Shown here: positions 1 through 64,000 of the stretch, one piece after another
Position numbering within the stretch: the stretch's first letter is position 1
How the letters are laid out: every line of letters starts with the position of its first letter
From: an uncultured Micrococcales bacterium
GTDB taxonomy: Bacteria > Actinomycetota > Actinomycetes > Actinomycetales > Microbacteriaceae
Length of the DNA stretch: 64,000 bases
Assembly (NCBI GenBank): GCA_903880095.1
Contig: CAIRNX010000040.1
Coordinates: 1 to 64,000 of the forward strand
Reading direction: 5' to 3'
Notes under the pieces: model-generated
Database searches by the model: none
The model's input: the letters and a program-made list of their open reading frames with translations, nothing else
What the model was told of the DNA's origin: nothing
Translations under genes and position numbers: made by a program

Positions 1-4
1 AGAA

Positions 5-208
5 ATGGCAACAGGAACCGTAAAGTGGTTCAACTCTGAGAAGGGCTTCGGCTTCATCACTCAGGACGGCGGTGCAGACGTATTCGTGCACTTCTCAGCT
101 ATCGGTGGCGATGGCTACAAGGAACTCAAAGAGAACCAGCGCGTTGAGTTCGACGTTAAGAGTGGCGACAAAGGCCCACAGGCAGACAACGTAACCGTTG
201 TTGGCTAA
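5..208 (+). CDS. csp: Cold shock protein (CspA family)
   Basis: 67 aa [33 protein letters not shown], classic CSD with RNP1/RNP2 motifs. Confidence 0.97.
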
Positions 209-221
209 TTAAAGACTTAAC

Positions 222-260
222 AACGAAAAGCGCCACTCCTTCGGGGTGGCGTTTTTCGTT
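222..260 (+). terminator. Intrinsic terminator after csp
   Basis: aacgaaaagcgccactccttcggggtggcgtttttcgtt: GC stem with TTCG loop and T-run. Confidence 0.9.
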
Positions 261-285
261 TGCACTCTGCCGGTGAGAGTGCCAA
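259..285 (+). promoter_or_regulatory. CIRCE (HrcA operator) copy 1
   Basis: TTTGCACTC-N9-GAGTGCCAA, matches CIRCE TTAGCACTC-N9-GAGTGCTAA. Confidence 0.85.
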
Positions 286-292
286 AATAGAG

Positions 293-1961
<1,669 letters not shown>

Positions 1962-1971
1962 AAGTCGTTAG

Positions 1972-2014
1972 AAAAAATCGGCGGAGCCGAAAGGCCCCGC
2001 CCATTTTTTCTTTT
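1972..2014. terminator. Probable bidirectional intrinsic terminator between groEL and the convergent WXG100 gene
   Basis: gaaaaaatcggcggagccgaaaggccccgcccattttttctttt: hairpin flanked by A-run and T-run. Confidence 0.8.
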
Positions 2015-2300
2015 AAAGAAACAGGCGAACGTTTGCCTGTTCGATCTCGGTGTATTGCTTAGCCGCAAAAGCGAGAGCAGAGCTCACCTCGCCAAGTTGG
2101 TGTTGCACCGTCGTTGCGGTAACCCGCCACCTACCAACCAGCTCTTGAAAGCTGTTTGCGGCCACGCCCTGCCATGAGCCCTGCAGCCCCTGAAGGTTGG
2201 CGTGTAGGTTATCAACCTCGGCTTGGAGTCTCGATATCGTTGCTTGAATTGTTGTATTTGCCGCGAGAACCTGCTCGCTGTCTACGCTGAAATGTGTCAT
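2013..2300 (-). CDS. WXG100/ESAT-6-like small protein
   Basis: 95 aa helical protein with central SWQG motif (LQGLQGSWQGVAANSFQELVGRW). Confidence 0.8.
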   Translation of the reverse strand: MTHFSVDSEQVLAANTTIQATISRLQAEVDNLHANLQGLQGSWQGVAANSFQELVGRWRVTATTVQHQLGEVSSALAFAAKQYTEIEQANVRLFL

Positions 2301-2359
2301 GGGTAGATCAAACTCCCGTTGGTATGTTTCTCGGTGAGCTGGTTAAGTTTTGGGGATAA

Positions 2360-3817
2360 CTAGGGGAGTTCGACCCTGAAGGTAGCCCCTCCGCCAGGAG
2401 TCTCGTTTACGGTAATCGTTCCATCGTGTCTCTCGACAATTGCCTTGACGATTGAAAGCCCTAGACCAGAGCCGCCGGTCTCTCGGTTTCTTGAGTTATC
2501 GGCCCGATAGAAGCGTTCGAAAACCTTGTCTCGAAGGTTGGCGGGAATTCCCGATCCTTGGTCGCGGACCTCAATAACAGTTTTCTTGTCTACGACACCG
2601 AAGGCGGCGACCACCGGTTTTCCCTTAGTTGAGAATCGGGCAGCGTTGGTCAGCAAATTGATCAGCACTTGTCGCATTGCGCCGGTGTCTACATTTGCGG
2701 TGAATGTCTTAATGGCCTTGCCGTCCAAATCGGTAGCCGACACCTTGATGCCTGAGTGAAGTGAGATGTCTTTGCCAGCTTCGAGGACCATCGAAACCAA
2801 ATCGGTTTTTGCCTTGCTGATCTCTGCCTTCTCGTCGAGTCGGGCGAGCACGAGCAAATTCTCAACCAACTCGGTCATGCGAACGGCCTCGGATTCGATT
2901 CGTTCCATGGCATCAGTCAAATCTTGTTTTTTACTAAGCGCGCCCATGCGATAAAGCTCAGCGTAACCACGAACGCTGGCTAGTGGTGTGCGTAGTTCGT
3001 GACTCGCGTCAGAGACAAAACGCCGCATCTGCTCGAGGGCTTTACCTCTTTGACCAAATGCCAGTTCGATGCTATCGAGCATCGAGTTCAAAGCTGTGTT
3101 GATTCGAGCGACTTCGGTTTTGCCAGGACGCTCGGGCAAACGCTGTGTGATGTCGCCGGCCGAAACAGCCGATGCTGTGCGCTCCACTTCTTTTAGTGGT
3201 CGCAGGGCAGAGGTGATGGTCAGCCAGATAGAAAGCGCGCTGATGATTAGGAGCAAGAAACCAAATGAGGCGCCGATTGCTCTGTACTGGTCAAGGAGGG
3301 CGTTGTTGGCGTCTGTCGGCAAGGCCACAACTAGAGAGCCTCTGTAATTGGTGGTTGGTACGGCGACCATGCGCCACCCCTTGCCGTTCACCAGCCCAGC
3401 CACTGGGACTCCCTTAGAGTCAACTTCGAACGGCAGCCCTCGAGTGCGCAAAACGGCATCGAGAGTGAACCGGGTGAGGTTCGGCTTGGTCGCCTTGGTC
3501 TGCGCTGATGAAACGATGTAAATCAGTTCGCTGCCATCTGCGTTTAGAAACGAGATGAAGTAGTCGCTCGGTAGCCTTGGAAGATCTAGTTGCCTGGCAG
3601 TGATGCGCAGAGCCACCTGCGTTGGATCTTCATCTGCCAAGGTTCCGGCCGTGCTCATCAAGATCGAGTCGGTGTTTTGCTGCAGGTAGGTCTTGACTAC
3701 CGAAAGCGTGCCCGTGCTTGAAACAACTAGCAGTATGCCGATGATTGCTACCGAAAGCGCGGTTAGCTTGCTGCGCAACGAGATTCGCGCCCAGCCTTCG
3801 GTGATCTTTTTATTCAT
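2360..3817 (-). CDS. Two-component sensor histidine kinase (HAMP, HisKA, HATPase)
   Basis: FVSDASHELRTPLASVRGYAELYR H-box; DQGSGIP, GGSGLGLSIVKAIVERHDG. Confidence 0.95.
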   Translation of the reverse strand: MNKKITEGWARISLRSKLTALSVAIIGILLVVSSTGTLSVVKTYLQQNTDSILMSTAGTLADEDPTQVALRITARQLDLPRLPSDYFISFLNADGSELIYIVSSAQTKATKPNLTRFTLDAVLRTRGLPFEVDSKGVPVAGLVNGKGWRMVAVPTTNYRGSLVVALPTDANNALLDQYRAIGASFGFLLLIISALSIWLTITSALRPLKEVERTASAVSAGDITQRLPERPGKTEVARINTALNSMLDSIELAFGQRGKALEQMRRFVSDASHELRTPLASVRGYAELYRMGALSKKQDLTDAMERIESEAVRMTELVENLLVLARLDEKAEISKAKTDLVSMVLEAGKDISLHSGIKVSATDLDGKAIKTFTANVDTGAMRQVLINLLTNAARFSTKGKPVVAAFGVVDKKTVIEVRDQGSGIPANLRDKVFERFYRADNSRNRETGGSGLGLSIVKAIVERHDGTITVNETPGGGATFRVELP

Positions 3818-4545
3818 TAGTTCGATTTAAACATGTATCCGACACCGCGTTTGGTGATTAGGACAGGTTCTTTGGTTAGCGGGTCAAGTTTGCGTCGAAG
3901 GTACGAAACGTAAGATTCGACGATACCCATTTCACCGTTGAAGTCGTACTCCCACACATAATCGAGAATCTGCGCTTTGCTAAGCACCCGGTTTGGGTTC
4001 TCCATGAAGTAAGTGAGCAGCTTATATTCGGTTGGGCTCAAATCAACTGGCGTGCCACCGATTTTCACCTCGTGTGCGTCTTCGTCGACAGAGACCTCGC
4101 CGACGGTCAAGAAGCGAGGGCGATGCCCATCGTTTCCCGAGCGGCGCAGGATTGCCTTGATTCGGGCCAGTAGAGCCGCGTTGCTCCAAGGTTTGACTAC
4201 GTAGTCGTCACCCCAGAAGGTGAGACCCGAGGCTTCGGTTTCGCGATCATCGCGTGCTGTCAGGAACAAAATCGGTGCAGTGTGGCCGAGTCGGCGAAGT
4301 TCTTTCGCGAGTGCGAGCCCCTCGTTTCGCCCACTTTCTTCAGGGCTCTCTTTGTTGATGTCGAGATATGCGGGCATGTTGATGTCAAGAATGAAGAAGT
4401 CTGGCGGAGTCACCTTGGCCACTTCGAGAGCTTCTTGGCTGGTAGCGACGGCGTGCGGGGTGAAACCTCCGAAGGTGAGGGTCTGATTTAGTTGTGCGCG
4501 AATGCTCGACTCGTCGTCGACCACTAGAACCTTGATTGTCTCCAT
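3817..4545 (-). CDS. OmpR/PhoB-family response regulator
   Basis: METIKVLVVDDESSIRAQL... FILDINMP receiver plus winged-helix C-terminus; start placed at METIKV, not at the ORF-track start. Confidence 0.93.
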   Translation of the reverse strand: METIKVLVVDDESSIRAQLNQTLTFGGFTPHAVATSQEALEVAKVTPPDFFILDINMPAYLDINKESPEESGRNEGLALAKELRRLGHTAPILFLTARDDRETEASGLTFWGDDYVVKPWSNAALLARIKAILRRSGNDGHRPRFLTVGEVSVDEDAHEVKIGGTPVDLSPTEYKLLTYFMENPNRVLSKAQILDYVWEYDFNGEMGIVESYVSYLRRKLDPLTKEPVLITKRGVGYMFKSN

Positions 4546-4609
4546 GCTGAAAGTTTGCTGGATAAACCTGAGAGAAACCTGAGAGTTCGTTGAGTGTCTC
4601 TTGTGATAT

Positions 4610-6247
4610 TTAGAGAATATCGTCGGCGTCGATGATTTCGTAAGAGTAGCCCTGCTCAGCCAAGAAACGCTGCCGGTTCTGCGCGAAGTCTTGGTCAACT
4701 GTGTCGCGAGCTATGAGAGTGTAGAAATTTGCGGTTCGACCATCAGTCTTCGGTCGAAGCAAGCGACCAAGGCGTTGCGCCTCCTCTTGGCGTGAACCAT
4801 AAGAGCCAGAAATCTGTATTGCGACCGACGCCTCCGGGAGGTCGATTGAGAAGTTAGCCACCTTAGAAACCACGAGAGTCGTGAGTTCACCGGTGCGAAA
4901 CTTCTGAAACAACACTTCGCGTTCATCTACCGGGGTTTCGCCGGTAATAAACGGAACCTTCAGGGCGTCTGCCACTGTGTGAATCTGATCCAAGTATTGG
5001 CCGATGATAAGTGTTGGCTCACCCTTGTGTTTATTCATCAAGCGAGAGATCACGGGGATCTTCATCGGTGAGGTCGCCGCAATGCGGTAGCGGTCGTCCT
5101 GGTTTGAAATCGCGTACTCGAGGCGCTCCTGCTCGGGTAGGTCGACTCTGACTTCGAAGCAAGCGGCAGGGGCAATGTAACCCTGCGACTCGATCTCCTT
5201 CCACGGAGCATCGAAGCGTTTAGGGCCGATGAGTGAGAAGACGTCTCCCTCTTTGCCGTCTTCGCGAACCAGAGTTGCGGTGAGACCAAGGCGTCTGCGC
5301 GCCTGCAAATCTGCAGTCATCTTGAAGATTGGCGCCGGCAACAGGTGGACCTCGTCATAAACGATTAATCCCCAGTCTTTGGCATTCAAAAGCTCGAGAT
5401 GAGCGTAGTCACCTTTTCTTTTGGTGGTCAAAATTTGGTAGGTGGCAATTGTGACTGGGCGAACCTCTTTCACCGAGCCGGAGTATTCGCCGATTTCTTC
5501 TTCGGTGAGGCTGGTTCGCTTCAGAAGTTCGTTCTTCCACTGACGGGCCGAAACCGTGTTGGTTACCAAGATCAGCGTGTTGGTTTTGGCAACGGTCATC
5601 GCGCCCGCGCCAACGATTGTCTTGCCGGCACCACAAGGCAGAACCACTACCCCAGAACCGCCAGCCCAAAACTTGTCGATGGCTTGCTGCTGGTATCCGC
5701 GCATGTGCCAGTCACCCTCGGCAAGTGCAATCGGGTGAGGAGTTCCTTCTGTGTAACCCGCTAGATCTTCGGCTGGCCAGCCAAGCTTTAGGAGCTCCTG
5801 CTTCACCTGACCTCGCGCCCATGGTGCGATACGGAAGGTCGTTTCGCTGAGTCGGCCGCCGAGAAGTTCATTGATCTTCTTGTGTCTAGAAACCTCTGCA
5901 AGCACAGGCTTGTCTTCAGAGAAAAGTTCGAGTTCGCCATCTTCACCTCGCAAGATCGTGAGGCGCCCGTAGCGGGACATGGTTTCGGTGATGTCGGTGC
6001 GAACCGACTGAGGCACCGCAAACTTGGCGTAACGGTCGAGGACTCCGAGCACGAAGTCAGCGTCGTGCCCGGCGGCGCGAGCATTCCAGAGGCCAAGTCG
6101 GGTGATTCGGTAAGTGTGAATGTGTTCTGGCGCACGCTCGAGCTCGGCGAAAACCGCGAGGTCGTGCCTCGCGTCTGAAGCCATCGGGTGATCGACTTCG
6201 AGTAGAGCGGTTTTGTCGCTCTGAACAATAAGTGGCCCCGTGGTCAT
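4610..6247 (-). CDS. XPB/Ssl2-type DNA repair helicase
   Basis: GVVVLPCGAGKTIVGAGAM Walker A, YDEVHLL, LGLTATLVREDGKE, RLGRLLRPK; 545 aa, actinobacterial XPB architecture. Confidence 0.93.
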   Translation of the reverse strand: MTTGPLIVQSDKTALLEVDHPMASDARHDLAVFAELERAPEHIHTYRITRLGLWNARAAGHDADFVLGVLDRYAKFAVPQSVRTDITETMSRYGRLTILRGEDGELELFSEDKPVLAEVSRHKKINELLGGRLSETTFRIAPWARGQVKQELLKLGWPAEDLAGYTEGTPHPIALAEGDWHMRGYQQQAIDKFWAGGSGVVVLPCGAGKTIVGAGAMTVAKTNTLILVTNTVSARQWKNELLKRTSLTEEEIGEYSGSVKEVRPVTIATYQILTTKRKGDYAHLELLNAKDWGLIVYDEVHLLPAPIFKMTADLQARRRLGLTATLVREDGKEGDVFSLIGPKRFDAPWKEIESQGYIAPAACFEVRVDLPEQERLEYAISNQDDRYRIAATSPMKIPVISRLMNKHKGEPTLIIGQYLDQIHTVADALKVPFITGETPVDEREVLFQKFRTGELTTLVVSKVANFSIDLPEASVAIQISGSYGSRQEEAQRLGRLLRPKTDGRTANFYTLIARDTVDQDFAQNRQRFLAEQGYSYEIIDADDIL

Positions 6248-6273
6248 CCTTCTAGCCTATTTCTTACAACCGA

Positions 6274-7950
6274 CTACAGAAAACTGACTGAAGAAATGTT
6301 TGCAATCGGTATCGTGCGTTCGATGTCGGCTTTGCGGTCTCGTGCACGCATGCGCCCGTTGGCTACGCCGTTTGGTTCAAGAACGAAGGTCTGTTCAAGG
6401 TCGTTTTGACCAACGAAGGTCACTGATATTTTTGCCTTGCTCTTAATCGCAAGCATTATCTGCCTCATGATCGATTCGTCATCTGAGCCCGAACTCACGG
6501 TTTGGTCGCTGTGGCGAAGGCGAGCAACGGTTTCTACCCAGTCACCAGATTCTGCCTTTTGAGCGGCCGCGGCAATCACCTTGAGCGGCGAAACCACCGA
6601 ACCGGATTTGTCTGAGCGAATGGCAGTGTGGCCAACCTCACGCAAACCGAAGTAAAGAATGTCGCGGGCGAAGCGCGAACTAAGAGCTTCGGAGTCGATG
6701 CGAATCAGGTTGTAAGGCTTGAGCCTCGTATCGTTTACCAATTCGGTAAGTAGAGTTGCGTCTTTGCTCATCACAAAGCAACCTCCGGTTCTAGCATCTT
6801 CGATCACGCGGATGCGGCCGAAGCGCTTAGCGGCGTCGTTCAGTAGGTAGTCGACAGGTTGTGGTAAGGCAGTACCAGCAAGGCGTTGAAGAGTCGCTCT
6901 CATCTGGTCGGCGCTGAGGCCAGATTCCATGCCAAAGCTAATGCTCAGAGCCGAGAGGCGGTAACGGGAGGCAAGCCCTGCCTGCTCGATGTCTACGAAG
7001 GCTCGAAGTTCTCGCTCATCTTCGGTGCTGAGTGGGCCTGGTGCGATAACAGAGAGGTCGCCTTGAATGATGATTCGAGATTGTGTTGTTGGCAGAGACT
7101 TTGAGATGAGGGCCCCGGCTCCGCTTGGGTCGCCACCTAGCAAAAGTTTGGTCCAAGACGAAACCGCGCCATCAACCGAAAGCCCTAGTAGCTCGGCATA
7201 GGCGATCACGTGACCAAATCGACTCAACGCGTCGAACCGTTCGAGTGGGAAGCAGTTTTGCACTGCCTGGTTTAGTGCAATGCCGTTCGCCAATTCGGAG
7301 GCTAACTCGGCTGAGGCATCTGCGCCTAGAAGCTCCAGCCAGGTTGAGCCGAGCAATTGCCACCGGGCCTTGGCTGAGAGATCGACCCATTCAGCTGACC
7401 GCGTGGTCAGAGACCACCGCCCGTCGTTTGAGGTGATCAAACCAGCCGCCGCGGCAAGTTCAAAAATTGCCCTGACGAAATCCAACTCTTTGCCGGTCAG
7501 AGCCGAGATTCGTTTGGTGTCTGCAAGAGAGATTCCTTGCTTGCCAACGTCACGCAAAATTCGGTGCTCAAGGTCGAACACCAATTCGGTTATGGCAGCG
7601 AGGGTTTCGAATGCGTGAATGCCGGCAACCGAGTCTGATTCGCCGATGGGTGTCGGCGTAGGAGCTGCCTGAGCGAAGCCACCGTTTTCGAACTTAACAA
7701 GGCTACCTTCGCGCAGAAAATCGAGTAGTGGGTTGCCATCGCCCGAGCCCTCGCCGCTAGCGTAAACCAGTGCAGATTTGGGCAACGAGTTGACGAAGTT
7801 TGCCATGTGCTTTGGCTGTAGCAACCACTCAGCCAGGTCGAAGAAATCCTTGAGGCTCGAAGAGCTTCCGCCACGAAGACGAAGAAGGCGCACCAGTTCG
7901 TCGTCGCTGAGCGCGCGCAGGCGGCCGGCGAGATCGAGGACCTGGCTCAT
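6274..7950 (-). CDS. Helicase-associated domain (XPB partner) protein
   Basis: 558 aa; located directly downstream of XPB as in other actinobacteria; IIQGDLSVIAPGPL and C-terminal WYL-like beta region. Confidence 0.75.
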   Translation of the reverse strand: MSQVLDLAGRLRALSDDELVRLLRLRGGSSSSLKDFFDLAEWLLQPKHMANFVNSLPKSALVYASGEGSGDGNPLLDFLREGSLVKFENGGFAQAAPTPTPIGESDSVAGIHAFETLAAITELVFDLEHRILRDVGKQGISLADTKRISALTGKELDFVRAIFELAAAAGLITSNDGRWSLTTRSAEWVDLSAKARWQLLGSTWLELLGADASAELASELANGIALNQAVQNCFPLERFDALSRFGHVIAYAELLGLSVDGAVSSWTKLLLGGDPSGAGALISKSLPTTQSRIIIQGDLSVIAPGPLSTEDERELRAFVDIEQAGLASRYRLSALSISFGMESGLSADQMRATLQRLAGTALPQPVDYLLNDAAKRFGRIRVIEDARTGGCFVMSKDATLLTELVNDTRLKPYNLIRIDSEALSSRFARDILYFGLREVGHTAIRSDKSGSVVSPLKVIAAAAQKAESGDWVETVARLRHSDQTVSSGSDDESIMRQIMLAIKSKAKISVTFVGQNDLEQTFVLEPNGVANGRMRARDRKADIERTIPIANISSVSFL

Positions 7951-7958
7951 CGGGGGTT

Positions 7959-8201
7959 TTAGCGCTTATCTTTTGCGCGGTTTCGGGCCTGGACGATGAC
8001 CAAAGCGATCATGAGCAAGGCACCGAACGGCAAGCCAATCATTGGCATAAGCGCCAGTAGTGGTGGCAATTGGTGAAAGTTCAAAAGGTAAGCGAGAAGA
8101 ACAACAAGGATTGCCAGGATCGAGATTCCGATGACTCCAGCCATCATGAACGCGAGTGCGTTTTCTACGCGGGTCTTCTGGGGAGAGTTAGGTTTAGCCA
8201 T
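7959..8201 (-). CDS. Small membrane protein, unknown function
   Basis: MAKPNSPQKTRVENALAFMMAGVIGISILAILVVLLAYLLNF..., two predicted TM helices; start set to MAKPN. Confidence 0.65.
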   Translation of the reverse strand: MAKPNSPQKTRVENALAFMMAGVIGISILAILVVLLAYLLNFHQLPPLLALMPMIGLPFGALLMIALVIVQARNRAKDKR

Positions 8202-8271
8202 CCTTATAGGATACCTGCCGAACATGCCAGCTTCACAGGTAAAATAAGGGGGACACATTTGGAGGTGCCAA

Positions 8272-8640
8272 ATGCCAACCGGCAAAGTTAAGTTTTTCGA
8301 CGACGTTAAGGGCTTCGGCTTCATCGCATCAGATGAAGGCCAGGAGGTTTACCTGCACGGGTCAGCTCTCCCAGACGGTGTCACTTCGGTCAAGAACGGC
8401 ACTCGAGTCGAGTTCAGCCTGTTCGATGGCAAGCGTGGCGCACAGGCGATGTCTGTTCGCATTCTCGAAGCCCCAGTAAGCCTCGCTCGACGCGACAAGA
8501 AACCTGCGGATGAACTCGCCGTGATGATTCAGGATCTGATTCGCTTGCTAGACGGGCTCAATGGTCGACTCCCGGAGCCGAAGTCTGGCGCTCGGATCGC
8601 AGCGATCCTTCGCAAGGTTGCTGACGAACTAGATGCCTAA
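8272..8640 (+). CDS. Cold shock domain protein with C-terminal extension
   Basis: MPTGKVKFFDDVKGFGFIASDEGQEVYLHGSAL; RBS ggaggtg. Confidence 0.93.
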   Translation: MPTGKVKFFDDVKGFGFIASDEGQEVYLHGSALPDGVTSVKNGTRVEFSLFDGKRGAQAMSVRILEAPVSLARRDKKPADELAVMIQDLIRLLDGLNGRLPEPKSGARIAAILRKVADELDA

Positions 8641-9175
8641 GACGCGCAAAGCCGCAGACCACTCTGCCTTCGCACTTGAGGTTCTCAAAACCGAGAAGCT
8701 TTCTCACGGTGCCTTCATCAACGCCATCGATGAGGGAGACGACACCGTGTCATACCTTTTCAAGTGCGAACTCAAGGGCTACCTCGATTGGCACTGGTCG
8801 GTTACGGTTTATCAGCCTGTGGGAGCCGAACCTACACTGAGCGAATTCGTTCTGTTGCCTGGTGAAACCTCACTCGTTGCGCCCGACTGGGTCCCCTGGT
8901 CTGAGCGACTAGCTGACTACAAGGCACTACAGGCAGAACTCGAAGCTCAGGCAGCGCTCGATGCCGAAGAAGCAGAAGAGAATGAAGATGTCGACGACTC
9001 TGGGGAGCTTGAAGAAGATTCAGTTGAAATCATCGATGTCGACGAAGACGAACTACTTTCGCCGACGGTAGCGGATGAGGGCGAGGGTGCCGAGAGCGAT
9101 ACCGAAGAAGCAGGTAAGCGGCCACCAAGGTCTCGTGGCCGGAACCGTCGCGGGAATAGCAAGAAAAACGACTAG
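8633..9175 (+). CDS. DUF3027-family protein with acidic C-terminal tail
   Basis: 8-nt overlap with csp gene; FINAIDEGDDTVSYLFKCELKGYLDWHWSVTVYQ...PDWVPWSERL. Confidence 0.8.
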   Translation: MPKTRKAADHSAFALEVLKTEKLSHGAFINAIDEGDDTVSYLFKCELKGYLDWHWSVTVYQPVGAEPTLSEFVLLPGETSLVAPDWVPWSERLADYKALQAELEAQAALDAEEAEENEDVDDSGELEEDSVEIIDVDEDELLSPTVADEGEGAESDTEEAGKRPPRSRGRNRRGNSKKND

Positions 9176-9280
9176 GGTCGAAACCCAAATCAGAACACCC
9201 ACGGCGATTACTGGTCGTGGGTTTGTTTCTAGCGGCGCCGGGTCGGGCCTGCGCTCAGAACTCTTGACGTAAAACTTCAA
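9053..9280 (-). CDS. DUF2530-family small membrane protein
   Basis: LKFYVKSSERRPDPAPLETNPRPVIAVGVLIWVSTLVVFLAIPATVPATRPWWPLTCFFGIALGTLALIRYRRRK; TTG start chosen by position. Confidence 0.65.
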   Translation of the reverse strand: MKFYVKSSERRPDPAPLETNPRPVIAVGVLIWVSTLVVFLAIPATVPATRPWWPLTCFFGIALGTLALIRYRRRK

Positions 9281-9281
9281 A

Positions 9282-10397
9282 CTAACCAAGCTCCGAAACC
9301 ACGAAGTCGATTGCCTTGGTAAGTTTTTGCACATCGGCGAGTTCGGTGGCGGTAAAGGTTGCTACGCGAAGCTGGTTGCGACCGAGTTTGCGATAGGGTT
9401 CAACGTCAACAATCCCGTTTGCACGCAAGGTTTTGGCAACTTCTGCTGCGTCGACACCGTCGAAATCGATGGTGACAACGACTTGCGAGCGGTGCTCAGG
9501 GTTGGCAACGAACGGGGTCGCGTAGACCGAGTTCTCGGCCCAGTTGTAGAGGTGATTGCTTGCCTCGCGGGTGCGCTTATCTGCCCAAGCCAAACCGCCG
9601 TTTGTGTTCATCCATTCGATCTGGTTTTGCAGCAAGAACAAGGTGGCAATCGCGGGGGTGTTAAGTGTTTGGTTGAGTCGCGAGTTGTCGATTGCGGTTT
9701 TGACGCTTAAAAACTCGGGAATGTAGCGATCGCTCGAAGCGATTCGCTCTGCTCGCTCGATGGCCGCAGGAGACATCAGTGCCAACCACAAGCCTCCGTC
9801 TGAAGCAAAGTTTTTCTGCGGTGCGAAGTAGTAAACATCGGTTTCGGTTGCGTCAAAGTCGATGCCTCCGGCTGCTGAGGTGGCGTCTGTGAAGTGGATC
9901 GCTCCTGAGTCGGCACCCGCGACTCGCTTAACCGGAGTAACCACGCCAGTTGAAGTTTCGTTTTGGGCGTACGCGTATGAGTCCACGCCTGCTTCGGCAA
10001 CGAGTTCTGAGCGCGAGCCTGGTTCGCCCGAAATAACTGTCGGCTTCTGAAGCCAAGGGTTGGTCAAGGACGCGGCAAACTTAGCTCCGAATTCACCATG
10101 TACAAGGTTTTGCGCCTTAGATTCCACGAGCGAAAACGCAGCCGCATCCCAGAAGGCGGTAGAGCCACCGTTGCCGAGCACAATCTCGTAGCCCTCAGGG
10201 TTGTGAAAAAGGTCAAGCAAACCCTCTTGGACGCGTTTAACCAAGTGCTTGACCGGAGCCTGGCGATGTGATGTTCCCATGAGTTCGGCGCCTTCGGTCG
10301 CGAACGCACTAATCTGTGCGGGGCGGAGTCGCGAAGGGCCGCAGCCGAAACGTCCGTCGGCTGGTAGTAGGTCTAGTGGAATCTCAATGTTTGCCAT
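9282..10397 (-). CDS. serC: Phosphoserine aminotransferase
   Basis: 371 aa; FGCGPSRLRPAQI, YYFAPQKNFASDGGLWLAL PLP-lysine region. Confidence 0.95.
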   Translation of the reverse strand: MANIEIPLDLLPADGRFGCGPSRLRPAQISAFATEGAELMGTSHRQAPVKHLVKRVQEGLLDLFHNPEGYEIVLGNGGSTAFWDAAAFSLVESKAQNLVHGEFGAKFAASLTNPWLQKPTVISGEPGSRSELVAEAGVDSYAYAQNETSTGVVTPVKRVAGADSGAIHFTDATSAAGGIDFDATETDVYYFAPQKNFASDGGLWLALMSPAAIERAERIASSDRYIPEFLSVKTAIDNSRLNQTLNTPAIATLFLLQNQIEWMNTNGGLAWADKRTREASNHLYNWAENSVYATPFVANPEHRSQVVVTIDFDGVDAAEVAKTLRANGIVDVEPYRKLGRNQLRVATFTATELADVQKLTKAIDFVVSELG

Positions 10398-10467
10398 TAC
10401 CTAAGTATATCGAACCTCGAGTGCTTGCTGCGGGGCGCGAGTAGTCTGTAACCGAAGAAGGAGGCCA

Positions 10468-11160
10468 ATGACCGATCTAATCGACACCACCGAGATGTAC
10501 CTGCGCACAATTCTCGAACTCGAAGAAGAGGGTCAGCCTCCGATGCGTGCCAGAATCTCTGAACGCCTTCATCACTCTGGGCCGACCGTATCTCAAACCG
10601 TTTCGCGCATGGAGCGCGATGGCCTCCTCGTTGTTGCCGGTGACCGCCACATCGAGTTAAGCGTCGAGGGTCGCTTGCAGGCAGTCCGGGTAATGCGAAA
10701 GCACCGTCTTGCCGAGAGACTTCTCGCCGATGTCATCGGGCTCGAGTGGGAGTATGTGCACGACGAAGCTTGCCGTTGGGAGCACGTGATTAGCGAGCAG
10801 GTCGAGCGCAAGATCCTTGGCCTAATCGAGCGATCAGACGTCTCGCCTTACGGAAACCCGATTCCTGGACTCGAAGAACTTGGTGTGGCATCGAACCCGG
10901 CTTTTGGTGCAGGAGTTTTGCCGCTAACCTCGGCGATTGCCGCCGAGGGTTCAGCAAACGGGCTAACGCTTGCCAGAATTGCCGAAACGATTCAGATTGA
11001 CCCAGAGTTTTTAGCCAACTTGGCTGAGCTCGGCATCTTGCCAGGTGCCAAAATAATGGCCGAACACTCCGGAAGTCGAATTTTAATTACCGCCGAAAAT
11101 AACGTCGAAGGTGTCGCTCTCGACCATGATTTAGCGGTTCATTTGTTCGTCGAACTCTAG
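10468..11160 (+). CDS. DtxR/IdeR/MntR-family metal-dependent regulator
   Basis: MTDLIDTTEMYLRTILELEEEGQPPMRARISERLHHSGPTVSQTVSRMERDGLL. Confidence 0.93.
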   Translation: MTDLIDTTEMYLRTILELEEEGQPPMRARISERLHHSGPTVSQTVSRMERDGLLVVAGDRHIELSVEGRLQAVRVMRKHRLAERLLADVIGLEWEYVHDEACRWEHVISEQVERKILGLIERSDVSPYGNPIPGLEELGVASNPAFGAGVLPLTSAIAAEGSANGLTLARIAETIQIDPEFLANLAELGILPGAKIMAEHSGSRILITAENNVEGVALDHDLAVHLFVEL

Positions 11161-11252
11161 TCTCAGCGCTTTCACAGCCTTACAAAACGAAAATTCACCC
11201 GTTCTCGGGTAAACTTGAGAATCCGGTAACCGAAGGACCTCGGAGGTTAACT

Positions 11253-12182
11253 TTGGCCAAGAAGCCAAGTGGTAGACGCCGCGCAGATGTTCAGGTGAGC
11301 ATCCTCGATCAATTCGAGTTGCGTAGTCGTCGTGACGTGTCTGAAAGGCAGAGCGCTAAAGCTCGCCGTGCAGCGCTCAAGGCCGCCAAGCAAGAAAAAC
11401 TCGTTGAGCTGATGCTCGCCGAGGAGTTATCGCCTACCATCGACACTCCCAGCTCCGGCAACAATCTGGTTCGCCAGGTGAAAAAGCCGAACGTTTTCAA
11501 ACGCAAGCTTGCAAGTTACGCAACCATGGCTGTCGCCGCCGGAATCGTGACCTCATTTGGTCTGCCTTCGTATGCTTTTAGCCCAGACATCGCTGCGCAA
11601 GCCGCGCTAACCACCGCGACCGCGGGTGACTTTACCGATGGTCAGCCAACCCAGCACTTCACCGTAGGCGCGCTCGTGAAGGCAACCTTTGTTTCGACTA
11701 AGGCGACTTACAAAACCGGTAGCGCCTCGGCCATCATCTACCGAAAGACGATTGCCGAATACATCAAGTGGAGTGGCCCAACGGCAGACGACTGGATCGC
11801 AAACCCGAAGTACCCGAAGCTCGACCCCGATTTAGTCATGAAAGTCGCCGCACAATATGTTGGTACACCGTATGTTTTCGGTGGCGAAAACCCTCGTGGC
11901 TTCGACTGCTCCGGTTTTGTGAAGTATGTTTTCTCGCAGTTCGGTATTCCGATGCACCACTCGGTTACGGGTCAGGATTACATGGTTCAGCTGGGGCTTG
12001 CAGTTCGGGTCAAATACCAAGACGGCCAACCCGGCGACATCGTGGTTTTCAATAATGATAGCCACGACGGCATCTATGCAGGTAACGGTCAGTTCTATCA
12101 CGCACCAAGACGAGGTGACTCCGTCAAGCTCGCACCGATCTTTACGGACGCATTCCATCTGATTCGCATAATCGGTCGTTAA
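11253..12182 (+). CDS. NlpC/P60-family peptidoglycan hydrolase
   Basis: YVGTPYVFGGENPRGFDCSGFVKYVFSQFGIPMHHS...GQPGDIVVF catalytic Cys/His region; TTG start with SD ggagg. Confidence 0.92.
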   Translation: MAKKPSGRRRADVQVSILDQFELRSRRDVSERQSAKARRAALKAAKQEKLVELMLAEELSPTIDTPSSGNNLVRQVKKPNVFKRKLASYATMAVAAGIVTSFGLPSYAFSPDIAAQAALTTATAGDFTDGQPTQHFTVGALVKATFVSTKATYKTGSASAIIYRKTIAEYIKWSGPTADDWIANPKYPKLDPDLVMKVAAQYVGTPYVFGGENPRGFDCSGFVKYVFSQFGIPMHHSVTGQDYMVQLGLAVRVKYQDGQPGDIVVFNNDSHDGIYAGNGQFYHAPRRGDSVKLAPIFTDAFHLIRIIGR

Positions 12183-12309
12183 CCAAATCGAAATAAAACG
12201 GTTGGCGTTTCGTCAGCCCCCTTTTTGACTGCGGGCATAATCTAAATTCATGCATAAGCATTTTTATTGTCTGCACCATTCGCAACGGACCGAAGGGTTC
12301 AATAGCTAA

Positions 12310-12344
12310 GCGCGTCGTCATTGTGGCGGCGCGTTTTTTGTTTT
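12310..12344 (+). terminator. Intrinsic terminator-like hairpin directly upstream of the HNH gene
   Basis: gcgcgtcgtcattgtggcggcgcgttttttgtttt; 7-8 bp GC stem plus T6-G-T4. Confidence 0.75.
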
Positions 12345-12353
12345 AGGGGTCAA

Positions 12354-12848
12354 ATGAGAACACTGGTTTTGAATGCCGGCTACGAACCACTTGGCGTTGT
12401 CTCGTTTAAGAGGGCTCTGATCCTGGTCTTAAATCAAAAGGCAACAGTTCTGTCGGGTGCGCCTGAGCAGCAGGTCCATTCAGCGCGAGGATCCTACCCA
12501 CTGCCACGCGTTATTCTGCTAAGTCGTTACGTGAGAGTGCCTCATTCGCGCCAAGTTCCATTAAGTCGCAGGGGAGTATTGCGCCGAGACTCTAACCAAT
12601 GCGCCTATTGCCGTCGCTCTGCGAACACGATTGATCACGTGCAGCCGAAGTCTCGTGGTGGGCAGGACACCTGGGAGAACCTTGTGGCGTGCTGCCTCAA
12701 GTGCAACAACATTAAGGGCGACAAGACTTTGCAAGAACTTGGTTGGGAACTCTCGTTCACGCCTAGAATGCCGAGTGGCATGGCCTGGACTATTCGTGGT
12801 GCAGACATCGTTGACCCGGAGTGGATTGATTTTCTCGAAGCGGCCTAA
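12354..12848 (+). CDS. HNH endonuclease family protein
   Basis: MRTLVLNAGYEPLGVVSFKRALILVLNQKATVL...CAYCRRSANTIDHVQPKSRGGQDTWENLVACCLKCNNIKGDK. Confidence 0.93.
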   Translation: MRTLVLNAGYEPLGVVSFKRALILVLNQKATVLSGAPEQQVHSARGSYPLPRVILLSRYVRVPHSRQVPLSRRGVLRRDSNQCAYCRRSANTIDHVQPKSRGGQDTWENLVACCLKCNNIKGDKTLQELGWELSFTPRMPSGMAWTIRGADIVDPEWIDFLEAA

Positions 12849-12854
12849 CAACGG

Positions 12855-12926
12855 TGCCCCCGAGAAGAATCGAACTTCCGCACATGGTTTAGGAAACCAC
12901 TGCTCTATCCACTGAGCTACGAAGGC
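12855..12926 (-). tRNA. tRNA-Arg (anticodon CCT)
   Basis: Reverse strand gccttcgtagctcagtggatagagcagtggtttcctaaaccatgtgcggaagttcgattcttctcgggggca: cloverleaf with D arm, CCT anticodon, TTCGATTC T loop. Confidence 0.93.
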
Positions 12927-13005
12927 GTGCAAACAAATATTACAGCTAAGGCTTTTTGGCCTTGTCTTACAAGGCTTAGAAGCCGCTCGAAGTTAGTCTT
13001 TACCT

Positions 13006-16000
13006 GTGGGTGAAACGCTTGAAACATCTGGCCAACTGAGCATCTGGGCCGATGAAATTCGCGCGATTGGTGGCACCAACCCGCTCTTAAATTTCGAGCC
13101 CAATACATTCGGGCAGCTCGATCTTGAAAAGGCGCACCCAGGGGGCCTAGCCCAATTCGTTTCTTCCAAAACGACGACTCTCTCAAGTCTTTTTCGCGAG
13201 CCACTCACTTTCTCGAAAGGTCTGGCTGCCGCTCGACGCATTTCTGAACGCGGTTCGCGTCTTCAGCAAAACGCAGGCATCAACACCGTTTTTCTGGCGG
13301 GTGGCTTAGTCGGCCTCGTGCATGACGGTTTCGATCTCACTTTGCCAATCGTGTTATGGCCCGTGGAGCTGCGTCGAAAAGTTGAGGACTTTGAAGTCGC
13401 CTTGGTTGGCTCACCAATTGTGAACCCCGGCCTGATTTCGGCTCTCGAGGTTAGCTATGGGGTGAAGTTGGATGCCCGAAGACTTCTAGAGATTCTCGAT
13501 GAGGCGCATGAACTTTTGCCTGTTTCACTACTTGAGTACATAGCGGATCAAGTAGGAGCGGGAGCAAACTTAGAAACCAAACGACTTTTGGTGATTGCAA
13601 ACTATGGGGTCGAGCCGTTGATCTTGCAAAGCGATTTGCCTCGATCTGACAGTGAACTTCTCAGAGTTTTGTGTTCTCTCGATAAGCCCGGGTCTCCAAC
13701 GGCAGAACGCCCAGATGTTCAACTCGTTGTCGACGCCGATTCGGTTCAAGCGAGAATCGTGCAGCGAGCCATCGCCGGCGACTCATTCTCTGTTGAAACA
13801 TTGCCGGGCTGCGGTTACACGCAGACGGTGGTAAATACATTGGCAAACCTTGCCCTAGGCAACAAGCGAGTGCTTGTCGTAACTCCTAGGAGACAGACGT
13901 TGAACGAATTGGCGGATCGACTATCGACCATCGGTTTGAGTGGTTTGGGTGTGCGGTCTTCCGCTGTTTGGTTTGACTTAGTAGCCGCAATCTCGAGACA
14001 CGAAAAGGCCCGGCCCGTTTCGCTGGCTGATGCGATTCAAAAGCGAACAGAGACACTTAAAGGTGTTGATGAGTACTTTGGTGTGCTTTCGGCAAAAAAC
14101 GAGGCCCTGGGGGTATCGATCGAACAGATCCTCTCGAATCTTGCCGCCCTGAGCTTGCTGCCGCATGCTCCAAATTCATCTGCTCGCATCTCGAAGTCAA
14201 AGTTGCTCCAGCACAAAGATCGAACGGTAGCTCAGGAGCAACTAGAAAAAGCATTCGAGCTCGGAGAATTCGACTACGGCCCTCAAGACACTCCATGGTT
14301 TGGTTCACGTTTCGCGAACGCAGATGAGGTCCAGGATATTTCAGACCTGGCCAAAAAACTTGCAGGCAGCTTTGTTGAGCTGAGCGAGTCGATGGATTCA
14401 TTTGTAGCGGGGCTGGGTCTAAGGCCTGCAAGCAAGTTCGAGGACTGGGGAACCTATCTGCGGCTTGCCTCCGGTATTCGCCTGACTCTCGACCGCTTTG
14501 TCGAAGACGTCTATGAGCGCGATTTAGCACCTCTGGTTGCTGCGACCGGGCCTAGAACCGCGAGATCGGAACTTTCAGGCAGCGACAGGCGCAAGCTTCG
14601 CAAATTGGCGAAGGAATACCTTCGTCCAGGTATGCACGTTGCCGACCTTCACGTTGCGCTCGCAGAGATTCAAGAACAAAAAATTATCTGGGACGCAAGC
14701 GTGATGTCAGCTTCGAGCCCGCGTGTGAACGCAGGCGTTGGTGACCTTCAAGTTAGGTTTCAGGCGTTCTCCGAAGACCTTGGCTTGATCCAAGGTCACC
14801 TTGATTCAAATGCAGACTCGGTTCCGCTTGTCAGGCTTCCACTGCGAGAGTTGGGGCTCTCGCTCAACAAGATGGCAGAAGACTTGCTGCCTCTAAAGAA
14901 CTTAGCCGAGCGCGCAGAAGCTGTAAAGGGTCTTCGTGAAATTGGTCTTGGCGACGTGGCTCGAGACTTTGCCCGGCTTCACGTCAGTCGCGAAAACATC
15001 GCGATCGAGTTCGATCAGGTTTATTGGCAAAGTGCGCTCGAATATGCCGTCGCCAAAGATTCTCGAATCCTCGGTTTCACAGCGGAACGCATTGAAGTAA
15101 TCGAAAACGAGTTCAAAGAAGCCGACGTTCAAGTTGTCACGCTCGGTGCGGCGAATTTGGCGGCATTACAGTCGGCAGCCTGGCATCAGGCTCTAAGCGA
15201 AAACCCAGCAGAGGCATCTGCCTTAAAGGACTTGTTGAGAAGCAGAACGGCCAGTGTGGAAGGTGTTGCCGAAATTGCCCCAGCTATTGCACCGACTCTG
15301 ACATCAATAGTTTTTGCTTCACCTTACGAAGTGCCCAGTGTGGTTGGCCAAGCAAGGTTTGATGCCGTAATAGTTTTGGATGCTGCAGGAACGAACCTTG
15401 CCGAGAATCTAGCGGCGCTCACTCGCACCAACCAGGTGATTGCCTTTGGCGACGACGCAATTGCTTCGCCGTTTGGTTTCGAAATTGAGTGCAACGAGCA
15501 ACCGATCGAGCTTGAGGCAAGCGAGAAATCGATTTTCGAAGTCGTGCGCGACACCTTCGACGGTCAAACTCTTCGTCGGTCTTGGCGCCCTAATGGGCAG
15601 TCGCTTGGGAGGTTGATCAACCGTGAGTTTTATCAAAATCGAATAAGTTTCGAATCAACGGCGAGCGAATATCTCGGCGACACCAATTTCACCCTTTTCA
15701 ACGCTCGATCTAGCCAGGGCGAACTTGAACGAACTATTTCGATTGTCGTAGATCACGCCATGAAGACTCCCGAGAAATCTCTCTTGGTCGGAACCCTTTC
15801 TTCAGATTTTGCAGAGAAACTTCGAAGTGAGCTTGAAAGAAAAACCGTTGAACGGCCAGAGCTTGAAGAGTTTTTTGACTCCCACGGCAGAGAAAAATTC
15901 GAGGTTGCAACTGTTGCAGAGCTTTCTCATCGAATCGCCGACGTCGTCGTGTTTAGTCTTGGTATCGAAGAGCAGCCAGAACTTTTGGGCCATGCTTTCG

Positions 16001-16569
16001 CACGAAAGTTCATAGCGAACCTTTTGGTGAGTGCTCGTTCGAAAATTGTTGTCGTCACTGCGATCGCCCAGATCCCAGCGGAATGGCCTTTGGCGCCGCT
16101 ACTAAATGATGTCTTCTCGCACATTGCCCCAGATGCGATTGCCGACTCTGACTCACTTTCAGACCCGATGCTCACAGATCTAGCGATTCGTCTGAGAAAG
16201 CTGGGAGCGAGAGTGACAGTCGGTTTCGGTGACCACTTGCCACTAGTGATTAGTTACGGCAATAAGGCGGGGGTGATCCAGGCTGACTGGATGCAACTCG
16301 ACCAGCCTGTGGTCGAGCGACTTCGACTTCACCCAGCCTTGCTCGAGTCGATGGGTTGGCAACTAATTCGAGTTCACAGTTTTGAACTTTTCAGTGACCC
16401 GCAAACCTTGGCGCTGCGAATCGCTATCGCTATCGGCATGCCGCTTTCAAAGAGCCAGCCACCGCTTTTCGAGGTGCGTTCTAAAGACGACACCGATTTG
16501 GGTTGGGGCGAGGGTGGTTCAAGCAACGACCGTCGACTCAAAGACGACAAGCCGCCACACTGGGGTTAG
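13006..16569 (+). CDS. Large SF1-helicase-like ATPase with degenerate Walker A
   Basis: 1187 aa; LPGCGYTQTVVNTLANLALGNKRVLVVTPRRQTLNELADRL resembles motifs I/Ia; C-terminal DVVVFSLGIEEQ helicase-like region; GTG start. Confidence 0.7.
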   Translation: MGETLETSGQLSIWADEIRAIGGTNPLLNFEPNTFGQLDLEKAHPGGLAQFVSSKTTTLSSLFREPLTFSKGLAAARRISERGSRLQQNAGINTVFLAGGLVGLVHDGFDLTLPIVLWPVELRRKVEDFEVALVGSPIVNPGLISALEVSYGVKLDARRLLEILDEAHELLPVSLLEYIADQVGAGANLETKRLLVIANYGVEPLILQSDLPRSDSELLRVLCSLDKPGSPTAERPDVQLVVDADSVQARIVQRAIAGDSFSVETLPGCGYTQTVVNTLANLALGNKRVLVVTPRRQTLNELADRLSTIGLSGLGVRSSAVWFDLVAAISRHEKARPVSLADAIQKRTETLKGVDEYFGVLSAKNEALGVSIEQILSNLAALSLLPHAPNSSARISKSKLLQHKDRTVAQEQLEKAFELGEFDYGPQDTPWFGSRFANADEVQDISDLAKKLAGSFVELSESMDSFVAGLGLRPASKFEDWGTYLRLASGIRLTLDRFVEDVYERDLAPLVAATGPRTARSELSGSDRRKLRKLAKEYLRPGMHVADLHVALAEIQEQKIIWDASVMSASSPRVNAGVGDLQVRFQAFSEDLGLIQGHLDSNADSVPLVRLPLRELGLSLNKMAEDLLPLKNLAERAEAVKGLREIGLGDVARDFARLHVSRENIAIEFDQVYWQSALEYAVAKDSRILGFTAERIEVIENEFKEADVQVVTLGAANLAALQSAAWHQALSENPAEASALKDLLRSRTASVEGVAEIAPAIAPTLTSIVFASPYEVPSVVGQARFDAVIVLDAAGTNLAENLAALTRTNQVIAFGDDAIASPFGFEIECNEQPIELEASEKSIFEVVRDTFDGQTLRRSWRPNGQSLGRLINREFYQNRISFESTASEYLGDTNFTLFNARSSQGELERTISIVVDHAMKTPEKSLLVGTLSSDFAEKLRSELERKTVERPELEEFFDSHGREKFEVATVAELSHRIADVVVFSLGIEEQPELLGHAFARKFIANLLVSARSKIVVVTAIAQIPAEWPLAPLLNDVFSHIAPDAIADSDSLSDPMLTDLAIRLRKLGARVTVGFGDHLPLVISYGNKAGVIQADWMQLDQPVVERLRLHPALLESMGWQLIRVHSFELFSDPQTLALRIAIAIGMPLSKSQPPLFEVRSKDDTDLGWGEGGSSNDRRLKDDKPPHWG

Positions 16570-16757
16570 TCGCTTTTAGGGTTCGCGTTGTCGGTACGGT
16601 AAAAACCGCTTCCTTTGAAGGTCACGCCCACTTGGCCGAAAACCTTTCGTAGCTCACCTTTGCACTCCGGGCACTCTCTCAAGGCCTCGTCATGAATCGA
16701 CTGCTGGGTTTCGAACGCGTGCTCGCAGTTCTTGCAGACGTATGAGTAGGTGGGCAT
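16566..16757 (-). CDS. FmdB-family zinc ribbon protein
   Basis: MPTYSYVCKNCEHAFETQQSIHDEALRECPECKGELRKVFGQVGVTFKGSGFYRTD. Confidence 0.95.
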   Translation of the reverse strand: MPTYSYVCKNCEHAFETQQSIHDEALRECPECKGELRKVFGQVGVTFKGSGFYRTDNANPKSD

Positions 16758-16761
16758 AGCT

Positions 16762-17271
16762 CTAGTTTAAGCGCCCGTCGATGTCGACGCATTCGCTACA
16801 GGTGACCACCATAGAAACAGTCTGGTCAAATTCATCGGCTGGCACAGAGTCATAAAGTTCAGAATCGTGGACCACCACAACTCGAGGAGTGTTCAAACCG
16901 GCTACAGCTCTGTCGAAGTAGCCCTTACCTCTGCCGAGTCGGCTGCCATCGCGGCCGGCAGCGAGGGCGGGCATGATTATGAGCTGAGCCGCAGAGAGGG
17001 GCTGATCGTCGCTCCAAGTGAGCTCAGTGTCGTTTGCGATCGAAGGCAACAAAAGTTCGATGCCGTTCAGTGAACACCAATCGCGAAGGTAAACCAGAGA
17101 GGGTTCGTTGTCGAATTCTTCGTACGCCGAAACAATATGGATCTCGTTTCTTACAATGATTTCGATCAGTCTTATCGAATGAGCTTCTCCGCACTGGAAA
17201 CCAAGTTTTCTCGCAGCACGCACTGCCTTTCGCAAGGCAACCTTGCTTTCGTGCGCCGTAGTATTCGTCAT
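16762..17271 (-). CDS. 5-formyltetrahydrofolate cyclo-ligase
   Basis: MPALAAGRDGSRLGRGKGYFDRAVA signature; 169 aa. Confidence 0.9.
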   Translation of the reverse strand: MTNTTAHESKVALRKAVRAARKLGFQCGEAHSIRLIEIIVRNEIHIVSAYEEFDNEPSLVYLRDWCSLNGIELLLPSIANDTELTWSDDQPLSAAQLIIMPALAAGRDGSRLGRGKGYFDRAVAGLNTPRVVVVHDSELYDSVPADEFDQTVSMVVTCSECVDIDGRLN

Positions 17272-17289
17272 GCGACTAATCTTGCCATC

Positions 17290-17940
17290 GTGCCCTTCAC
17301 GTTTGCTCTCTCACACGGCCAGACCCGTTTGCGCGTCGTTCGCATGCGCGATGTCAAGAGGCTTGAGACCCTGATTCTCGGCAACCGGTCGTGGTTACGC
17401 CCGTGGGAGGCAACGTCTCCGAACGGGCCGTCGTCTTTCGACATCAAATCTATGGTCCGCGGTCTTATCAAGCAGCTCGAGCGAAACGAAGGTTTACCTT
17501 TTGTGATCGAAGTCGATGGTGAAATTGTCGGGCAGCTGAATGTGTCCAACATGCTCTACGGTTCAGTCTCAAGTGCCACCATCGGTTACTGGGTTGCTCC
17601 AGAGGTCGCCGGCAGAGGGGTCACACCAACAGCCGTTGCTCTGGTCACCGATTACCTTTTCAATTCGGCCGGACTGCACAGGGTCGAAATCGACATTCGC
17701 CCTGAAAACCAGGCCTCGCTTCGTGTGGTTGAAAAACTCGGTTTTCGATTCGAGGGTCTAAAGGAGCGCTTCATTCACATCAACGGTTCGTGGCGAGACC
17801 ACTACGTTTTTGCTCTCACCAGCGAAGAGGTTGCCGAAGGTATTTTGAATCGGTGGCAACACAAAAAGGTGCCGAAACTTGAATACCCTTGGCATTCGCC
17901 AAAGGTCACAAAAAACGAACACACCTCGTTCAATGAGTAG
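17290..17940 (+). CDS. GNAT N-acetyltransferase (RimJ/RimL-like)
   Basis: IGYWVAPEVAGRGVTPTAVALVTDYLFNSAGLHRVEIDIRPENQASLRVVEKLGF; GTG start chosen because the ORF-track start overlaps the divergent gene. Confidence 0.88.
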   Translation: MPFTFALSHGQTRLRVVRMRDVKRLETLILGNRSWLRPWEATSPNGPSSFDIKSMVRGLIKQLERNEGLPFVIEVDGEIVGQLNVSNMLYGSVSSATIGYWVAPEVAGRGVTPTAVALVTDYLFNSAGLHRVEIDIRPENQASLRVVEKLGFRFEGLKERFIHINGSWRDHYVFALTSEEVAEGILNRWQHKKVPKLEYPWHSPKVTKNEHTSFNE

Positions 17941-17971
17941 TCGTTAAAGGCCTGTCTCATATCGTTGAGTT

Positions 17972-18574
17972 ATGAACTTCTCAGCGGGATCCGGCGGCCT
18001 CATGTTGGTCGCCCTCGCCGCGGTCTGGTTTATCGTTTTTCTCCCTTCGATGAACAAGCGCAGGGGCGATAAAGACAAGGCTGCCAGAGAGCGCATTGAG
18101 CGCCGAAACCAATTAGCTGCCACCGCTTCACCTCGGCTTGCAAAGAAGGTTTCATCTGCCAGGTTGTTCAATCGCATCTTTGTCGCCGCCGCGGGAGTTG
18201 CTGTTGTTGCTGCAGTCGTCGCAATTTTTCAGGGGTCAACATTGGGCGCCGGAATAGCTGTTTCAGCAGTTGCCGTTTTCGTGCTAGCTTCACGCGTTTC
18301 CAAAATTCGTGTTTCAGATGCCATGAATGCTGGTTCAAACCGCAGAAGCAAAGTCGCGCCGGGTTTGAATGGTGACCTCGGAGATCGAACCGAGGAGCTG
18401 AATTGGGTTGAAGACAACACTTGGCGCCCGAGTGAATTGCCGAACCAGGTTTACCAAAGCAAGATCGGTACTCTAGAAAATCCGACTCTCGCAGATGTAG
18501 TGAATATCGAATATCCTTCAGAGCTCGACAGCAAAACTCTTGACGAAATACTTCGTCGCAGACGCGCCAACTAA
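17972..18574 (+). CDS. Actinobacterial membrane protein of unknown function
   Basis: MNFSAGSGGLMLVALAAVWFIVFLPSMNKRRGDKDKAARERIERRNQ, about 3 TM segments. Confidence 0.7.
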   Translation: MNFSAGSGGLMLVALAAVWFIVFLPSMNKRRGDKDKAARERIERRNQLAATASPRLAKKVSSARLFNRIFVAAAGVAVVAAVVAIFQGSTLGAGIAVSAVAVFVLASRVSKIRVSDAMNAGSNRRSKVAPGLNGDLGDRTEELNWVEDNTWRPSELPNQVYQSKIGTLENPTLADVVNIEYPSELDSKTLDEILRRRRAN

Positions 18575-18631
18575 AAGCAGTCCGCTAAACTCATCAAGTA
18601 CAAACCCACCCCGAATTTTGTAGGAGTTATT

Positions 18632-19153
18632 GTGAGCATTTTTGATCGCGTAAAGAAAGTTCTTAAGAACAACGAAAAGAACTTCAAGGCTGCAGGTGCA
18701 GCTGCCAAGGCATTGGCCGACGACATCGTCGAGGACGTAGCCGTTGAGGTTAAGGACATCCAGAAGGACGTCAAGAAGACCGTTGCAAAGACCACCAAGG
18801 ATGTCAAGAAGACAGTAGCGAAGACCACCAAGGTTGCCGCTAAGAAGACTGCTTCGACTGCCAAGGTTGTTGACAAGGCTGTTGAAAAGGGCGCGAAGGC
18901 TGTCGTAAAGACGACCAAGACCGCAACTGCCGCTGCCGTGAAGGCAACTGAGGCTGCTGCTAAGAAGGCCGCTCCTAAGGCTGCTGCTAAGCCTGCTTCA
19001 AAGAAGCCTGCTGCAAAGCCTGCTGCAAAGCCAGCTGCTAAGAAGCCTGCCGCTAAGCCTGCCGCTAAGCCAGCTGCTAAGCCTGCTGCCAAGAAGGTTG
19101 CTCCTAAGGCTGCTGCTAAGCCTGCTGCAAAGAAGCCAGCCCCAAAGAAGTAA
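18632..19153 (+). CDS. Lys/Ala/Pro-rich histone H1-like protein
   Basis: GTG start with SD aggag; VKKTVAKTTK tandem repeat then KPAAKPAAKKPAAKPAAKP tail. Confidence 0.8.
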   Translation: MSIFDRVKKVLKNNEKNFKAAGAAAKALADDIVEDVAVEVKDIQKDVKKTVAKTTKDVKKTVAKTTKVAAKKTASTAKVVDKAVEKGAKAVVKTTKTATAAAVKATEAAAKKAAPKAAAKPASKKPAAKPAAKPAAKKPAAKPAAKPAAKPAAKKVAPKAAAKPAAKKPAPKK

Positions 19154-19164
19154 AGACTTTATTC

Positions 19165-19203
19165 AAAACGCCCCTTCGGTTATCGAGGGGGCGTTTTGTT
19201 TTA
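19165..19203 (+). terminator. Intrinsic terminator
   Basis: aaaacgccccttcggttatcgagggggcgttttgttt. Confidence 0.9.
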
Positions 19204-19216
19204 GGCTTGGTACTTC

Positions 19217-20446
19217 ATGAGTGATTCAACGACGAACCCAAGGTCTCTAGGCCCTGCCTTCAACAGGTTGTGGTTCGCGTTTTCTTCATCGAAATTGGGT
19301 GATGGCCTCATGGCCGCAGCTGCTCCGTTGCTGGCAATCTCGCTCACTCGAGACACAGTTCTAATCGCTCTGTCGGGTGCGATGTACCTTTTGCCTTGGC
19401 TGTTTTTTGCCATCGCCATCGGCACTCTCGTAGACAGAATCGACCGCAGACGCACCTTGGTTGCAGTTGCCATTTCACGCGCATTAATCGCGACGGTTTT
19501 GGCCGTGATGATCTTTACCGGAACCCTGTCAATCTATGGCCTTCTGCTGGCCACGTTCTTGATTGGTACGGCAGATGTTTTCAACGACACAGCTTTGCAA
19601 TCTTTGTTTCCAACCATTCTCGGTAAAGAGAAGCTCGAGCGAGGCAACTCTCGTTTTCAGATGAGCGATACCGTTTTGCAGCAGTTCATCGGCATGCCGC
19701 TTGGCGCAGCGTTCTTTGTTTACTCGGCATCACTGCCTTTCGGTCTCGACGCTCTAGGTTTTGTAATCGCCGCGTTGATGCTCGTTTTGATTCCTCGACG
19801 CCACATTGCAAAACTCGTTGTCGCCGAAGATCGCCCAAGTTTCAAGGCGCAACTGGTCGAAGGTCTTCGGTTCCTCTGGAATGACAAAAAAATCATGCGT
19901 TTGGTTATTGCTACCGCGTTGATCGGTTTTGGCTTCAACATCGCCGGCTCGACCGCGGTGCTTTTTTTGACTGAAACTCTCGGAGTGCCGAAGGCGTTTT
20001 TCGGGTTGCTCATGCTCTCTGGCGGAGTCGGTGGTCTGCTCGGAGCCTGGGCTTCGCCGAAACTGTCGCAAAGGTTCGGGCGTGGAGTGGTGCTCGCCTG
20101 GTCTATTACGCTCACAAGTGTCTTTGAACTCTGCCAAGGGCTTTCGCCTAACGTGTTCGTTTTTATTGTTGCCTCGATTGGCGCAGGGTTTTCGATCGCC
20201 GGTTGGAACGTGCTTCTCATGAGCGTTTATCACACGCTTATTCCGAACGAGGTTTTTGGTCGCGTTCACGGTACCCGAAGAACCTTGGTTTGGGGAATCA
20301 TGCCAATTGGCGCATACATCGGCGGTCTAGTCGCCAAGATTGATCTTCGGGTCCCGTACATGGTTGGCGGCACCTTCGCGATTGTGGTCGCGCTAGTCTC
20401 GTTCAGTTTTATTCGTCAGTTGGGTAATTCTTCAGACAACACGTAG
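19217..20446 (+). CDS. MFS transporter
   Basis: 409 aa, about 12 hydrophobic segments; IGTLVDRIDRRRTLV MFS motif A. Confidence 0.88.
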   Translation: MSDSTTNPRSLGPAFNRLWFAFSSSKLGDGLMAAAAPLLAISLTRDTVLIALSGAMYLLPWLFFAIAIGTLVDRIDRRRTLVAVAISRALIATVLAVMIFTGTLSIYGLLLATFLIGTADVFNDTALQSLFPTILGKEKLERGNSRFQMSDTVLQQFIGMPLGAAFFVYSASLPFGLDALGFVIAALMLVLIPRRHIAKLVVAEDRPSFKAQLVEGLRFLWNDKKIMRLVIATALIGFGFNIAGSTAVLFLTETLGVPKAFFGLLMLSGGVGGLLGAWASPKLSQRFGRGVVLAWSITLTSVFELCQGLSPNVFVFIVASIGAGFSIAGWNVLLMSVYHTLIPNEVFGRVHGTRRTLVWGIMPIGAYIGGLVAKIDLRVPYMVGGTFAIVVALVSFSFIRQLGNSSDNT

Positions 20447-21273
20447 TCGCTAGCCGATTCGAGTGTCGGGTGGCTGAATTTGAAGCCGCTATCCAACAGG
20501 CGGTCTGCCTTCATCTTTTGGCTACAAAGCAGCAGCTCAACGGCTGCCTCGCCGATAAGCAACTTCATTGCAAACGTTGGCACTTTCAAAAACGCTGGGC
20601 GGTGCAAGCCCTTGGCAAGAGACTTCACAATTTGAGCACAAGTCGCCGGCTCGGGTGCAGTGAGGTTGTAGGCGCCACTAGCGGTGTTGGCGTTGACCAG
20701 GTGAATGATTGCCGCCGCCTCGTCTTGGAGGCTGATGAAGGCCCACCACTGCTTGCCAGAACCGAGCGGGCCGCCAACACCAAGCTTGATGAGGGGCAAA
20801 AGTTTGCCAAGTGCGCCCTTGGCTCGAGACATCACCATGGTGGTGCGAGCAAGAACCACGCGGGTGTCGGCCTTCAAAGCCTCTAACTCCCAGAGCGCTG
20901 CGAGATCAGAAAGGAACCCTGTTCCCTTCGGCGAAGACTCGTCTAGCCAAGCATCGCCACAGTCGCCATAGAACCCAGACGCCGAGCCGCTGACCAAAAC
21001 CTTTGGCTTCTTCTTTGCGCCGTTGATGGCTGCAACGATTTTCTTGGTTGTCTCGATTCTTGACGCAACGATTTCGTCTTTGTAACCCTTAGTCCAAGGA
21101 ATCTTGCCGGTGGTTGCCCCGGCCAGGTTGACTACGGCGTCAACAGTTTCAATCAGAGCAGCGAGGTTTGGTTCGGTGCGCTCAAGCTTGATTGCCTCAT
21201 GCCCAGCAGCCGTGAGCTGGCGGGCGACCTCGGTTCCGACAAGTCCGGTGTAGCCAGAAATAAGTACGCGCAT
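20416..21273 (-). CDS. TIGR01777/SulA-type NAD-dependent epimerase family protein
   Basis: MRVLISGYTGLVGTEVARQLTAAGH...VVNLAGATTGKIPWTKGYKDEIVASRIETTK. Confidence 0.9.
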   Translation of the reverse strand: MRVLISGYTGLVGTEVARQLTAAGHEAIKLERTEPNLAALIETVDAVVNLAGATTGKIPWTKGYKDEIVASRIETTKKIVAAINGAKKKPKVLVSGSASGFYGDCGDAWLDESSPKGTGFLSDLAALWELEALKADTRVVLARTTMVMSRAKGALGKLLPLIKLGVGGPLGSGKQWWAFISLQDEAAAIIHLVNANTASGAYNLTAPEPATCAQIVKSLAKGLHRPAFLKVPTFAMKLLIGEAAVELLLCSQKMKADRLLDSGFKFSHPTLESASDYVLSEELPN

Positions 21274-21275
21274 GA

Positions 21276-22112
21276 TTAACCTAAGTCGTCAGGGTTTGGG
21301 CCGACACGTTCGCCGGTGTTCAGAGTTGCGATGACTGCCATGTCTTCGTGGTCAAGCGCAAAGCCGAAGACATCGATGTTTTCTTTTAGTCGTTCTGGGT
21401 TCGAGGTTTTCGGAATAACCAAATTGCCGAGTTCTACGTGCCAGCGAATAATCACCTGCGCAACGGTTTTACCGTGCTTTGCGGCGATTGCCAAAAGTGC
21501 AGGGTTCTCGCCAAAGCGACCGCGTCCGAGAGGCGACCAAGCCTCGGTGGCAATGCCGTGCTCGCTGTTGTATTTGCGAACGTCGCCCTGTTGCAGGGCT
21601 GGGTGAAGCTCAACCTGGTTTAGTGCCGGCACAATATTCGAGTTTGCAATCAACTTCTCCAGGTGACCTGGGTTGAAGTTGCTAACACCGATGCCTCGGA
21701 TTTTGCCCGTGTCGAGTGCCTTTTCGAATGCTCGCCAGGTTTCGACAAACAGGTTCTGCTTTGGGCAAGGCCAGTGAATCAGCAGCATGTCGATGTATTC
21801 GATGTTAAGGCGCCCGAGCGCCTCATCGATTGCCTCGGTAGCGTTGTCGAAACCTTGGCGATCGTTCCAAATCTTGGTGGTCACGAAAACCTGTTCGCGG
21901 TCTAGCCCTGATTGGCGAATGCCGGCACCGATCTCGAACTCGTTGTCGTATAGCGCTGCGGTGTCGAAGCGGCGGTAGCCAACCTCAATGGCCGCTTTGA
22001 CGAGCTCAACGCCGATGTCTTGGCCGACCTTGTAAACACCTAAACCGAGTTGGGGCATCTGCTGCCCGCTATTGAGCTGGATTCTTGGGTTTTGCTCTGG
22101 AGTAAAGGTCAT
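21276..22112 (-). CDS. Aldo/keto reductase
   Basis: GYRRFDTAALYDNEFEIGAGIR, YIDMLLIHWPCP, GVSNFNPGHLEKL, VIPKTSNPERLKENIDVF. Confidence 0.95.
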   Translation of the reverse strand: MTFTPEQNPRIQLNSGQQMPQLGLGVYKVGQDIGVELVKAAIEVGYRRFDTAALYDNEFEIGAGIRQSGLDREQVFVTTKIWNDRQGFDNATEAIDEALGRLNIEYIDMLLIHWPCPKQNLFVETWRAFEKALDTGKIRGIGVSNFNPGHLEKLIANSNIVPALNQVELHPALQQGDVRKYNSEHGIATEAWSPLGRGRFGENPALLAIAAKHGKTVAQVIIRWHVELGNLVIPKTSNPERLKENIDVFGFALDHEDMAVIATLNTGERVGPNPDDLG

Positions 22113-22115
22113 GTT

Positions 22116-22397
22116 CTAACTAACCCACGGACCGAACACGGGATTCCATTGAGTTACAACTCTTTCGCCGATGAAACCTGCAATGTCGAATGGGTCGTTG
22201 TCTAACAGGGCGCTCAGCTCTTCGACGCTTTCGGCCTTGAAGATCAAAAGTGCGCCGGGGTTGTCGACCATCGGGCCGCTCGCAAGGAGGGTTCCGGACT
22301 CGTAAAGCCCCTTTAGCCACACGCGGTGGATTGGGCGAATTTCTGCGAGAGCGGCTTCGTCTGCTGCATAGAAGTAGTTCACGGCGAAGGTGTTCAA
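22116..22397 (-). CDS. YciI-family protein
   Basis: 93 aa; RPIHRVWLKGLYESGTLLASGPMVDNPGALLIF. Confidence 0.88.
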   Translation of the reverse strand: MNTFAVNYFYAADEAALAEIRPIHRVWLKGLYESGTLLASGPMVDNPGALLIFKAESVEELSALLDNDPFDIAGFIGERVVTQWNPVFGPWVS

Positions 22398-23572
22398 TGG
22401 TCTGCCTTGTCTGTCGATGGCGGGGTTGGGGTGAATGGGAGCGAAACGAGCGCCACGACCAAGCCGAGCACGCCGGCGGCAATTGAAACGCCGAAGGCTG
22501 CGATTGGGCTAATTGTGTCAACCGCGATGCCGGCTACCGCAGCTGCCGACGAGTAGCCGACGAGCTGACCGGTAGAGATCCAGCCGTAAGCTTCGACGCT
22601 TTCGGTTGGGTTCAGCTTGATTGCGATGATGCTTGCAAGGTTGGCAAAGATTGGCGCGATGCCAAGCCCCGCGATGAACCAGCAGATACCCACCCAGATG
22701 GCTGAACTCGGGTCGATGAATATTAGTGAGTAACCGACGGCTGATAGCGCGAAGAACTTGCTCAGTGCGTATTTGGTCTTCGCCCGGTGCCCGAAGGCGA
22801 AGCCGCCGATGAGTGAACCAAAAGACAGGGCTGCTAGGACGACGCCAGAAACGTTTCGGTCTGTGATCACCGCGACGGTGCCTACCTCGGCTCCACCGAA
22901 CGAACCAACAAGCAGCATGCCCATGGCAACGTTGCTGAGAACAACGCGGCTTTTGAGAACCCTGCCCATGCGATGTTTTGAAGGTGGCATTTTTGCGTTT
23001 CTAACCTCGCTGTTTGAGGCAAACGTGAAACAGCCTGCGATCTGAATCGCCGCCATTGTATAAAGCGCCCACTCGGTGCCGGCGTTGGCAGCTATGAAGG
23101 TTGCAAGAATCGGCCCGACCACCCAGATAAGTTCTTGAAGGTTCGCGTCGAGGGCAAAAAGGTGATTCGTTTGTTCTTTAGAAATCAGACTCGGATAAAT
23201 CGGTCGAACGATTTGTTGAATTGGCGGAGAGGTTATTCCGACAACGAAGCCGAGGCAGACCAAAAGTAAGGGTAGCGAACCATCGCTTAGGCCGATGAGC
23301 ACCATCGCTGCGGCACCAACAGTGGCAACGGTAAAGATTATTGGGCGAATACCAAGCCGGGGAATAAGGCGCCCAAGCATTGGGCCTGCGATTGCGGCCC
23401 CGAGCGTTTCGGCGCCGAGGGTGATGCCAGCGAGTGCGTATGAACCAGTGACTCGTTGAACGTGCAGAACGAAAGCGAGACTCATCATGCCAAAAGCCCA
23501 GCGGGCTGCTAGCTGAGAGAGGAGGATGCGCACGACGCCCGGACGCTTGAGTACCGCGGTGTATGAGCCCAT
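22394..23572 (-). CDS. MFS transporter
   Basis: 392 aa, about 12 TM segments; ATGA-type overlap with the next gene. Confidence 0.87.
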   Translation of the reverse strand: MGSYTAVLKRPGVVRILLSQLAARWAFGMMSLAFVLHVQRVTGSYALAGITLGAETLGAAIAGPMLGRLIPRLGIRPIIFTVATVGAAAMVLIGLSDGSLPLLLVCLGFVVGITSPPIQQIVRPIYPSLISKEQTNHLFALDANLQELIWVVGPILATFIAANAGTEWALYTMAAIQIAGCFTFASNSEVRNAKMPPSKHRMGRVLKSRVVLSNVAMGMLLVGSFGGAEVGTVAVITDRNVSGVVLAALSFGSLIGGFAFGHRAKTKYALSKFFALSAVGYSLIFIDPSSAIWVGICWFIAGLGIAPIFANLASIIAIKLNPTESVEAYGWISTGQLVGYSSAAAVAGIAVDTISPIAAFGVSIAAGVLGLVVALVSLPFTPTPPSTDKADH

Positions 23573-23584
23573 TAGGCTTCTAGC

Positions 23585-24931
23585 CTAAATCCAAGAAGGT
23601 AGCCACATGTGCGCGAGCCAGAACCAGTAAGGAATCTTGGTGCCAACCCAGATCGGGTAGAAGAAGAGTGAAACGGCGGCGCAGCTCCATGCGAAACCCC
23701 AGATCCAACGCTTGACCAGGTTTGGTCGCGATGAAAGCTCAACGGTTCGTTTGAGCAGCAGCGCTATCGCCAGAAGCACCCAAACCTCAAAGGCAATCGT
23801 GTAAAACCAAAACACTGTTCGTTGGGTGAAAAACAACCAGGGCACAAAACCACCGACCAGGCCGAGCAAAATCAACGATGACGTTCGGTCACGTCTGGTA
23901 ATCCAGCCTAAGAATATCGAAATGACTGCAATGGCGCCAGCCCACCAAATAAGAGGGTTCCCGATGGCTGTAATCGCGGTGGCACAACCGGTGCCGCAAC
24001 TCTCGTAAAAGAACGAGGTCGGGCGCACCATGAATAGCCAAGTGAACGGGTTGGATTCGTATGGATGAGGCGTGCTCAGGTTTACGTGAAATTTGTAAGC
24101 ACCCTCGTGGTATTTCATCAAGGCCAAAAACGGGTTTGGGTCGGTGTCTTTGCCATAGCCGCCGTCACTGACAAACCAACCAGTCCAACTGAGTAGGTAG
24201 GCGGCCAATGCTACGGGAACAGTGATTAAGAATGTCGCAACCGCTTTGTGAATGCTCTGCCAGACGTCCCTGGTTTTTCTCGCAAAGCGACCGACGACAT
24301 AGAGGCAAAAAGCGGCTAAGAAATAGACTCCAGACCACTTGACCGCTGTGGCGGCACCAAGCGAAACCGCCATAGCGATAAGCCAGGGACGTCGCCAAAC
24401 AGAATCGTTGTGTCGCTCGTGGTCGCGCAACAAGAAATAAAAAGCGAGAAGTGCGAAGAACGCCAAAATGGTGTCTAGCAACCCGGTTCTGGCCAACACG
24501 ATTGCTTCGCCGTCAATTGCGAATAGGCCCGCGACAAACAGCCCCCAGCGACTCGAGTCTAGAACTCGCCTGGCAATAGCATAGGTGAGGTAAATCATGG
24601 CGATACCGATTAGTGCAACCGAGATTCGCCAACCCACCGAGTTTTCGGCACCAAAGATTCTCATGCCAAGCGCGATGATCCACTTGCCCAGTGGAGGGTG
24701 AACGACATACGCGGGGCTATCGGTGAAGCCGTTTACGTGGCCAGCTTCAAAAGCTGCATTTGGGTTATTTGGCCAGGCCAGTTCATGCCCGGCTTCACTT
24801 AGAGTCCAGGCGTCTTTTACGTAGTAGGTTTCATCGAAAACGAGTTTGTGCGGGTAACCGAGGTCCCACAGGCGTGCAACAGCCCCGACCGCGAGAATGG
24901 CCCAGATGCCAAACCTGTCTAGAAACTTCAC
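23585..24931 (-). CDS. Dolichyl-phosphate-mannose--protein mannosyltransferase (PMT)
   Basis: LWDLGYPHKLVFDETYYVKDAWTLSEAGHE, FTDSPAYVVHPPLGKWIIALGMRIFGAENSVGWR; multi-TM. Confidence 0.93.
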   Translation of the reverse strand: MKFLDRFGIWAILAVGAVARLWDLGYPHKLVFDETYYVKDAWTLSEAGHELAWPNNPNAAFEAGHVNGFTDSPAYVVHPPLGKWIIALGMRIFGAENSVGWRISVALIGIAMIYLTYAIARRVLDSSRWGLFVAGLFAIDGEAIVLARTGLLDTILAFFALLAFYFLLRDHERHNDSVWRRPWLIAMAVSLGAATAVKWSGVYFLAAFCLYVVGRFARKTRDVWQSIHKAVATFLITVPVALAAYLLSWTGWFVSDGGYGKDTDPNPFLALMKYHEGAYKFHVNLSTPHPYESNPFTWLFMVRPTSFFYESCGTGCATAITAIGNPLIWWAGAIAVISIFLGWITRRDRTSSLILLGLVGGFVPWLFFTQRTVFWFYTIAFEVWVLLAIALLLKRTVELSSRPNLVKRWIWGFAWSCAAVSLFFYPIWVGTKIPYWFWLAHMWLPSWI

Positions 24932-24960
24932 TGCTCCAGCCTAGTTTGCGAGAATAGAGC

Positions 24961-25779
24961 GTGATCATCCTTGCGGCAACACCAATCGGCAACCTCGGCG
25001 ACGCCTCCCCTCGCCTAATCGAGGCAATAACAACGCTGCCCTACATTGCCGCCGAAGACACCCGCACGCTGCTAAATCTGGTGCATGCACTCGGTGTGCG
25101 CCACGAAGCCAGGTTGTTCAGCCTGCACGAACACAACGAGGCCGAGCGCCTCACCCAGCTGGTAGAGCTTGCGAAAACCGCCGACGTCTTGGTGGTCAGC
25201 GATGCCGGAATGCCAACCGTGAGCGACCCGGGCTTTTTGCTTGTGCGCGCAGCCGTTGAAGCCGGTGTCGAAGTCACGGTGATACCAGGCCCATCGGCAG
25301 TGCTCTCTGCGCTCGCCGTCTCTGGTCTACCAACCGACCGTTTCACCTTTGAGGGCTTCTTACCGCGCAAGTCTGGCGATCGCCGCAAGGCGTTCACCGC
25401 GCTCGCCGATGAACAACGCACGATGGTGTTTTTCGAATCGCCGCACCGAATCAAAGAAGCTCTTGAAGACGCGTCCGCAATTTTTGGAACCGATCGCCAG
25501 GCAACTGTTAGTCGTGAACTGACGAAGAAGTTTGAGCACACCGAGCGAGCAACACTCGCCGAACTTGTCGAGTGGGCCAAGACCGACCCGAAGGGTGAAA
25601 TGGTTATCGTGATTGCGGGAGCCGAAGTTCGCGAGGTTTCGATCGAATCACTTGTCGATCAGGTTCTGGCCGACAAAACCAATGGTCTGAAGCAAACGGT
25701 TGCTCTGATTGCCGAACGTCACGGGGTTTCAAAGAGTGCGCTCTACCAAGCGGCTCTTGAAGCCAGAGCGTTAAGATAG
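24961..25779 (+). CDS. rsmI: 16S rRNA (cytidine1402-2'-O)-methyltransferase
   Basis: ILAATPIGNLGDASPRLIEAI, AAEDTRTLLNLV, SDAGMPTVSDPGF; GTG start. Confidence 0.95.
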   Translation: MIILAATPIGNLGDASPRLIEAITTLPYIAAEDTRTLLNLVHALGVRHEARLFSLHEHNEAERLTQLVELAKTADVLVVSDAGMPTVSDPGFLLVRAAVEAGVEVTVIPGPSAVLSALAVSGLPTDRFTFEGFLPRKSGDRRKAFTALADEQRTMVFFESPHRIKEALEDASAIFGTDRQATVSRELTKKFEHTERATLAELVEWAKTDPKGEMVIVIAGAEVREVSIESLVDQVLADKTNGLKQTVALIAERHGVSKSALYQAALEARALR

Positions 25780-25784
25780 TTGGT

Positions 25785-27371
25785 ATGCCCTCCTCGCCAA
25801 ACGGTAAGTCGTTCTATGCCACGACTCCGATCTTTTATGTGAACGATGCCCCGCACATCGGGCACGCTTATACCGAGGTTGCTGCCGACGTTTTGACCCG
25901 CTGGCACCGTCAGCGTGGCGAAAACTCGTTCTTGCTCACCGGCACAGACGAGCACGGCGAAAAGATTCTTCGAACCGCGGTTGCCAACAAGACAGAGCCG
26001 CAGGACTGGGCAGATGCCTTGGTTCGCGATTCGTGGCTACCGCTACTCGAAACCATCGACATCGACAACCAAGACTTCATTCGAACCACCGAGCCTCGCC
26101 ACGAAAAGAATGTGCAGAAGTTTTTGCAGCACCTCTACGACACCGGGTTCATTTACCGAGGTTCATACGAGGGCAACTACTGCGTCGGTTGTGAGGAATA
26201 CAAGACCGAAGCAGACCTGATCGATGGCGAAGGCGCCTTCGAGGGTGAGAAGGTTTGTGCGATTCACACTCGCCCGGTCGAAAAACTCGAAGAGACCAAC
26301 TACTTTTTCAAGCTTTCTGAGTTTGAAGACCGACTGCTTGCGCTGTACAGCGAAAACCCGACATTCATTCAGCCAGAGTCTGCCCGAAACGAGGTAGTTT
26401 CGTTTGTTCGCCGCGGCCTAGAAGACCTTTCAATTTCGCGCTCGAAAGAAAAGTTCGACTGGGGTATCGACATTCCTTGGGACGACTCACACATCACCTA
26501 CGTCTGGTTCGACGCCCTGCTCAACTACATCACCGCAATCGGTTACGGCGAAGACGAAGCAAAGTTTGCTTCGCTCTGGCCGGCCGACGTGCAGGTTGTC
26601 GGCAAAGACATTCTTCGCTTTCACGCCGTAATCTGGCCAGCCATGCTCATGGCGGCAGGGCTCGAGACCCCAAAACAGGTCTTCGGTCACGGTTGGTTGC
26701 TTGTTGGTGGCGAGAAGATGTCGAAGTCGAAGCTCACGGGTATCGCTCCTGAGCAGATCACCGACACCTTTGGCTCAGACGCGTTCCGCTACTACTTCAT
26801 GAAGGCCATCGCGTTCGGTCAAGACGGCTCGTTCTCGTGGGAGGACCTCTCGGCTCGCTACCAGTCAGAGTTAGCCAACGGTTTCGGAAACCTAGCCTCG
26901 CGATCGATTGCCATGGTAAATCGTTACTTCGAAGGCATTGTGCCGGCGCCTGGTGTTTACACCGAAGCCGACCTGCAGGTTCAGTCTGTTGCCGCCAAGG
27001 CTGCCGCAGACGCCGATGCAGCTATTGAGAAGATCGCAATCCACGAAGCTATTGGTTCGGTTTGGACTCTCGTAGATGAGCTCAACAACTACATCACCGT
27101 GCAGGCACCTTGGGTACTCGCAAAAGACGAGGCAAACCGAGAGCGTCTAGCCACCGTGCTTTACACCACCATCGAGGGCTTGCGTTCGCTAGCCATACTT
27201 TTGGCGCCAGTCATGCCTAAGGCAACTGCAAAGCTTGCCAGCGCACTTGGCGTACCAGTCGACTCGACAATTGCCAGTGCCGGGGTTTGGGGCGCAATCG
27301 CCGCAGGAACAAAGCTGGGCGAGCTAGAAGCGTTGTTCCCACGCATCGAAGCAACCGACGAAGGTAAGTAA
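25785..27371 (+). CDS. metG: Methionine--tRNA ligase
   Basis: YATTPIFYVNDAPHIGHAYTEVAADVLTRWHR; KMSKS. Confidence 0.98.
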   Translation: MPSSPNGKSFYATTPIFYVNDAPHIGHAYTEVAADVLTRWHRQRGENSFLLTGTDEHGEKILRTAVANKTEPQDWADALVRDSWLPLLETIDIDNQDFIRTTEPRHEKNVQKFLQHLYDTGFIYRGSYEGNYCVGCEEYKTEADLIDGEGAFEGEKVCAIHTRPVEKLEETNYFFKLSEFEDRLLALYSENPTFIQPESARNEVVSFVRRGLEDLSISRSKEKFDWGIDIPWDDSHITYVWFDALLNYITAIGYGEDEAKFASLWPADVQVVGKDILRFHAVIWPAMLMAAGLETPKQVFGHGWLLVGGEKMSKSKLTGIAPEQITDTFGSDAFRYYFMKAIAFGQDGSFSWEDLSARYQSELANGFGNLASRSIAMVNRYFEGIVPAPGVYTEADLQVQSVAAKAAADADAAIEKIAIHEAIGSVWTLVDELNNYITVQAPWVLAKDEANRERLATVLYTTIEGLRSLAILLAPVMPKATAKLASALGVPVDSTIASAGVWGAIAAGTKLGELEALFPRIEATDEGK

Positions 27372-27373
27372 AA

Positions 27374-28255
27374 GTGTCGGAGCACATTCGCGCGCGAAAT
27401 GCGGGCGAGAGCACTCGAGACCTGCGCTACCCGCCACTGCCAGAACCGCTAGAGGTTGGCACCTATGACAACCACACGCATCTTGATATCGAGGACGGCG
27501 ACGAACCGCTGACAGTGGTCGAGCAGCTCGATCGCGCGACAGCAGCCGGAATCATCGGTGTGGTTCAGGTGGGTGTCACGCTCGAATCGTCCAAGTGGTC
27601 GGCCGACCTGGCTGCGAAGCACGACCGCGTTCTTGCCGCGGTTGCGATTCACCCAAACGAAGCGCCCCTCTATGGCACTCGCGATGCCCTCGATGTTGCG
27701 ATTGCCGAAATCGCGGAGCTAGCCACACAGCCTCGAGTTCGGGCAATTGGCGAGACCGGTCTGGATTTCTTCAGAACCGAAGGTGACGAGTCGATCGCAC
27801 TACAAAAGCACTCGTTCGAAGAGCACATTCGAATCGCTAAAGAAAACAACATCGCACTGATGATTCACGACCGCGAAGCTCATGCCGAGGTGGTCGAAAC
27901 CTTGAAGCGAGTTGGTGCTCCTGAGAAAGTCGTTTTTCACTGCTATTCGGGCGATGTTGACCTTGCCGAAGTTTGCAACGAAAACGGTTGGTACATGTCG
28001 TTCGCAGGCAACATCACTATAAAGCGCAACCAACATCTGCGCGACTCTCTAGCGATTGCGCGCAAGGAACTGATTCTCGTCGAGACCGACGCCCCATTCT
28101 TGACCCCAGAGCCTTACCGAGGTCGCCCAAATGCGAGTTATCTAGTGCCAATCACTGTCAGCAAAATTGCCGAGGTACTAGAGGTTGCTGTGAACGATGT
28201 TTCAGCCCAAATCACATCGAACACACAAGCCGTTTACGGAGCCTGGAATGGTTGA
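27374..28255 (+). CDS. TatD-family hydrolase/DNase
   Basis: NHTHLD, AIGETGLDFFR, HCYSGD, LVETDAPFLTPEPYRGRPN. Confidence 0.94.
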   Translation: MSEHIRARNAGESTRDLRYPPLPEPLEVGTYDNHTHLDIEDGDEPLTVVEQLDRATAAGIIGVVQVGVTLESSKWSADLAAKHDRVLAAVAIHPNEAPLYGTRDALDVAIAEIAELATQPRVRAIGETGLDFFRTEGDESIALQKHSFEEHIRIAKENNIALMIHDREAHAEVVETLKRVGAPEKVVFHCYSGDVDLAEVCNENGWYMSFAGNITIKRNQHLRDSLAIARKELILVETDAPFLTPEPYRGRPNASYLVPITVSKIAEVLEVAVNDVSAQITSNTQAVYGAWNG

Positions 28256-29084
28256 GCTACTTGGCGGCGCAGACGTTCGCGAACTAGCCTCTCGCCTCGA
28301 CGTGGTGCCGACCAAAAAGCTCGGCCAAAACTTCGTCACAGACCCAAACACCATTCGCCGAATCGTTGCTGCCGCAAAGCTGACCGGCAGCGAAACCGTT
28401 GTCGAGATTGGCCCTGGTCTTGGCTCACTGACCTTGGGGTTGCTCGAGGTTGCCGCAAAGGTGATCGCTGTCGAGATCGACCCAAAGATGGCAGCTTCGC
28501 TTGAGGCAACAATCGCGAAACGTGCCGCCGGCAAAGATTTCACTTTGGTTCACGAGGACGCACTCAAAATCACCTCGCTGCCAACCGAACCAGACGCGCT
28601 AGTTGCCAACTTGCCTTACAACATCTCGGTGCCGGTGCTGCTTCACTTCTTGGAGCGCTTTGCGTCGATTGAGCGAGGGCTGGTTCTCGTGCAGGCCGAA
28701 GTCGCACACCGACTCGCTGCCGCGCCAGGTTCAAAGGTTTACGGGGTGCCCAGCGCAAAACTTGCTTGGTATGCCGACGCAAACCTGGCCGGCAACGTTG
28801 GCCGAAACATTTTTTGGCCGGTGCCAAACGTAGACTCGGCACTCGTTTATTTTGCCAAGCGCAAAACTCCGCTTGGCGATGAAGCGCTGCGACTAAAAAC
28901 CTTCGCCGTGATCGATGCTGCTTTTTCTCAGCGACGCAAGACCCTGCGCCAAGCTCTTGCCGACTTCGCCGGTTCGCCGGCCGAGGCAGAAACCCTTTTG
29001 CTAAAAGCAGGCGTGAACCCAACTCTTCGTGGCGAAGCTCTCGGGATCAATGACTTCTTGGCGATTGCGAGAGCCGTTGCTTAA
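28248..29084 (+). CDS. rsmA: 16S rRNA dimethyladenosine transferase
   Basis: KKLGQNFVTDPNTIRRIV, VEIGPGLGSLTLGLLE, LVANLPYNISVPVL. Confidence 0.97.
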   Translation: MVELLGGADVRELASRLDVVPTKKLGQNFVTDPNTIRRIVAAAKLTGSETVVEIGPGLGSLTLGLLEVAAKVIAVEIDPKMAASLEATIAKRAAGKDFTLVHEDALKITSLPTEPDALVANLPYNISVPVLLHFLERFASIERGLVLVQAEVAHRLAAAPGSKVYGVPSAKLAWYADANLAGNVGRNIFWPVPNVDSALVYFAKRKTPLGDEALRLKTFAVIDAAFSQRRKTLRQALADFAGSPAEAETLLLKAGVNPTLRGEALGINDFLAIARAVA

Positions 29085-29394
29085 ACAGATTCCCGAATTC
29101 GAGCTCACCGAACGGTTTGAGGCAGAAGCAAGCCAACTGTTTGTGATGCTTAGCGACGCCGAGCGTTGGCCGGCCGACTCGATTGCGCGCGTCCTCGTAG
29201 TTCGCGCCCCCGGCTACGTGCAGGTGGCCTTTCAAGACATGTCTCGGGCAACAATCGAGGTTTCGTCTTTGGGTTCTGGCAAGTGTGAGGTAACTGTCAA
29301 TCACGAGTTGCTCGCCGACAACGCGGCCGTCGAGGCCCAAAAAGGTTTTTGGCAGGGTTACTTCAAGCAAATTCGAAGCCAGGTTGAGCGATGA
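29050..29394 (+). CDS. Small SRPBCC/START-like protein (tentative)
   Basis: FELTERFEAEASQLFVMLSDAERWPADSIARVLVVRAPGYVQVAF...KGFWQGYFKQIRSQVE; start uncertain (29029-29065). Confidence 0.5.
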   Translation: MTSWRLREPLLKQIPEFELTERFEAEASQLFVMLSDAERWPADSIARVLVVRAPGYVQVAFQDMSRATIEVSSLGSGKCEVTVNHELLADNAAVEAQKGFWQGYFKQIRSQVER

Positions 29395-30221
29395 GTGTTA
29401 CAGCGAGTGCACCTGGCAAAATCAACCTGTTTTTTAAGGTTGGTGCGCTTCAGGCAGACGGGTTTCACGAAGTCGTTTCGGTTTATCAGGCACTAAACCT
29501 TCGCGAAACCGTTTCTGTCAAGGCAGCCAGCGAATACTCGCTGACGGTTAGCGGCATAACCGAGGGTGTGCCTACCGACGAGTCGAATCTGGCAATTCGC
29601 GCTGCAAAGTTTGTTTCAAGATCACCTCTGGCCATTCACATCGACAAGCAGGTTCCTGTTGCTGGCGGCATGGGCGGGGGTTCGGCAGACGCCGCAGCCG
29701 TGGTGGTCGCCGTGTCGCATATGATGGGCGCCAGGCCTCGCGTTGCCGAAACGGTGGAGCTCGGTGCAGATGTGCCTTTCGCAATTCTTGGGGGCACCGC
29801 CCTGGGGGTTGGGCGTGGCGAAATATTGACCCCGCTCGAGACTGGGGGCACCCTTCACTGGGTTCTTGTGCCAGCCGGTTTCGGCTTAAGCACGCCAGAG
29901 GTTTACCGCACCTTGGACGAAATCAGGCCGAATTCAGTGGATCGTGACCCGATGGCGTTGATTTCGGCGCTTCGCTCGGGCGACCCAGTTGAGATTGCAC
30001 CACTGCTGCACAACGACCTTCAAGAGGCAGCTCTTCACCTGCGCCCAGAATTACAAGAAACCATGGACGCACTCGAGGCTGCCGGCGCACTTCGTGCAAT
30101 GGTTTCAGGCTCGGGGCCAACCATCTTGGCTCTGACCGAAAACGCCGTTGAGGCCAAACGCATTGCCGCCGCCTGCGGTGGCATAGCAACCAGCGGCCCT
30201 GCCGAAGGAGCTCACATCTGA
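29391..30221 (+). CDS. ispE: 4-(cytidine 5'-diphospho)-2-C-methyl-D-erythritol kinase
   Basis: VTASAPGKINLFFKVG, PVAGGMGGGSADAAAVVVAVSHM, GSGPTILAL. Confidence 0.95.
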   Translation: MSVTASAPGKINLFFKVGALQADGFHEVVSVYQALNLRETVSVKAASEYSLTVSGITEGVPTDESNLAIRAAKFVSRSPLAIHIDKQVPVAGGMGGGSADAAAVVVAVSHMMGARPRVAETVELGADVPFAILGGTALGVGRGEILTPLETGGTLHWVLVPAGFGLSTPEVYRTLDEIRPNSVDRDPMALISALRSGDPVEIAPLLHNDLQEAALHLRPELQETMDALEAAGALRAMVSGSGPTILALTENAVEAKRIAAACGGIATSGPAEGAHI

Positions 30222-31975
30222 TGGCTCACCTGTTAGGCGCCGAGGGGCTTTACCTAGATTTTCCGACCAAGCGGGTGTTCGATAACCTGACCATCGGCAT
30301 AAACGAGGGTGACCGCATCGGTGTCGTTGGTCGAAATGGTGACGGCAAGTCAACCCTGCTCAAACTTCTTTCAAAGCGCCTTCAGCCGAACGATGGCAAA
30401 GTCACTCACCGTGGCGGCATCACGATTGGCGTGCTCGATCAATCAGACGTCATCGATCCTGGCAAGAACATTGGCGAGGCCGTAGTTGGCGACACTCCCG
30501 AACACGTTTGGGCCGGCGATGCGCGCGTCCGAGACGTAATCGCGGGTTTGTTGAATGACCTCGACTGGAGCAAGCAGGTCGCCGAGCTTTCTGGCGGTCA
30601 GCGCAGACGCGTAGCCCTAGCTGCTTTGCTGGTTCAAGACTTTGACGTGATCATGCTTGACGAACCAACAAACCACCTCGACGTTGAGGGCGTGGCCTGG
30701 CTTGCCCAGCACCTAAATAGTCGTTGGGGTAAAAACTCGGGCGGGCTGATCGTTGTGACTCACGACCGATGGTTTTTGGACGCGGTGTGCAACTTCACCT
30801 GGGAGGTTTACGGTGGCGCCATCGAACCCTTCGAAGGTGGCTACGCTGCATACATCTTGCAGCGCGTGGAGCGTCAGCGCTCGGCCGCGGTCACCGAAGC
30901 GAAACGTAAAAACCTAGCCACCAAGGAGCTCGCTTGGCTTAGGCGAGGTGCGCCGGCAAGAACCGCGAAACCGAAGTTTCGAATTGATGCAGCAAACGAG
31001 CTCATTGCGAATGTGCCCGAGATTCGCGACCAAGCGTCGCTAAACAAACTCGCAACAGCGAGGCTCGGCAAAGACGTTATTGATGTCGAAAACCTGAGTT
31101 ATAAGAATCTGCTCACTGATATCACCTGGCGTCTTGGCCCCGGCGACCGAGTTGGAATTGTCGGCGTGAACGGCGCTGGCAAGACGACTCTGCTCAAGTT
31201 GGTTGAGGGTTTGATCGAGCCTGACTCGGGACGCGTGAAGCGTGGCAAGACCGTGCAGATTGCAACGCTTAGCCAAGATATTCGTGAGTTGGACGAATTC
31301 GCGAACGAGAAAATCTTCGAGTTGATTGGGCGAGAGAAGAAGTTTTTCGTCGTCGACAAAAAAGAGGTTTCGATCACTCAACTGGTTGAGCAACTTGGTT
31401 TCTCAACCGAGCAGCTGCAAACCCCGATTCGTGACCTCAGCGGTGGCCAGCGCCGCAGGTTGCAGTTTCTGCGCCTGCTCTTTGGTGAGCCAAATGTGCT
31501 GATTCTCGACGAGCCGACCAATGATCTCGACACCGATATTCTCGCGGCGATGGAGGATCTCCTAGATTCCTGGCCCGGCACCCTCATTGTGGTTAGCCAC
31601 GACCGCTACCTGCTCGAACGCGTAACCGATAACCAATACGCGCTAATGGGTGACGGGCATCTTCGCCACCTCACCGGGGGAGTCGACCAGTACCTGCAGT
31701 TACGCAAAGCCAGCCTCGGCTCAAAACCTGCCGAAACAAAGACTTCTAAGCCAACCGGTGCGGCACTGCGTGAGGCCGAAAAGAACCTGAGTCGCATCGA
31801 ACGTGCACTAGAAAAGCTTGCAACCGAAGAAGCGAACCTGCACGAAAAGATGGCTTCGCATGACCAAAACGACTTCGACGGGCTTTCTTCGCTAATTGCA
31901 AAACAGTCTGAATTGAACCAAAAGCGCCAAGAACTTGAAAACGAGTGGCTAGAAACCTCTGAAGCGCTCGCTTAA
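30221..31975 (+). CDS. ABC-F family ATP-binding protein
   Basis: Two ABC cassettes: GRNGDGKSTLLKLL, LSGGQRRRVALAALLVQDFDVIMLDEPTNHLD, GVNGAGKTTLLKLVEG, LSGGQRRRLQFLRLLFGEPNVLILDEPTNDLD. Confidence 0.96.
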   Translation: MAHLLGAEGLYLDFPTKRVFDNLTIGINEGDRIGVVGRNGDGKSTLLKLLSKRLQPNDGKVTHRGGITIGVLDQSDVIDPGKNIGEAVVGDTPEHVWAGDARVRDVIAGLLNDLDWSKQVAELSGGQRRRVALAALLVQDFDVIMLDEPTNHLDVEGVAWLAQHLNSRWGKNSGGLIVVTHDRWFLDAVCNFTWEVYGGAIEPFEGGYAAYILQRVERQRSAAVTEAKRKNLATKELAWLRRGAPARTAKPKFRIDAANELIANVPEIRDQASLNKLATARLGKDVIDVENLSYKNLLTDITWRLGPGDRVGIVGVNGAGKTTLLKLVEGLIEPDSGRVKRGKTVQIATLSQDIRELDEFANEKIFELIGREKKFFVVDKKEVSITQLVEQLGFSTEQLQTPIRDLSGGQRRRLQFLRLLFGEPNVLILDEPTNDLDTDILAAMEDLLDSWPGTLIVVSHDRYLLERVTDNQYALMGDGHLRHLTGGVDQYLQLRKASLGSKPAETKTSKPTGAALREAEKNLSRIERALEKLATEEANLHEKMASHDQNDFDGLSSLIAKQSELNQKRQELENEWLETSEALA

Positions 31976-32013
31976 TCTGGCAAACTTGGAGTTAGTCGCC
32001 GCGAGGCGATTGG

Positions 32014-32085
32014 TCCGCCCTAGTGTAACGGCAGCACGGCGCTCTTTGGAGGCGTTCGGTCCAGGTTCGAATCCTGGGGGCGGAG
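32014..32085 (+). tRNA. tRNA-Gln (anticodon TTG)
   Basis: tccgccctagtgtaacggcagcacggcgctctttggaggcgttcggtccaggttcgaatcctgggggcggag; TCCGCCC/GGGCGGA acceptor, GGTTCGAATCC T arm. Confidence 0.95.
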
Positions 32086-32105
32086 CGATTCGAGGAGGAG
32101 CAACT

Positions 32106-33530
32106 ATGACCGAGAAACGACTTGCCGTCGTAGTACTCGCCGCTGGCGAGGGCACTCGAATGCGTTCCGTAACGCCAAAGGTTATGCACGAGCTTGCAGG
32201 TCTGCCACTTCTCGGCCACGCGCTTGCAACGGCCTCCTCTCTCGGAGCCGCCCACGTTGTGCCGGTCATTCGTCACCAGCGTGATCACATTGCCGACTAC
32301 ATCACAACGTTCTTCCCAAACGCGACTATCGCAGACCAAGACGAGGTGCCTGGCACCGGCCGAGCCGTCGAATGCGCTCTTCAGGTTTTGCCCGCTGATT
32401 TCGAAGGCGCAGTTGTTGTGACAAGTGGCGATGTTCCGCTGCTTGACGTGCCTACTCTCGATTCGCTGCTCGAAGCCCACCTGACCGGTGGTTTTGCCGC
32501 AACCGTGCTCACCCAGATCGCCGACGACCCGAGCGGTTATGGGCGAATCATTCGTTCAAACGATGGCTCGTTCCTGGGCATCATCGAGCACCGCGATGCC
32601 ACCGAAGAGCAGCTTCAGATTGCCGAAGTAAACGCTGGAGTTTACGTTTTTGACTCGCAGGCGCTGCGGGAGTCACTCGGCAAGCTTTCGGCGCATAACG
32701 CCCAAGGTGAGCGCTACCTGACCGACATCGCGGCCATGCTGGTTCGCGACGGTGCAAAGGCGCAGGCGCTGGCCGTTGGCGACAACTGGCTGGTTGCCGG
32801 AATTAACGACAGAGTTCAACTCAGCGAGGTTGCGGCCGAACTAAACCGCCGCATCTGCGAAGCCTGGATGCAGGCTGGCGTCACGATTCTTGACCCTTAC
32901 ACAACTTGGATCGACGTCACAGTTTCGATTGGCGAAGACGCTGTAATTCTTCCTGGCACGTATCTAAAGGGCACCACCGTTATTGGCTCTCGCGCCACCG
33001 TTGGCCCAGAGGTCGACATGACTGACACCATCGTCGAAGACGGCGCCAAAGTAGTAAAGGCGCACGTGAGTTCATCGCGCGTCGGCGCAGGCGCTTCGGT
33101 TGGGCCATACGCTTACCTTCGCCCAGGCACAGACCTCGGCGCCGACGGCAAGATCGGCACATTCGTAGAAACCAAGAACGCGGTAATCGGTCGCGGGTCG
33201 AAGGTTCCACACCTGACGTATGTTGGCGACGCGGTGATTGGTGAAGAGTCCAACATCGGTGCGGGAACGATTTTTGCCAACTATGACGGCGTCAATAAGC
33301 ACAAGAGCCTCATCGGTTCTCACGTTCGCACAGGGTCGCATAACACCTTCGTCGCACCGATTACGATTGGTGATGGAGCCTATACGGCTGCAGGCACCAC
33401 AGTTCGCAAAAACATTGATGCGGGAGAGCTGGCTCTAAGCCACGCGCCGCAGAAGAATTTTGCCGGTTGGGTTCTTGCTAACCGCCCAGGCACCGCAGCT
33501 GCAGAAGCAGCTAAGAACGCTACAGAGTAG
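32106..33530 (+). CDS. glmU: Bifunctional UDP-N-acetylglucosamine diphosphorylase/GlcN-1-P acetyltransferase
   Basis: LAVVVLAAGEGTRMRSVTPKVMHELAG; C-terminal left-handed beta-helix. Confidence 0.97.
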   Translation: MTEKRLAVVVLAAGEGTRMRSVTPKVMHELAGLPLLGHALATASSLGAAHVVPVIRHQRDHIADYITTFFPNATIADQDEVPGTGRAVECALQVLPADFEGAVVVTSGDVPLLDVPTLDSLLEAHLTGGFAATVLTQIADDPSGYGRIIRSNDGSFLGIIEHRDATEEQLQIAEVNAGVYVFDSQALRESLGKLSAHNAQGERYLTDIAAMLVRDGAKAQALAVGDNWLVAGINDRVQLSEVAAELNRRICEAWMQAGVTILDPYTTWIDVTVSIGEDAVILPGTYLKGTTVIGSRATVGPEVDMTDTIVEDGAKVVKAHVSSSRVGAGASVGPYAYLRPGTDLGADGKIGTFVETKNAVIGRGSKVPHLTYVGDAVIGEESNIGAGTIFANYDGVNKHKSLIGSHVRTGSHNTFVAPITIGDGAYTAAGTTVRKNIDAGELALSHAPQKNFAGWVLANRPGTAAAEAAKNATE

Positions 33531-33540
33531 GAACATCGGG

Positions 33541-34518
33541 TTGAGCGAAATCACGATCACCGGACGCAAGCGACTAGCCCTGCTTAGTGGGCGTGCACAC
33601 CCGGCGCTCGCCGACGAAATCGCCTCCCTGCTCGGCACCGAACTTGTGCCAACCACCGCCTACGACTTTGCCTCTGGTGAAACCTTCGTTCGTTTTGAAG
33701 AGTCGGTTCGAGGAGTAGACGCATTTGTCATTCAAGCTCACCCCGCACCCGTAAACCACTGGTTGGTTGAACAGCTCTTGATGGTTGACGCTCTGAAGCG
33801 CGCCTCAGCCAAGCGAATCACCGTGGTTGCCCCGTTCTTCCCTTACGCACGCCAAGACAAGAAGCACAAGGGCCGCGAGCCAATCTCGGCACGCCTAATG
33901 ACCGATCTATACAAGGCTGCCGGTGCAAACCGAATCATCTCTGTTGACCTCCACACACCGCAGATTCAGGGCTTCTTTGACGGCCCAGTTGACCACCTTT
34001 GGGCTTTGCCGATGCTCGCCGACTACGTTCGCGACAACTTTGACGACGGCAACATCACCGTTGTCTCACCAGACTCTGGCCGTGTTCGCGTCGCCGACAT
34101 TTGGGCCGACCGTCTCGGTGCCCCTCTAGCCATCGTCCACAAGCGCCGCGACCCAGACGTGCCAAACCAGGTGACTGCTCAAGAGGTTGTTGGTGACGTT
34201 GAAGGCCGCACGTGCCTACTCGTTGACGACATGATCGACACGGCGGGCACAATCGTCGCTGCCGCCGCAGCCCTGAAGAAGAACGGCGCCAAGCGAGTAA
34301 TCGTTGCCGCGACTCACGCAATCTTCTCTGACCCAGCAGTCGAACGATTGAGCGGAGACAGTGTTGACGCGGTTGTGGTTACCAACACACTGCCGATTCC
34401 TGAAGAGAAGCGCTTCGAATCGCTGACTGTTCTTTCTATAGCACCGCTGATTGCACGAGCCATCAGCGCAGTGTTCGACGACGATTCGGTAAGCCAGATT
34501 TTTCCTGGCCACGCTTAA
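33541..34518 (+). CDS. prs: Ribose-phosphate diphosphokinase
   Basis: RITVVAPFFPYARQDKKHKGREPISARLMTDL; LLVDDMIDTAGTIVAAA; TTG start. Confidence 0.96.
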   Translation: MSEITITGRKRLALLSGRAHPALADEIASLLGTELVPTTAYDFASGETFVRFEESVRGVDAFVIQAHPAPVNHWLVEQLLMVDALKRASAKRITVVAPFFPYARQDKKHKGREPISARLMTDLYKAAGANRIISVDLHTPQIQGFFDGPVDHLWALPMLADYVRDNFDDGNITVVSPDSGRVRVADIWADRLGAPLAIVHKRRDPDVPNQVTAQEVVGDVEGRTCLLVDDMIDTAGTIVAAAAALKKNGAKRVIVAATHAIFSDPAVERLSGDSVDAVVVTNTLPIPEEKRFESLTVLSIAPLIARAISAVFDDDSVSQIFPGHA

Positions 34519-34650
34519 GCCCTTAGACTATTTAGGTAAGACAACGGCGAGGGCTCCACACGGGGCCGTAATCGACGGGGCCAGAGCCTTTAGGGCTTAG
34601 ATCCTCGCGTGAAAACGCTTGAGTTGATAAACAAACCTGAAGGAATCAAA
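34516..34650 (+). promoter_or_regulatory. Candidate structured 5' leader of rplY
   Basis: GCGAGG(34547-34552)/CCTCGC(34603-34608), GGCTC(34552-34556)/GAGCC(34584-34588), alternative TAAGCCCT(34516-34523)/AGGGCTTA(34592-34599). Confidence 0.4.
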
Positions 34651-35232
34651 ATGTCTGAAGCAAGCATCGTTGCAGAAATCCGCACCTCGTTCGGCAAGGG
34701 CTCGGCGCGCAAGTCGCGTGCTGCCGGCCGCACACCAGCAGTAATCTACGGCCACGGCTCAGAGCCCCGTCACATCACCCTCCCTGCCCACGACCTAGCA
34801 CTTGCGCTACGCCACAAAAACGCTGTGATCGACCTAAAAATCGAAGGCAAGAGCGAGCTAGTCCTAGTGAAGTCGGCTTCGAAAGACGTGATCACTCAGG
34901 TAATCGAGCACGTCGACCTAGTAACCATCGTCAAGGGCGAGAAGGTTCACGTTGAAGTCCCTGTTCACGTAGTTGGCGAAACCCTCTCGGGTACAACCCT
35001 CGACCTAGAACACAAGACTGTGAAGCTTTCGGCTGAAGCGACTCACATTCCTGAGTTCGTTGAAGTTGTTCTAAACAAGGAGGGTGCAGGACACCACATT
35101 CTTGCCAAGGACATCGTGCTTCCGGCCGGTGTAACAATGGACCTCGACGCCGATGAGCTAATCGCTTCGGTAATCGAGACCGCTGCTGGCCACTCAGAAG
35201 AAAACGCTGCTCCAGAGGCATCTGCTGAGTAA
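34651..35232 (+). CDS. rplY: 50S ribosomal protein L25/general stress protein Ctc
   Basis: MSEASIVAEIRTSFGKGSARKSRAAGRTPAVIYGHG; SD gaagga. Confidence 0.95.
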   Translation: MSEASIVAEIRTSFGKGSARKSRAAGRTPAVIYGHGSEPRHITLPAHDLALALRHKNAVIDLKIEGKSELVLVKSASKDVITQVIEHVDLVTIVKGEKVHVEVPVHVVGETLSGTTLDLEHKTVKLSAEATHIPEFVEVVLNKEGAGHHILAKDIVLPAGVTMDLDADELIASVIETAAGHSEENAAPEASAE

Positions 35233-35800
35233 CAACGCCTATCTCGTAGTCGGGCTCGGTAACCCCGGGCCCGGCTACGCGGGCAATCGCCACAACGTCG
35301 GCCAAATGGTTTTAGACGTGCTGGCAAAGCGCCAAAGCTCAAAACTTAAGAGCCACAAAGCCAATGCGGCGGTGGCCGAAACCAAGCTCGGGCAGACGAG
35401 GATGATTCTCGCCAAGCCCTTGAGTTTCATGAACACTTCTGGTGGCCCAGTGGCCAACCTCTCAAAATTCTTCGACATCGCGCCAGAGAACGTGATCGTT
35501 ATTCACGACGAACTCGACATTCCAGCCGATGAGATCAGAATCAAGTTCTCGGGCGGCCACGCTGGACACAACGGCCTTCGCGACATCATTTCAGCCCTAA
35601 ACACCAACGACTTCGTGCGCGTTCGTGTGGGCATAGGCCGCCCGCCCGGCCAGATGGAAACCGCCGACTTCGTGCTTCGCGACTTTTCAAGCACCGAAAA
35701 AAAGTCGCTCCCGGTAACGCTAGAAATTGCGGCGGATGCCGTCGAGGCCATAGTTGCCAAGGGTTTAACGGCAGCCCAGCAGGAGTTCCACTCCGCCTAG
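35225..35800 (+). CDS. pth: Peptidyl-tRNA hydrolase, apparent CTG start
   Basis: Frame reads (CTG)SNNAYLVVGLGNPGPGYAGNRHNVGQMVLDVLAKR...; the track start at 35306 loses the catalytic N-terminus. Confidence 0.85.
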   Translation: MSNNAYLVVGLGNPGPGYAGNRHNVGQMVLDVLAKRQSSKLKSHKANAAVAETKLGQTRMILAKPLSFMNTSGGPVANLSKFFDIAPENVIVIHDELDIPADEIRIKFSGGHAGHNGLRDIISALNTNDFVRVRVGIGRPPGQMETADFVLRDFSSTEKKSLPVTLEIAADAVEAIVAKGLTAAQQEFHSA

Positions 35801-35809
35801 ACTTGAGGG

Positions 35810-38800
35810 GTGGATGCACGAGCGAATTCCAAGGCCCTTTCGCGCCTCGTCGCACTCGTGGCAGATGGGTATCCGGTAGCCGCTCTCGAAGCCGCAATCA
35901 AAAAACCTCGTGTCGACATCGTCGCGCCGCAAGGCGCGCACTCAACAATCGTTGCCTTGCTCAATCACATTCGTGCCGACAAGAAGCTTTCACGCGTTCA
36001 GCTTGTGGTTGCAGCGACCGGTCGTGAAGCAGAAGACATAGCCGCCACTCTGCGCGGTTTAGACCCCGAAGCCGAGATTCTAGAGTTTCCTTCATGGGAG
36101 ACATTGCCGCACGAGCGCCTAAGCCCTTCGCCAGAAACCGTTGGCCGTCGAGTTAGCGTCTTGCAGCGCCTGAGTGAACTGAAAACCGAACACAGCGACC
36201 ATTCCGTTTACGTCCTCGCAAGCGTCCGTGCGGTACTTCAGCCGGTTATTGCAGGGCTTGCAAATCATCCCGCCCTCGCCCTCGAAACAGGCAAGAGCTA
36301 CTTCATGCCAGAGTTAACCCTCAAGCTCGTGGAGCTTGCATATGAGCGAGTCGACATGGTGACCAAGCGCGGCGAGTTTGCTGCTCGAGGTGGCATCTTG
36401 GACATTTTCCCGACCACCGCCTCGCATGCGGTGAGACTCGAATTCTTCGGTGACGAACTCGAAGACATTCGAGAATTTTCGGTGACCGATCAGCGCTCGC
36501 TGTCGCTCGGTGAAGAGCACCAGCCAGTCAAGCTGGTAACACTTTACCCAGCTCGCGAAATAGTCATCACCCCGAGCGTCGCGTCGCGTGCGCGAGAGAT
36601 GATGCATGAGTTCCCAAACCTCTCGACCATGCTCGTGAAGATCGCCGAAGGAATACCTGTTGAGGGCATGGAGTCACTAGCGCCCGTGCTGTGTGACGCG
36701 TTGGTGCCACTGGCTAGCTATTTGCCAGAAGACACCGCTGTGACGATTCTTAGCCCAGAAAAGTCGGCGGCGAGAGCGCAAAGTCTCACCGAGACTAACG
36801 AAGAGTTTTTGCACGCTGCCTGGGACGCCGCGGTCGAGGGTGCAACCGCACCGATCGACTTGAGTGCAGGTGGCTTCAAGAGTCTCGAAGAGTTTGAACG
36901 CGACCTCGGCAAGCGTGCCCTGTATCGAGTGAGCACGTTCGATTCACCTGAAGAAGGCGTCGTCAACCTGGGGTTGCTCGAGATACCAAACTTCACCGGC
37001 CTCGACATGACCGTGCTGCAGTGGATCGAAGACCAGACCAAACACGGGCAGAAGGTCTTCTTGGTTGCCGAAGGTCACGGCACGGCACAGCGCATCGAAG
37101 AGCAGTTGGTGGCTAAGAACCTAAAAGCCGAGGTTTTGCAAGCAACGCTCAAGAAGGGGTTTGCCGCCCCTGCCAGCAACCTTATTGTTCTAACCGAAGC
37201 CGACTTCTACGGTAAAAACTCAACCTATGTGAGCCCGACACAGCGCAAGCTTGCGACAAAACGCGGCGCCGCGGTTGACCCGCTGACCCTCAAGCCTGGC
37301 GACTATGTCGTGCACGCGGTGCACGGCATCGGTCGCTTCATCGAACTCGTTCGTCGACGCAGCGGCATCGGCAAGCAGCAGCACGAACGCGAATACCTTT
37401 TGATCGAATACGCGCCATCTAAGCGCGGCGGCAGTGGCGACACGCTGTTTGTGCCCACCGACCACCTAGACCTTTTGACACGCTACGTGTGCGGCGAAGC
37501 CCCCGTGCTCAGCAAGATGGGCGGTTCAGACTGGGCACGCCAGAAGGGCAACGCACGCAAGGCTGTGCGCAAGATTGCAATTGACCTGGTCAAGCTCTAC
37601 TCGGCTCGTATGAGCGCCGCCGGCCACGCGTTCGGGCCAGACACCCCATGGCAGCGCGAAATGGAAGAAGCTTTTCAGTTCGTAGAAACCCCAGACCAGC
37701 TTTCGACCATCGAAGAAGTTAAGCGCGACATGGAGCGGGCAGTGCCGATGGATCGCCTTTTGGCGGGCGACGTCGGCTACGGCAAGACCGAGGTCGCTGT
37801 TCGCGCCGCCTTCAAAGCCATTCAAGATGGCAAACAGGTTGCCGTCCTAGTGCCAACCACTCTGCTGGTTCGCCAGCACACCGACACCTTCATAAACCGT
37901 TACAGCGGGTTCCCTGTAAACGTGCGAAGCCTAAGCCGCTTTCAGAGCGACAAAGAAGTGAAAGAGACCATCAAGGGGCTCAAGGACGGCACAGTTGACC
38001 TCGTAATCGGCACCCACCGCCTGCTGATGAACAATATCGAATTCAAGAATCTCGGCCTGCTCGTCATCGACGAAGAGCAGCGTTTCGGCGTTGAGCACAA
38101 AGAGAAACTCAAAGATTTCAAGATGAACGTCGATGTGCTTTCGATGAGCGCAACACCGATTCCGCGTACGCTCGAACTTGCGGTTACCGGTATTCGCGAA
38201 ATGTCCACCTTGGCAACCCCGCCAGAAGATCGTCACCCGATTCTCACCTATGTTGGCGGCTACTCAGAGAAGCAGGTTGCGGCAGCAATCCGCCGCGAAC
38301 TTATTCGCGAAGGCCAGGTTTTCTTTGTTCACAACCGGGTTGAGAGCATCGATAAGGTGGCCAGCGAGATTCGTGCACTGGTTCCAGAAGCACGAGTCGC
38401 CGTTGCTCACGGCCAGATGTCTGAAGGTGCTCTTGAGCAGGTCGTGGTGGATTTCTGGGAGCGCAAGTTCGACGTCTTAGTTTCGACAACAATTATTGAA
38501 ACCGGCATCGATATCCCCAACGCCAACACGCTTATAGTCGACCGAGCCGAGCGATTCGGTCTGAGCCAGCTTCACCAGATTCGCGGGCGCGTTGGTCGAA
38601 GCCGCGAACGTGCCTACGCCTATTTCTTCTATGACCTTAGCAAGCCTCTAACTGATATTGCCCACGATCGCTTGGCAACAATTGCCACGAATAATGAGCT
38701 CGGCTCTGGAATGCAGGTTGCGCTCAAGGACCTGGAGATTCGCGGTGCAGGCAACCTCCTCGGCGGCGAGCAATCTGGCCACATTGCCGGTGTTGGTTTT

Positions 38801-39343
38801 GACCTCTACCTGCGAATGATTGGTGAGGCGGTTGCCGACTTCAAGGGTGAAAAACAGTCATCGCCTGCCGAACTCAAACTCGAGCTGCCCGTTGACGCCC
38901 ACATTCCTTCAACCTATGTCGACTCTGAGCGTCTTCGTCTCGAGGCATATCACAAGCTCTCGGCCGCCTCAAACGCGAGCAACACCCGCGCCGATCTCGA
39001 CGTGATTCTCGAAGAACTAGAAGACCGTTACGGGCTGGCGCCGCAGAGCGTGGTAAATCTGATCGATGTAACCGAGTTGCGTCAGCAGGCCAACCGCCTC
39101 GGGGTAAAAGACGCGATGATGCTCGGCACTCAAGCTCGAATATCACCGGTTGATCTTCTCGAAACCGAACAGGTCCGCCTAAGTCACCAATACCCGGGAC
39201 TCAAATACCTGCAAAGCGCGAGGCTGCTCACCGTGCCTCTGCCAAAGGATTCGGCGGGGGAGACCTTGCGCGATAAAGAGATGATTCAATGGGCGTGGGT
39301 TTTGCTCGCTCAAGTTTTCAGTAAGAAGGAACCAAATGACTAA
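35810..39343 (+). CDS. mfd: Transcription-repair coupling factor
   Basis: 1177 aa; LLAGDVGYGKTEVAVRAAFKA, DEEQRFGVEHKEKLK, GRVGRSRERAYAYFFY; GTG start. Confidence 0.97.
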   Translation: MDARANSKALSRLVALVADGYPVAALEAAIKKPRVDIVAPQGAHSTIVALLNHIRADKKLSRVQLVVAATGREAEDIAATLRGLDPEAEILEFPSWETLPHERLSPSPETVGRRVSVLQRLSELKTEHSDHSVYVLASVRAVLQPVIAGLANHPALALETGKSYFMPELTLKLVELAYERVDMVTKRGEFAARGGILDIFPTTASHAVRLEFFGDELEDIREFSVTDQRSLSLGEEHQPVKLVTLYPAREIVITPSVASRAREMMHEFPNLSTMLVKIAEGIPVEGMESLAPVLCDALVPLASYLPEDTAVTILSPEKSAARAQSLTETNEEFLHAAWDAAVEGATAPIDLSAGGFKSLEEFERDLGKRALYRVSTFDSPEEGVVNLGLLEIPNFTGLDMTVLQWIEDQTKHGQKVFLVAEGHGTAQRIEEQLVAKNLKAEVLQATLKKGFAAPASNLIVLTEADFYGKNSTYVSPTQRKLATKRGAAVDPLTLKPGDYVVHAVHGIGRFIELVRRRSGIGKQQHEREYLLIEYAPSKRGGSGDTLFVPTDHLDLLTRYVCGEAPVLSKMGGSDWARQKGNARKAVRKIAIDLVKLYSARMSAAGHAFGPDTPWQREMEEAFQFVETPDQLSTIEEVKRDMERAVPMDRLLAGDVGYGKTEVAVRAAFKAIQDGKQVAVLVPTTLLVRQHTDTFINRYSGFPVNVRSLSRFQSDKEVKETIKGLKDGTVDLVIGTHRLLMNNIEFKNLGLLVIDEEQRFGVEHKEKLKDFKMNVDVLSMSATPIPRTLELAVTGIREMSTLATPPEDRHPILTYVGGYSEKQVAAAIRRELIREGQVFFVHNRVESIDKVASEIRALVPEARVAVAHGQMSEGALEQVVVDFWERKFDVLVSTTIIETGIDIPNANTLIVDRAERFGLSQLHQIRGRVGRSRERAYAYFFYDLSKPLTDIAHDRLATIATNNELGSGMQVALKDLEIRGAGNLLGGEQSGHIAGVGFDLYLRMIGEAVADFKGEKQSSPAELKLELPVDAHIPSTYVDSERLRLEAYHKLSAASNASNTRADLDVILEELEDRYGLAPQSVVNLIDVTELRQQANRLGVKDAMMLGTQARISPVDLLETEQVRLSHQYPGLKYLQSARLLTVPLPKDSAGETLRDKEMIQWAWVLLAQVFSKKEPND

Positions 39344-40028
39344 CCTCGACAACCTCATCGCAACCGCTCACAAGCTACGCAGCCCAGGCGGTTGCCCTTG
39401 GGACGCCGAGCAGACTCACGAATCTCTCGTGCAGTACCTTCTTGAAGAAACTTATGAGCTGATAGATGCGATTGAAACCAAAGACGCAGCTGCAATTCGC
39501 GAAGAACTTGGCGACGTTTTATACCAGGTGGTCTTTCACAGCGACTTGGCCTCCTCGGGGTCGCTCGGCGACAAATTCGACATTCAAGATGTTGCCGCTC
39601 AGATGGAGGCGAAGATGATCTCGCGTCACCCGCACGTTTTTGGCGATGATGAGACCAAGGCGCAATTCAAGGCAGAAACCGGCGACGACGTAATGCTCAA
39701 CTGGGACGACCACAAGAAACGCGAGAAGCCTGAGCGCGAGTCTGTGCTCGACGGGATTCCAAAATCAATGCCGGCGCTTGCGCTAGCAAACAAGGTGCTC
39801 GGCAAAGCCGACAAAATGGGCTTGCTCGCCGAAGAAAACGGGCCATTGGTTATAGATTCCGAAGAGCAACTTGGCACACTTTTGCTGACCATAGCCACAA
39901 TTGCCAGGGCCGCCGGTTTCGACTCCGAGAGGGCTTTGAGAACCGCAGTTCGCGACCTCATGAGCGACATCAGAAAAATTGAGGTTTTAGAGGCTAGTGA
40001 CGCAGGCATTATCGCCCGCGAAGAGTAG
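39336..40028 (+). CDS. mazG: Nucleoside triphosphate pyrophosphohydrolase MazG
   Basis: LRSPGGCPWDAEQTHESLVQYLLEETYELIDAIE; EELGDVLYQVVFHSDLA. Confidence 0.95.
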   Translation: MTNLDNLIATAHKLRSPGGCPWDAEQTHESLVQYLLEETYELIDAIETKDAAAIREELGDVLYQVVFHSDLASSGSLGDKFDIQDVAAQMEAKMISRHPHVFGDDETKAQFKAETGDDVMLNWDDHKKREKPERESVLDGIPKSMPALALANKVLGKADKMGLLAEENGPLVIDSEEQLGTLLLTIATIARAAGFDSERALRTAVRDLMSDIRKIEVLEASDAGIIAREE

Positions 40029-40076
40029 GTTTCTAGGGTCTTTAAGCAGATCGATCAGGTCGAAAATATTGGGTTT

Positions 40077-40104
40077 CGACACGCCGATAAAGGCGCATAA
40101 GATT
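40077..40104 (+). promoter_or_regulatory. Possible sigma70-like promoter of the giant gene
   Basis: TCGACA-N16-TAAGAT (5/6 and 4/6 consensus matches) upstream of 40140. Confidence 0.35.
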
Positions 40105-40139
40105 GAACTGCATTGATGACTGAAGGCGGGTTTAGCCAC

Positions 40140-43100
40140 ATGCAATATATGAAGCGCATACTCGCTCTCGCAATTTGCGCAGCCGCCGCCATCACAGTCT
40201 CCTTGCTGTTAGGTTCGAGCAATACTGTTCACCAAATTGGCTCAGCCGCGAGCGTCAGAGCCTCCACTTTGACTTCGGGCGTTCGAGTTGAGGCAGAAAA
40301 AGCTTTAGTTGGCAACGTAGTTAGTGCGCCAAGAAGTGCCGTCAACCTTGGCTATGCAGAACCCACTTCTTACCGTTGGTTTGCTTGTGCAAAAGACGTT
40401 CCATTAGCAAGCAATGCTCAGCCAGCCGGTTGTTCGCCTATTTCTGGAGCCAACGCTGCAGACCTAACCTTGACCAATGCCGAGGTCGGCAAACACATCT
40501 TGTTCTCGATGTCAGTTGGCAACGGCCCAATCGCGTTCAGTGCAGCAACAGAATCTGCGGTTTCACCAGCGCCTACACTGGTTGCGGCTCCCGTCGGGCT
40601 AAATAAGTCGTTGAAGTTTGTTGCCGCTAGCTCTGCGCTTAACTCGAAAATCACCATTACAAGAGGTTTGTGGCCGGCAGCCGGAGCTGTAACTTCTGTG
40701 GCCTACCAGTGGCTTCGTTGCCCAGCGGCCGTTACTGCCGACCTGATCGCTCCCTCCAATTGTGTAGTGATTGACGGAGCCGTTGCTGCGAGCTATTCGG
40801 TAACCGTTAGAGATCTTGGTCAGCGAATCGTCGCACATCTAACTGCAGTTCAAGGTGGCGTTACAAGTGATGTTTGGACAAACTCGATCGGTCCTGTCTA
40901 TAAAGCGGTTAAGTACTACAAGGGTGCGACCGTTGCCGGTGGCGTTGGCGACTACCCGTACCTCGTCGACCAAGCTGTAACAGCAAACGAAGGTACCTGG
41001 GATGGACCACCGAACTTCACGTATCAGTGGTTCTCGTGCACGGCAAAGGTAGCTGCAGCTGCCACCCTCAACAAACTTTGCAAGGCAATCTCGGGTGCGA
41101 CGGCAGATTCATTTACCCCGGGTTTGGCGCAAAACGGCAAATTCTTAATGGTTCGCATCAGTGGCTCGACTCCTCTAGCTTCAACGGTGATAACCACGTA
41201 CAGCGCCTCATCAACCAAGGTGCTTGACGACCCGAGCAACACGGTTGTTGTCGCCTTGCCTAACGGCGCTCCGGTAGTCGGAATCTCTGTTTCGCTCATT
41301 CCAGGCACCTGGACAGGATCTCCGGCGCCGACAAAAACATATCAGTGGTACTCCTGCGACACTAACGAGACCGCCGCCGGCGCTGACAAGCCAGACGATT
41401 GCGATGTCATCACGGGTGCAACGGCAACCACGTTCACACCTACCCAAAATCTTTATGGGCGTTTCTTACTTGTCGAAGAAAAAGCGACGAGCATCGCCGG
41501 CACTGATTCGATTTTTAGTTCTACGCCTTTGTCTGTGGCCTCGCGCCCATTGTTCGAAAGCGACCCGCGAGTTAGCGGCGTAGCTGAAATCAATGAAGTC
41601 TTAGCCGCTTTCACCGGAACTGGTGCGAGTTCACTCGAAGACACCGCAAGTTACCAATGGCTTTCATGCTCAACGGCCTCACCAGCGACCTCGACGAAAC
41701 CCGTCAACTGTGCGCCGATTTTGGGTGCAACAGATTCGAGTTTCACCACGGACCGCAACGTCGAAGGTTCATTTATTGCAGTGTGGATAACACTAAGTAA
41801 CGAGGCGGGTAACACGACTCGAATGAGTGCAACTACCGATACCGTAATAAAGTCCGCGCCCTCTCTTGACTCAACCGACTTCACTCCTGCGACGTCGCCA
41901 ATAGTTGGCACAGCAGTAAGTGCACCTACGGGAACCTGGCGAGGGGCACCGGCGCCGTCATTCAGCTACCAGTGGTTGGTTTGCGACGCCGAAGGGGGCA
42001 AGGCGTTTGTTCAGCCTTCGGGTTGCTCAGAGATTGCTGGGGCCAACTTGGTCGCCTTCACCCCAACGCACGGTCAGGCAGCGAGTTTCTTGCGAGTTCG
42101 TGTTCGAGCAAATAACGAGCTAGGCACTTTTGAAGTTTGGTCTGCAACCACCTCAGCTGTTCGCGAAAAACCTGTCTTTTTAGGTGTTCCAGTAGTCACT
42201 GGGGGAGCTCTAACCGGCACGCCGATAACCGTAAGTCAGACTTCGGCGAATGGCGTTCCCGGGCCATCGACAGCAATTGCTTGGTATCAGTGCAAATCTC
42301 TTGTTACTGCGGCTATCGCCGCCGCCCCGGTAGCAACCAACTGCTCTCAAATTTCTGGCCAATCGGGTTTCTCGTACACGCCCACTAACGGAGACCTCGA
42401 TAAATTTATCGCCGCATACGTAACTAGCAGCAACGCTCTTGGCTCAGTCTCTTATTTCACGGCCTCGACCTCAAAGATTCAAGGGGCACCATCACTGCAA
42501 AACAACCCCGGAGCACCGGGGCAGGTTGGGGTAAGCCCGAAGGTTTTCTCAGCGGTTTTGGCGCCATCGGCAATCTGGGTTGGTTCACCGTCACCCACCC
42601 CAAACTTTCAGTGGTACAGCTGCGCTGACGAGGTTCTAACGCTCGTCACATCAATGCCCGACTATTGCTCAATCATCCAAGGTGCAACCGCAAGCAGTTT
42701 CACGCCAAGCGTCGACGAAGTCGATCGTTATCTTATGGTGCGGGTTGGCGCCAGTAACCTCTTGGGTTCAGCGACGCGATTTACCACTACCTCCTCCATA
42801 GTTCAGCAAATACCTATGTTCACTGTGGACCCAGCAATTTCTGCTGGCAAGTTCACCGGTGACGTTTTGACTTTTGATGACCTCTCTTATCTGGGCAGCC
42901 CTTCACCAACCGTCACGTATTCCTGGTACCGCTGCGACGCCGCTGTAACCGTCGTGCAGGCAACCAGCACTTGCCCCAAGATCCCCAATGCGATCGCGAA
43001 TTCCTATACTTTGGTGGCAGCCGACCTCGACAAGTACATCTCTGGTGCCGCAACTCTTACGTCATCGCTGGGCATCGTTACCAAAATATCTTTGAGCACG

Positions 43101-46100
43101 GTAAAGATTCAAGGTGCCCCAACTCTTCAAGGGACACTTGCGGCACCGACCGCGGGTGTGGTGAAGGTTGACACACCGATAACTATCCCGACCAGCATAT
43201 GGTTCGGCTCGCCGGTGGTTAGCAAAGTGTTCCAGTGGTACGCATGCACTAACTCCGTTTCGACACAACAGTCGACCATCGGACTTGACTGCTCACTTAT
43301 TCCAAACGCTGCCAACGTGACCTTCACCCCGACAATTGACCAAGTTGGCAAGTTCCTAGTGGTCAAGACAGCTGCGAGTAACATCATCGGCTCGGTAACT
43401 CTTTACTCGCCGAGTACTTCAGTGGTAAACGAGGCACCAAGTTTCCAAGGCGATACCTCGATCGACGATGTAAGTCTTGTCGGAAACAACGTCACGGTTT
43501 CATTGCCAACCACGCGCGGGTTTCCAAACCCTGCTCCTACCTACACCTGGTTCAGGTGCTCAGCAGCGGTGCCTTTCTCGGCGACGACGATTCCAGCAAC
43601 CTGCTCGCCAATCGCGAACTCCAATGCAGCACAATACATGCTCGATGTTTTAGATCTTGACAAGTTTGTTGCAGTTGGCGTCACACTCACAAACTCTTCA
43701 GGAACCGCAACTAAGTACAGCCCGTCCACTGTCTCGATTCAAGGTGTACCGAAAATTACCAACGCGCTTGGTATGCCAAGCTCGACGGTGGCTGCTGTTA
43801 CCGCTCCCCGCATTGGAACAGTCGAAAGTGCCCCTACCAATACTTGGGCGGGGTCGCCAAAGCCGAGCGTCAACTTGCAGTGGGTTCGCTGTCAAGACGA
43901 AGATCCGACGAGCAGTATTTTGCCTGTTCCGTGCGACGACATACCTGGCGCTTCGGGTAACACATACACACCGGTGATGGCCGATAAAGGCCTTACGCTG
44001 CGCGTTCGAATTACCGCGACAAACCTACTGGGAACCACAACCATCTGGTCAGGCTCAACAAGAAAGACACAACTATCTCCTAGCTTCGTTGCCCACCCGA
44101 CGCTCAACAGCTTCATCACGGTCGGCACGTTGGTGAGCGTAAACGCTGTGAATCAACTTGCCTCTCCAGGAGCTGCCGAGACCGAATCTTGGTACCGCTG
44201 CCCTGCCGTGGTGCCCAGCGCCTCAACAACTCCACCAGCAAACTGTGTTCAGATTCTCGGCGCCTCAGTAAATTCTTATACGATTCAGGCGCAGGACCTC
44301 GACAACTATTTGGTAGCGAAAGTTTCGCTGTCGAACGAAGCGGGCATTGCCACTGAATACACGGCCTCAACGGCCAAGATCATCTCGCTCCCCGTCTTCG
44401 ACCAGGAGCCAACGGTTGGCGGCCAAAGCTACGTAACCGGCAAGCTTGTGATTTTGCCGTTCAGTGTTTCGGCAAAGCCGGTAGCGACACTTAGCTACCA
44501 GTGGTACTACTGCGACACCAAAATATTAGTTAGTTTTGCTGATGTTCAGACCCCGAACTGCCACATCATTGCCGGGGCTACCAGCGACAGCTTCTTACCG
44601 ACCCAGGCAGAAGCGGGCTCCTACGTGAGTGTGCTCGTGACAGCAACAAACCTTGCCGGAACAACAACGTCATTCTCTAAGACGACCAGCGCAATTCTCA
44701 CCCCTCCTCGTAACGTCGTGCCGCAGGTTGTGACAGGCTCAACCACGGTTGGCGCCCAGCTTTCTACTGATACCGGAACTTGGAATCCGGCAACTAACGT
44801 CTCATTTGATTACAAGTGGTTTGCCTGCTCAAAGCAGACTGCAGCCTCAACGACAATCTCGACGACCGACTGCGCAGTAGTAGCCGGAGCAACAACGGCC
44901 CAGTTCAACTCCGGCGTTGCGCAAATTGGTAAATACATGGTCTCTGAAGTGACCGCCAAGAACTTCACCATAAACGTGCCCGAATATTCGGCTTCGACCG
45001 AAATCATTGCAAGTGTTCCCGTTTATACAACGGGAATGGGCGTCAACTTCTTGACCGGTCAAGCCTCGACCTCTGGAGCGCCACGTGTCGGTTACAGCAT
45101 TTCGGCAACAGATGGCGCTTGGTCGGGCACCCCTGCGCCTAGTTTTATGTACCAGTGGTTTGTTTGCAGTGTTCAAAAGACCGCCGCCGACAAGTCTCTG
45201 ACGCAAGACTGTCGTGAAATCAACGGCGCAACCACAAAAGACTTCTCGATCACACCTGCTATAGCTGACGACTACAACTTGGTCGGCAAATACCTGGGTG
45301 TGAAAATCATCGGCACCAATAAGGCGGGCTCGGACTTCGCCTACTCAGTGACCTCTGTCAAGACTGTTACTTTGCCACCACAGTTGGTAACGCCGCCTGA
45401 GATCTCGGGGTACAGGTACGTCGACGCGACACTGAGCGGCACTATTGGTGCATTCACCGGCATTCCAGACCCAAGCGAAACTCAGGCTTGGTGGCAGTGC
45501 GACTCAGCTATCCCAACGGCCGTGACTGCTCAGCCTGCCGGTTGCACAAAGCTGCTGCCGACCACACCGACAATCAAGCTGACGTTGGCGATGAAGGGCA
45601 AGTTCATTACCACTGCCACGATCTCGACCAACGATGCCGGAACCGTTACGGTTTGGGCTCCATCCACCATCGAGGTAACCACCGGCGCAATCAACACCGT
45701 GGCTCCAACCATTACGGCAAGCCCTAATGCGCTGCCAAAAGTTGGCGGAACCCTATCTGCCAACCACGGCGTTTGGTCTGGTGATCCTGCCCTAACCGAG
45801 GCTTCGTACACCTACCAGTGGTACAGCTGCGACGTCGAAATCAAGACCGCGAGTTTCACTCTCGACCCCAGCGCTGGCTGTCTACGTGTTGGCGATGCGG
45901 TAAACACCAACTATCAACCGGTTCGCGAAGACGCCGGCCGCTTCATTCTCGTCTCGGTCGCTGGAGCCAACTCAAACGGTGGTTCGAAGATCTTCAGCGC
46001 GTCAACCTCGAAGGTCAACCTTGAACCAGAACTTGTTATATCGCCGGTGCAGACGGGAAATGCGTTCGTAGGTAACCGGCAGAATGTATCAGATGGTACC

Positions 46101-49100
46101 TGGTTCGGTGTTCCAGACCCATCGTTCACCTATCAGTGGCTAATTTGCGACAGTGAACAGAGCGTTCCACCGAGCGCAAAACCGGCAGACTGCGCACTAG
46201 TTGTTGGTGCGACATCATCGGCTTACACGCCGCTTATTTCGCAAGTTGGACAGTACTTAATCGTTCAGGTGTCCGCTAATAACATTGCTGGTTCGACAGT
46301 CGCCTACTCGCTAACCTCTTCAGACATTAAGTCGGCTCCCGTCAACATCACTCCGCCAACCGTCACAATCGCCAACGGAACCAGTGGCTTACCGGTGGCA
46401 AACCAGTCGGTTGTCAGCACCACCGGAGGCAAGTGGCAGGGCCGCCCGACACCGACTTACCAGTACCAGTGGTTCAGCTGTGCGTTTGCCTTGGTTGCTT
46501 CGCCTGACGCACCAACTGCCGATAAGGATTGTCGCGCCGTTTCAGAAGTGACAGACACCGCCAGCTATAGCCCGGTTACCACCGACCGAGGTCGCTTTAT
46601 CGCGGTTGAGGTTTACGCAACGAACATTCATGCCACCGTTGCGCACTGGTCGGCCACTTCGGCCGTGGTTAACATGGCGCCAGTCGCCGATGTTATTCCG
46701 CAGGTTGCCGGGGTTGCCTTCGTTCAAGCCGTGGTTACGGCCAAGGCAGACACCTGGCTTGCCTACCCGGCGCCGACTCGCTCGTTCCAGTGGTTGTCTT
46801 GTGGAGAACTTGCGCTTCCGAGCGCGTGTTCGGTTATCTCAGGAGCTGCGGCAGCAACTTTCACGATTCCATCAAGCCTGAATGGCCGCTCGCTCATGGT
46901 TCGCGTAACCGCGACAAACCAGTTCGGCAACTCCAGCAGCTACTCGCTTGCAAGCGCAAATATCACCACAGGTCCGGTCAGCACAGTGCCGCAGGTAATC
47001 ACTGGCTCAGTTGCCTTTCCGCCAACTGCAGGAGCGCTACTTTCTACCGGCGATGGCAGCTGGGCCGGAGACCCGCGACCAACCTTGGCGTATCAGTGGT
47101 ACCGCTGCACGGCTCTGGTCTCAGCAAGCGCGTTTGAACTTGACCCGACCTGTTCGGCAATCACCGGTGCAACATCTAACACCTACGCCCTCACCGACAT
47201 AGACCCCGGAAATGCGCTTGTCGCAGGCATCACCGGCAGCAACTCTTTCGGAACCTCGACTCGTTTCTCGGCATCGACACCAATTGTCACCGAGAAAGTT
47301 CGCCTGATAACGCCTCCAACTCTCACCGCCTCTGCCAAAATCGGCCAAGACATCACCGCAGACGAGGGTGTGTGGCGAGGATTCCCCAGACCCGATACCA
47401 GTTACTCGTGGTACAGCTGCACCGTTGCCAACCCAGCTGCTCCTGTTCAAGTTGCGGCGGCAACCGGCGTCGGCGTTGTGCCACCTACGACTTGTACCAA
47501 GATTCAGGGAGCAATTCGTTCTTCGCTTGCAATTTCTGACTCACAGGTCGGCAAGATGCTGATCTTCATGGTTACCAAATCGAACACTGTGGATGGCGTT
47601 CTCAGTACTGTGAACGCATACACCCAGTCGAGCTTGCCAGCCGCTCAGCCGCCGGTTTCGCTTGCCAAACCAGTGATCTCATCGCCTGGCATGATTGTTG
47701 GTGCTAACCCAAAGGTGGGCAGCGTTTGGTCTGTTAGTACCGGGCTTTGGGTGGACCCGCAGCCAATCAAGACCTACCAGTGGTACCGCTGTGACTCGCA
47801 GGTCGCCACCGGGCCAACTCACATCACTTCGGTACCCGTCGCGTCTGGTTGTGTTGCCATCTCGGGTGCCACGAATACGTCTTACACGATCATGGCCGAA
47901 GACTCGGGCAAGTTTGTTGCCGTCGAAGCCATCGCTTCAAACGCGGCAGATACGCTTCACGAGTGGTCGAACTCGACGCTCGCCGTTCTTCAGGTGCCCA
48001 TCGCGATCATTCCGCCGACCATCAGCGGTGACCGCCAGCGCAACAAGGTGCTGACCATTAATCAGGGAACCTGGACGGGCAGCCCTACTCCCGTAATCAA
48101 CTTCCAGTGGTACTCGTGCAAGACTGCTGTTCCCGCAACCTCAACTACGCCTCAGCCAGCAACGAACTGCTCTCAGATCAGTGGTGAAACGTCGGCTACT
48201 TATACACAGTCGCCCGCCGGTAGCGATGACGGAAAGTTCATCACGGCTACCGTTAGCGGAACCTCAGGTAACTCTGACCCAACCGTTTACTGGGTAACTG
48301 TTGCCTCGGGCGATGCCACCGCACAGGCCCCTACTGTTTCTGTTTTGCCAACTTTGACATCACTTTCAAACGTTGTGCCAACGGTTGGCGTCACTTACAG
48401 CATTGGTGACGACCGCTGGATTGGTGCGCCAACACCGGTTGTCACTTACAAGTGGTACGCCTGCGACGCAGTTGTTGCCGCCGCCGGTTCAGCCATACCT
48501 GGAGGTTGCGCGGTCATTGATGGTCAGACTTCCCAGACTTACACGGCGACCATCGCGCTCGCGGATTCACGCAAATACCTACTAGGTTCGGTGACAGCCA
48601 CCAATCTAGCCGGCACGGCCACCACGTACACAAAGTCGCTGACCTCGATCATCGACAAGGGTCTTCTTAACACCACGCCGGCCTCGGTTGCGGCACCGTC
48701 GCTGCTGGTGCCGACCCCAGACGCTTCACCAATCACCGGAACCACGGGTGTCTGGTCAAGCAACAACACTCTTCAGATCACGCACCAATGGTTTGTTTGC
48801 CCGTACGCGTTAACAGTTTCAAACAGTTACATTCCTATCGACTGCTTCAGCATTCGAAGTCAAGAGGTGGGCGGTCAGGTTACGCCGCTGAAAATCACAC
48901 CACTCGACGAAGTCTCTGGCATGTATGTTGCGCTGTACGAAAAAGTCGAGCAAAAAATTGACGCAACCAACTGGCGCAAGGTTCGCGAACGTCTCACCCC
49001 CACGACTGGGCAATTGCTCGAAGCTCCTTCATTGCGAATTCGAGATGCTGGTTTCGTGGCGCCATCTGTGGGTCAAGACATGGTCGTCGGGTATAGCTCG

Positions 49101-52100
49101 ACAGTTACTGCGGGGGCATGGGTTGCGGCCCTAAATGCAGAGACCTCTTTCACCTGGCGTGGTTCTGAGGTTGGCACGTTCAGCTACCAGTGGTTTAGTT
49201 GCATCTCATACCAAGCCAACTACACGACTTTGGGGCTTCCGGCGGGCTGTAGCTACATCACCACAAGCGTTAGTAGACCGTCAGTCAACTCTTCGATCGT
49301 GCCAATCGAATCTGAGATCAGTTCGTTCCTCGGAGTTCGAATCACGGCAACAAATGCGACTGGTTCAGCTGTCGCTTGGACCAACACCTCGAGAGCAGTA
49401 ACTCAAGAAGTGGCCAACATAAATCCTGTCTCCCTCGGTTCTGCCTTCGTTGTTGGTGACCGCTTGACACTAAGCGGTGGCACGCAGACCGACTGGAAGG
49501 GCTCGCCAGCCCCTGCGATTACCGTCGATTGGTACTCTTGCACCGCACAGCACCCAACCGCACCGTCAGCAGTTCCGGCAGACTGCACGTTGTTCGTAAA
49601 CGGCACGCAAAACCCAAGTACAGGGCTCACGATTCCTCTCGAGAGGTCAACCGGCACTCAATACCTGATCGCACGAGTTACTGGTGTGAATACCCCGTGG
49701 AACGCGCCGACAAGAAGTAGCACAGTTGCGATTTACACACCAACTACACACAGAATTCTTTCGCGTCCTTACATCAACACCGCCTTAGCCAACCCATACC
49801 CTTCGCAAACCGGAGTTGCCGATGCAACTGGCAGCCTAAACCTCACGCAGGGAAACTGGGCTGGCTCTGCGCCGATTACGCTAAGTGGCCGCTGGTTTGC
49901 CTGCGATAGCCCGGTTGCTGCATCAAGTTTGGCTACGCCAGCAGAAGGCTGCACAATCTTCAAGACGGCGACTCAGGCTGTCCTGCTAACACACAGCCAG
50001 GTTGGCAAATACATCGTTGGTCAGATTGTTGCCACTAACGAGGCTGGAACCACCTATCAGTCGGCCGCCTCGAGTGCAAGGGTCCTTGAACCTCCAACAA
50101 TCGTCTCGCCGCCTGAAGTAACTCTGGTTGACCCACCGTTGGCATCCGGTAAGAACGAGGTTGGCCAAAAGCTCACCTACACTTCGGCTGCTTGGGATGG
50201 CTCACCAACCCCTACGGCTTCGGCACGGTTCTACGCCTGCGATGCGCCAATCGCATCATCTGTTGCGTCCATTCCAGCTAACTGTGCTGTTGTTGCTGGA
50301 GTTGCCGGTTCGGTACTCACCCTCGGCGACACCGAAGCCGGCAAGTACATTGCAGTTGTTAGCACGGCAACCAACACCACAAACGGTGGTCTCAAGACAA
50401 CTCTTAGCGTCTCGGCAACTATGGGCCCGGTCTACCGCTCGCCATACTTTGACACCGCAATCGCGCCAACTATTAGCGGTCAGGCTCATGTTGGCTCGAG
50501 CCTTTCGTTTACCAAGACCACCATTAAGGGGTTTGAGACTCCTACCAGCATTCACGCTTGGTACATTTGCGATTCTCCGGTACTCGCCGCGGTGAACGAT
50601 GCCGTGCCTTCGGGTTGCTCGCCGATCGCAGACAATCCAAACGCTAGCCTCACCGTTCCCGCTTCAGCTGCGGGCAAGTACGTCCTCGGTATTCAGTCGG
50701 CATTTGCGTCTTGGACGCCTGTCAGAGTCACTCGTTCTTCGGTAACAAGTGCGCAGATCACCGCTTCGCCTGCTGTTCAAAGCGCACCAACTGTGGCCGG
50801 GGACGACTACGTAGGTGGTTCGGTAAAGGTTTCGGTAAACCAAGGAGTCTGGTCGAGTTTCCCGGCAATTACAGACAACGCCCGTTACTCAATTAGCTTG
50901 TTTGCCTGCACAGCGACCAGCGTTGCGCAGGCAACGACCAAGCCGGCAACTTGTGGAGCGACCGCTTTAGCCGTTTATACCGCGGCTGCACCAACACCGT
51001 TCACGCTGACTTCGGACCTTGACGGAAAATTTATTGTCGCCAAGGTAACTGCAACCGTGCCAACCAACAAGAGCCAGACCGACTCTCTCGACTCTTACAG
51101 TGCTTCATTCGGCCCGGTACGTGAGGTCGCGTCGCTACCGACACAGCCTGTAATTACTGGTGCAGGCGCACCAGATGTTGGCCTAAGCCTTTCACTGCAG
51201 CCGATCACAGCTGGCGGGTTCCCAAAGAATAGCCCGACCTATAACTGGTACGTGTGCCCAACGGGTGGCGCTTCGGCACCAACATCAATACCCGCCGGTT
51301 GCGACCTGCAGGCTAACGTCAGCTCGAAGGCGTTCCCGATTCCTCCAAGCGCTGCCGGCAAGTATGTATTTGCATGGGTCACGGCCAGCAACGAACTAGG
51401 CTCGGCTTCGCGCGCAACTGCTTACAGCCAGATGGTCAAGATGGCCGCCGTGAACACAGCGCCACCAAGCTTGAGCGGTGGCGATGAGGTAGGCAGCCCG
51501 ATAAACGCAAACCTTGGAGCCTGGACGAGCACTCCGGCGCCAACATTTACCTACATGTGGTACTCCTGCGACAGCTCGAACTCGACCATTTCTAACGGCT
51601 GCACACCGGTCACAGGCAGCACCGCAACTGCAAGCCTCACTCCTGTTGAGGCGCAAGCAGGCAGGTACATCATCGCCAATGTGACTGCGACCACAGCTGT
51701 TTGGTCTTCAAACGTTCAAACTGTCAAGGCCACGGCAACGTTTGGCCCGATCCGCCAACCAGCAAACCTCAAGCTGGCACCTTCAATTGGAGGTACCGCA
51801 CACGTTGGCGAACAGCTGACGGTTTCGCTTGGTAATGGAAGCCTAGTTGGCTTCCCTTCGGCCACATTCAGTTACGACTGGTATGCCTGTGACACAGCCG
51901 TGCAAGATTCTGCCACCGTGATTCCTGCCAACTGCTCACAAATCTCGAACTCTCCAAAGACTCCACTCACAATCGATTCGAGTGCAGCGGGCAAGTTCAT
52001 CATCGCCGCAGTTACCGCGAGCAACTACTCGCAATTCATGCGCACTACGACTTCTACGCCTGCCGTAACTTCGAGCCTTTCGAACCTAACCGCACCTACA

Positions 52101-54041
52101 CTCTCGGGCGATAACTTTGTTGGTGGCACTGCCATAAACGCCAGCGCGGGCACTTGGTCAAGTTTCCCTGTGGTGAACCCAGCCAGCGACCTCACTTACA
52201 GCTACTTCACATGCCCAACCTCAACCTGGGTTTCAAGCTGCTCAGTTCTAGCAACTGCTGGCACAAAAGTGACATCGATCACACTGACCTCGGCGATGCA
52301 GGGAAGGTACCTATTCGCCCGTGTGACCGCTTCGGTGCAGGTCAACAAGCCAAATACTGGCTCTACAACGGTCACCACCAACGGCATCGGTCCAATACTT
52401 GCGGCACCAAGTTTCTCAACTACTCCTTCGATCGGAGGTGTTTCACACGTCGGTAGCATAATCACCGCAACTAGTACCGGCGAACTAGGTGTGCCTGCGC
52501 CTACTAAGACCTACTCTTGGTTCTTCTGCAACGCTGCTGTAACCGTGAGTTCCGCAACCATGCCTGCCGGTTGTGCGGCGGTAGACCCCGCCATCGACGG
52601 TCAGCCGACGATCACTCTGCCAGCAGCCGCAGGTGGCAAATTTGTGTCGGTTTTGGTCACGCTTGCAAACCAGCCTGGACCTTCGGTTGCGACCGTTTCG
52701 GCTTCGTCACTTTCAGGGCTTCTTGTGACCGCCACTCCGGCTAGTACGTTGGCGCCCGTTCTATCCGGAAGCGACATCTTTGCCACTGGCAAAACGATTT
52801 CGGTCACCGCGGGAACCTGGGCTACAGCGCCTACAAATGCCGTTCAGACCTACAGCTTCTCTTGGTATGCCTGCCCAACGGCTACTAGTGCGATTGCAAA
52901 CTGTGCTTATCTAAAAGACACCAACACCGGATCAATCGACACAACCGACGCGATGGTCGACAAGTTCGTCATTGCCAAGGTCACCGTTTCGGTAGCGGTC
53001 AATAAGTCTGGCGCGGGCACGGCATTCGCCTACAGCAACTACTCCGGCCGAATTCGCAAATCTGCTGTATTCAGCGAATCCCCGAATGTCACCGGATACA
53101 TGAACATCGGCGAGACCGTCAGCGTGACTGATGGCAAACCCGTCGGTGTTCCTGCACCAACCGTTTCATACAACTGGTACGTATGCGCCTCTTCTGTGCC
53201 GGCAACGGTGAATGCACCACCAACCGGATGCGTGCTCGATAATTCTTCAACCGGTAACACCTTCGTGATACCAAACACTGCTGGCGGCTCATACGTGATA
53301 GCAATTGCAAAGGCAACAAGCGACCCAGACCTAGCAACCGTCTATCGCTCAAGCGTTTCAATCGTTCCAGTTTCGGCTGGAGCAGTGCTGGGCACCACGG
53401 CGCCAGCAATTACTGGCACGGCTGTCTTAGGCTCACCTGCTCTTGCTGTGAGCAACGGAACTTGGACCTGGAAGCCAAGCACTTTGGTTGGCGCTTACAG
53501 TTACCGTTGGTTCGCCTGCTCAAGCACAACAACTTTCAACGGCGGCGCAACTCGGCCAGACACTGGTTGCACGTTGATCGCTAACCAGACGGCAAGCACA
53601 TTGACTCTCACTAACAGCGAGTTGGGCTACAAAATCCTTGCCGAGGTTAGTGTCACGGTTGCCACGAACACGGCGATTCCTACTAAGTCCAGTTACAACA
53701 CAGCACTTTCGGGCTTGGTCATGTCGAAACCGGTTGCCGGCTCAACCCCTCCATCAATTTTCTACAGTTCACTTGCTGCGGGTTCGCTTGTGCAGGCGCG
53801 CCTTGGCAGCTGGAGCGGGTCGCCAGCGCCGGTATTGAGTTACAAGTGGTTCACCTGCCCCGCTGCCACTGCTCAACCAACCAGCAAACTCGCTCCAGCT
53901 ACTTGCACCCTGCGGGGCTCCAACGCAGACCTCACCATTTTGAGTGCCTTCAAGGGCCTGAAGTTGCTCCTCGAGGTGACGGCGGCGACCGATGGTGCCG
54001 GCACAGCTACCAACATCTCTGCACTGGTGGGGATTCCATAA
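40140..54041 (+). CDS. Giant (~4.6k aa) exported protein of Cys-paired Ig-like repeats
   Basis: One uninterrupted ORF; start MQYMKRILALAICAAAAITVSLLLG (signal/TM; SD-like gaaggcgg); recurring G(T/A)WxGxPxPxxxYQWYxC...xCxxIxGAT...T. Confidence 0.9.
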   Translation: MQYMKRILALAICAAAAITVSLLLGSSNTVHQIGSAASVRASTLTSGVRVEAEKALVGNVVSAPRSAVNLGYAEPTSYRWFACAKDVPLASNAQPAGCSPISGANAADLTLTNAEVGKHILFSMSVGNGPIAFSAATESAVSPAPTLVAAPVGLNKSLKFVAASSALNSKITITRGLWPAAGAVTSVAYQWLRCPAAVTADLIAPSNCVVIDGAVAASYSVTVRDLGQRIVAHLTAVQGGVTSDVWTNSIGPVYKAVKYYKGATVAGGVGDYPYLVDQAVTANEGTWDGPPNFTYQWFSCTAKVAAAATLNKLCKAISGATADSFTPGLAQNGKFLMVRISGSTPLASTVITTYSASSTKVLDDPSNTVVVALPNGAPVVGISVSLIPGTWTGSPAPTKTYQWYSCDTNETAAGADKPDDCDVITGATATTFTPTQNLYGRFLLVEEKATSIAGTDSIFSSTPLSVASRPLFESDPRVSGVAEINEVLAAFTGTGASSLEDTASYQWLSCSTASPATSTKPVNCAPILGATDSSFTTDRNVEGSFIAVWITLSNEAGNTTRMSATTDTVIKSAPSLDSTDFTPATSPIVGTAVSAPTGTWRGAPAPSFSYQWLVCDAEGGKAFVQPSGCSEIAGANLVAFTPTHGQAASFLRVRVRANNELGTFEVWSATTSAVREKPVFLGVPVVTGGALTGTPITVSQTSANGVPGPSTAIAWYQCKSLVTAAIAAAPVATNCSQISGQSGFSYTPTNGDLDKFIAAYVTSSNALGSVSYFTASTSKIQGAPSLQNNPGAPGQVGVSPKVFSAVLAPSAIWVGSPSPTPNFQWYSCADEVLTLVTSMPDYCSIIQGATASSFTPSVDEVDRYLMVRVGASNLLGSATRFTTTSSIVQQIPMFTVDPAISAGKFTGDVLTFDDLSYLGSPSPTVTYSWYRCDAAVTVVQATSTCPKIPNAIANSYTLVAADLDKYISGAATLTSSLGIVTKISLSTVKIQGAPTLQGTLAAPTAGVVKVDTPITIPTSIWFGSPVVSKVFQWYACTNSVSTQQSTIGLDCSLIPNAANVTFTPTIDQVGKFLVVKTAASNIIGSVTLYSPSTSVVNEAPSFQGDTSIDDVSLVGNNVTVSLPTTRGFPNPAPTYTWFRCSAAVPFSATTIPATCSPIANSNAAQYMLDVLDLDKFVAVGVTLTNSSGTATKYSPSTVSIQGVPKITNALGMPSSTVAAVTAPRIGTVESAPTNTWAGSPKPSVNLQWVRCQDEDPTSSILPVPCDDIPGASGNTYTPVMADKGLTLRVRITATNLLGTTTIWSGSTRKTQLSPSFVAHPTLNSFITVGTLVSVNAVNQLASPGAAETESWYRCPAVVPSASTTPPANCVQILGASVNSYTIQAQDLDNYLVAKVSLSNEAGIATEYTASTAKIISLPVFDQEPTVGGQSYVTGKLVILPFSVSAKPVATLSYQWYYCDTKILVSFADVQTPNCHIIAGATSDSFLPTQAEAGSYVSVLVTATNLAGTTTSFSKTTSAILTPPRNVVPQVVTGSTTVGAQLSTDTGTWNPATNVSFDYKWFACSKQTAASTTISTTDCAVVAGATTAQFNSGVAQIGKYMVSEVTAKNFTINVPEYSASTEIIASVPVYTTGMGVNFLTGQASTSGAPRVGYSISATDGAWSGTPAPSFMYQWFVCSVQKTAADKSLTQDCREINGATTKDFSITPAIADDYNLVGKYLGVKIIGTNKAGSDFAYSVTSVKTVTLPPQLVTPPEISGYRYVDATLSGTIGAFTGIPDPSETQAWWQCDSAIPTAVTAQPAGCTKLLPTTPTIKLTLAMKGKFITTATISTNDAGTVTVWAPSTIEVTTGAINTVAPTITASPNALPKVGGTLSANHGVWSGDPALTEASYTYQWYSCDVEIKTASFTLDPSAGCLRVGDAVNTNYQPVREDAGRFILVSVAGANSNGGSKIFSASTSKVNLEPELVISPVQTGNAFVGNRQNVSDGTWFGVPDPSFTYQWLICDSEQSVPPSAKPADCALVVGATSSAYTPLISQVGQYLIVQVSANNIAGSTVAYSLTSSDIKSAPVNITPPTVTIANGTSGLPVANQSVVSTTGGKWQGRPTPTYQYQWFSCAFALVASPDAPTADKDCRAVSEVTDTASYSPVTTDRGRFIAVEVYATNIHATVAHWSATSAVVNMAPVADVIPQVAGVAFVQAVVTAKADTWLAYPAPTRSFQWLSCGELALPSACSVISGAAAATFTIPSSLNGRSLMVRVTATNQFGNSSSYSLASANITTGPVSTVPQVITGSVAFPPTAGALLSTGDGSWAGDPRPTLAYQWYRCTALVSASAFELDPTCSAITGATSNTYALTDIDPGNALVAGITGSNSFGTSTRFSASTPIVTEKVRLITPPTLTASAKIGQDITADEGVWRGFPRPDTSYSWYSCTVANPAAPVQVAAATGVGVVPPTTCTKIQGAIRSSLAISDSQVGKMLIFMVTKSNTVDGVLSTVNAYTQSSLPAAQPPVSLAKPVISSPGMIVGANPKVGSVWSVSTGLWVDPQPIKTYQWYRCDSQVATGPTHITSVPVASGCVAISGATNTSYTIMAEDSGKFVAVEAIASNAADTLHEWSNSTLAVLQVPIAIIPPTISGDRQRNKVLTINQGTWTGSPTPVINFQWYSCKTAVPATSTTPQPATNCSQISGETSATYTQSPAGSDDGKFITATVSGTSGNSDPTVYWVTVASGDATAQAPTVSVLPTLTSLSNVVPTVGVTYSIGDDRWIGAPTPVVTYKWYACDAVVAAAGSAIPGGCAVIDGQTSQTYTATIALADSRKYLLGSVTATNLAGTATTYTKSLTSIIDKGLLNTTPASVAAPSLLVPTPDASPITGTTGVWSSNNTLQITHQWFVCPYALTVSNSYIPIDCFSIRSQEVGGQVTPLKITPLDEVSGMYVALYEKVEQKIDATNWRKVRERLTPTTGQLLEAPSLRIRDAGFVAPSVGQDMVVGYSSTVTAGAWVAALNAETSFTWRGSEVGTFSYQWFSCISYQANYTTLGLPAGCSYITTSVSRPSVNSSIVPIESEISSFLGVRITATNATGSAVAWTNTSRAVTQEVANINPVSLGSAFVVGDRLTLSGGTQTDWKGSPAPAITVDWYSCTAQHPTAPSAVPADCTLFVNGTQNPSTGLTIPLERSTGTQYLIARVTGVNTPWNAPTRSSTVAIYTPTTHRILSRPYINTALANPYPSQTGVADATGSLNLTQGNWAGSAPITLSGRWFACDSPVAASSLATPAEGCTIFKTATQAVLLTHSQVGKYIVGQIVATNEAGTTYQSAASSARVLEPPTIVSPPEVTLVDPPLASGKNEVGQKLTYTSAAWDGSPTPTASARFYACDAPIASSVASIPANCAVVAGVAGSVLTLGDTEAGKYIAVVSTATNTTNGGLKTTLSVSATMGPVYRSPYFDTAIAPTISGQAHVGSSLSFTKTTIKGFETPTSIHAWYICDSPVLAAVNDAVPSGCSPIADNPNASLTVPASAAGKYVLGIQSAFASWTPVRVTRSSVTSAQITASPAVQSAPTVAGDDYVGGSVKVSVNQGVWSSFPAITDNARYSISLFACTATSVAQATTKPATCGATALAVYTAAAPTPFTLTSDLDGKFIVAKVTATVPTNKSQTDSLDSYSASFGPVREVASLPTQPVITGAGAPDVGLSLSLQPITAGGFPKNSPTYNWYVCPTGGASAPTSIPAGCDLQANVSSKAFPIPPSAAGKYVFAWVTASNELGSASRATAYSQMVKMAAVNTAPPSLSGGDEVGSPINANLGAWTSTPAPTFTYMWYSCDSSNSTISNGCTPVTGSTATASLTPVEAQAGRYIIANVTATTAVWSSNVQTVKATATFGPIRQPANLKLAPSIGGTAHVGEQLTVSLGNGSLVGFPSATFSYDWYACDTAVQDSATVIPANCSQISNSPKTPLTIDSSAAGKFIIAAVTASNYSQFMRTTTSTPAVTSSLSNLTAPTLSGDNFVGGTAINASAGTWSSFPVVNPASDLTYSYFTCPTSTWVSSCSVLATAGTKVTSITLTSAMQGRYLFARVTASVQVNKPNTGSTTVTTNGIGPILAAPSFSTTPSIGGVSHVGSIITATSTGELGVPAPTKTYSWFFCNAAVTVSSATMPAGCAAVDPAIDGQPTITLPAAAGGKFVSVLVTLANQPGPSVATVSASSLSGLLVTATPASTLAPVLSGSDIFATGKTISVTAGTWATAPTNAVQTYSFSWYACPTATSAIANCAYLKDTNTGSIDTTDAMVDKFVIAKVTVSVAVNKSGAGTAFAYSNYSGRIRKSAVFSESPNVTGYMNIGETVSVTDGKPVGVPAPTVSYNWYVCASSVPATVNAPPTGCVLDNSSTGNTFVIPNTAGGSYVIAIAKATSDPDLATVYRSSVSIVPVSAGAVLGTTAPAITGTAVLGSPALAVSNGTWTWKPSTLVGAYSYRWFACSSTTTFNGGATRPDTGCTLIANQTASTLTLTNSELGYKILAEVSVTVATNTAIPTKSSYNTALSGLVMSKPVAGSTPPSIFYSSLAAGSLVQARLGSWSGSPAPVLSYKWFTCPAATAQPTSKLAPATCTLRGSNADLTILSAFKGLKLLLEVTAATDGAGTATNISALVGIP
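40360..54020 (+). repeat. About 42 degenerate ~110-aa Ig-like repeats within the giant CDS
   Basis: Counted by eye from W[YFLVW]xC...C motif pairs in the translated protein; DNA identity between copies is low. Confidence 0.85.
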
Positions 54042-54166
54042 TGACCTGCGAAAACGAGGCATTAGAGCGTTTGTTATTCTGTTCCTACTCGTTGGAGGGG
54101 GTCGATTTGCGCTTGTATTTTGCTTTTGCCGACTCCGAGCCTTCGCTGGATTCTAAGGTGATCTAG

Positions 54167-57100
54167 TTGGCCGAAGCGAGAGGCCGCCTCGGCGGTCGCA
54201 CACTCAAATTTTTTGCGATTCTCGCAATTCTAGGCTTGGTCGTTGCCGCAGTAATCGTCAAAGGTTTTGAGCATGGTGACATCAAGGTCAACACGCAAAA
54301 CCTCTGGATTTTGCACAAGTCGGTTATTACCACTGGCGCCGGCTCTAAGGGCTCTTATTATGGGCAGGTAAACCCAGGTCTTGGCGAACTAACCTCGGTC
54401 AACTCGGTTGCCAAAGAGCCTGGCGCCATTCTCGAGAGTGCATATGGTGCCGAACTTTTTGGCACCGACATGACGATGGCAGATGTAAACCTTTCAGCTC
54501 CTGCTGACTTCGCCAAAGAGTCCAAGTCATTCAAAACCCCGCTTGATTCGACCTCGGTTTCGTTGGTCGAAAAAGTTATTGCGTTCTACGGCGAAGCAAA
54601 CGGTTCAGTTAGTTATTCGACCATAAATCAGGGGGTTGCGACCGCGCCACAAGCGATTGGCCGGCCTGCTGCCCTGACTTTTGAAAAATTTTCTGCCGCA
54701 GGCGTTTCAAGCGCAGGCGTCATTTATGCTTTCTCGGCAACAGCGAATAAGGTCTTCGGCTACGACACCCAAACTGCGCAGTGGCTTTCCACTTCTGATG
54801 AAGTTTCTGGCGCTTCGGGCGGATCGTTTCAGCTTGCAAGCGTGGGTGATAAATGGATATTGCTCGACTCAAAAAACGGACGCGTCTGGGTCAAAGGAGT
54901 TGCCGGCAGCAAGTCCTTCACGCCAGATGATTCGGCAAAATTACAAGAGACGAGCTCATCTAACTCTTCTTTGGGCTATTTTTCGACCAACTCGGGGCTC
55001 TTTTCGGTCAGCCTTTCCGCTGGCGACATCAAACAGGTTTCGGCCGCCACAGGCGCTAACAGTCGCCCCGTAGTTTTCGAAGGCAACATCTATTCCAGTT
55101 GGATTAACTCAACTGATGGGCAACTTTTCAACGGTTCGACAAACCGACTCGTGCCCCTTGGTGGCTTTGATGCAGGCAAGTCGCTAACCGAAACACCTGA
55201 TCCTGTAATTCAGACCAATAGTTACGCGGCAGTGCTTAACGACGCCCAATCTGGTTGGGCCTGGAACATCTCAGACGGTAGCGTGATTCCTAGCAGCCAA
55301 GACTGGAAGAGCAAGATTGTTCCACCACCGCCAGTAATCACGGGCGGCGAAGAAGCCAAGAAGCAAGAACCACCAACTGCAAACGACGACTCTTTTGGTG
55401 CGCGTCCAGACGTGCTAACCACGCTTCCTGTACTACTCAACGACACCGACCCAAACCCCGAGGATGTTCTAACAATCGACCCGGCATCGGTTTCGGGTTG
55501 GGACCCAAACAAGGGAACCCTACGAATCTCAGCAGACGGCCAGTCTTTCTCGCTTTTACCAACCAAGACAGTCAAGGGTTCGGCTAGCTTCAATTATCGC
55601 GTTAGCGATGGAAGTCAGGCTCACGGAGCACTTTCAAAGGTTGCCGCGACCGTCACTATTACTTTCTTTGCGGGTGCTAAAAACTCGGCACCCGTGTGGT
55701 GCTCAGACGCGCCGACGCCCTGCACCGAGCGTCCGGCTCCAAGCGCCAACGTTTTACCAGGTCAATCGGTTGCGGTGAGTATCGTCGACGGTTTTGTAGA
55801 CCCTGAGGGTGACAAGGTATTTATCAGCGCAGCCGATGTGACATCAGGCACCGGCACAGTTGGGTTTGACTCCAAAGGTGAGGTGGTCTTTAGGAGCAAC
55901 CTGAGCAAGGGTGCCAGCGAATCCGCAAAAGTCAACGTGACCGTGAGCGATTCGCTAGGTGCCACGGCAACCAAGAGCCTCGCCATAAAGGTCGCGCCGA
56001 ACGTCGAACTGGGCTTTGAGCCATTTGTGGTGACCACGGTTGTTGGTCAAACCAAGGTTGTCGACATCGCTCGAGGTGTCAGAGGCGCGTATGGAGCAAT
56101 CAACCTCGTCGAGGTGAAGGCGCCGCCAACCGCTCAGGGAGCTCAAGTCCCGATTGTAAGTTCGACCGCATTTTCAGTAACAAGTTCGGTAGCCGAGCAA
56201 CTTCAAATAGCAATCAAATTCAACGATGACAACGGCGTGCCAAAGAGTTCTTACGTTCAGGTCAATGTGATCGAAGACAATGTCGCAAAGATTGCCGTTA
56301 GCCCGGTGACCGTGTTGGTGCGCCCTGGTCTCGATTCAACTGTCGATCTGTATGGCGCTATTTCTAACCCATCCGAGCGCTCACTTATTATTAGCGACCT
56401 GGAAGTCACGCCCGTTCCAGGTTCAACGCTAAGCGCTGGCAAGGTGAAGGGCGGAAACATGCGCCTTCGCGGTTCAACCGAAGATCAATCTGCCGGGCGC
56501 ATCGGTACCGTCACCTACAAGGTGAGCGATGGTTCATCTGACTCAAACTACTCAGCGGTTGGTCAGATATTCGTCTATCAGGTGACCAATGCGTCGTCGG
56601 CGCCAATTGGTGTTGACGACTCAATCACCCTTCGCGCCGAATCCACCGGCGACATCGATGCGCTGGCAAACGACGTTGGCACTCCAGGTATTTCGCTTGC
56701 ACTAGATGCCCAAAACGTTACGTGCAAAGGAACCGGTTTCGATGAAAAGCAGGGAATTGCTTTTGCCGCCCATGGAGTCCTTCGCGTAGTTGCGCCGACT
56801 CAGCCGGGTGCATACCACTGCAACTACACGCTCTACGCCTCTGATGCCCCAAGTCTCAAGACCAGCGCTGGTTTCACGGTAAATGTCACATCAAAGAGCA
56901 GCAACAAGGCACCCATCGCGCCAACCCTTAAAGCGCGCGTCACTTCATACGCGACAGTTGAGGTTCCGATACCGCTGAACGGTATCGACCCTGACGGAGA
57001 CACAGTCGCAATTACCGGTGTCGGGCTGAGCACCGCAGGCAAGGGTTTTGCAACCGTGAGCGCGAAGGGAAACTCGGTTTTCTACACCGTAATCCCTGGT

Positions 57101-60100
57101 CAAGAGGGCCAAGACTCCTTTAGCTACACCGTTAGTGACGGCCAGGGTGGCAAAAGCATCGGTTGGGTAAAGGTCGGCATCTTCGGTAAGTATCAAACCG
57201 GTGGTCCGGTAACCGTGGTCGATGTCGTCGACTTGGTTGCGGGCACGAAAGGCAAGGCTGTCTTCGACCCGACAGCAAATGATTTTGACCCGAATGGCAA
57301 GGGGTTGCAATTGGTTATCGGCTCGGTGAAGCCGAACCTAAAAGAAGGCACCGATGCCTACCGGACTTCGGCTTCGCTAATCGCCGATCAACCAACTACA
57401 AACAAGACGCGCAGTGTCACAATCACCGCAGCTGCCCAAGTCAGCGAACTCGAATACGTATATTCGGTGAAAGATGCTTTCGGTAACGTCTCGCTCGGAT
57501 CGATTTTGGTTCGCGTAACCAAAAGTGTGGTGCCAGATAATCCCGAAGTTCAAGACACTTTCGTCGATGCAAAGCAACGTGCATCGCTTGGCACGGTTGG
57601 TGTTGACGTTCTCACAAACAAAGTGACTTGGCTCACCGGCGACCCGAGCAGACTCACGCTCACCCTTGTGGGTAATACCCACGGTTTCAGGGTGAGCGGC
57701 AACAAGGCAATCATCGGCGAAGCTCCAGCAGCGGCGACGTTCGTGGTTTTCAAGCTTTCCGGTCAAAATTACGCCCTTCAAGACATTTCCACCTACGGAA
57801 TTCTTCACATTCCTGCTGAATCAAGAATCATCAATCTTCGAGATGTCAACCAGGTTTGGGAAGTCGACGAGGGGGCCACGGCCGATCAAAATGTGCTCGA
57901 CTGGGTAGCTATTCCGCCTGGTGCGAGTGTTGAGGTCGACGGCAATCGCGTCACAAACTCTGACAATGGGCGCCCAGAGGGTCGTTGTTCTTTCAAGGGT
58001 GGCACCACGGTCACCTACAGTGCCGGCACCGGCGGCACAAAATTCAACGACGTCTGCATTGTTCCGATTCGTTACGCTGGCGAAAAGGATTACAGCCTCG
58101 TGCCTCTTCGAATTCACGTCAAAGCAAAGAACCCAGAGCCGCTGTTCAATAACGTCACCATCGAAGTAATGCCAGGTTCAACCGCGACCGTTGATCTCAA
58201 GAGCATGGTTTCGTGGGATCAGGCAAACGCCGCTTTTGGTTGGAAGGTCACTCACGCTTCTGGCTCAAGCATCGACGCAAATGGCCCCGATGCCGATGTC
58301 ATGACCTTCACGGTTGTTCCAGGTTCTGATGCTCGAGAGGAAGACCAATTCAGGGTTCAAGTCGGCAGCTTCCAGAACTTTGGGGTTATCACCGTGATTG
58401 TTGGCGAGTCGCCAAACGCAAGGCCATCTGCTACTTTGACTTTCGACAACAAGGCCTGCAACGTGAAATCTGGTGTTTGCGCCCTTCACGTCGGCGATCT
58501 CACAGGCGTCGTGAACGCGTTCCCAGAGCCCCTAAAGTTGATGCCCTTCGGATTCAACAAGGGCACAGCGAATTACAAGAACGGTGAAACTCTCACCTGT
58601 ATTGGCGTAAAGATCAAGGTCACAGACGTCACTACGGTGACCGCAACTTGGGATGTGAAGAAGGGTGCCCCTACGACCCAAACCTGCCCAATGCTAACCG
58701 GCGCTGGGGCTTTGCTCGACACAGAAGGTAAGAAGGGCGCTCTAAAGATAAGCGTTGATCTGCAAGGCGTTCCGCTGGCGCCCCTGCGTGTTGAGCAGGT
58801 TGGCTTTAACCGAACAACCGTAACCATTCGCATCAAGGCCGGAGACTTCATCGTTGGAGACAACGCGGTAACCGAATACGTCGTTCGTGAAGGCGCAAGA
58901 GTTATCGCGAACTGCATGCGACAGGGTGATGAGACTGTCACAACCTGCCCCAAGATCGAAGACTTGCGACCATTCCACGGCACAGACAAAGAGAATTTGC
59001 ACTCTTTCTCGGTGACCGCAAAGAACGCTGTTGGTGAATCTTCATCCTGCGTTGGCGCCGGAATCTATGCTTACGAGAAGCTTAGACAGATCACACCTGA
59101 CGTGATCGACGCACGCACTGTACTCGGCCGAGAAACCGCCACCGATATGGGCGTTCTTGCCATTACTCTGACGCCACAGGTTGACCCGCTCGCCGCCAAA
59201 TACGTTATTTCGGGTGATGGTGGAACCGCGGCTCGAACTGAAGTTATCGCAGGTGATTACAAGGTGAGAAACTTCCAGATTTCGGCTAAACCTGGTGCAG
59301 CGACAACTGTCACTGTTCGTGCGGAGGGAGCGGTTCCTGCCCCAGTGCAAGGGTCAATCGACAACTCGACTACAACCATCAATGTGCGCGTCTCAGGTGC
59401 ACCGGAGGTTGGAACAACGGCTGCGGCCATAATCGGCGACAACTCGCCATACTTCGGCAAGATCACTCTGCACAACGCCAACCGAAAATACAGCGTTCGC
59501 ACAGCGAAGGTTGCCTATGTTTTTTGGTCGGGCGATAGGACTCCAGCCTGTCTTTTCGATGAGCCAACAAATGCTCTCACTGTTGAACAGCAAGCGGGTT
59601 CTATCGTTAGGTTCGCAGAAGATAAAGCATTCAACGATCAGGTAACCGACCTTGTCTCGCCTGATGTGTCTGGCTTGCAGCAGAACGTTACCTATCACGC
59701 AAAGGCCTGCTACTCCAACGGCTTCAAGGTCTCAGAGTCGATCGCTTCTAACACACTCTCGACCATTCAAGACCCCAACGACGGTGACTTCGAATACAAG
59801 GTTGAGCTTGCTTCGAGCACCCAGTCAACGGGCAACTACCTTTACAGCTGGGTGGTTAAGTTAGCCAAGCAGCAGAGCCCAGCCGCTGGCATGAAGGTTC
59901 AGTTCTCGAGCAACCCGGCAAATGCAAATGACTGGCGCGACACCTTCTACTCTGAGTACTGGGGTGCCAAGCCGGTAATCAAGGTTCGGTACTGCAACAC
60001 CGCAGCAACAATCTGCAGCTCGGGTCAGGCCTTGGTGAAGGCTCAGGATGACACTAAGTCTTGGCAGATTCGAGTAAAACGTGCGTTTATCGGCGATCAG

Positions 60101-60406
60101 TCTGGCGTTGAACTGCCCAACCAAACTTGCACCCCTGCCTTGCGGCAATATGTCAAATTTGGCGCTGAAGGTGACGGCATAGATGGTTGGCTTGGTGCTA
60201 CACCAGACGAAATCGTCAGCGGGCAGTTTGGTGCTGATTACCAGCTCGAAGGCTCCAACACTTGGAGCCCACTGGATTCTGGGTCGTATTTCACGGTCAG
60301 AAAGAAGTCCCAAGTCATCAAGAAGATGCGCTTCTGGTTGCAGCCAAACGGCGCATCGACCAGCGGTCTCGACAAGGTTCAAGTGACACTAGATGTCACT
60401 TGTTAG
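54167..60406 (+). CDS. Membrane-anchored Ig-like/cadherin-like/Fn3 multidomain protein
   Basis: 2079 aa; TTG start with SD aaggtga; N-terminal TM (TLKFFAILAILGLVVAAVIV); DPDGDTVAITGVG...DSFSYTVSDGQGG repeats. Confidence 0.85.
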   Translation: MAEARGRLGGRTLKFFAILAILGLVVAAVIVKGFEHGDIKVNTQNLWILHKSVITTGAGSKGSYYGQVNPGLGELTSVNSVAKEPGAILESAYGAELFGTDMTMADVNLSAPADFAKESKSFKTPLDSTSVSLVEKVIAFYGEANGSVSYSTINQGVATAPQAIGRPAALTFEKFSAAGVSSAGVIYAFSATANKVFGYDTQTAQWLSTSDEVSGASGGSFQLASVGDKWILLDSKNGRVWVKGVAGSKSFTPDDSAKLQETSSSNSSLGYFSTNSGLFSVSLSAGDIKQVSAATGANSRPVVFEGNIYSSWINSTDGQLFNGSTNRLVPLGGFDAGKSLTETPDPVIQTNSYAAVLNDAQSGWAWNISDGSVIPSSQDWKSKIVPPPPVITGGEEAKKQEPPTANDDSFGARPDVLTTLPVLLNDTDPNPEDVLTIDPASVSGWDPNKGTLRISADGQSFSLLPTKTVKGSASFNYRVSDGSQAHGALSKVAATVTITFFAGAKNSAPVWCSDAPTPCTERPAPSANVLPGQSVAVSIVDGFVDPEGDKVFISAADVTSGTGTVGFDSKGEVVFRSNLSKGASESAKVNVTVSDSLGATATKSLAIKVAPNVELGFEPFVVTTVVGQTKVVDIARGVRGAYGAINLVEVKAPPTAQGAQVPIVSSTAFSVTSSVAEQLQIAIKFNDDNGVPKSSYVQVNVIEDNVAKIAVSPVTVLVRPGLDSTVDLYGAISNPSERSLIISDLEVTPVPGSTLSAGKVKGGNMRLRGSTEDQSAGRIGTVTYKVSDGSSDSNYSAVGQIFVYQVTNASSAPIGVDDSITLRAESTGDIDALANDVGTPGISLALDAQNVTCKGTGFDEKQGIAFAAHGVLRVVAPTQPGAYHCNYTLYASDAPSLKTSAGFTVNVTSKSSNKAPIAPTLKARVTSYATVEVPIPLNGIDPDGDTVAITGVGLSTAGKGFATVSAKGNSVFYTVIPGQEGQDSFSYTVSDGQGGKSIGWVKVGIFGKYQTGGPVTVVDVVDLVAGTKGKAVFDPTANDFDPNGKGLQLVIGSVKPNLKEGTDAYRTSASLIADQPTTNKTRSVTITAAAQVSELEYVYSVKDAFGNVSLGSILVRVTKSVVPDNPEVQDTFVDAKQRASLGTVGVDVLTNKVTWLTGDPSRLTLTLVGNTHGFRVSGNKAIIGEAPAAATFVVFKLSGQNYALQDISTYGILHIPAESRIINLRDVNQVWEVDEGATADQNVLDWVAIPPGASVEVDGNRVTNSDNGRPEGRCSFKGGTTVTYSAGTGGTKFNDVCIVPIRYAGEKDYSLVPLRIHVKAKNPEPLFNNVTIEVMPGSTATVDLKSMVSWDQANAAFGWKVTHASGSSIDANGPDADVMTFTVVPGSDAREEDQFRVQVGSFQNFGVITVIVGESPNARPSATLTFDNKACNVKSGVCALHVGDLTGVVNAFPEPLKLMPFGFNKGTANYKNGETLTCIGVKIKVTDVTTVTATWDVKKGAPTTQTCPMLTGAGALLDTEGKKGALKISVDLQGVPLAPLRVEQVGFNRTTVTIRIKAGDFIVGDNAVTEYVVREGARVIANCMRQGDETVTTCPKIEDLRPFHGTDKENLHSFSVTAKNAVGESSSCVGAGIYAYEKLRQITPDVIDARTVLGRETATDMGVLAITLTPQVDPLAAKYVISGDGGTAARTEVIAGDYKVRNFQISAKPGAATTVTVRAEGAVPAPVQGSIDNSTTTINVRVSGAPEVGTTAAAIIGDNSPYFGKITLHNANRKYSVRTAKVAYVFWSGDRTPACLFDEPTNALTVEQQAGSIVRFAEDKAFNDQVTDLVSPDVSGLQQNVTYHAKACYSNGFKVSESIASNTLSTIQDPNDGDFEYKVELASSTQSTGNYLYSWVVKLAKQQSPAAGMKVQFSSNPANANDWRDTFYSEYWGAKPVIKVRYCNTAATICSSGQALVKAQDDTKSWQIRVKRAFIGDQSGVELPNQTCTPALRQYVKFGAEGDGIDGWLGATPDEIVSGQFGADYQLEGSNTWSPLDSGSYFTVRKKSQVIKKMRFWLQPNGASTSGLDKVQVTLDVTC

Positions 60407-60428
60407 AAAGTAAAAGGAAAGGTAAGAA

Positions 60429-61394
60429 ATGGCACTAACTAAAGAGCAGGTTGTTGCGTTCAAGCGCGGCTTTGACCTGATTAGCGACAACATAGAGAAG
60501 GCGGTGTTCGGCAAGCGCGAAGAGATCCGTCTAGTACTAGCGGCAATGGTTTCTGAGGGTCACGTGCTTCTCGAAGACTTCCCAGGAACCGGTAAAACTG
60601 CTCTTGCCCGTGCGATTGCCGAGACGATCAAGTGTGAGAATAAGCGCATTCAGTTCACACCTGACCTTCTTCCTAGCGATGTCACCGGTATGGACATCTA
60701 CAACCAGAGAGACCAGAAGTTCACTTTCGAGCCTGGGCCGGTTTTTGCAAATATCGTCCTCGCTGACGAAATCAACCGTGCAGGGCCAAAGACGCAGTCA
60801 TCTTTGCTTCAGGCGATGGAAGAAGGCGCTGTCAGCGTTGGCAAGAAGGAATACCCACTTGGCACCCCATTCTTGGTTATCGCAACTCAGAACCCTGTTG
60901 AGCAGGAGGGTGTTTACCCGCTACCTGAGGCACAGCTCGACCGTTTCATGATTAAGACTTCGCTCGGTTACCCAGACGTCGAATCAACCAAGATGATTCT
61001 TTCTGGCCTAGTTGCTCCAGCCGGCAAACTAAAGCCTGCAGTGGTTGCCGACGACGTTCGCGAGATGACCAAGTTGGCTCGCGAAGTCACAATTTCAGAC
61101 GAACTAATCGAATACATTGTGAAGATCGTTGAGCAGACTCGTGTGAACAGGCGCGTCGAGATTGGCTCATCAGTTCGCGGTGCTCGCAACTTGGCAAAGC
61201 TTGCTAAGACCTGGGCTCTCACCGATGGCCGCGACTACGTTGTAGCCAACGACATCAAATCGCTCGCCGTCACAGTTCTTGCCCACCGCCTCAAGCTCAA
61301 CCCTGAGCTTGAAGAAAACGATGGCGTGAAGAACGAGACTGTCATGCTCGAGATATTGAACAGCATCACTCCACCAAAGGATCCAGGCAAGTAA
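60429..61394 (+). CDS. MoxR-family AAA ATPase
   Basis: GHVLLEDFPGTGKTALARAIAETI, RIQFTPDLLPSDVTGMDIYNQ, LADEINRAGPKTQSSLLQAMEE, ATQNPVEQEGVYPLPEAQLDRFM. Confidence 0.97.
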   Translation: MALTKEQVVAFKRGFDLISDNIEKAVFGKREEIRLVLAAMVSEGHVLLEDFPGTGKTALARAIAETIKCENKRIQFTPDLLPSDVTGMDIYNQRDQKFTFEPGPVFANIVLADEINRAGPKTQSSLLQAMEEGAVSVGKKEYPLGTPFLVIATQNPVEQEGVYPLPEAQLDRFMIKTSLGYPDVESTKMILSGLVAPAGKLKPAVVADDVREMTKLAREVTISDELIEYIVKIVEQTRVNRRVEIGSSVRGARNLAKLAKTWALTDGRDYVVANDIKSLAVTVLAHRLKLNPELEENDGVKNETVMLEILNSITPPKDPGK

Positions 61395-62755
61395 TGTCAT
61401 TCATCAGAGACGCTGCGAAAGTGGCGGCAACGCCTTTCGTTGCCGTCTCTGAGAGGCTCGCATTTATGTCGCCAAAGGCCATGGCTCGCGCGGTTTCTTC
61501 GGTTCTCACGGCTGCGGGTTGGTTCTGCATCTCTTTGGTACTTCTCTGGTTACCCTTGGGCTCAAACCTGCGCTGGGTTGAGTTCTCGATTGCCGGTTTC
61601 GTGGCCATGTTGCTTTTGCTCTTCGCACTACCTTTCCTAATCGGAGGGCAAAACTACTCGGTCCACTTTGAGCCAGATGCGACCGCAGACATCAGAATCA
61701 CGACGGGGGAGGTGTTCGAGACAACAATCGTTGTTGAGAACAGCTCGTCACGTGTTGAGATGCCTGGTCAACTCGAGAGCGACTTCGGCGAAGAGCTGCT
61801 CGTGATTCGTGTTCCGCTTCTTGGTGCTTTTTCGACATACCGCTACCCGCTTCGTCGCGCCAACATGAAACGTGGCAAATATGTTCTCGCTTGGCGGTCG
61901 ATTCGCAAAGACCCGCTAGCGCTCGTTCGCCGCGAAGTTCCTTTTGGTTTCGAAGATGAAGCGAACCAAGAGAAAACGGTGTGGGTGCACCCAAAGATCG
62001 CCAAGGTTGGTTCGCCGCTTCGTGGAATCATTAAAGACCTCGAAGGTAACCCGAGCGCCCAATTGGTAGATTCAGACACCTCGTTCCACGCAATTCGCGA
62101 ATACCGAGCCGGTGACAGCTCGCGCCACATTCACTGGGCTTCAACAGCCAAAATTGGCAAAATTGGCGAGTTCATGGTGCGGCAGTTCCAAGAAACTCGT
62201 CGATCGCGCGTAGTGCTCATGCTCGGTGCTCACATGGACGAGTACGCCAAGACCCCTTCGGGTCAAGAACTTAATGCTGAATTCGAACTCTCAGTCGGAG
62301 CCTTGGGTTCTGTTGGTTACCAAGCGCTTCGGGATGGTAGAACCGTCACTGCGGTTATGGGAAAGCCGCGCACTGGCCAGGCAAATAACACTGGCCGAGG
62401 CGCATCAAAGGCATCTCTCCGAGAGTTGAAGTCGACAAGCAAGTTCAAGCTTCTCGACAGCCTGAGTGAGGTTCAGCTGAGTACAAAGTCTTCGCAACGC
62501 GGGCTCAAAGAGGTCAGCCTTCGTGTAGGTCAGACCTACCACGACGTTTCACTTGTAGTCATTTTCTGTGGTTCAACCGTGACCGACCAACAACTTCGGG
62601 TCATTCGCCAAAACCTACCGAAGGGAATCGGCGTTCTTGCGGTAGTCAGCGAGCCAGGGGGCACTCCGTCTATGCGCACCATCGACAAGATGAAGGTTGC
62701 CACCATCACTGCCATCGAACAGATTGGCCCGGCAATTGCGAGGTTCCAGCGATGA
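61394..62755 (+). CDS. DUF58 domain-containing protein
   Basis: Two N-terminal TM segments, REYRAGDSSRHIHWASTAKIGKIGEFMVRQFQETRRSRVVLML. Confidence 0.93.
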   Translation: MSFIRDAAKVAATPFVAVSERLAFMSPKAMARAVSSVLTAAGWFCISLVLLWLPLGSNLRWVEFSIAGFVAMLLLLFALPFLIGGQNYSVHFEPDATADIRITTGEVFETTIVVENSSSRVEMPGQLESDFGEELLVIRVPLLGAFSTYRYPLRRANMKRGKYVLAWRSIRKDPLALVRREVPFGFEDEANQEKTVWVHPKIAKVGSPLRGIIKDLEGNPSAQLVDSDTSFHAIREYRAGDSSRHIHWASTAKIGKIGEFMVRQFQETRRSRVVLMLGAHMDEYAKTPSGQELNAEFELSVGALGSVGYQALRDGRTVTAVMGKPRTGQANNTGRGASKASLRELKSTSKFKLLDSLSEVQLSTKSSQRGLKEVSLRVGQTYHDVSLVVIFCGSTVTDQQLRVIRQNLPKGIGVLAVVSEPGGTPSMRTIDKMKVATITAIEQIGPAIARFQR

Positions 62756-64000
62756 GTTTTCTATACCTAGACCGCGGAAACCTGCGCGATGTTCTATTCC
62801 AACTTGGTTTTACGATTTTTGCTGCTTGGTTAGCCTGGCCAATCTACGGTGACAGCTACCTCGCAATCGTTATCGGTGTCGCCGTTATTCTCGGCATCTT
62901 TGGTGCGAGACTCCTTGTTTCCAGATCTGCTGGTTGGCTTTCCCGGTCACTCTTTGGCGTGTTTGGTGTCGCGCTAGTTGGCCCGTTTATTTCGGCCCCA
63001 GAAATCTTCACCTCTGGTTCTGCATTCACACGCAACTGGATTGACTCGATTTCCTCAATCGTCTTTGGCTGGAAGCAGCTCATCACCATAGATCCTCCGG
63101 TGGGCACTTACCACGGCCTCATGACACCTGCCTTTGTCGTGTTCTTCGTTTCGAACCTCCTCGGCGGATTTGCGATTTTTGGAACCCCGAAACTTCGGTG
63201 GTTGGCGATCGTTCCTTTCTTCGCAATGATTGTCTTTGCCTTTGCCTTTGGTCAGGCTTCAATCGCAGATAAGACCAATATCTTTGGATTCATAATCAAT
63301 ATCCCAAGCAGTTGGGTATCAGGCCTAATCATCTTGATGGCTTCGGTGAAGTTCCTAACACCAAGAGCGGGCAAGCGACCAAAGTTTGAATTCACATCCG
63401 TTCGCAACGTCAAGGCATTTAGTAGACAAACAATCCAAGTGGGAGGTTCGTGGGTTCTCGTTTTCGCCGCCCTGGTCGTTGTCTCACTCGTCCTAGGTTT
63501 GACCAGCGCTTCAAACCGCGAGGTTCTTCGCAGCGCGCCTCCCGTTGAGTTTCCGAGCGACCAACTCAGCCCTTTGAGTCTTTATCGCCAAAATTTCACA
63601 GACACCAAGAAGCTAAACCAAGAAGTGTTGCGTTACAGCAGCACCGATTCCAATCTCGATCGCATTCGAGTAGCTGTCATGACCCACTTCGACGGGCAGG
63701 TCTTCAAGGTCGAAAACGACCAGGGCCAGGCCTTGCAGTTTCAGTTATTGCCAGCTGCTCTATCGTCAACAACCGACGGCACAAAGACTGCCTCAACCAA
63801 GTTCGACCTGACGAGTCGAAACTCGGCTTGGCTGCCGATGGTCGAAAATGTCTCAAAAGTCGAATTCGGCGGGGATCAAGCCCAAGCTTTCTCCGACCAC
63901 TTCTACTTCAACCGCGCCACCAACTCTGGCGCGATTCTAGGCAACAATGCCCCAAGTGGGCCTGTCACCTACACTGTCAAAAGTTACCTCCGGGGTGGCG
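62752..64000 (+). CDS. Transglutaminase-like (TgpA-type) membrane protein, 3' truncated by window end
   Basis: ATGA overlap with DUF58; open frame to end of window (MSFLYLDRGNLRDVLFQLGFTIFAAWLAWPIYGDSYLAIVIG...), multi-TM; absent from the ORF track because there is no stop. Confidence 0.75.
   Translation, partial: MSFLYLDRGNLRDVLFQLGFTIFAAWLAWPIYGDSYLAIVIGVAVILGIFGARLLVSRSAGWLSRSLFGVFGVALVGPFISAPEIFTSGSAFTRNWIDSISSIVFGWKQLITIDPPVGTYHGLMTPAFVVFFVSNLLGGFAIFGTPKLRWLAIVPFFAMIVFAFAFGQASIADKTNIFGFIINIPSSWVSGLIILMASVKFLTPRAGKRPKFEFTSVRNVKAFSRQTIQVGGSWVLVFAALVVVSLVLGLTSASNREVLRSAPPVEFPSDQLSPLSLYRQNFTDTKKLNQEVLRYSSTDSNLDRIRVAVMTHFDGQVFKVENDQGQALQFQLLPAALSSTTDGTKTASTKFDLTSRNSAWLPMVENVSKVEFGGDQAQAFSDHFYFNRATNSGAILGNNAPSGPVTYTVKSYLRGG

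Follow-up and report, generated by a model that had tools for sequence, protein, structure and literature searches.

A giant gene for 42 cysteine-paired Ig-like domains is linked to a PFNA-type gene cluster in small-genome Microbacteriaceae

The stretch of an uncultured Micrococcales genome analysed here (64,000 nucleotides, referred to as the window) contains an intact giant gene that encodes 42 tandem Ig-like domains, each with a pair of cysteines, and stands at the head of a gene cluster resembling the PFNA operon of bifidobacteria. This linked cluster, which was absent from the original prediction made for the same DNA, is the strongest functional clue available. The explanation to which we give slightly better than even chances is that the product would be a Sec-exported, disulfide-stapled fibre, made or displayed with the help of the PFNA-type surface module, for which we infer a function in adhesion or aggregation.

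The giant gene and its repeats

The reading frame is uninterrupted from a TTG at position 40113 to position 54041 of the + strand, so that the early description of an ORF intact over its full length was correct. The likely start is the ATG at 40140, and the gene (40140–54041, +) then encodes 4,633 amino acids with a computed mass of ~476 kDa and a pI of ~5.7. By inspection and hydropathy, the product begins with a Sec-type signal peptide region (40140–40260, +; MQYMKRILALAICAAAAITVSLLLG...) that comprises a charged n-region and a hydrophobic stretch (residues 4–30). The tandem Ig-like domains follow at 40251–54038 (+) without any other domain: the protein contains no cytoplasmic domain and, apart from the repeats, nothing that would be a binding domain, and neither an LPXTG motif nor a C-terminal transmembrane segment was found in it by sequence inspection and hydropathy. 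Sortases are encoded elsewhere in the genome, but sortase anchoring of the giant protein was rejected for want of an LPXTG motif.

The estimate of about 42 repeats, nearly all of them with a cysteine pair and with some 84 cysteines in total, proved to be cautious rather than excessive. There are exactly 42 domains of ~106 amino acids, and each of them (42/42) has exactly two cysteines. Of the 85 cysteines of the protein, one belongs to the signal peptide, and the remaining 84 form 42 strictly alternating pairs with zero exceptions, the second member of a pair lying 9–25 positions after the first and the next pair following 89–119 positions further. In the 42-row domain alignment these two cysteines are the sole invariant positions, and the tryptophan located three residues before the first of them is conserved in more than 90% of the rows.

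The repeats are old and diverged. Their pairwise identity is 25% on average and 40% at most, and tandem repeats at the DNA level were not detected in the gene by TRF; recent tandem duplication was rejected on these grounds, and the lack of DNA-level repeats also makes collapse or expansion of the array during assembly unlikely. The mean local score between domains reaches 120 at offset 2 and 116 at offset 4, as compared to 98 at offset 1 and 92 at offset 3, and this even–odd difference exceeds that in all 5,000 shuffles of the domain order. The array is thus a two-domain super-repeat that grew, at least partly, by the copying of two-domain units.

The nearest relative that we found, the MAG Jr-7aug17-225 (Microbacteriaceae), carries on its contig CANGNZ010000018.1 an intact ortholog of 4,650 amino acids that is 77% identical to the giant protein. 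All 42 domains (42/42) are collinear reciprocal best hits between the two proteins; 84/84 domain cysteines are kept, the signal-peptide cysteine alone being lost, and so are 86/87 tryptophans. The stretch between the paired cysteines is 68% conserved compared to 78% for the remainder, as expected for an exposed loop. The dN value is 0.16 and dS is 1.3–1.8, giving a dN/dS of ~0.1 that stays low in every 500-codon bin, and by this measure the gene is under purifying selection. The window comes from an assembly of 42 contigs that is 92% complete, which could raise the suspicion of an ORF produced by faulty assembly or of a gene in decay. We give this explanation practically no weight, and misassembly and pseudogene status were both rejected: the sister MAG is independent and its ortholog is intact and collinear, dN/dS is low (~0.1), and the repeats are just 25% identical to each other.

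The Ig-like fold and the cysteine pairs

Domains 6–8 (41847–42797, +) were modelled by AlphaFold2 with 20 aligned triplets in the input. The model is a chain of β-sandwich (Ig-like) domains with a mean pLDDT of 89.5, and both cysteines of each domain are placed at the ends of facing, successive strands of a single hairpin. The strand pairs in question are 38–46/60–62, 141–149/166–168 and 251–259/274–276 in the three domains; the first cysteine ends one strand (residues 46, 149 and 259) and the second begins the next (60, 166 and 274), so each pair would, according to the model, close one β-hairpin. Canonical Ig disulfides connect the two sheets, and the predicted arrangement differs from them in this respect. 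The best Foldseek matches in the PDB are likewise extended tandem Ig chains (Robo1, axonin-1 and titin I67–I69, E down to 2.6e-7), and the model and these matches together identify the protein as a tandem of Ig-like β-sandwiches belonging to the same fold family as the titin, Robo and contactin chains, although the identity to the latter is just 10–17%. The TM-scores over the full triplet are just ~0.2–0.45, probably because the inter-domain angles differ. A sequence search of the PDB with the 42-repeat profile returned chance matches only.

One disulfide per domain is most likely, because the protein has a signal peptide, its 84 domain cysteines are all kept in the sister ortholog, the pairs are complete, the hairpin topology is suitable and VKOR, an enzyme that generates disulfides, is encoded in the genome. 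(VKOR is also present in most of the congeners tested, irrespective of the presence of the giant.) The cysteines might instead be ligands of metal or haem, or remain in the reduced state, but we consider this very improbable: there are only two of them per domain, located at the base of one hairpin, they are accompanied by no invariant His, Asp or third Cys, and both the export signal and VKOR point the other way. The initial picture of a disulfide-stiffened extracellular fibre or adhesin can therefore be retained in part. The signal peptide, the cysteine conservation and the AlphaFold2 model speak for a long extracellular Ig chain, most likely with one disulfide per domain, while its action as an adhesin is a further step that we infer. 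An Ig domain is ~4 nm long, from which the whole chain could reach ~150–180 nm.

The cysteine pair as such is not a peculiarity of this protein. When the 42-repeat profile was run against 199 genomes of the phylum, 19 of them gave matches, across many families. Most of the matches carry two cysteines (for example, FEWLRCNSEGASCSTISGASG in genome G234) and a minority is cysteine-less with a shortened loop; in a larger set of domains spanning both positions, both cysteines are found in 331 and a single one in 1 (331/332 complete). Small proteins with a single domain of this type also occur in the genome from which the window comes, among them two on contig C17 (ORFs of 533 and 535 amino acids) and a pentapeptide-repeat protein on contig C11. 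Two loci of this genome (L140:5856–7481 and L141:8216–11221) encode pentapeptide-repeat proteins ending in Ig-like domains, which are cysteine-paired in one protein and largely cysteine-less in the other. The idea that the cysteine loop is special to the giant had to be abandoned, since the domain with the W-x-x-C...C-x-x-I-x-G-A-T core and the same two cysteines occurs across Actinomycetota.

The nearest Pfam model is IG_AIR9 (PF23197), and the match is barely above the threshold: the whole giant protein scores 29.4 bits against a gathering cut-off of 27.5, no single stretch of it is significant alone, and a protein of a congener with 4 repeats scores 40.2. The giant differs from other actinobacterial proteins with this domain in that 42 copies make up its whole mature chain, and its inter-cysteine loop is mostly 13–17 residues long compared to 4–9 in many distant homologs.

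The gene cluster and its relation to the PFNA operon

Downstream of the giant gene and in the same direction lie the genes of a 2,079-aa Big_9/cadherin-like protein with an N-terminal membrane anchor, the putative counterpart of the PFNA FN3 protein (54167–60406, +), of a MoxR-type AAA+ ATPase (AAA_3; 60429–61394, +), of a DUF58 protein (61394–62755, +) and of a polytopic transglutaminase-like protein of 904 amino acids (62752–64000, +, running past the window to C40:65466 on the contig), and then hisS and eno. The upstream border of this inserted cassette is mazG (39336–40028, +). The mazG–hisS interval (from window position 40028 to C40:65724) is a variable insertion site in Rhodoluna-like genomes: mazG adjoins hisS directly in L021 and L022 (an empty site), L027–L029 contain inserts with methyltransferase-like or other likely defence genes, as judged by sequence inspection, and the insert in L024 is an FN3 surface protein. 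Since this gap is empty or otherwise filled in the relatives, the whole giant cassette sits in a variable site. Elsewhere in the window, an ORF of 173 amino acids (18632–19153) has an Ala/Lys/Pro-rich tandem-repeat tail (18764–19135) and a histone-H1-like composition with no Pfam match, and a 1,187-aa protein (13006–16569), which matches the AAA_11 helicase model just weakly, is possibly a divergent helicase-like protein.

In bifidobacteria the PFNA operon consists of pkb2, fn3, aaa-atp/MoxR, duf58 and tgm, with the kinase gene first (PMC8430577, PMC6803598). The order fn3-type, MoxR, DUF58, transglutaminase-like is common to both systems, and judging by gene content the cluster of the window is the core of the PFNA operon minus the kinase, with the giant gene added at its head. 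The fn3 counterpart shows a further difference: Pfam assigns Big_9 and cadherin-like domains to it and its fn3 model gives no match, whereas the second PFNA product has FN3 domains. The kinase is missing from the cluster in this genome and in the sister, and elsewhere in G000 and G286 only paralogs of ~28–34% identity were found. The full kinase-bearing set occurs in relatives, the kinase being present in the cluster of G012, G017, G259, G505 and G550.

The clusters of these relatives also exceed the bifidobacterial operon by the genes of an FHA-ABC transporter and an LRV protein, which are missing from the cluster in G000 and G286. In G505 and G550, representing two further genera of the family, the order is giant, FHA-ABC transporter, LRV protein, kinase, fn3-type, MoxR, DUF58 and transglutaminase-like protein, the giant being 4,347 amino acids long in G505 and 2,972 up to the contig end in G550. 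In G012 a single contig shows this extended order up to DUF58, and the extended synteny in G012, G017 and G259 is partly pieced together across contigs. A double-FHA ABC-2 transporter gene directly follows the giant in G012, G017, G505 and G550 (L100/L101, L102, L241/L242/L249 and L243/L244); the other three copies are 55–72% identical to that of G017, a degree of conservation above that of most genes in the cluster.

Of 67 genomes of the genus, five encode the fn3-type protein and the same five the transglutaminase-like protein; at least 20 hits of the cysteine-paired domain again occur only in these five, the next highest number being 11. The giant is lacking in the single-contig genomes among the congeners searched; Rhodoluna lacicola is open to natural transformation with gene replacement (PMC11577799). 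Such an agreement would have a chance of ~1e-7 if the five were drawn independently, but this independence does not hold. Two gene arrangements account for all five, after mazG in G000 and G286 and between LysE-type and MalY-type genes in G012, G259 and probably G017, so the fair count of independent co-occurrences is small. Elsewhere in the order, nine PFNA-core clusters were examined, and none of them is accompanied by a giant or by syntenic FHA-ABC or LRV genes. The module thus does not need the giant, since most of the clusters examined lack it, and it appears that the giant needs or accompanies the PFNA-type module and not the reverse. This linkage is a hint at a joint action of the fibre with the cluster.

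The transglutaminase-like protein (L138:2753–5467) reads GDDEQFA, with an Asp where the catalytic Cys is expected, the position being judged by eye. The same motif is present in G388, G044, G288, G550 and G286, whether or not the genome has the giant, and on this evidence the protein is a conserved pseudo-transglutaminase; it gave no match in the PDB. The conserved loss of the catalytic cysteine argues against the cross-linking role implied by the name, and enzymatic, covalent cross-linking of the fibre by this protein, which we also considered, is for this reason doubtful.

Possible functions and significance

According to the explanation that we prefer, the giant protein would be exported via Sec and form a rope-like fibre, either on the surface or released, in which a disulfide across one β-hairpin would staple each domain, and such a chain should resist unfolding and proteolysis. 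The membrane-anchored Big_9/FN3-type protein, the MoxR ATPase, the DUF58 protein and the polytopic transglutaminase-like protein, joined in relatives by a Ser/Thr kinase, the LRV protein and the FHA-ABC transporter, would most likely mature, display or regulate the fibre or help it to fold. The anchored fn3-type protein is a candidate holder of the fibre at the cell, and the fibre would probably serve to attach the cell to particles or to other cells or to aggregate it with them. For the FN3 protein of the bifidobacterial cluster, a role in the adhesion to epithelial cells has been reported (PMC6803598). The adhesion-fibre reading is opposed by the missing anchor motifs and separate binding domain, by the many PFNA-core clusters that do without a giant, and also by the gaps in the cluster of the window and of the sister MAG, from which the kinase, FHA-ABC and LRV genes are missing.

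The fibre could alternatively be a passive shield: a long coat, either released from the cell or bound to it just loosely, that would hinder protist grazing, phage adsorption or protease attack. The small genome is of the plankton type, the giant has no anchor motif and its distribution in the genus is patchy, as would be anticipated under selection for variety by predators or phages; in addition, SwmB of Synechococcus WH8102 (10,791 aa), likewise a giant exported protein of a planktonic bacterium and likened to ours by description, has been described as serving in swimming and grazing defence (PMC4949707). A passive coat, however, has no need of a linked cluster of the sensing and adhesion type, and we regard the shield as rather unlikely. 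Less probable still is an antenna, ligand-binding or tension-sensing, that feeds the PFNA kinase, the cluster being then a signalling and not an assembly system. The double-FHA ABC transporter and the kinase do lie between the giant and the fn3-type gene in relatives, the bifidobacterial kinase Pkb2 reportedly has the MoxR protein of its own operon as a substrate (PMC8430577), and the FHA-ABC transporter Rv1747 shares an operon with the kinase gene pknF (PMC3908365); nevertheless, the giant is strongly constrained in this genome and its sister although their cluster kinase is gone.

The adhesion-fibre explanation can be extended, more tentatively, to a dedicated fibre system of small-genome planktonic Microbacteriaceae, in which the extended PFNA operon would produce, display and phospho-regulate the cysteine-stapled Ig rope, with an FHA-ABC exporter, a MoxR/DUF58 chaperone pair and the pseudo-transglutaminase as its parts. 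We see this as a possibility worth stating, with the chances somewhat against it.

A protein of this size is not without parallel in a small genome, contrary to what was originally supposed. Giant genes fill 6% of the 1.5-Mb genome of Apilactobacillus kunkeei, and its Giant1–5 (3,000–8,000 aa) are also very large Sec-exported repeat proteins; they have C-terminal DUF5776 domains, not seen in our giant, and the paper describing them makes no mention of cysteine, disulfide or Ig-like domains (PMC12863079). Giant repeat proteins, Ig-like arrays, the cysteine-paired domain and the PFNA module are each already known. For their combination in several genera of small-genome Microbacteriaceae, in the form of a giant cysteine-stapled Ig gene tied to an extended PFNA cluster, we found no report among the open-access papers searched.

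Clusters of MoxR, DUF58 and transglutaminase-like genes are widespread in bacteria, and to our knowledge their client and their job are unclear. The tie of such a cluster to one giant secreted protein in three genera offers a concrete client for testing, and if the fibre-system interpretation is true, the widespread PFNA or MoxR–DUF58–TGase module would gain a physical client. The giant gene also indicates that streamlined freshwater plankton can devote ~1% of the genome to a single structural surface protein.
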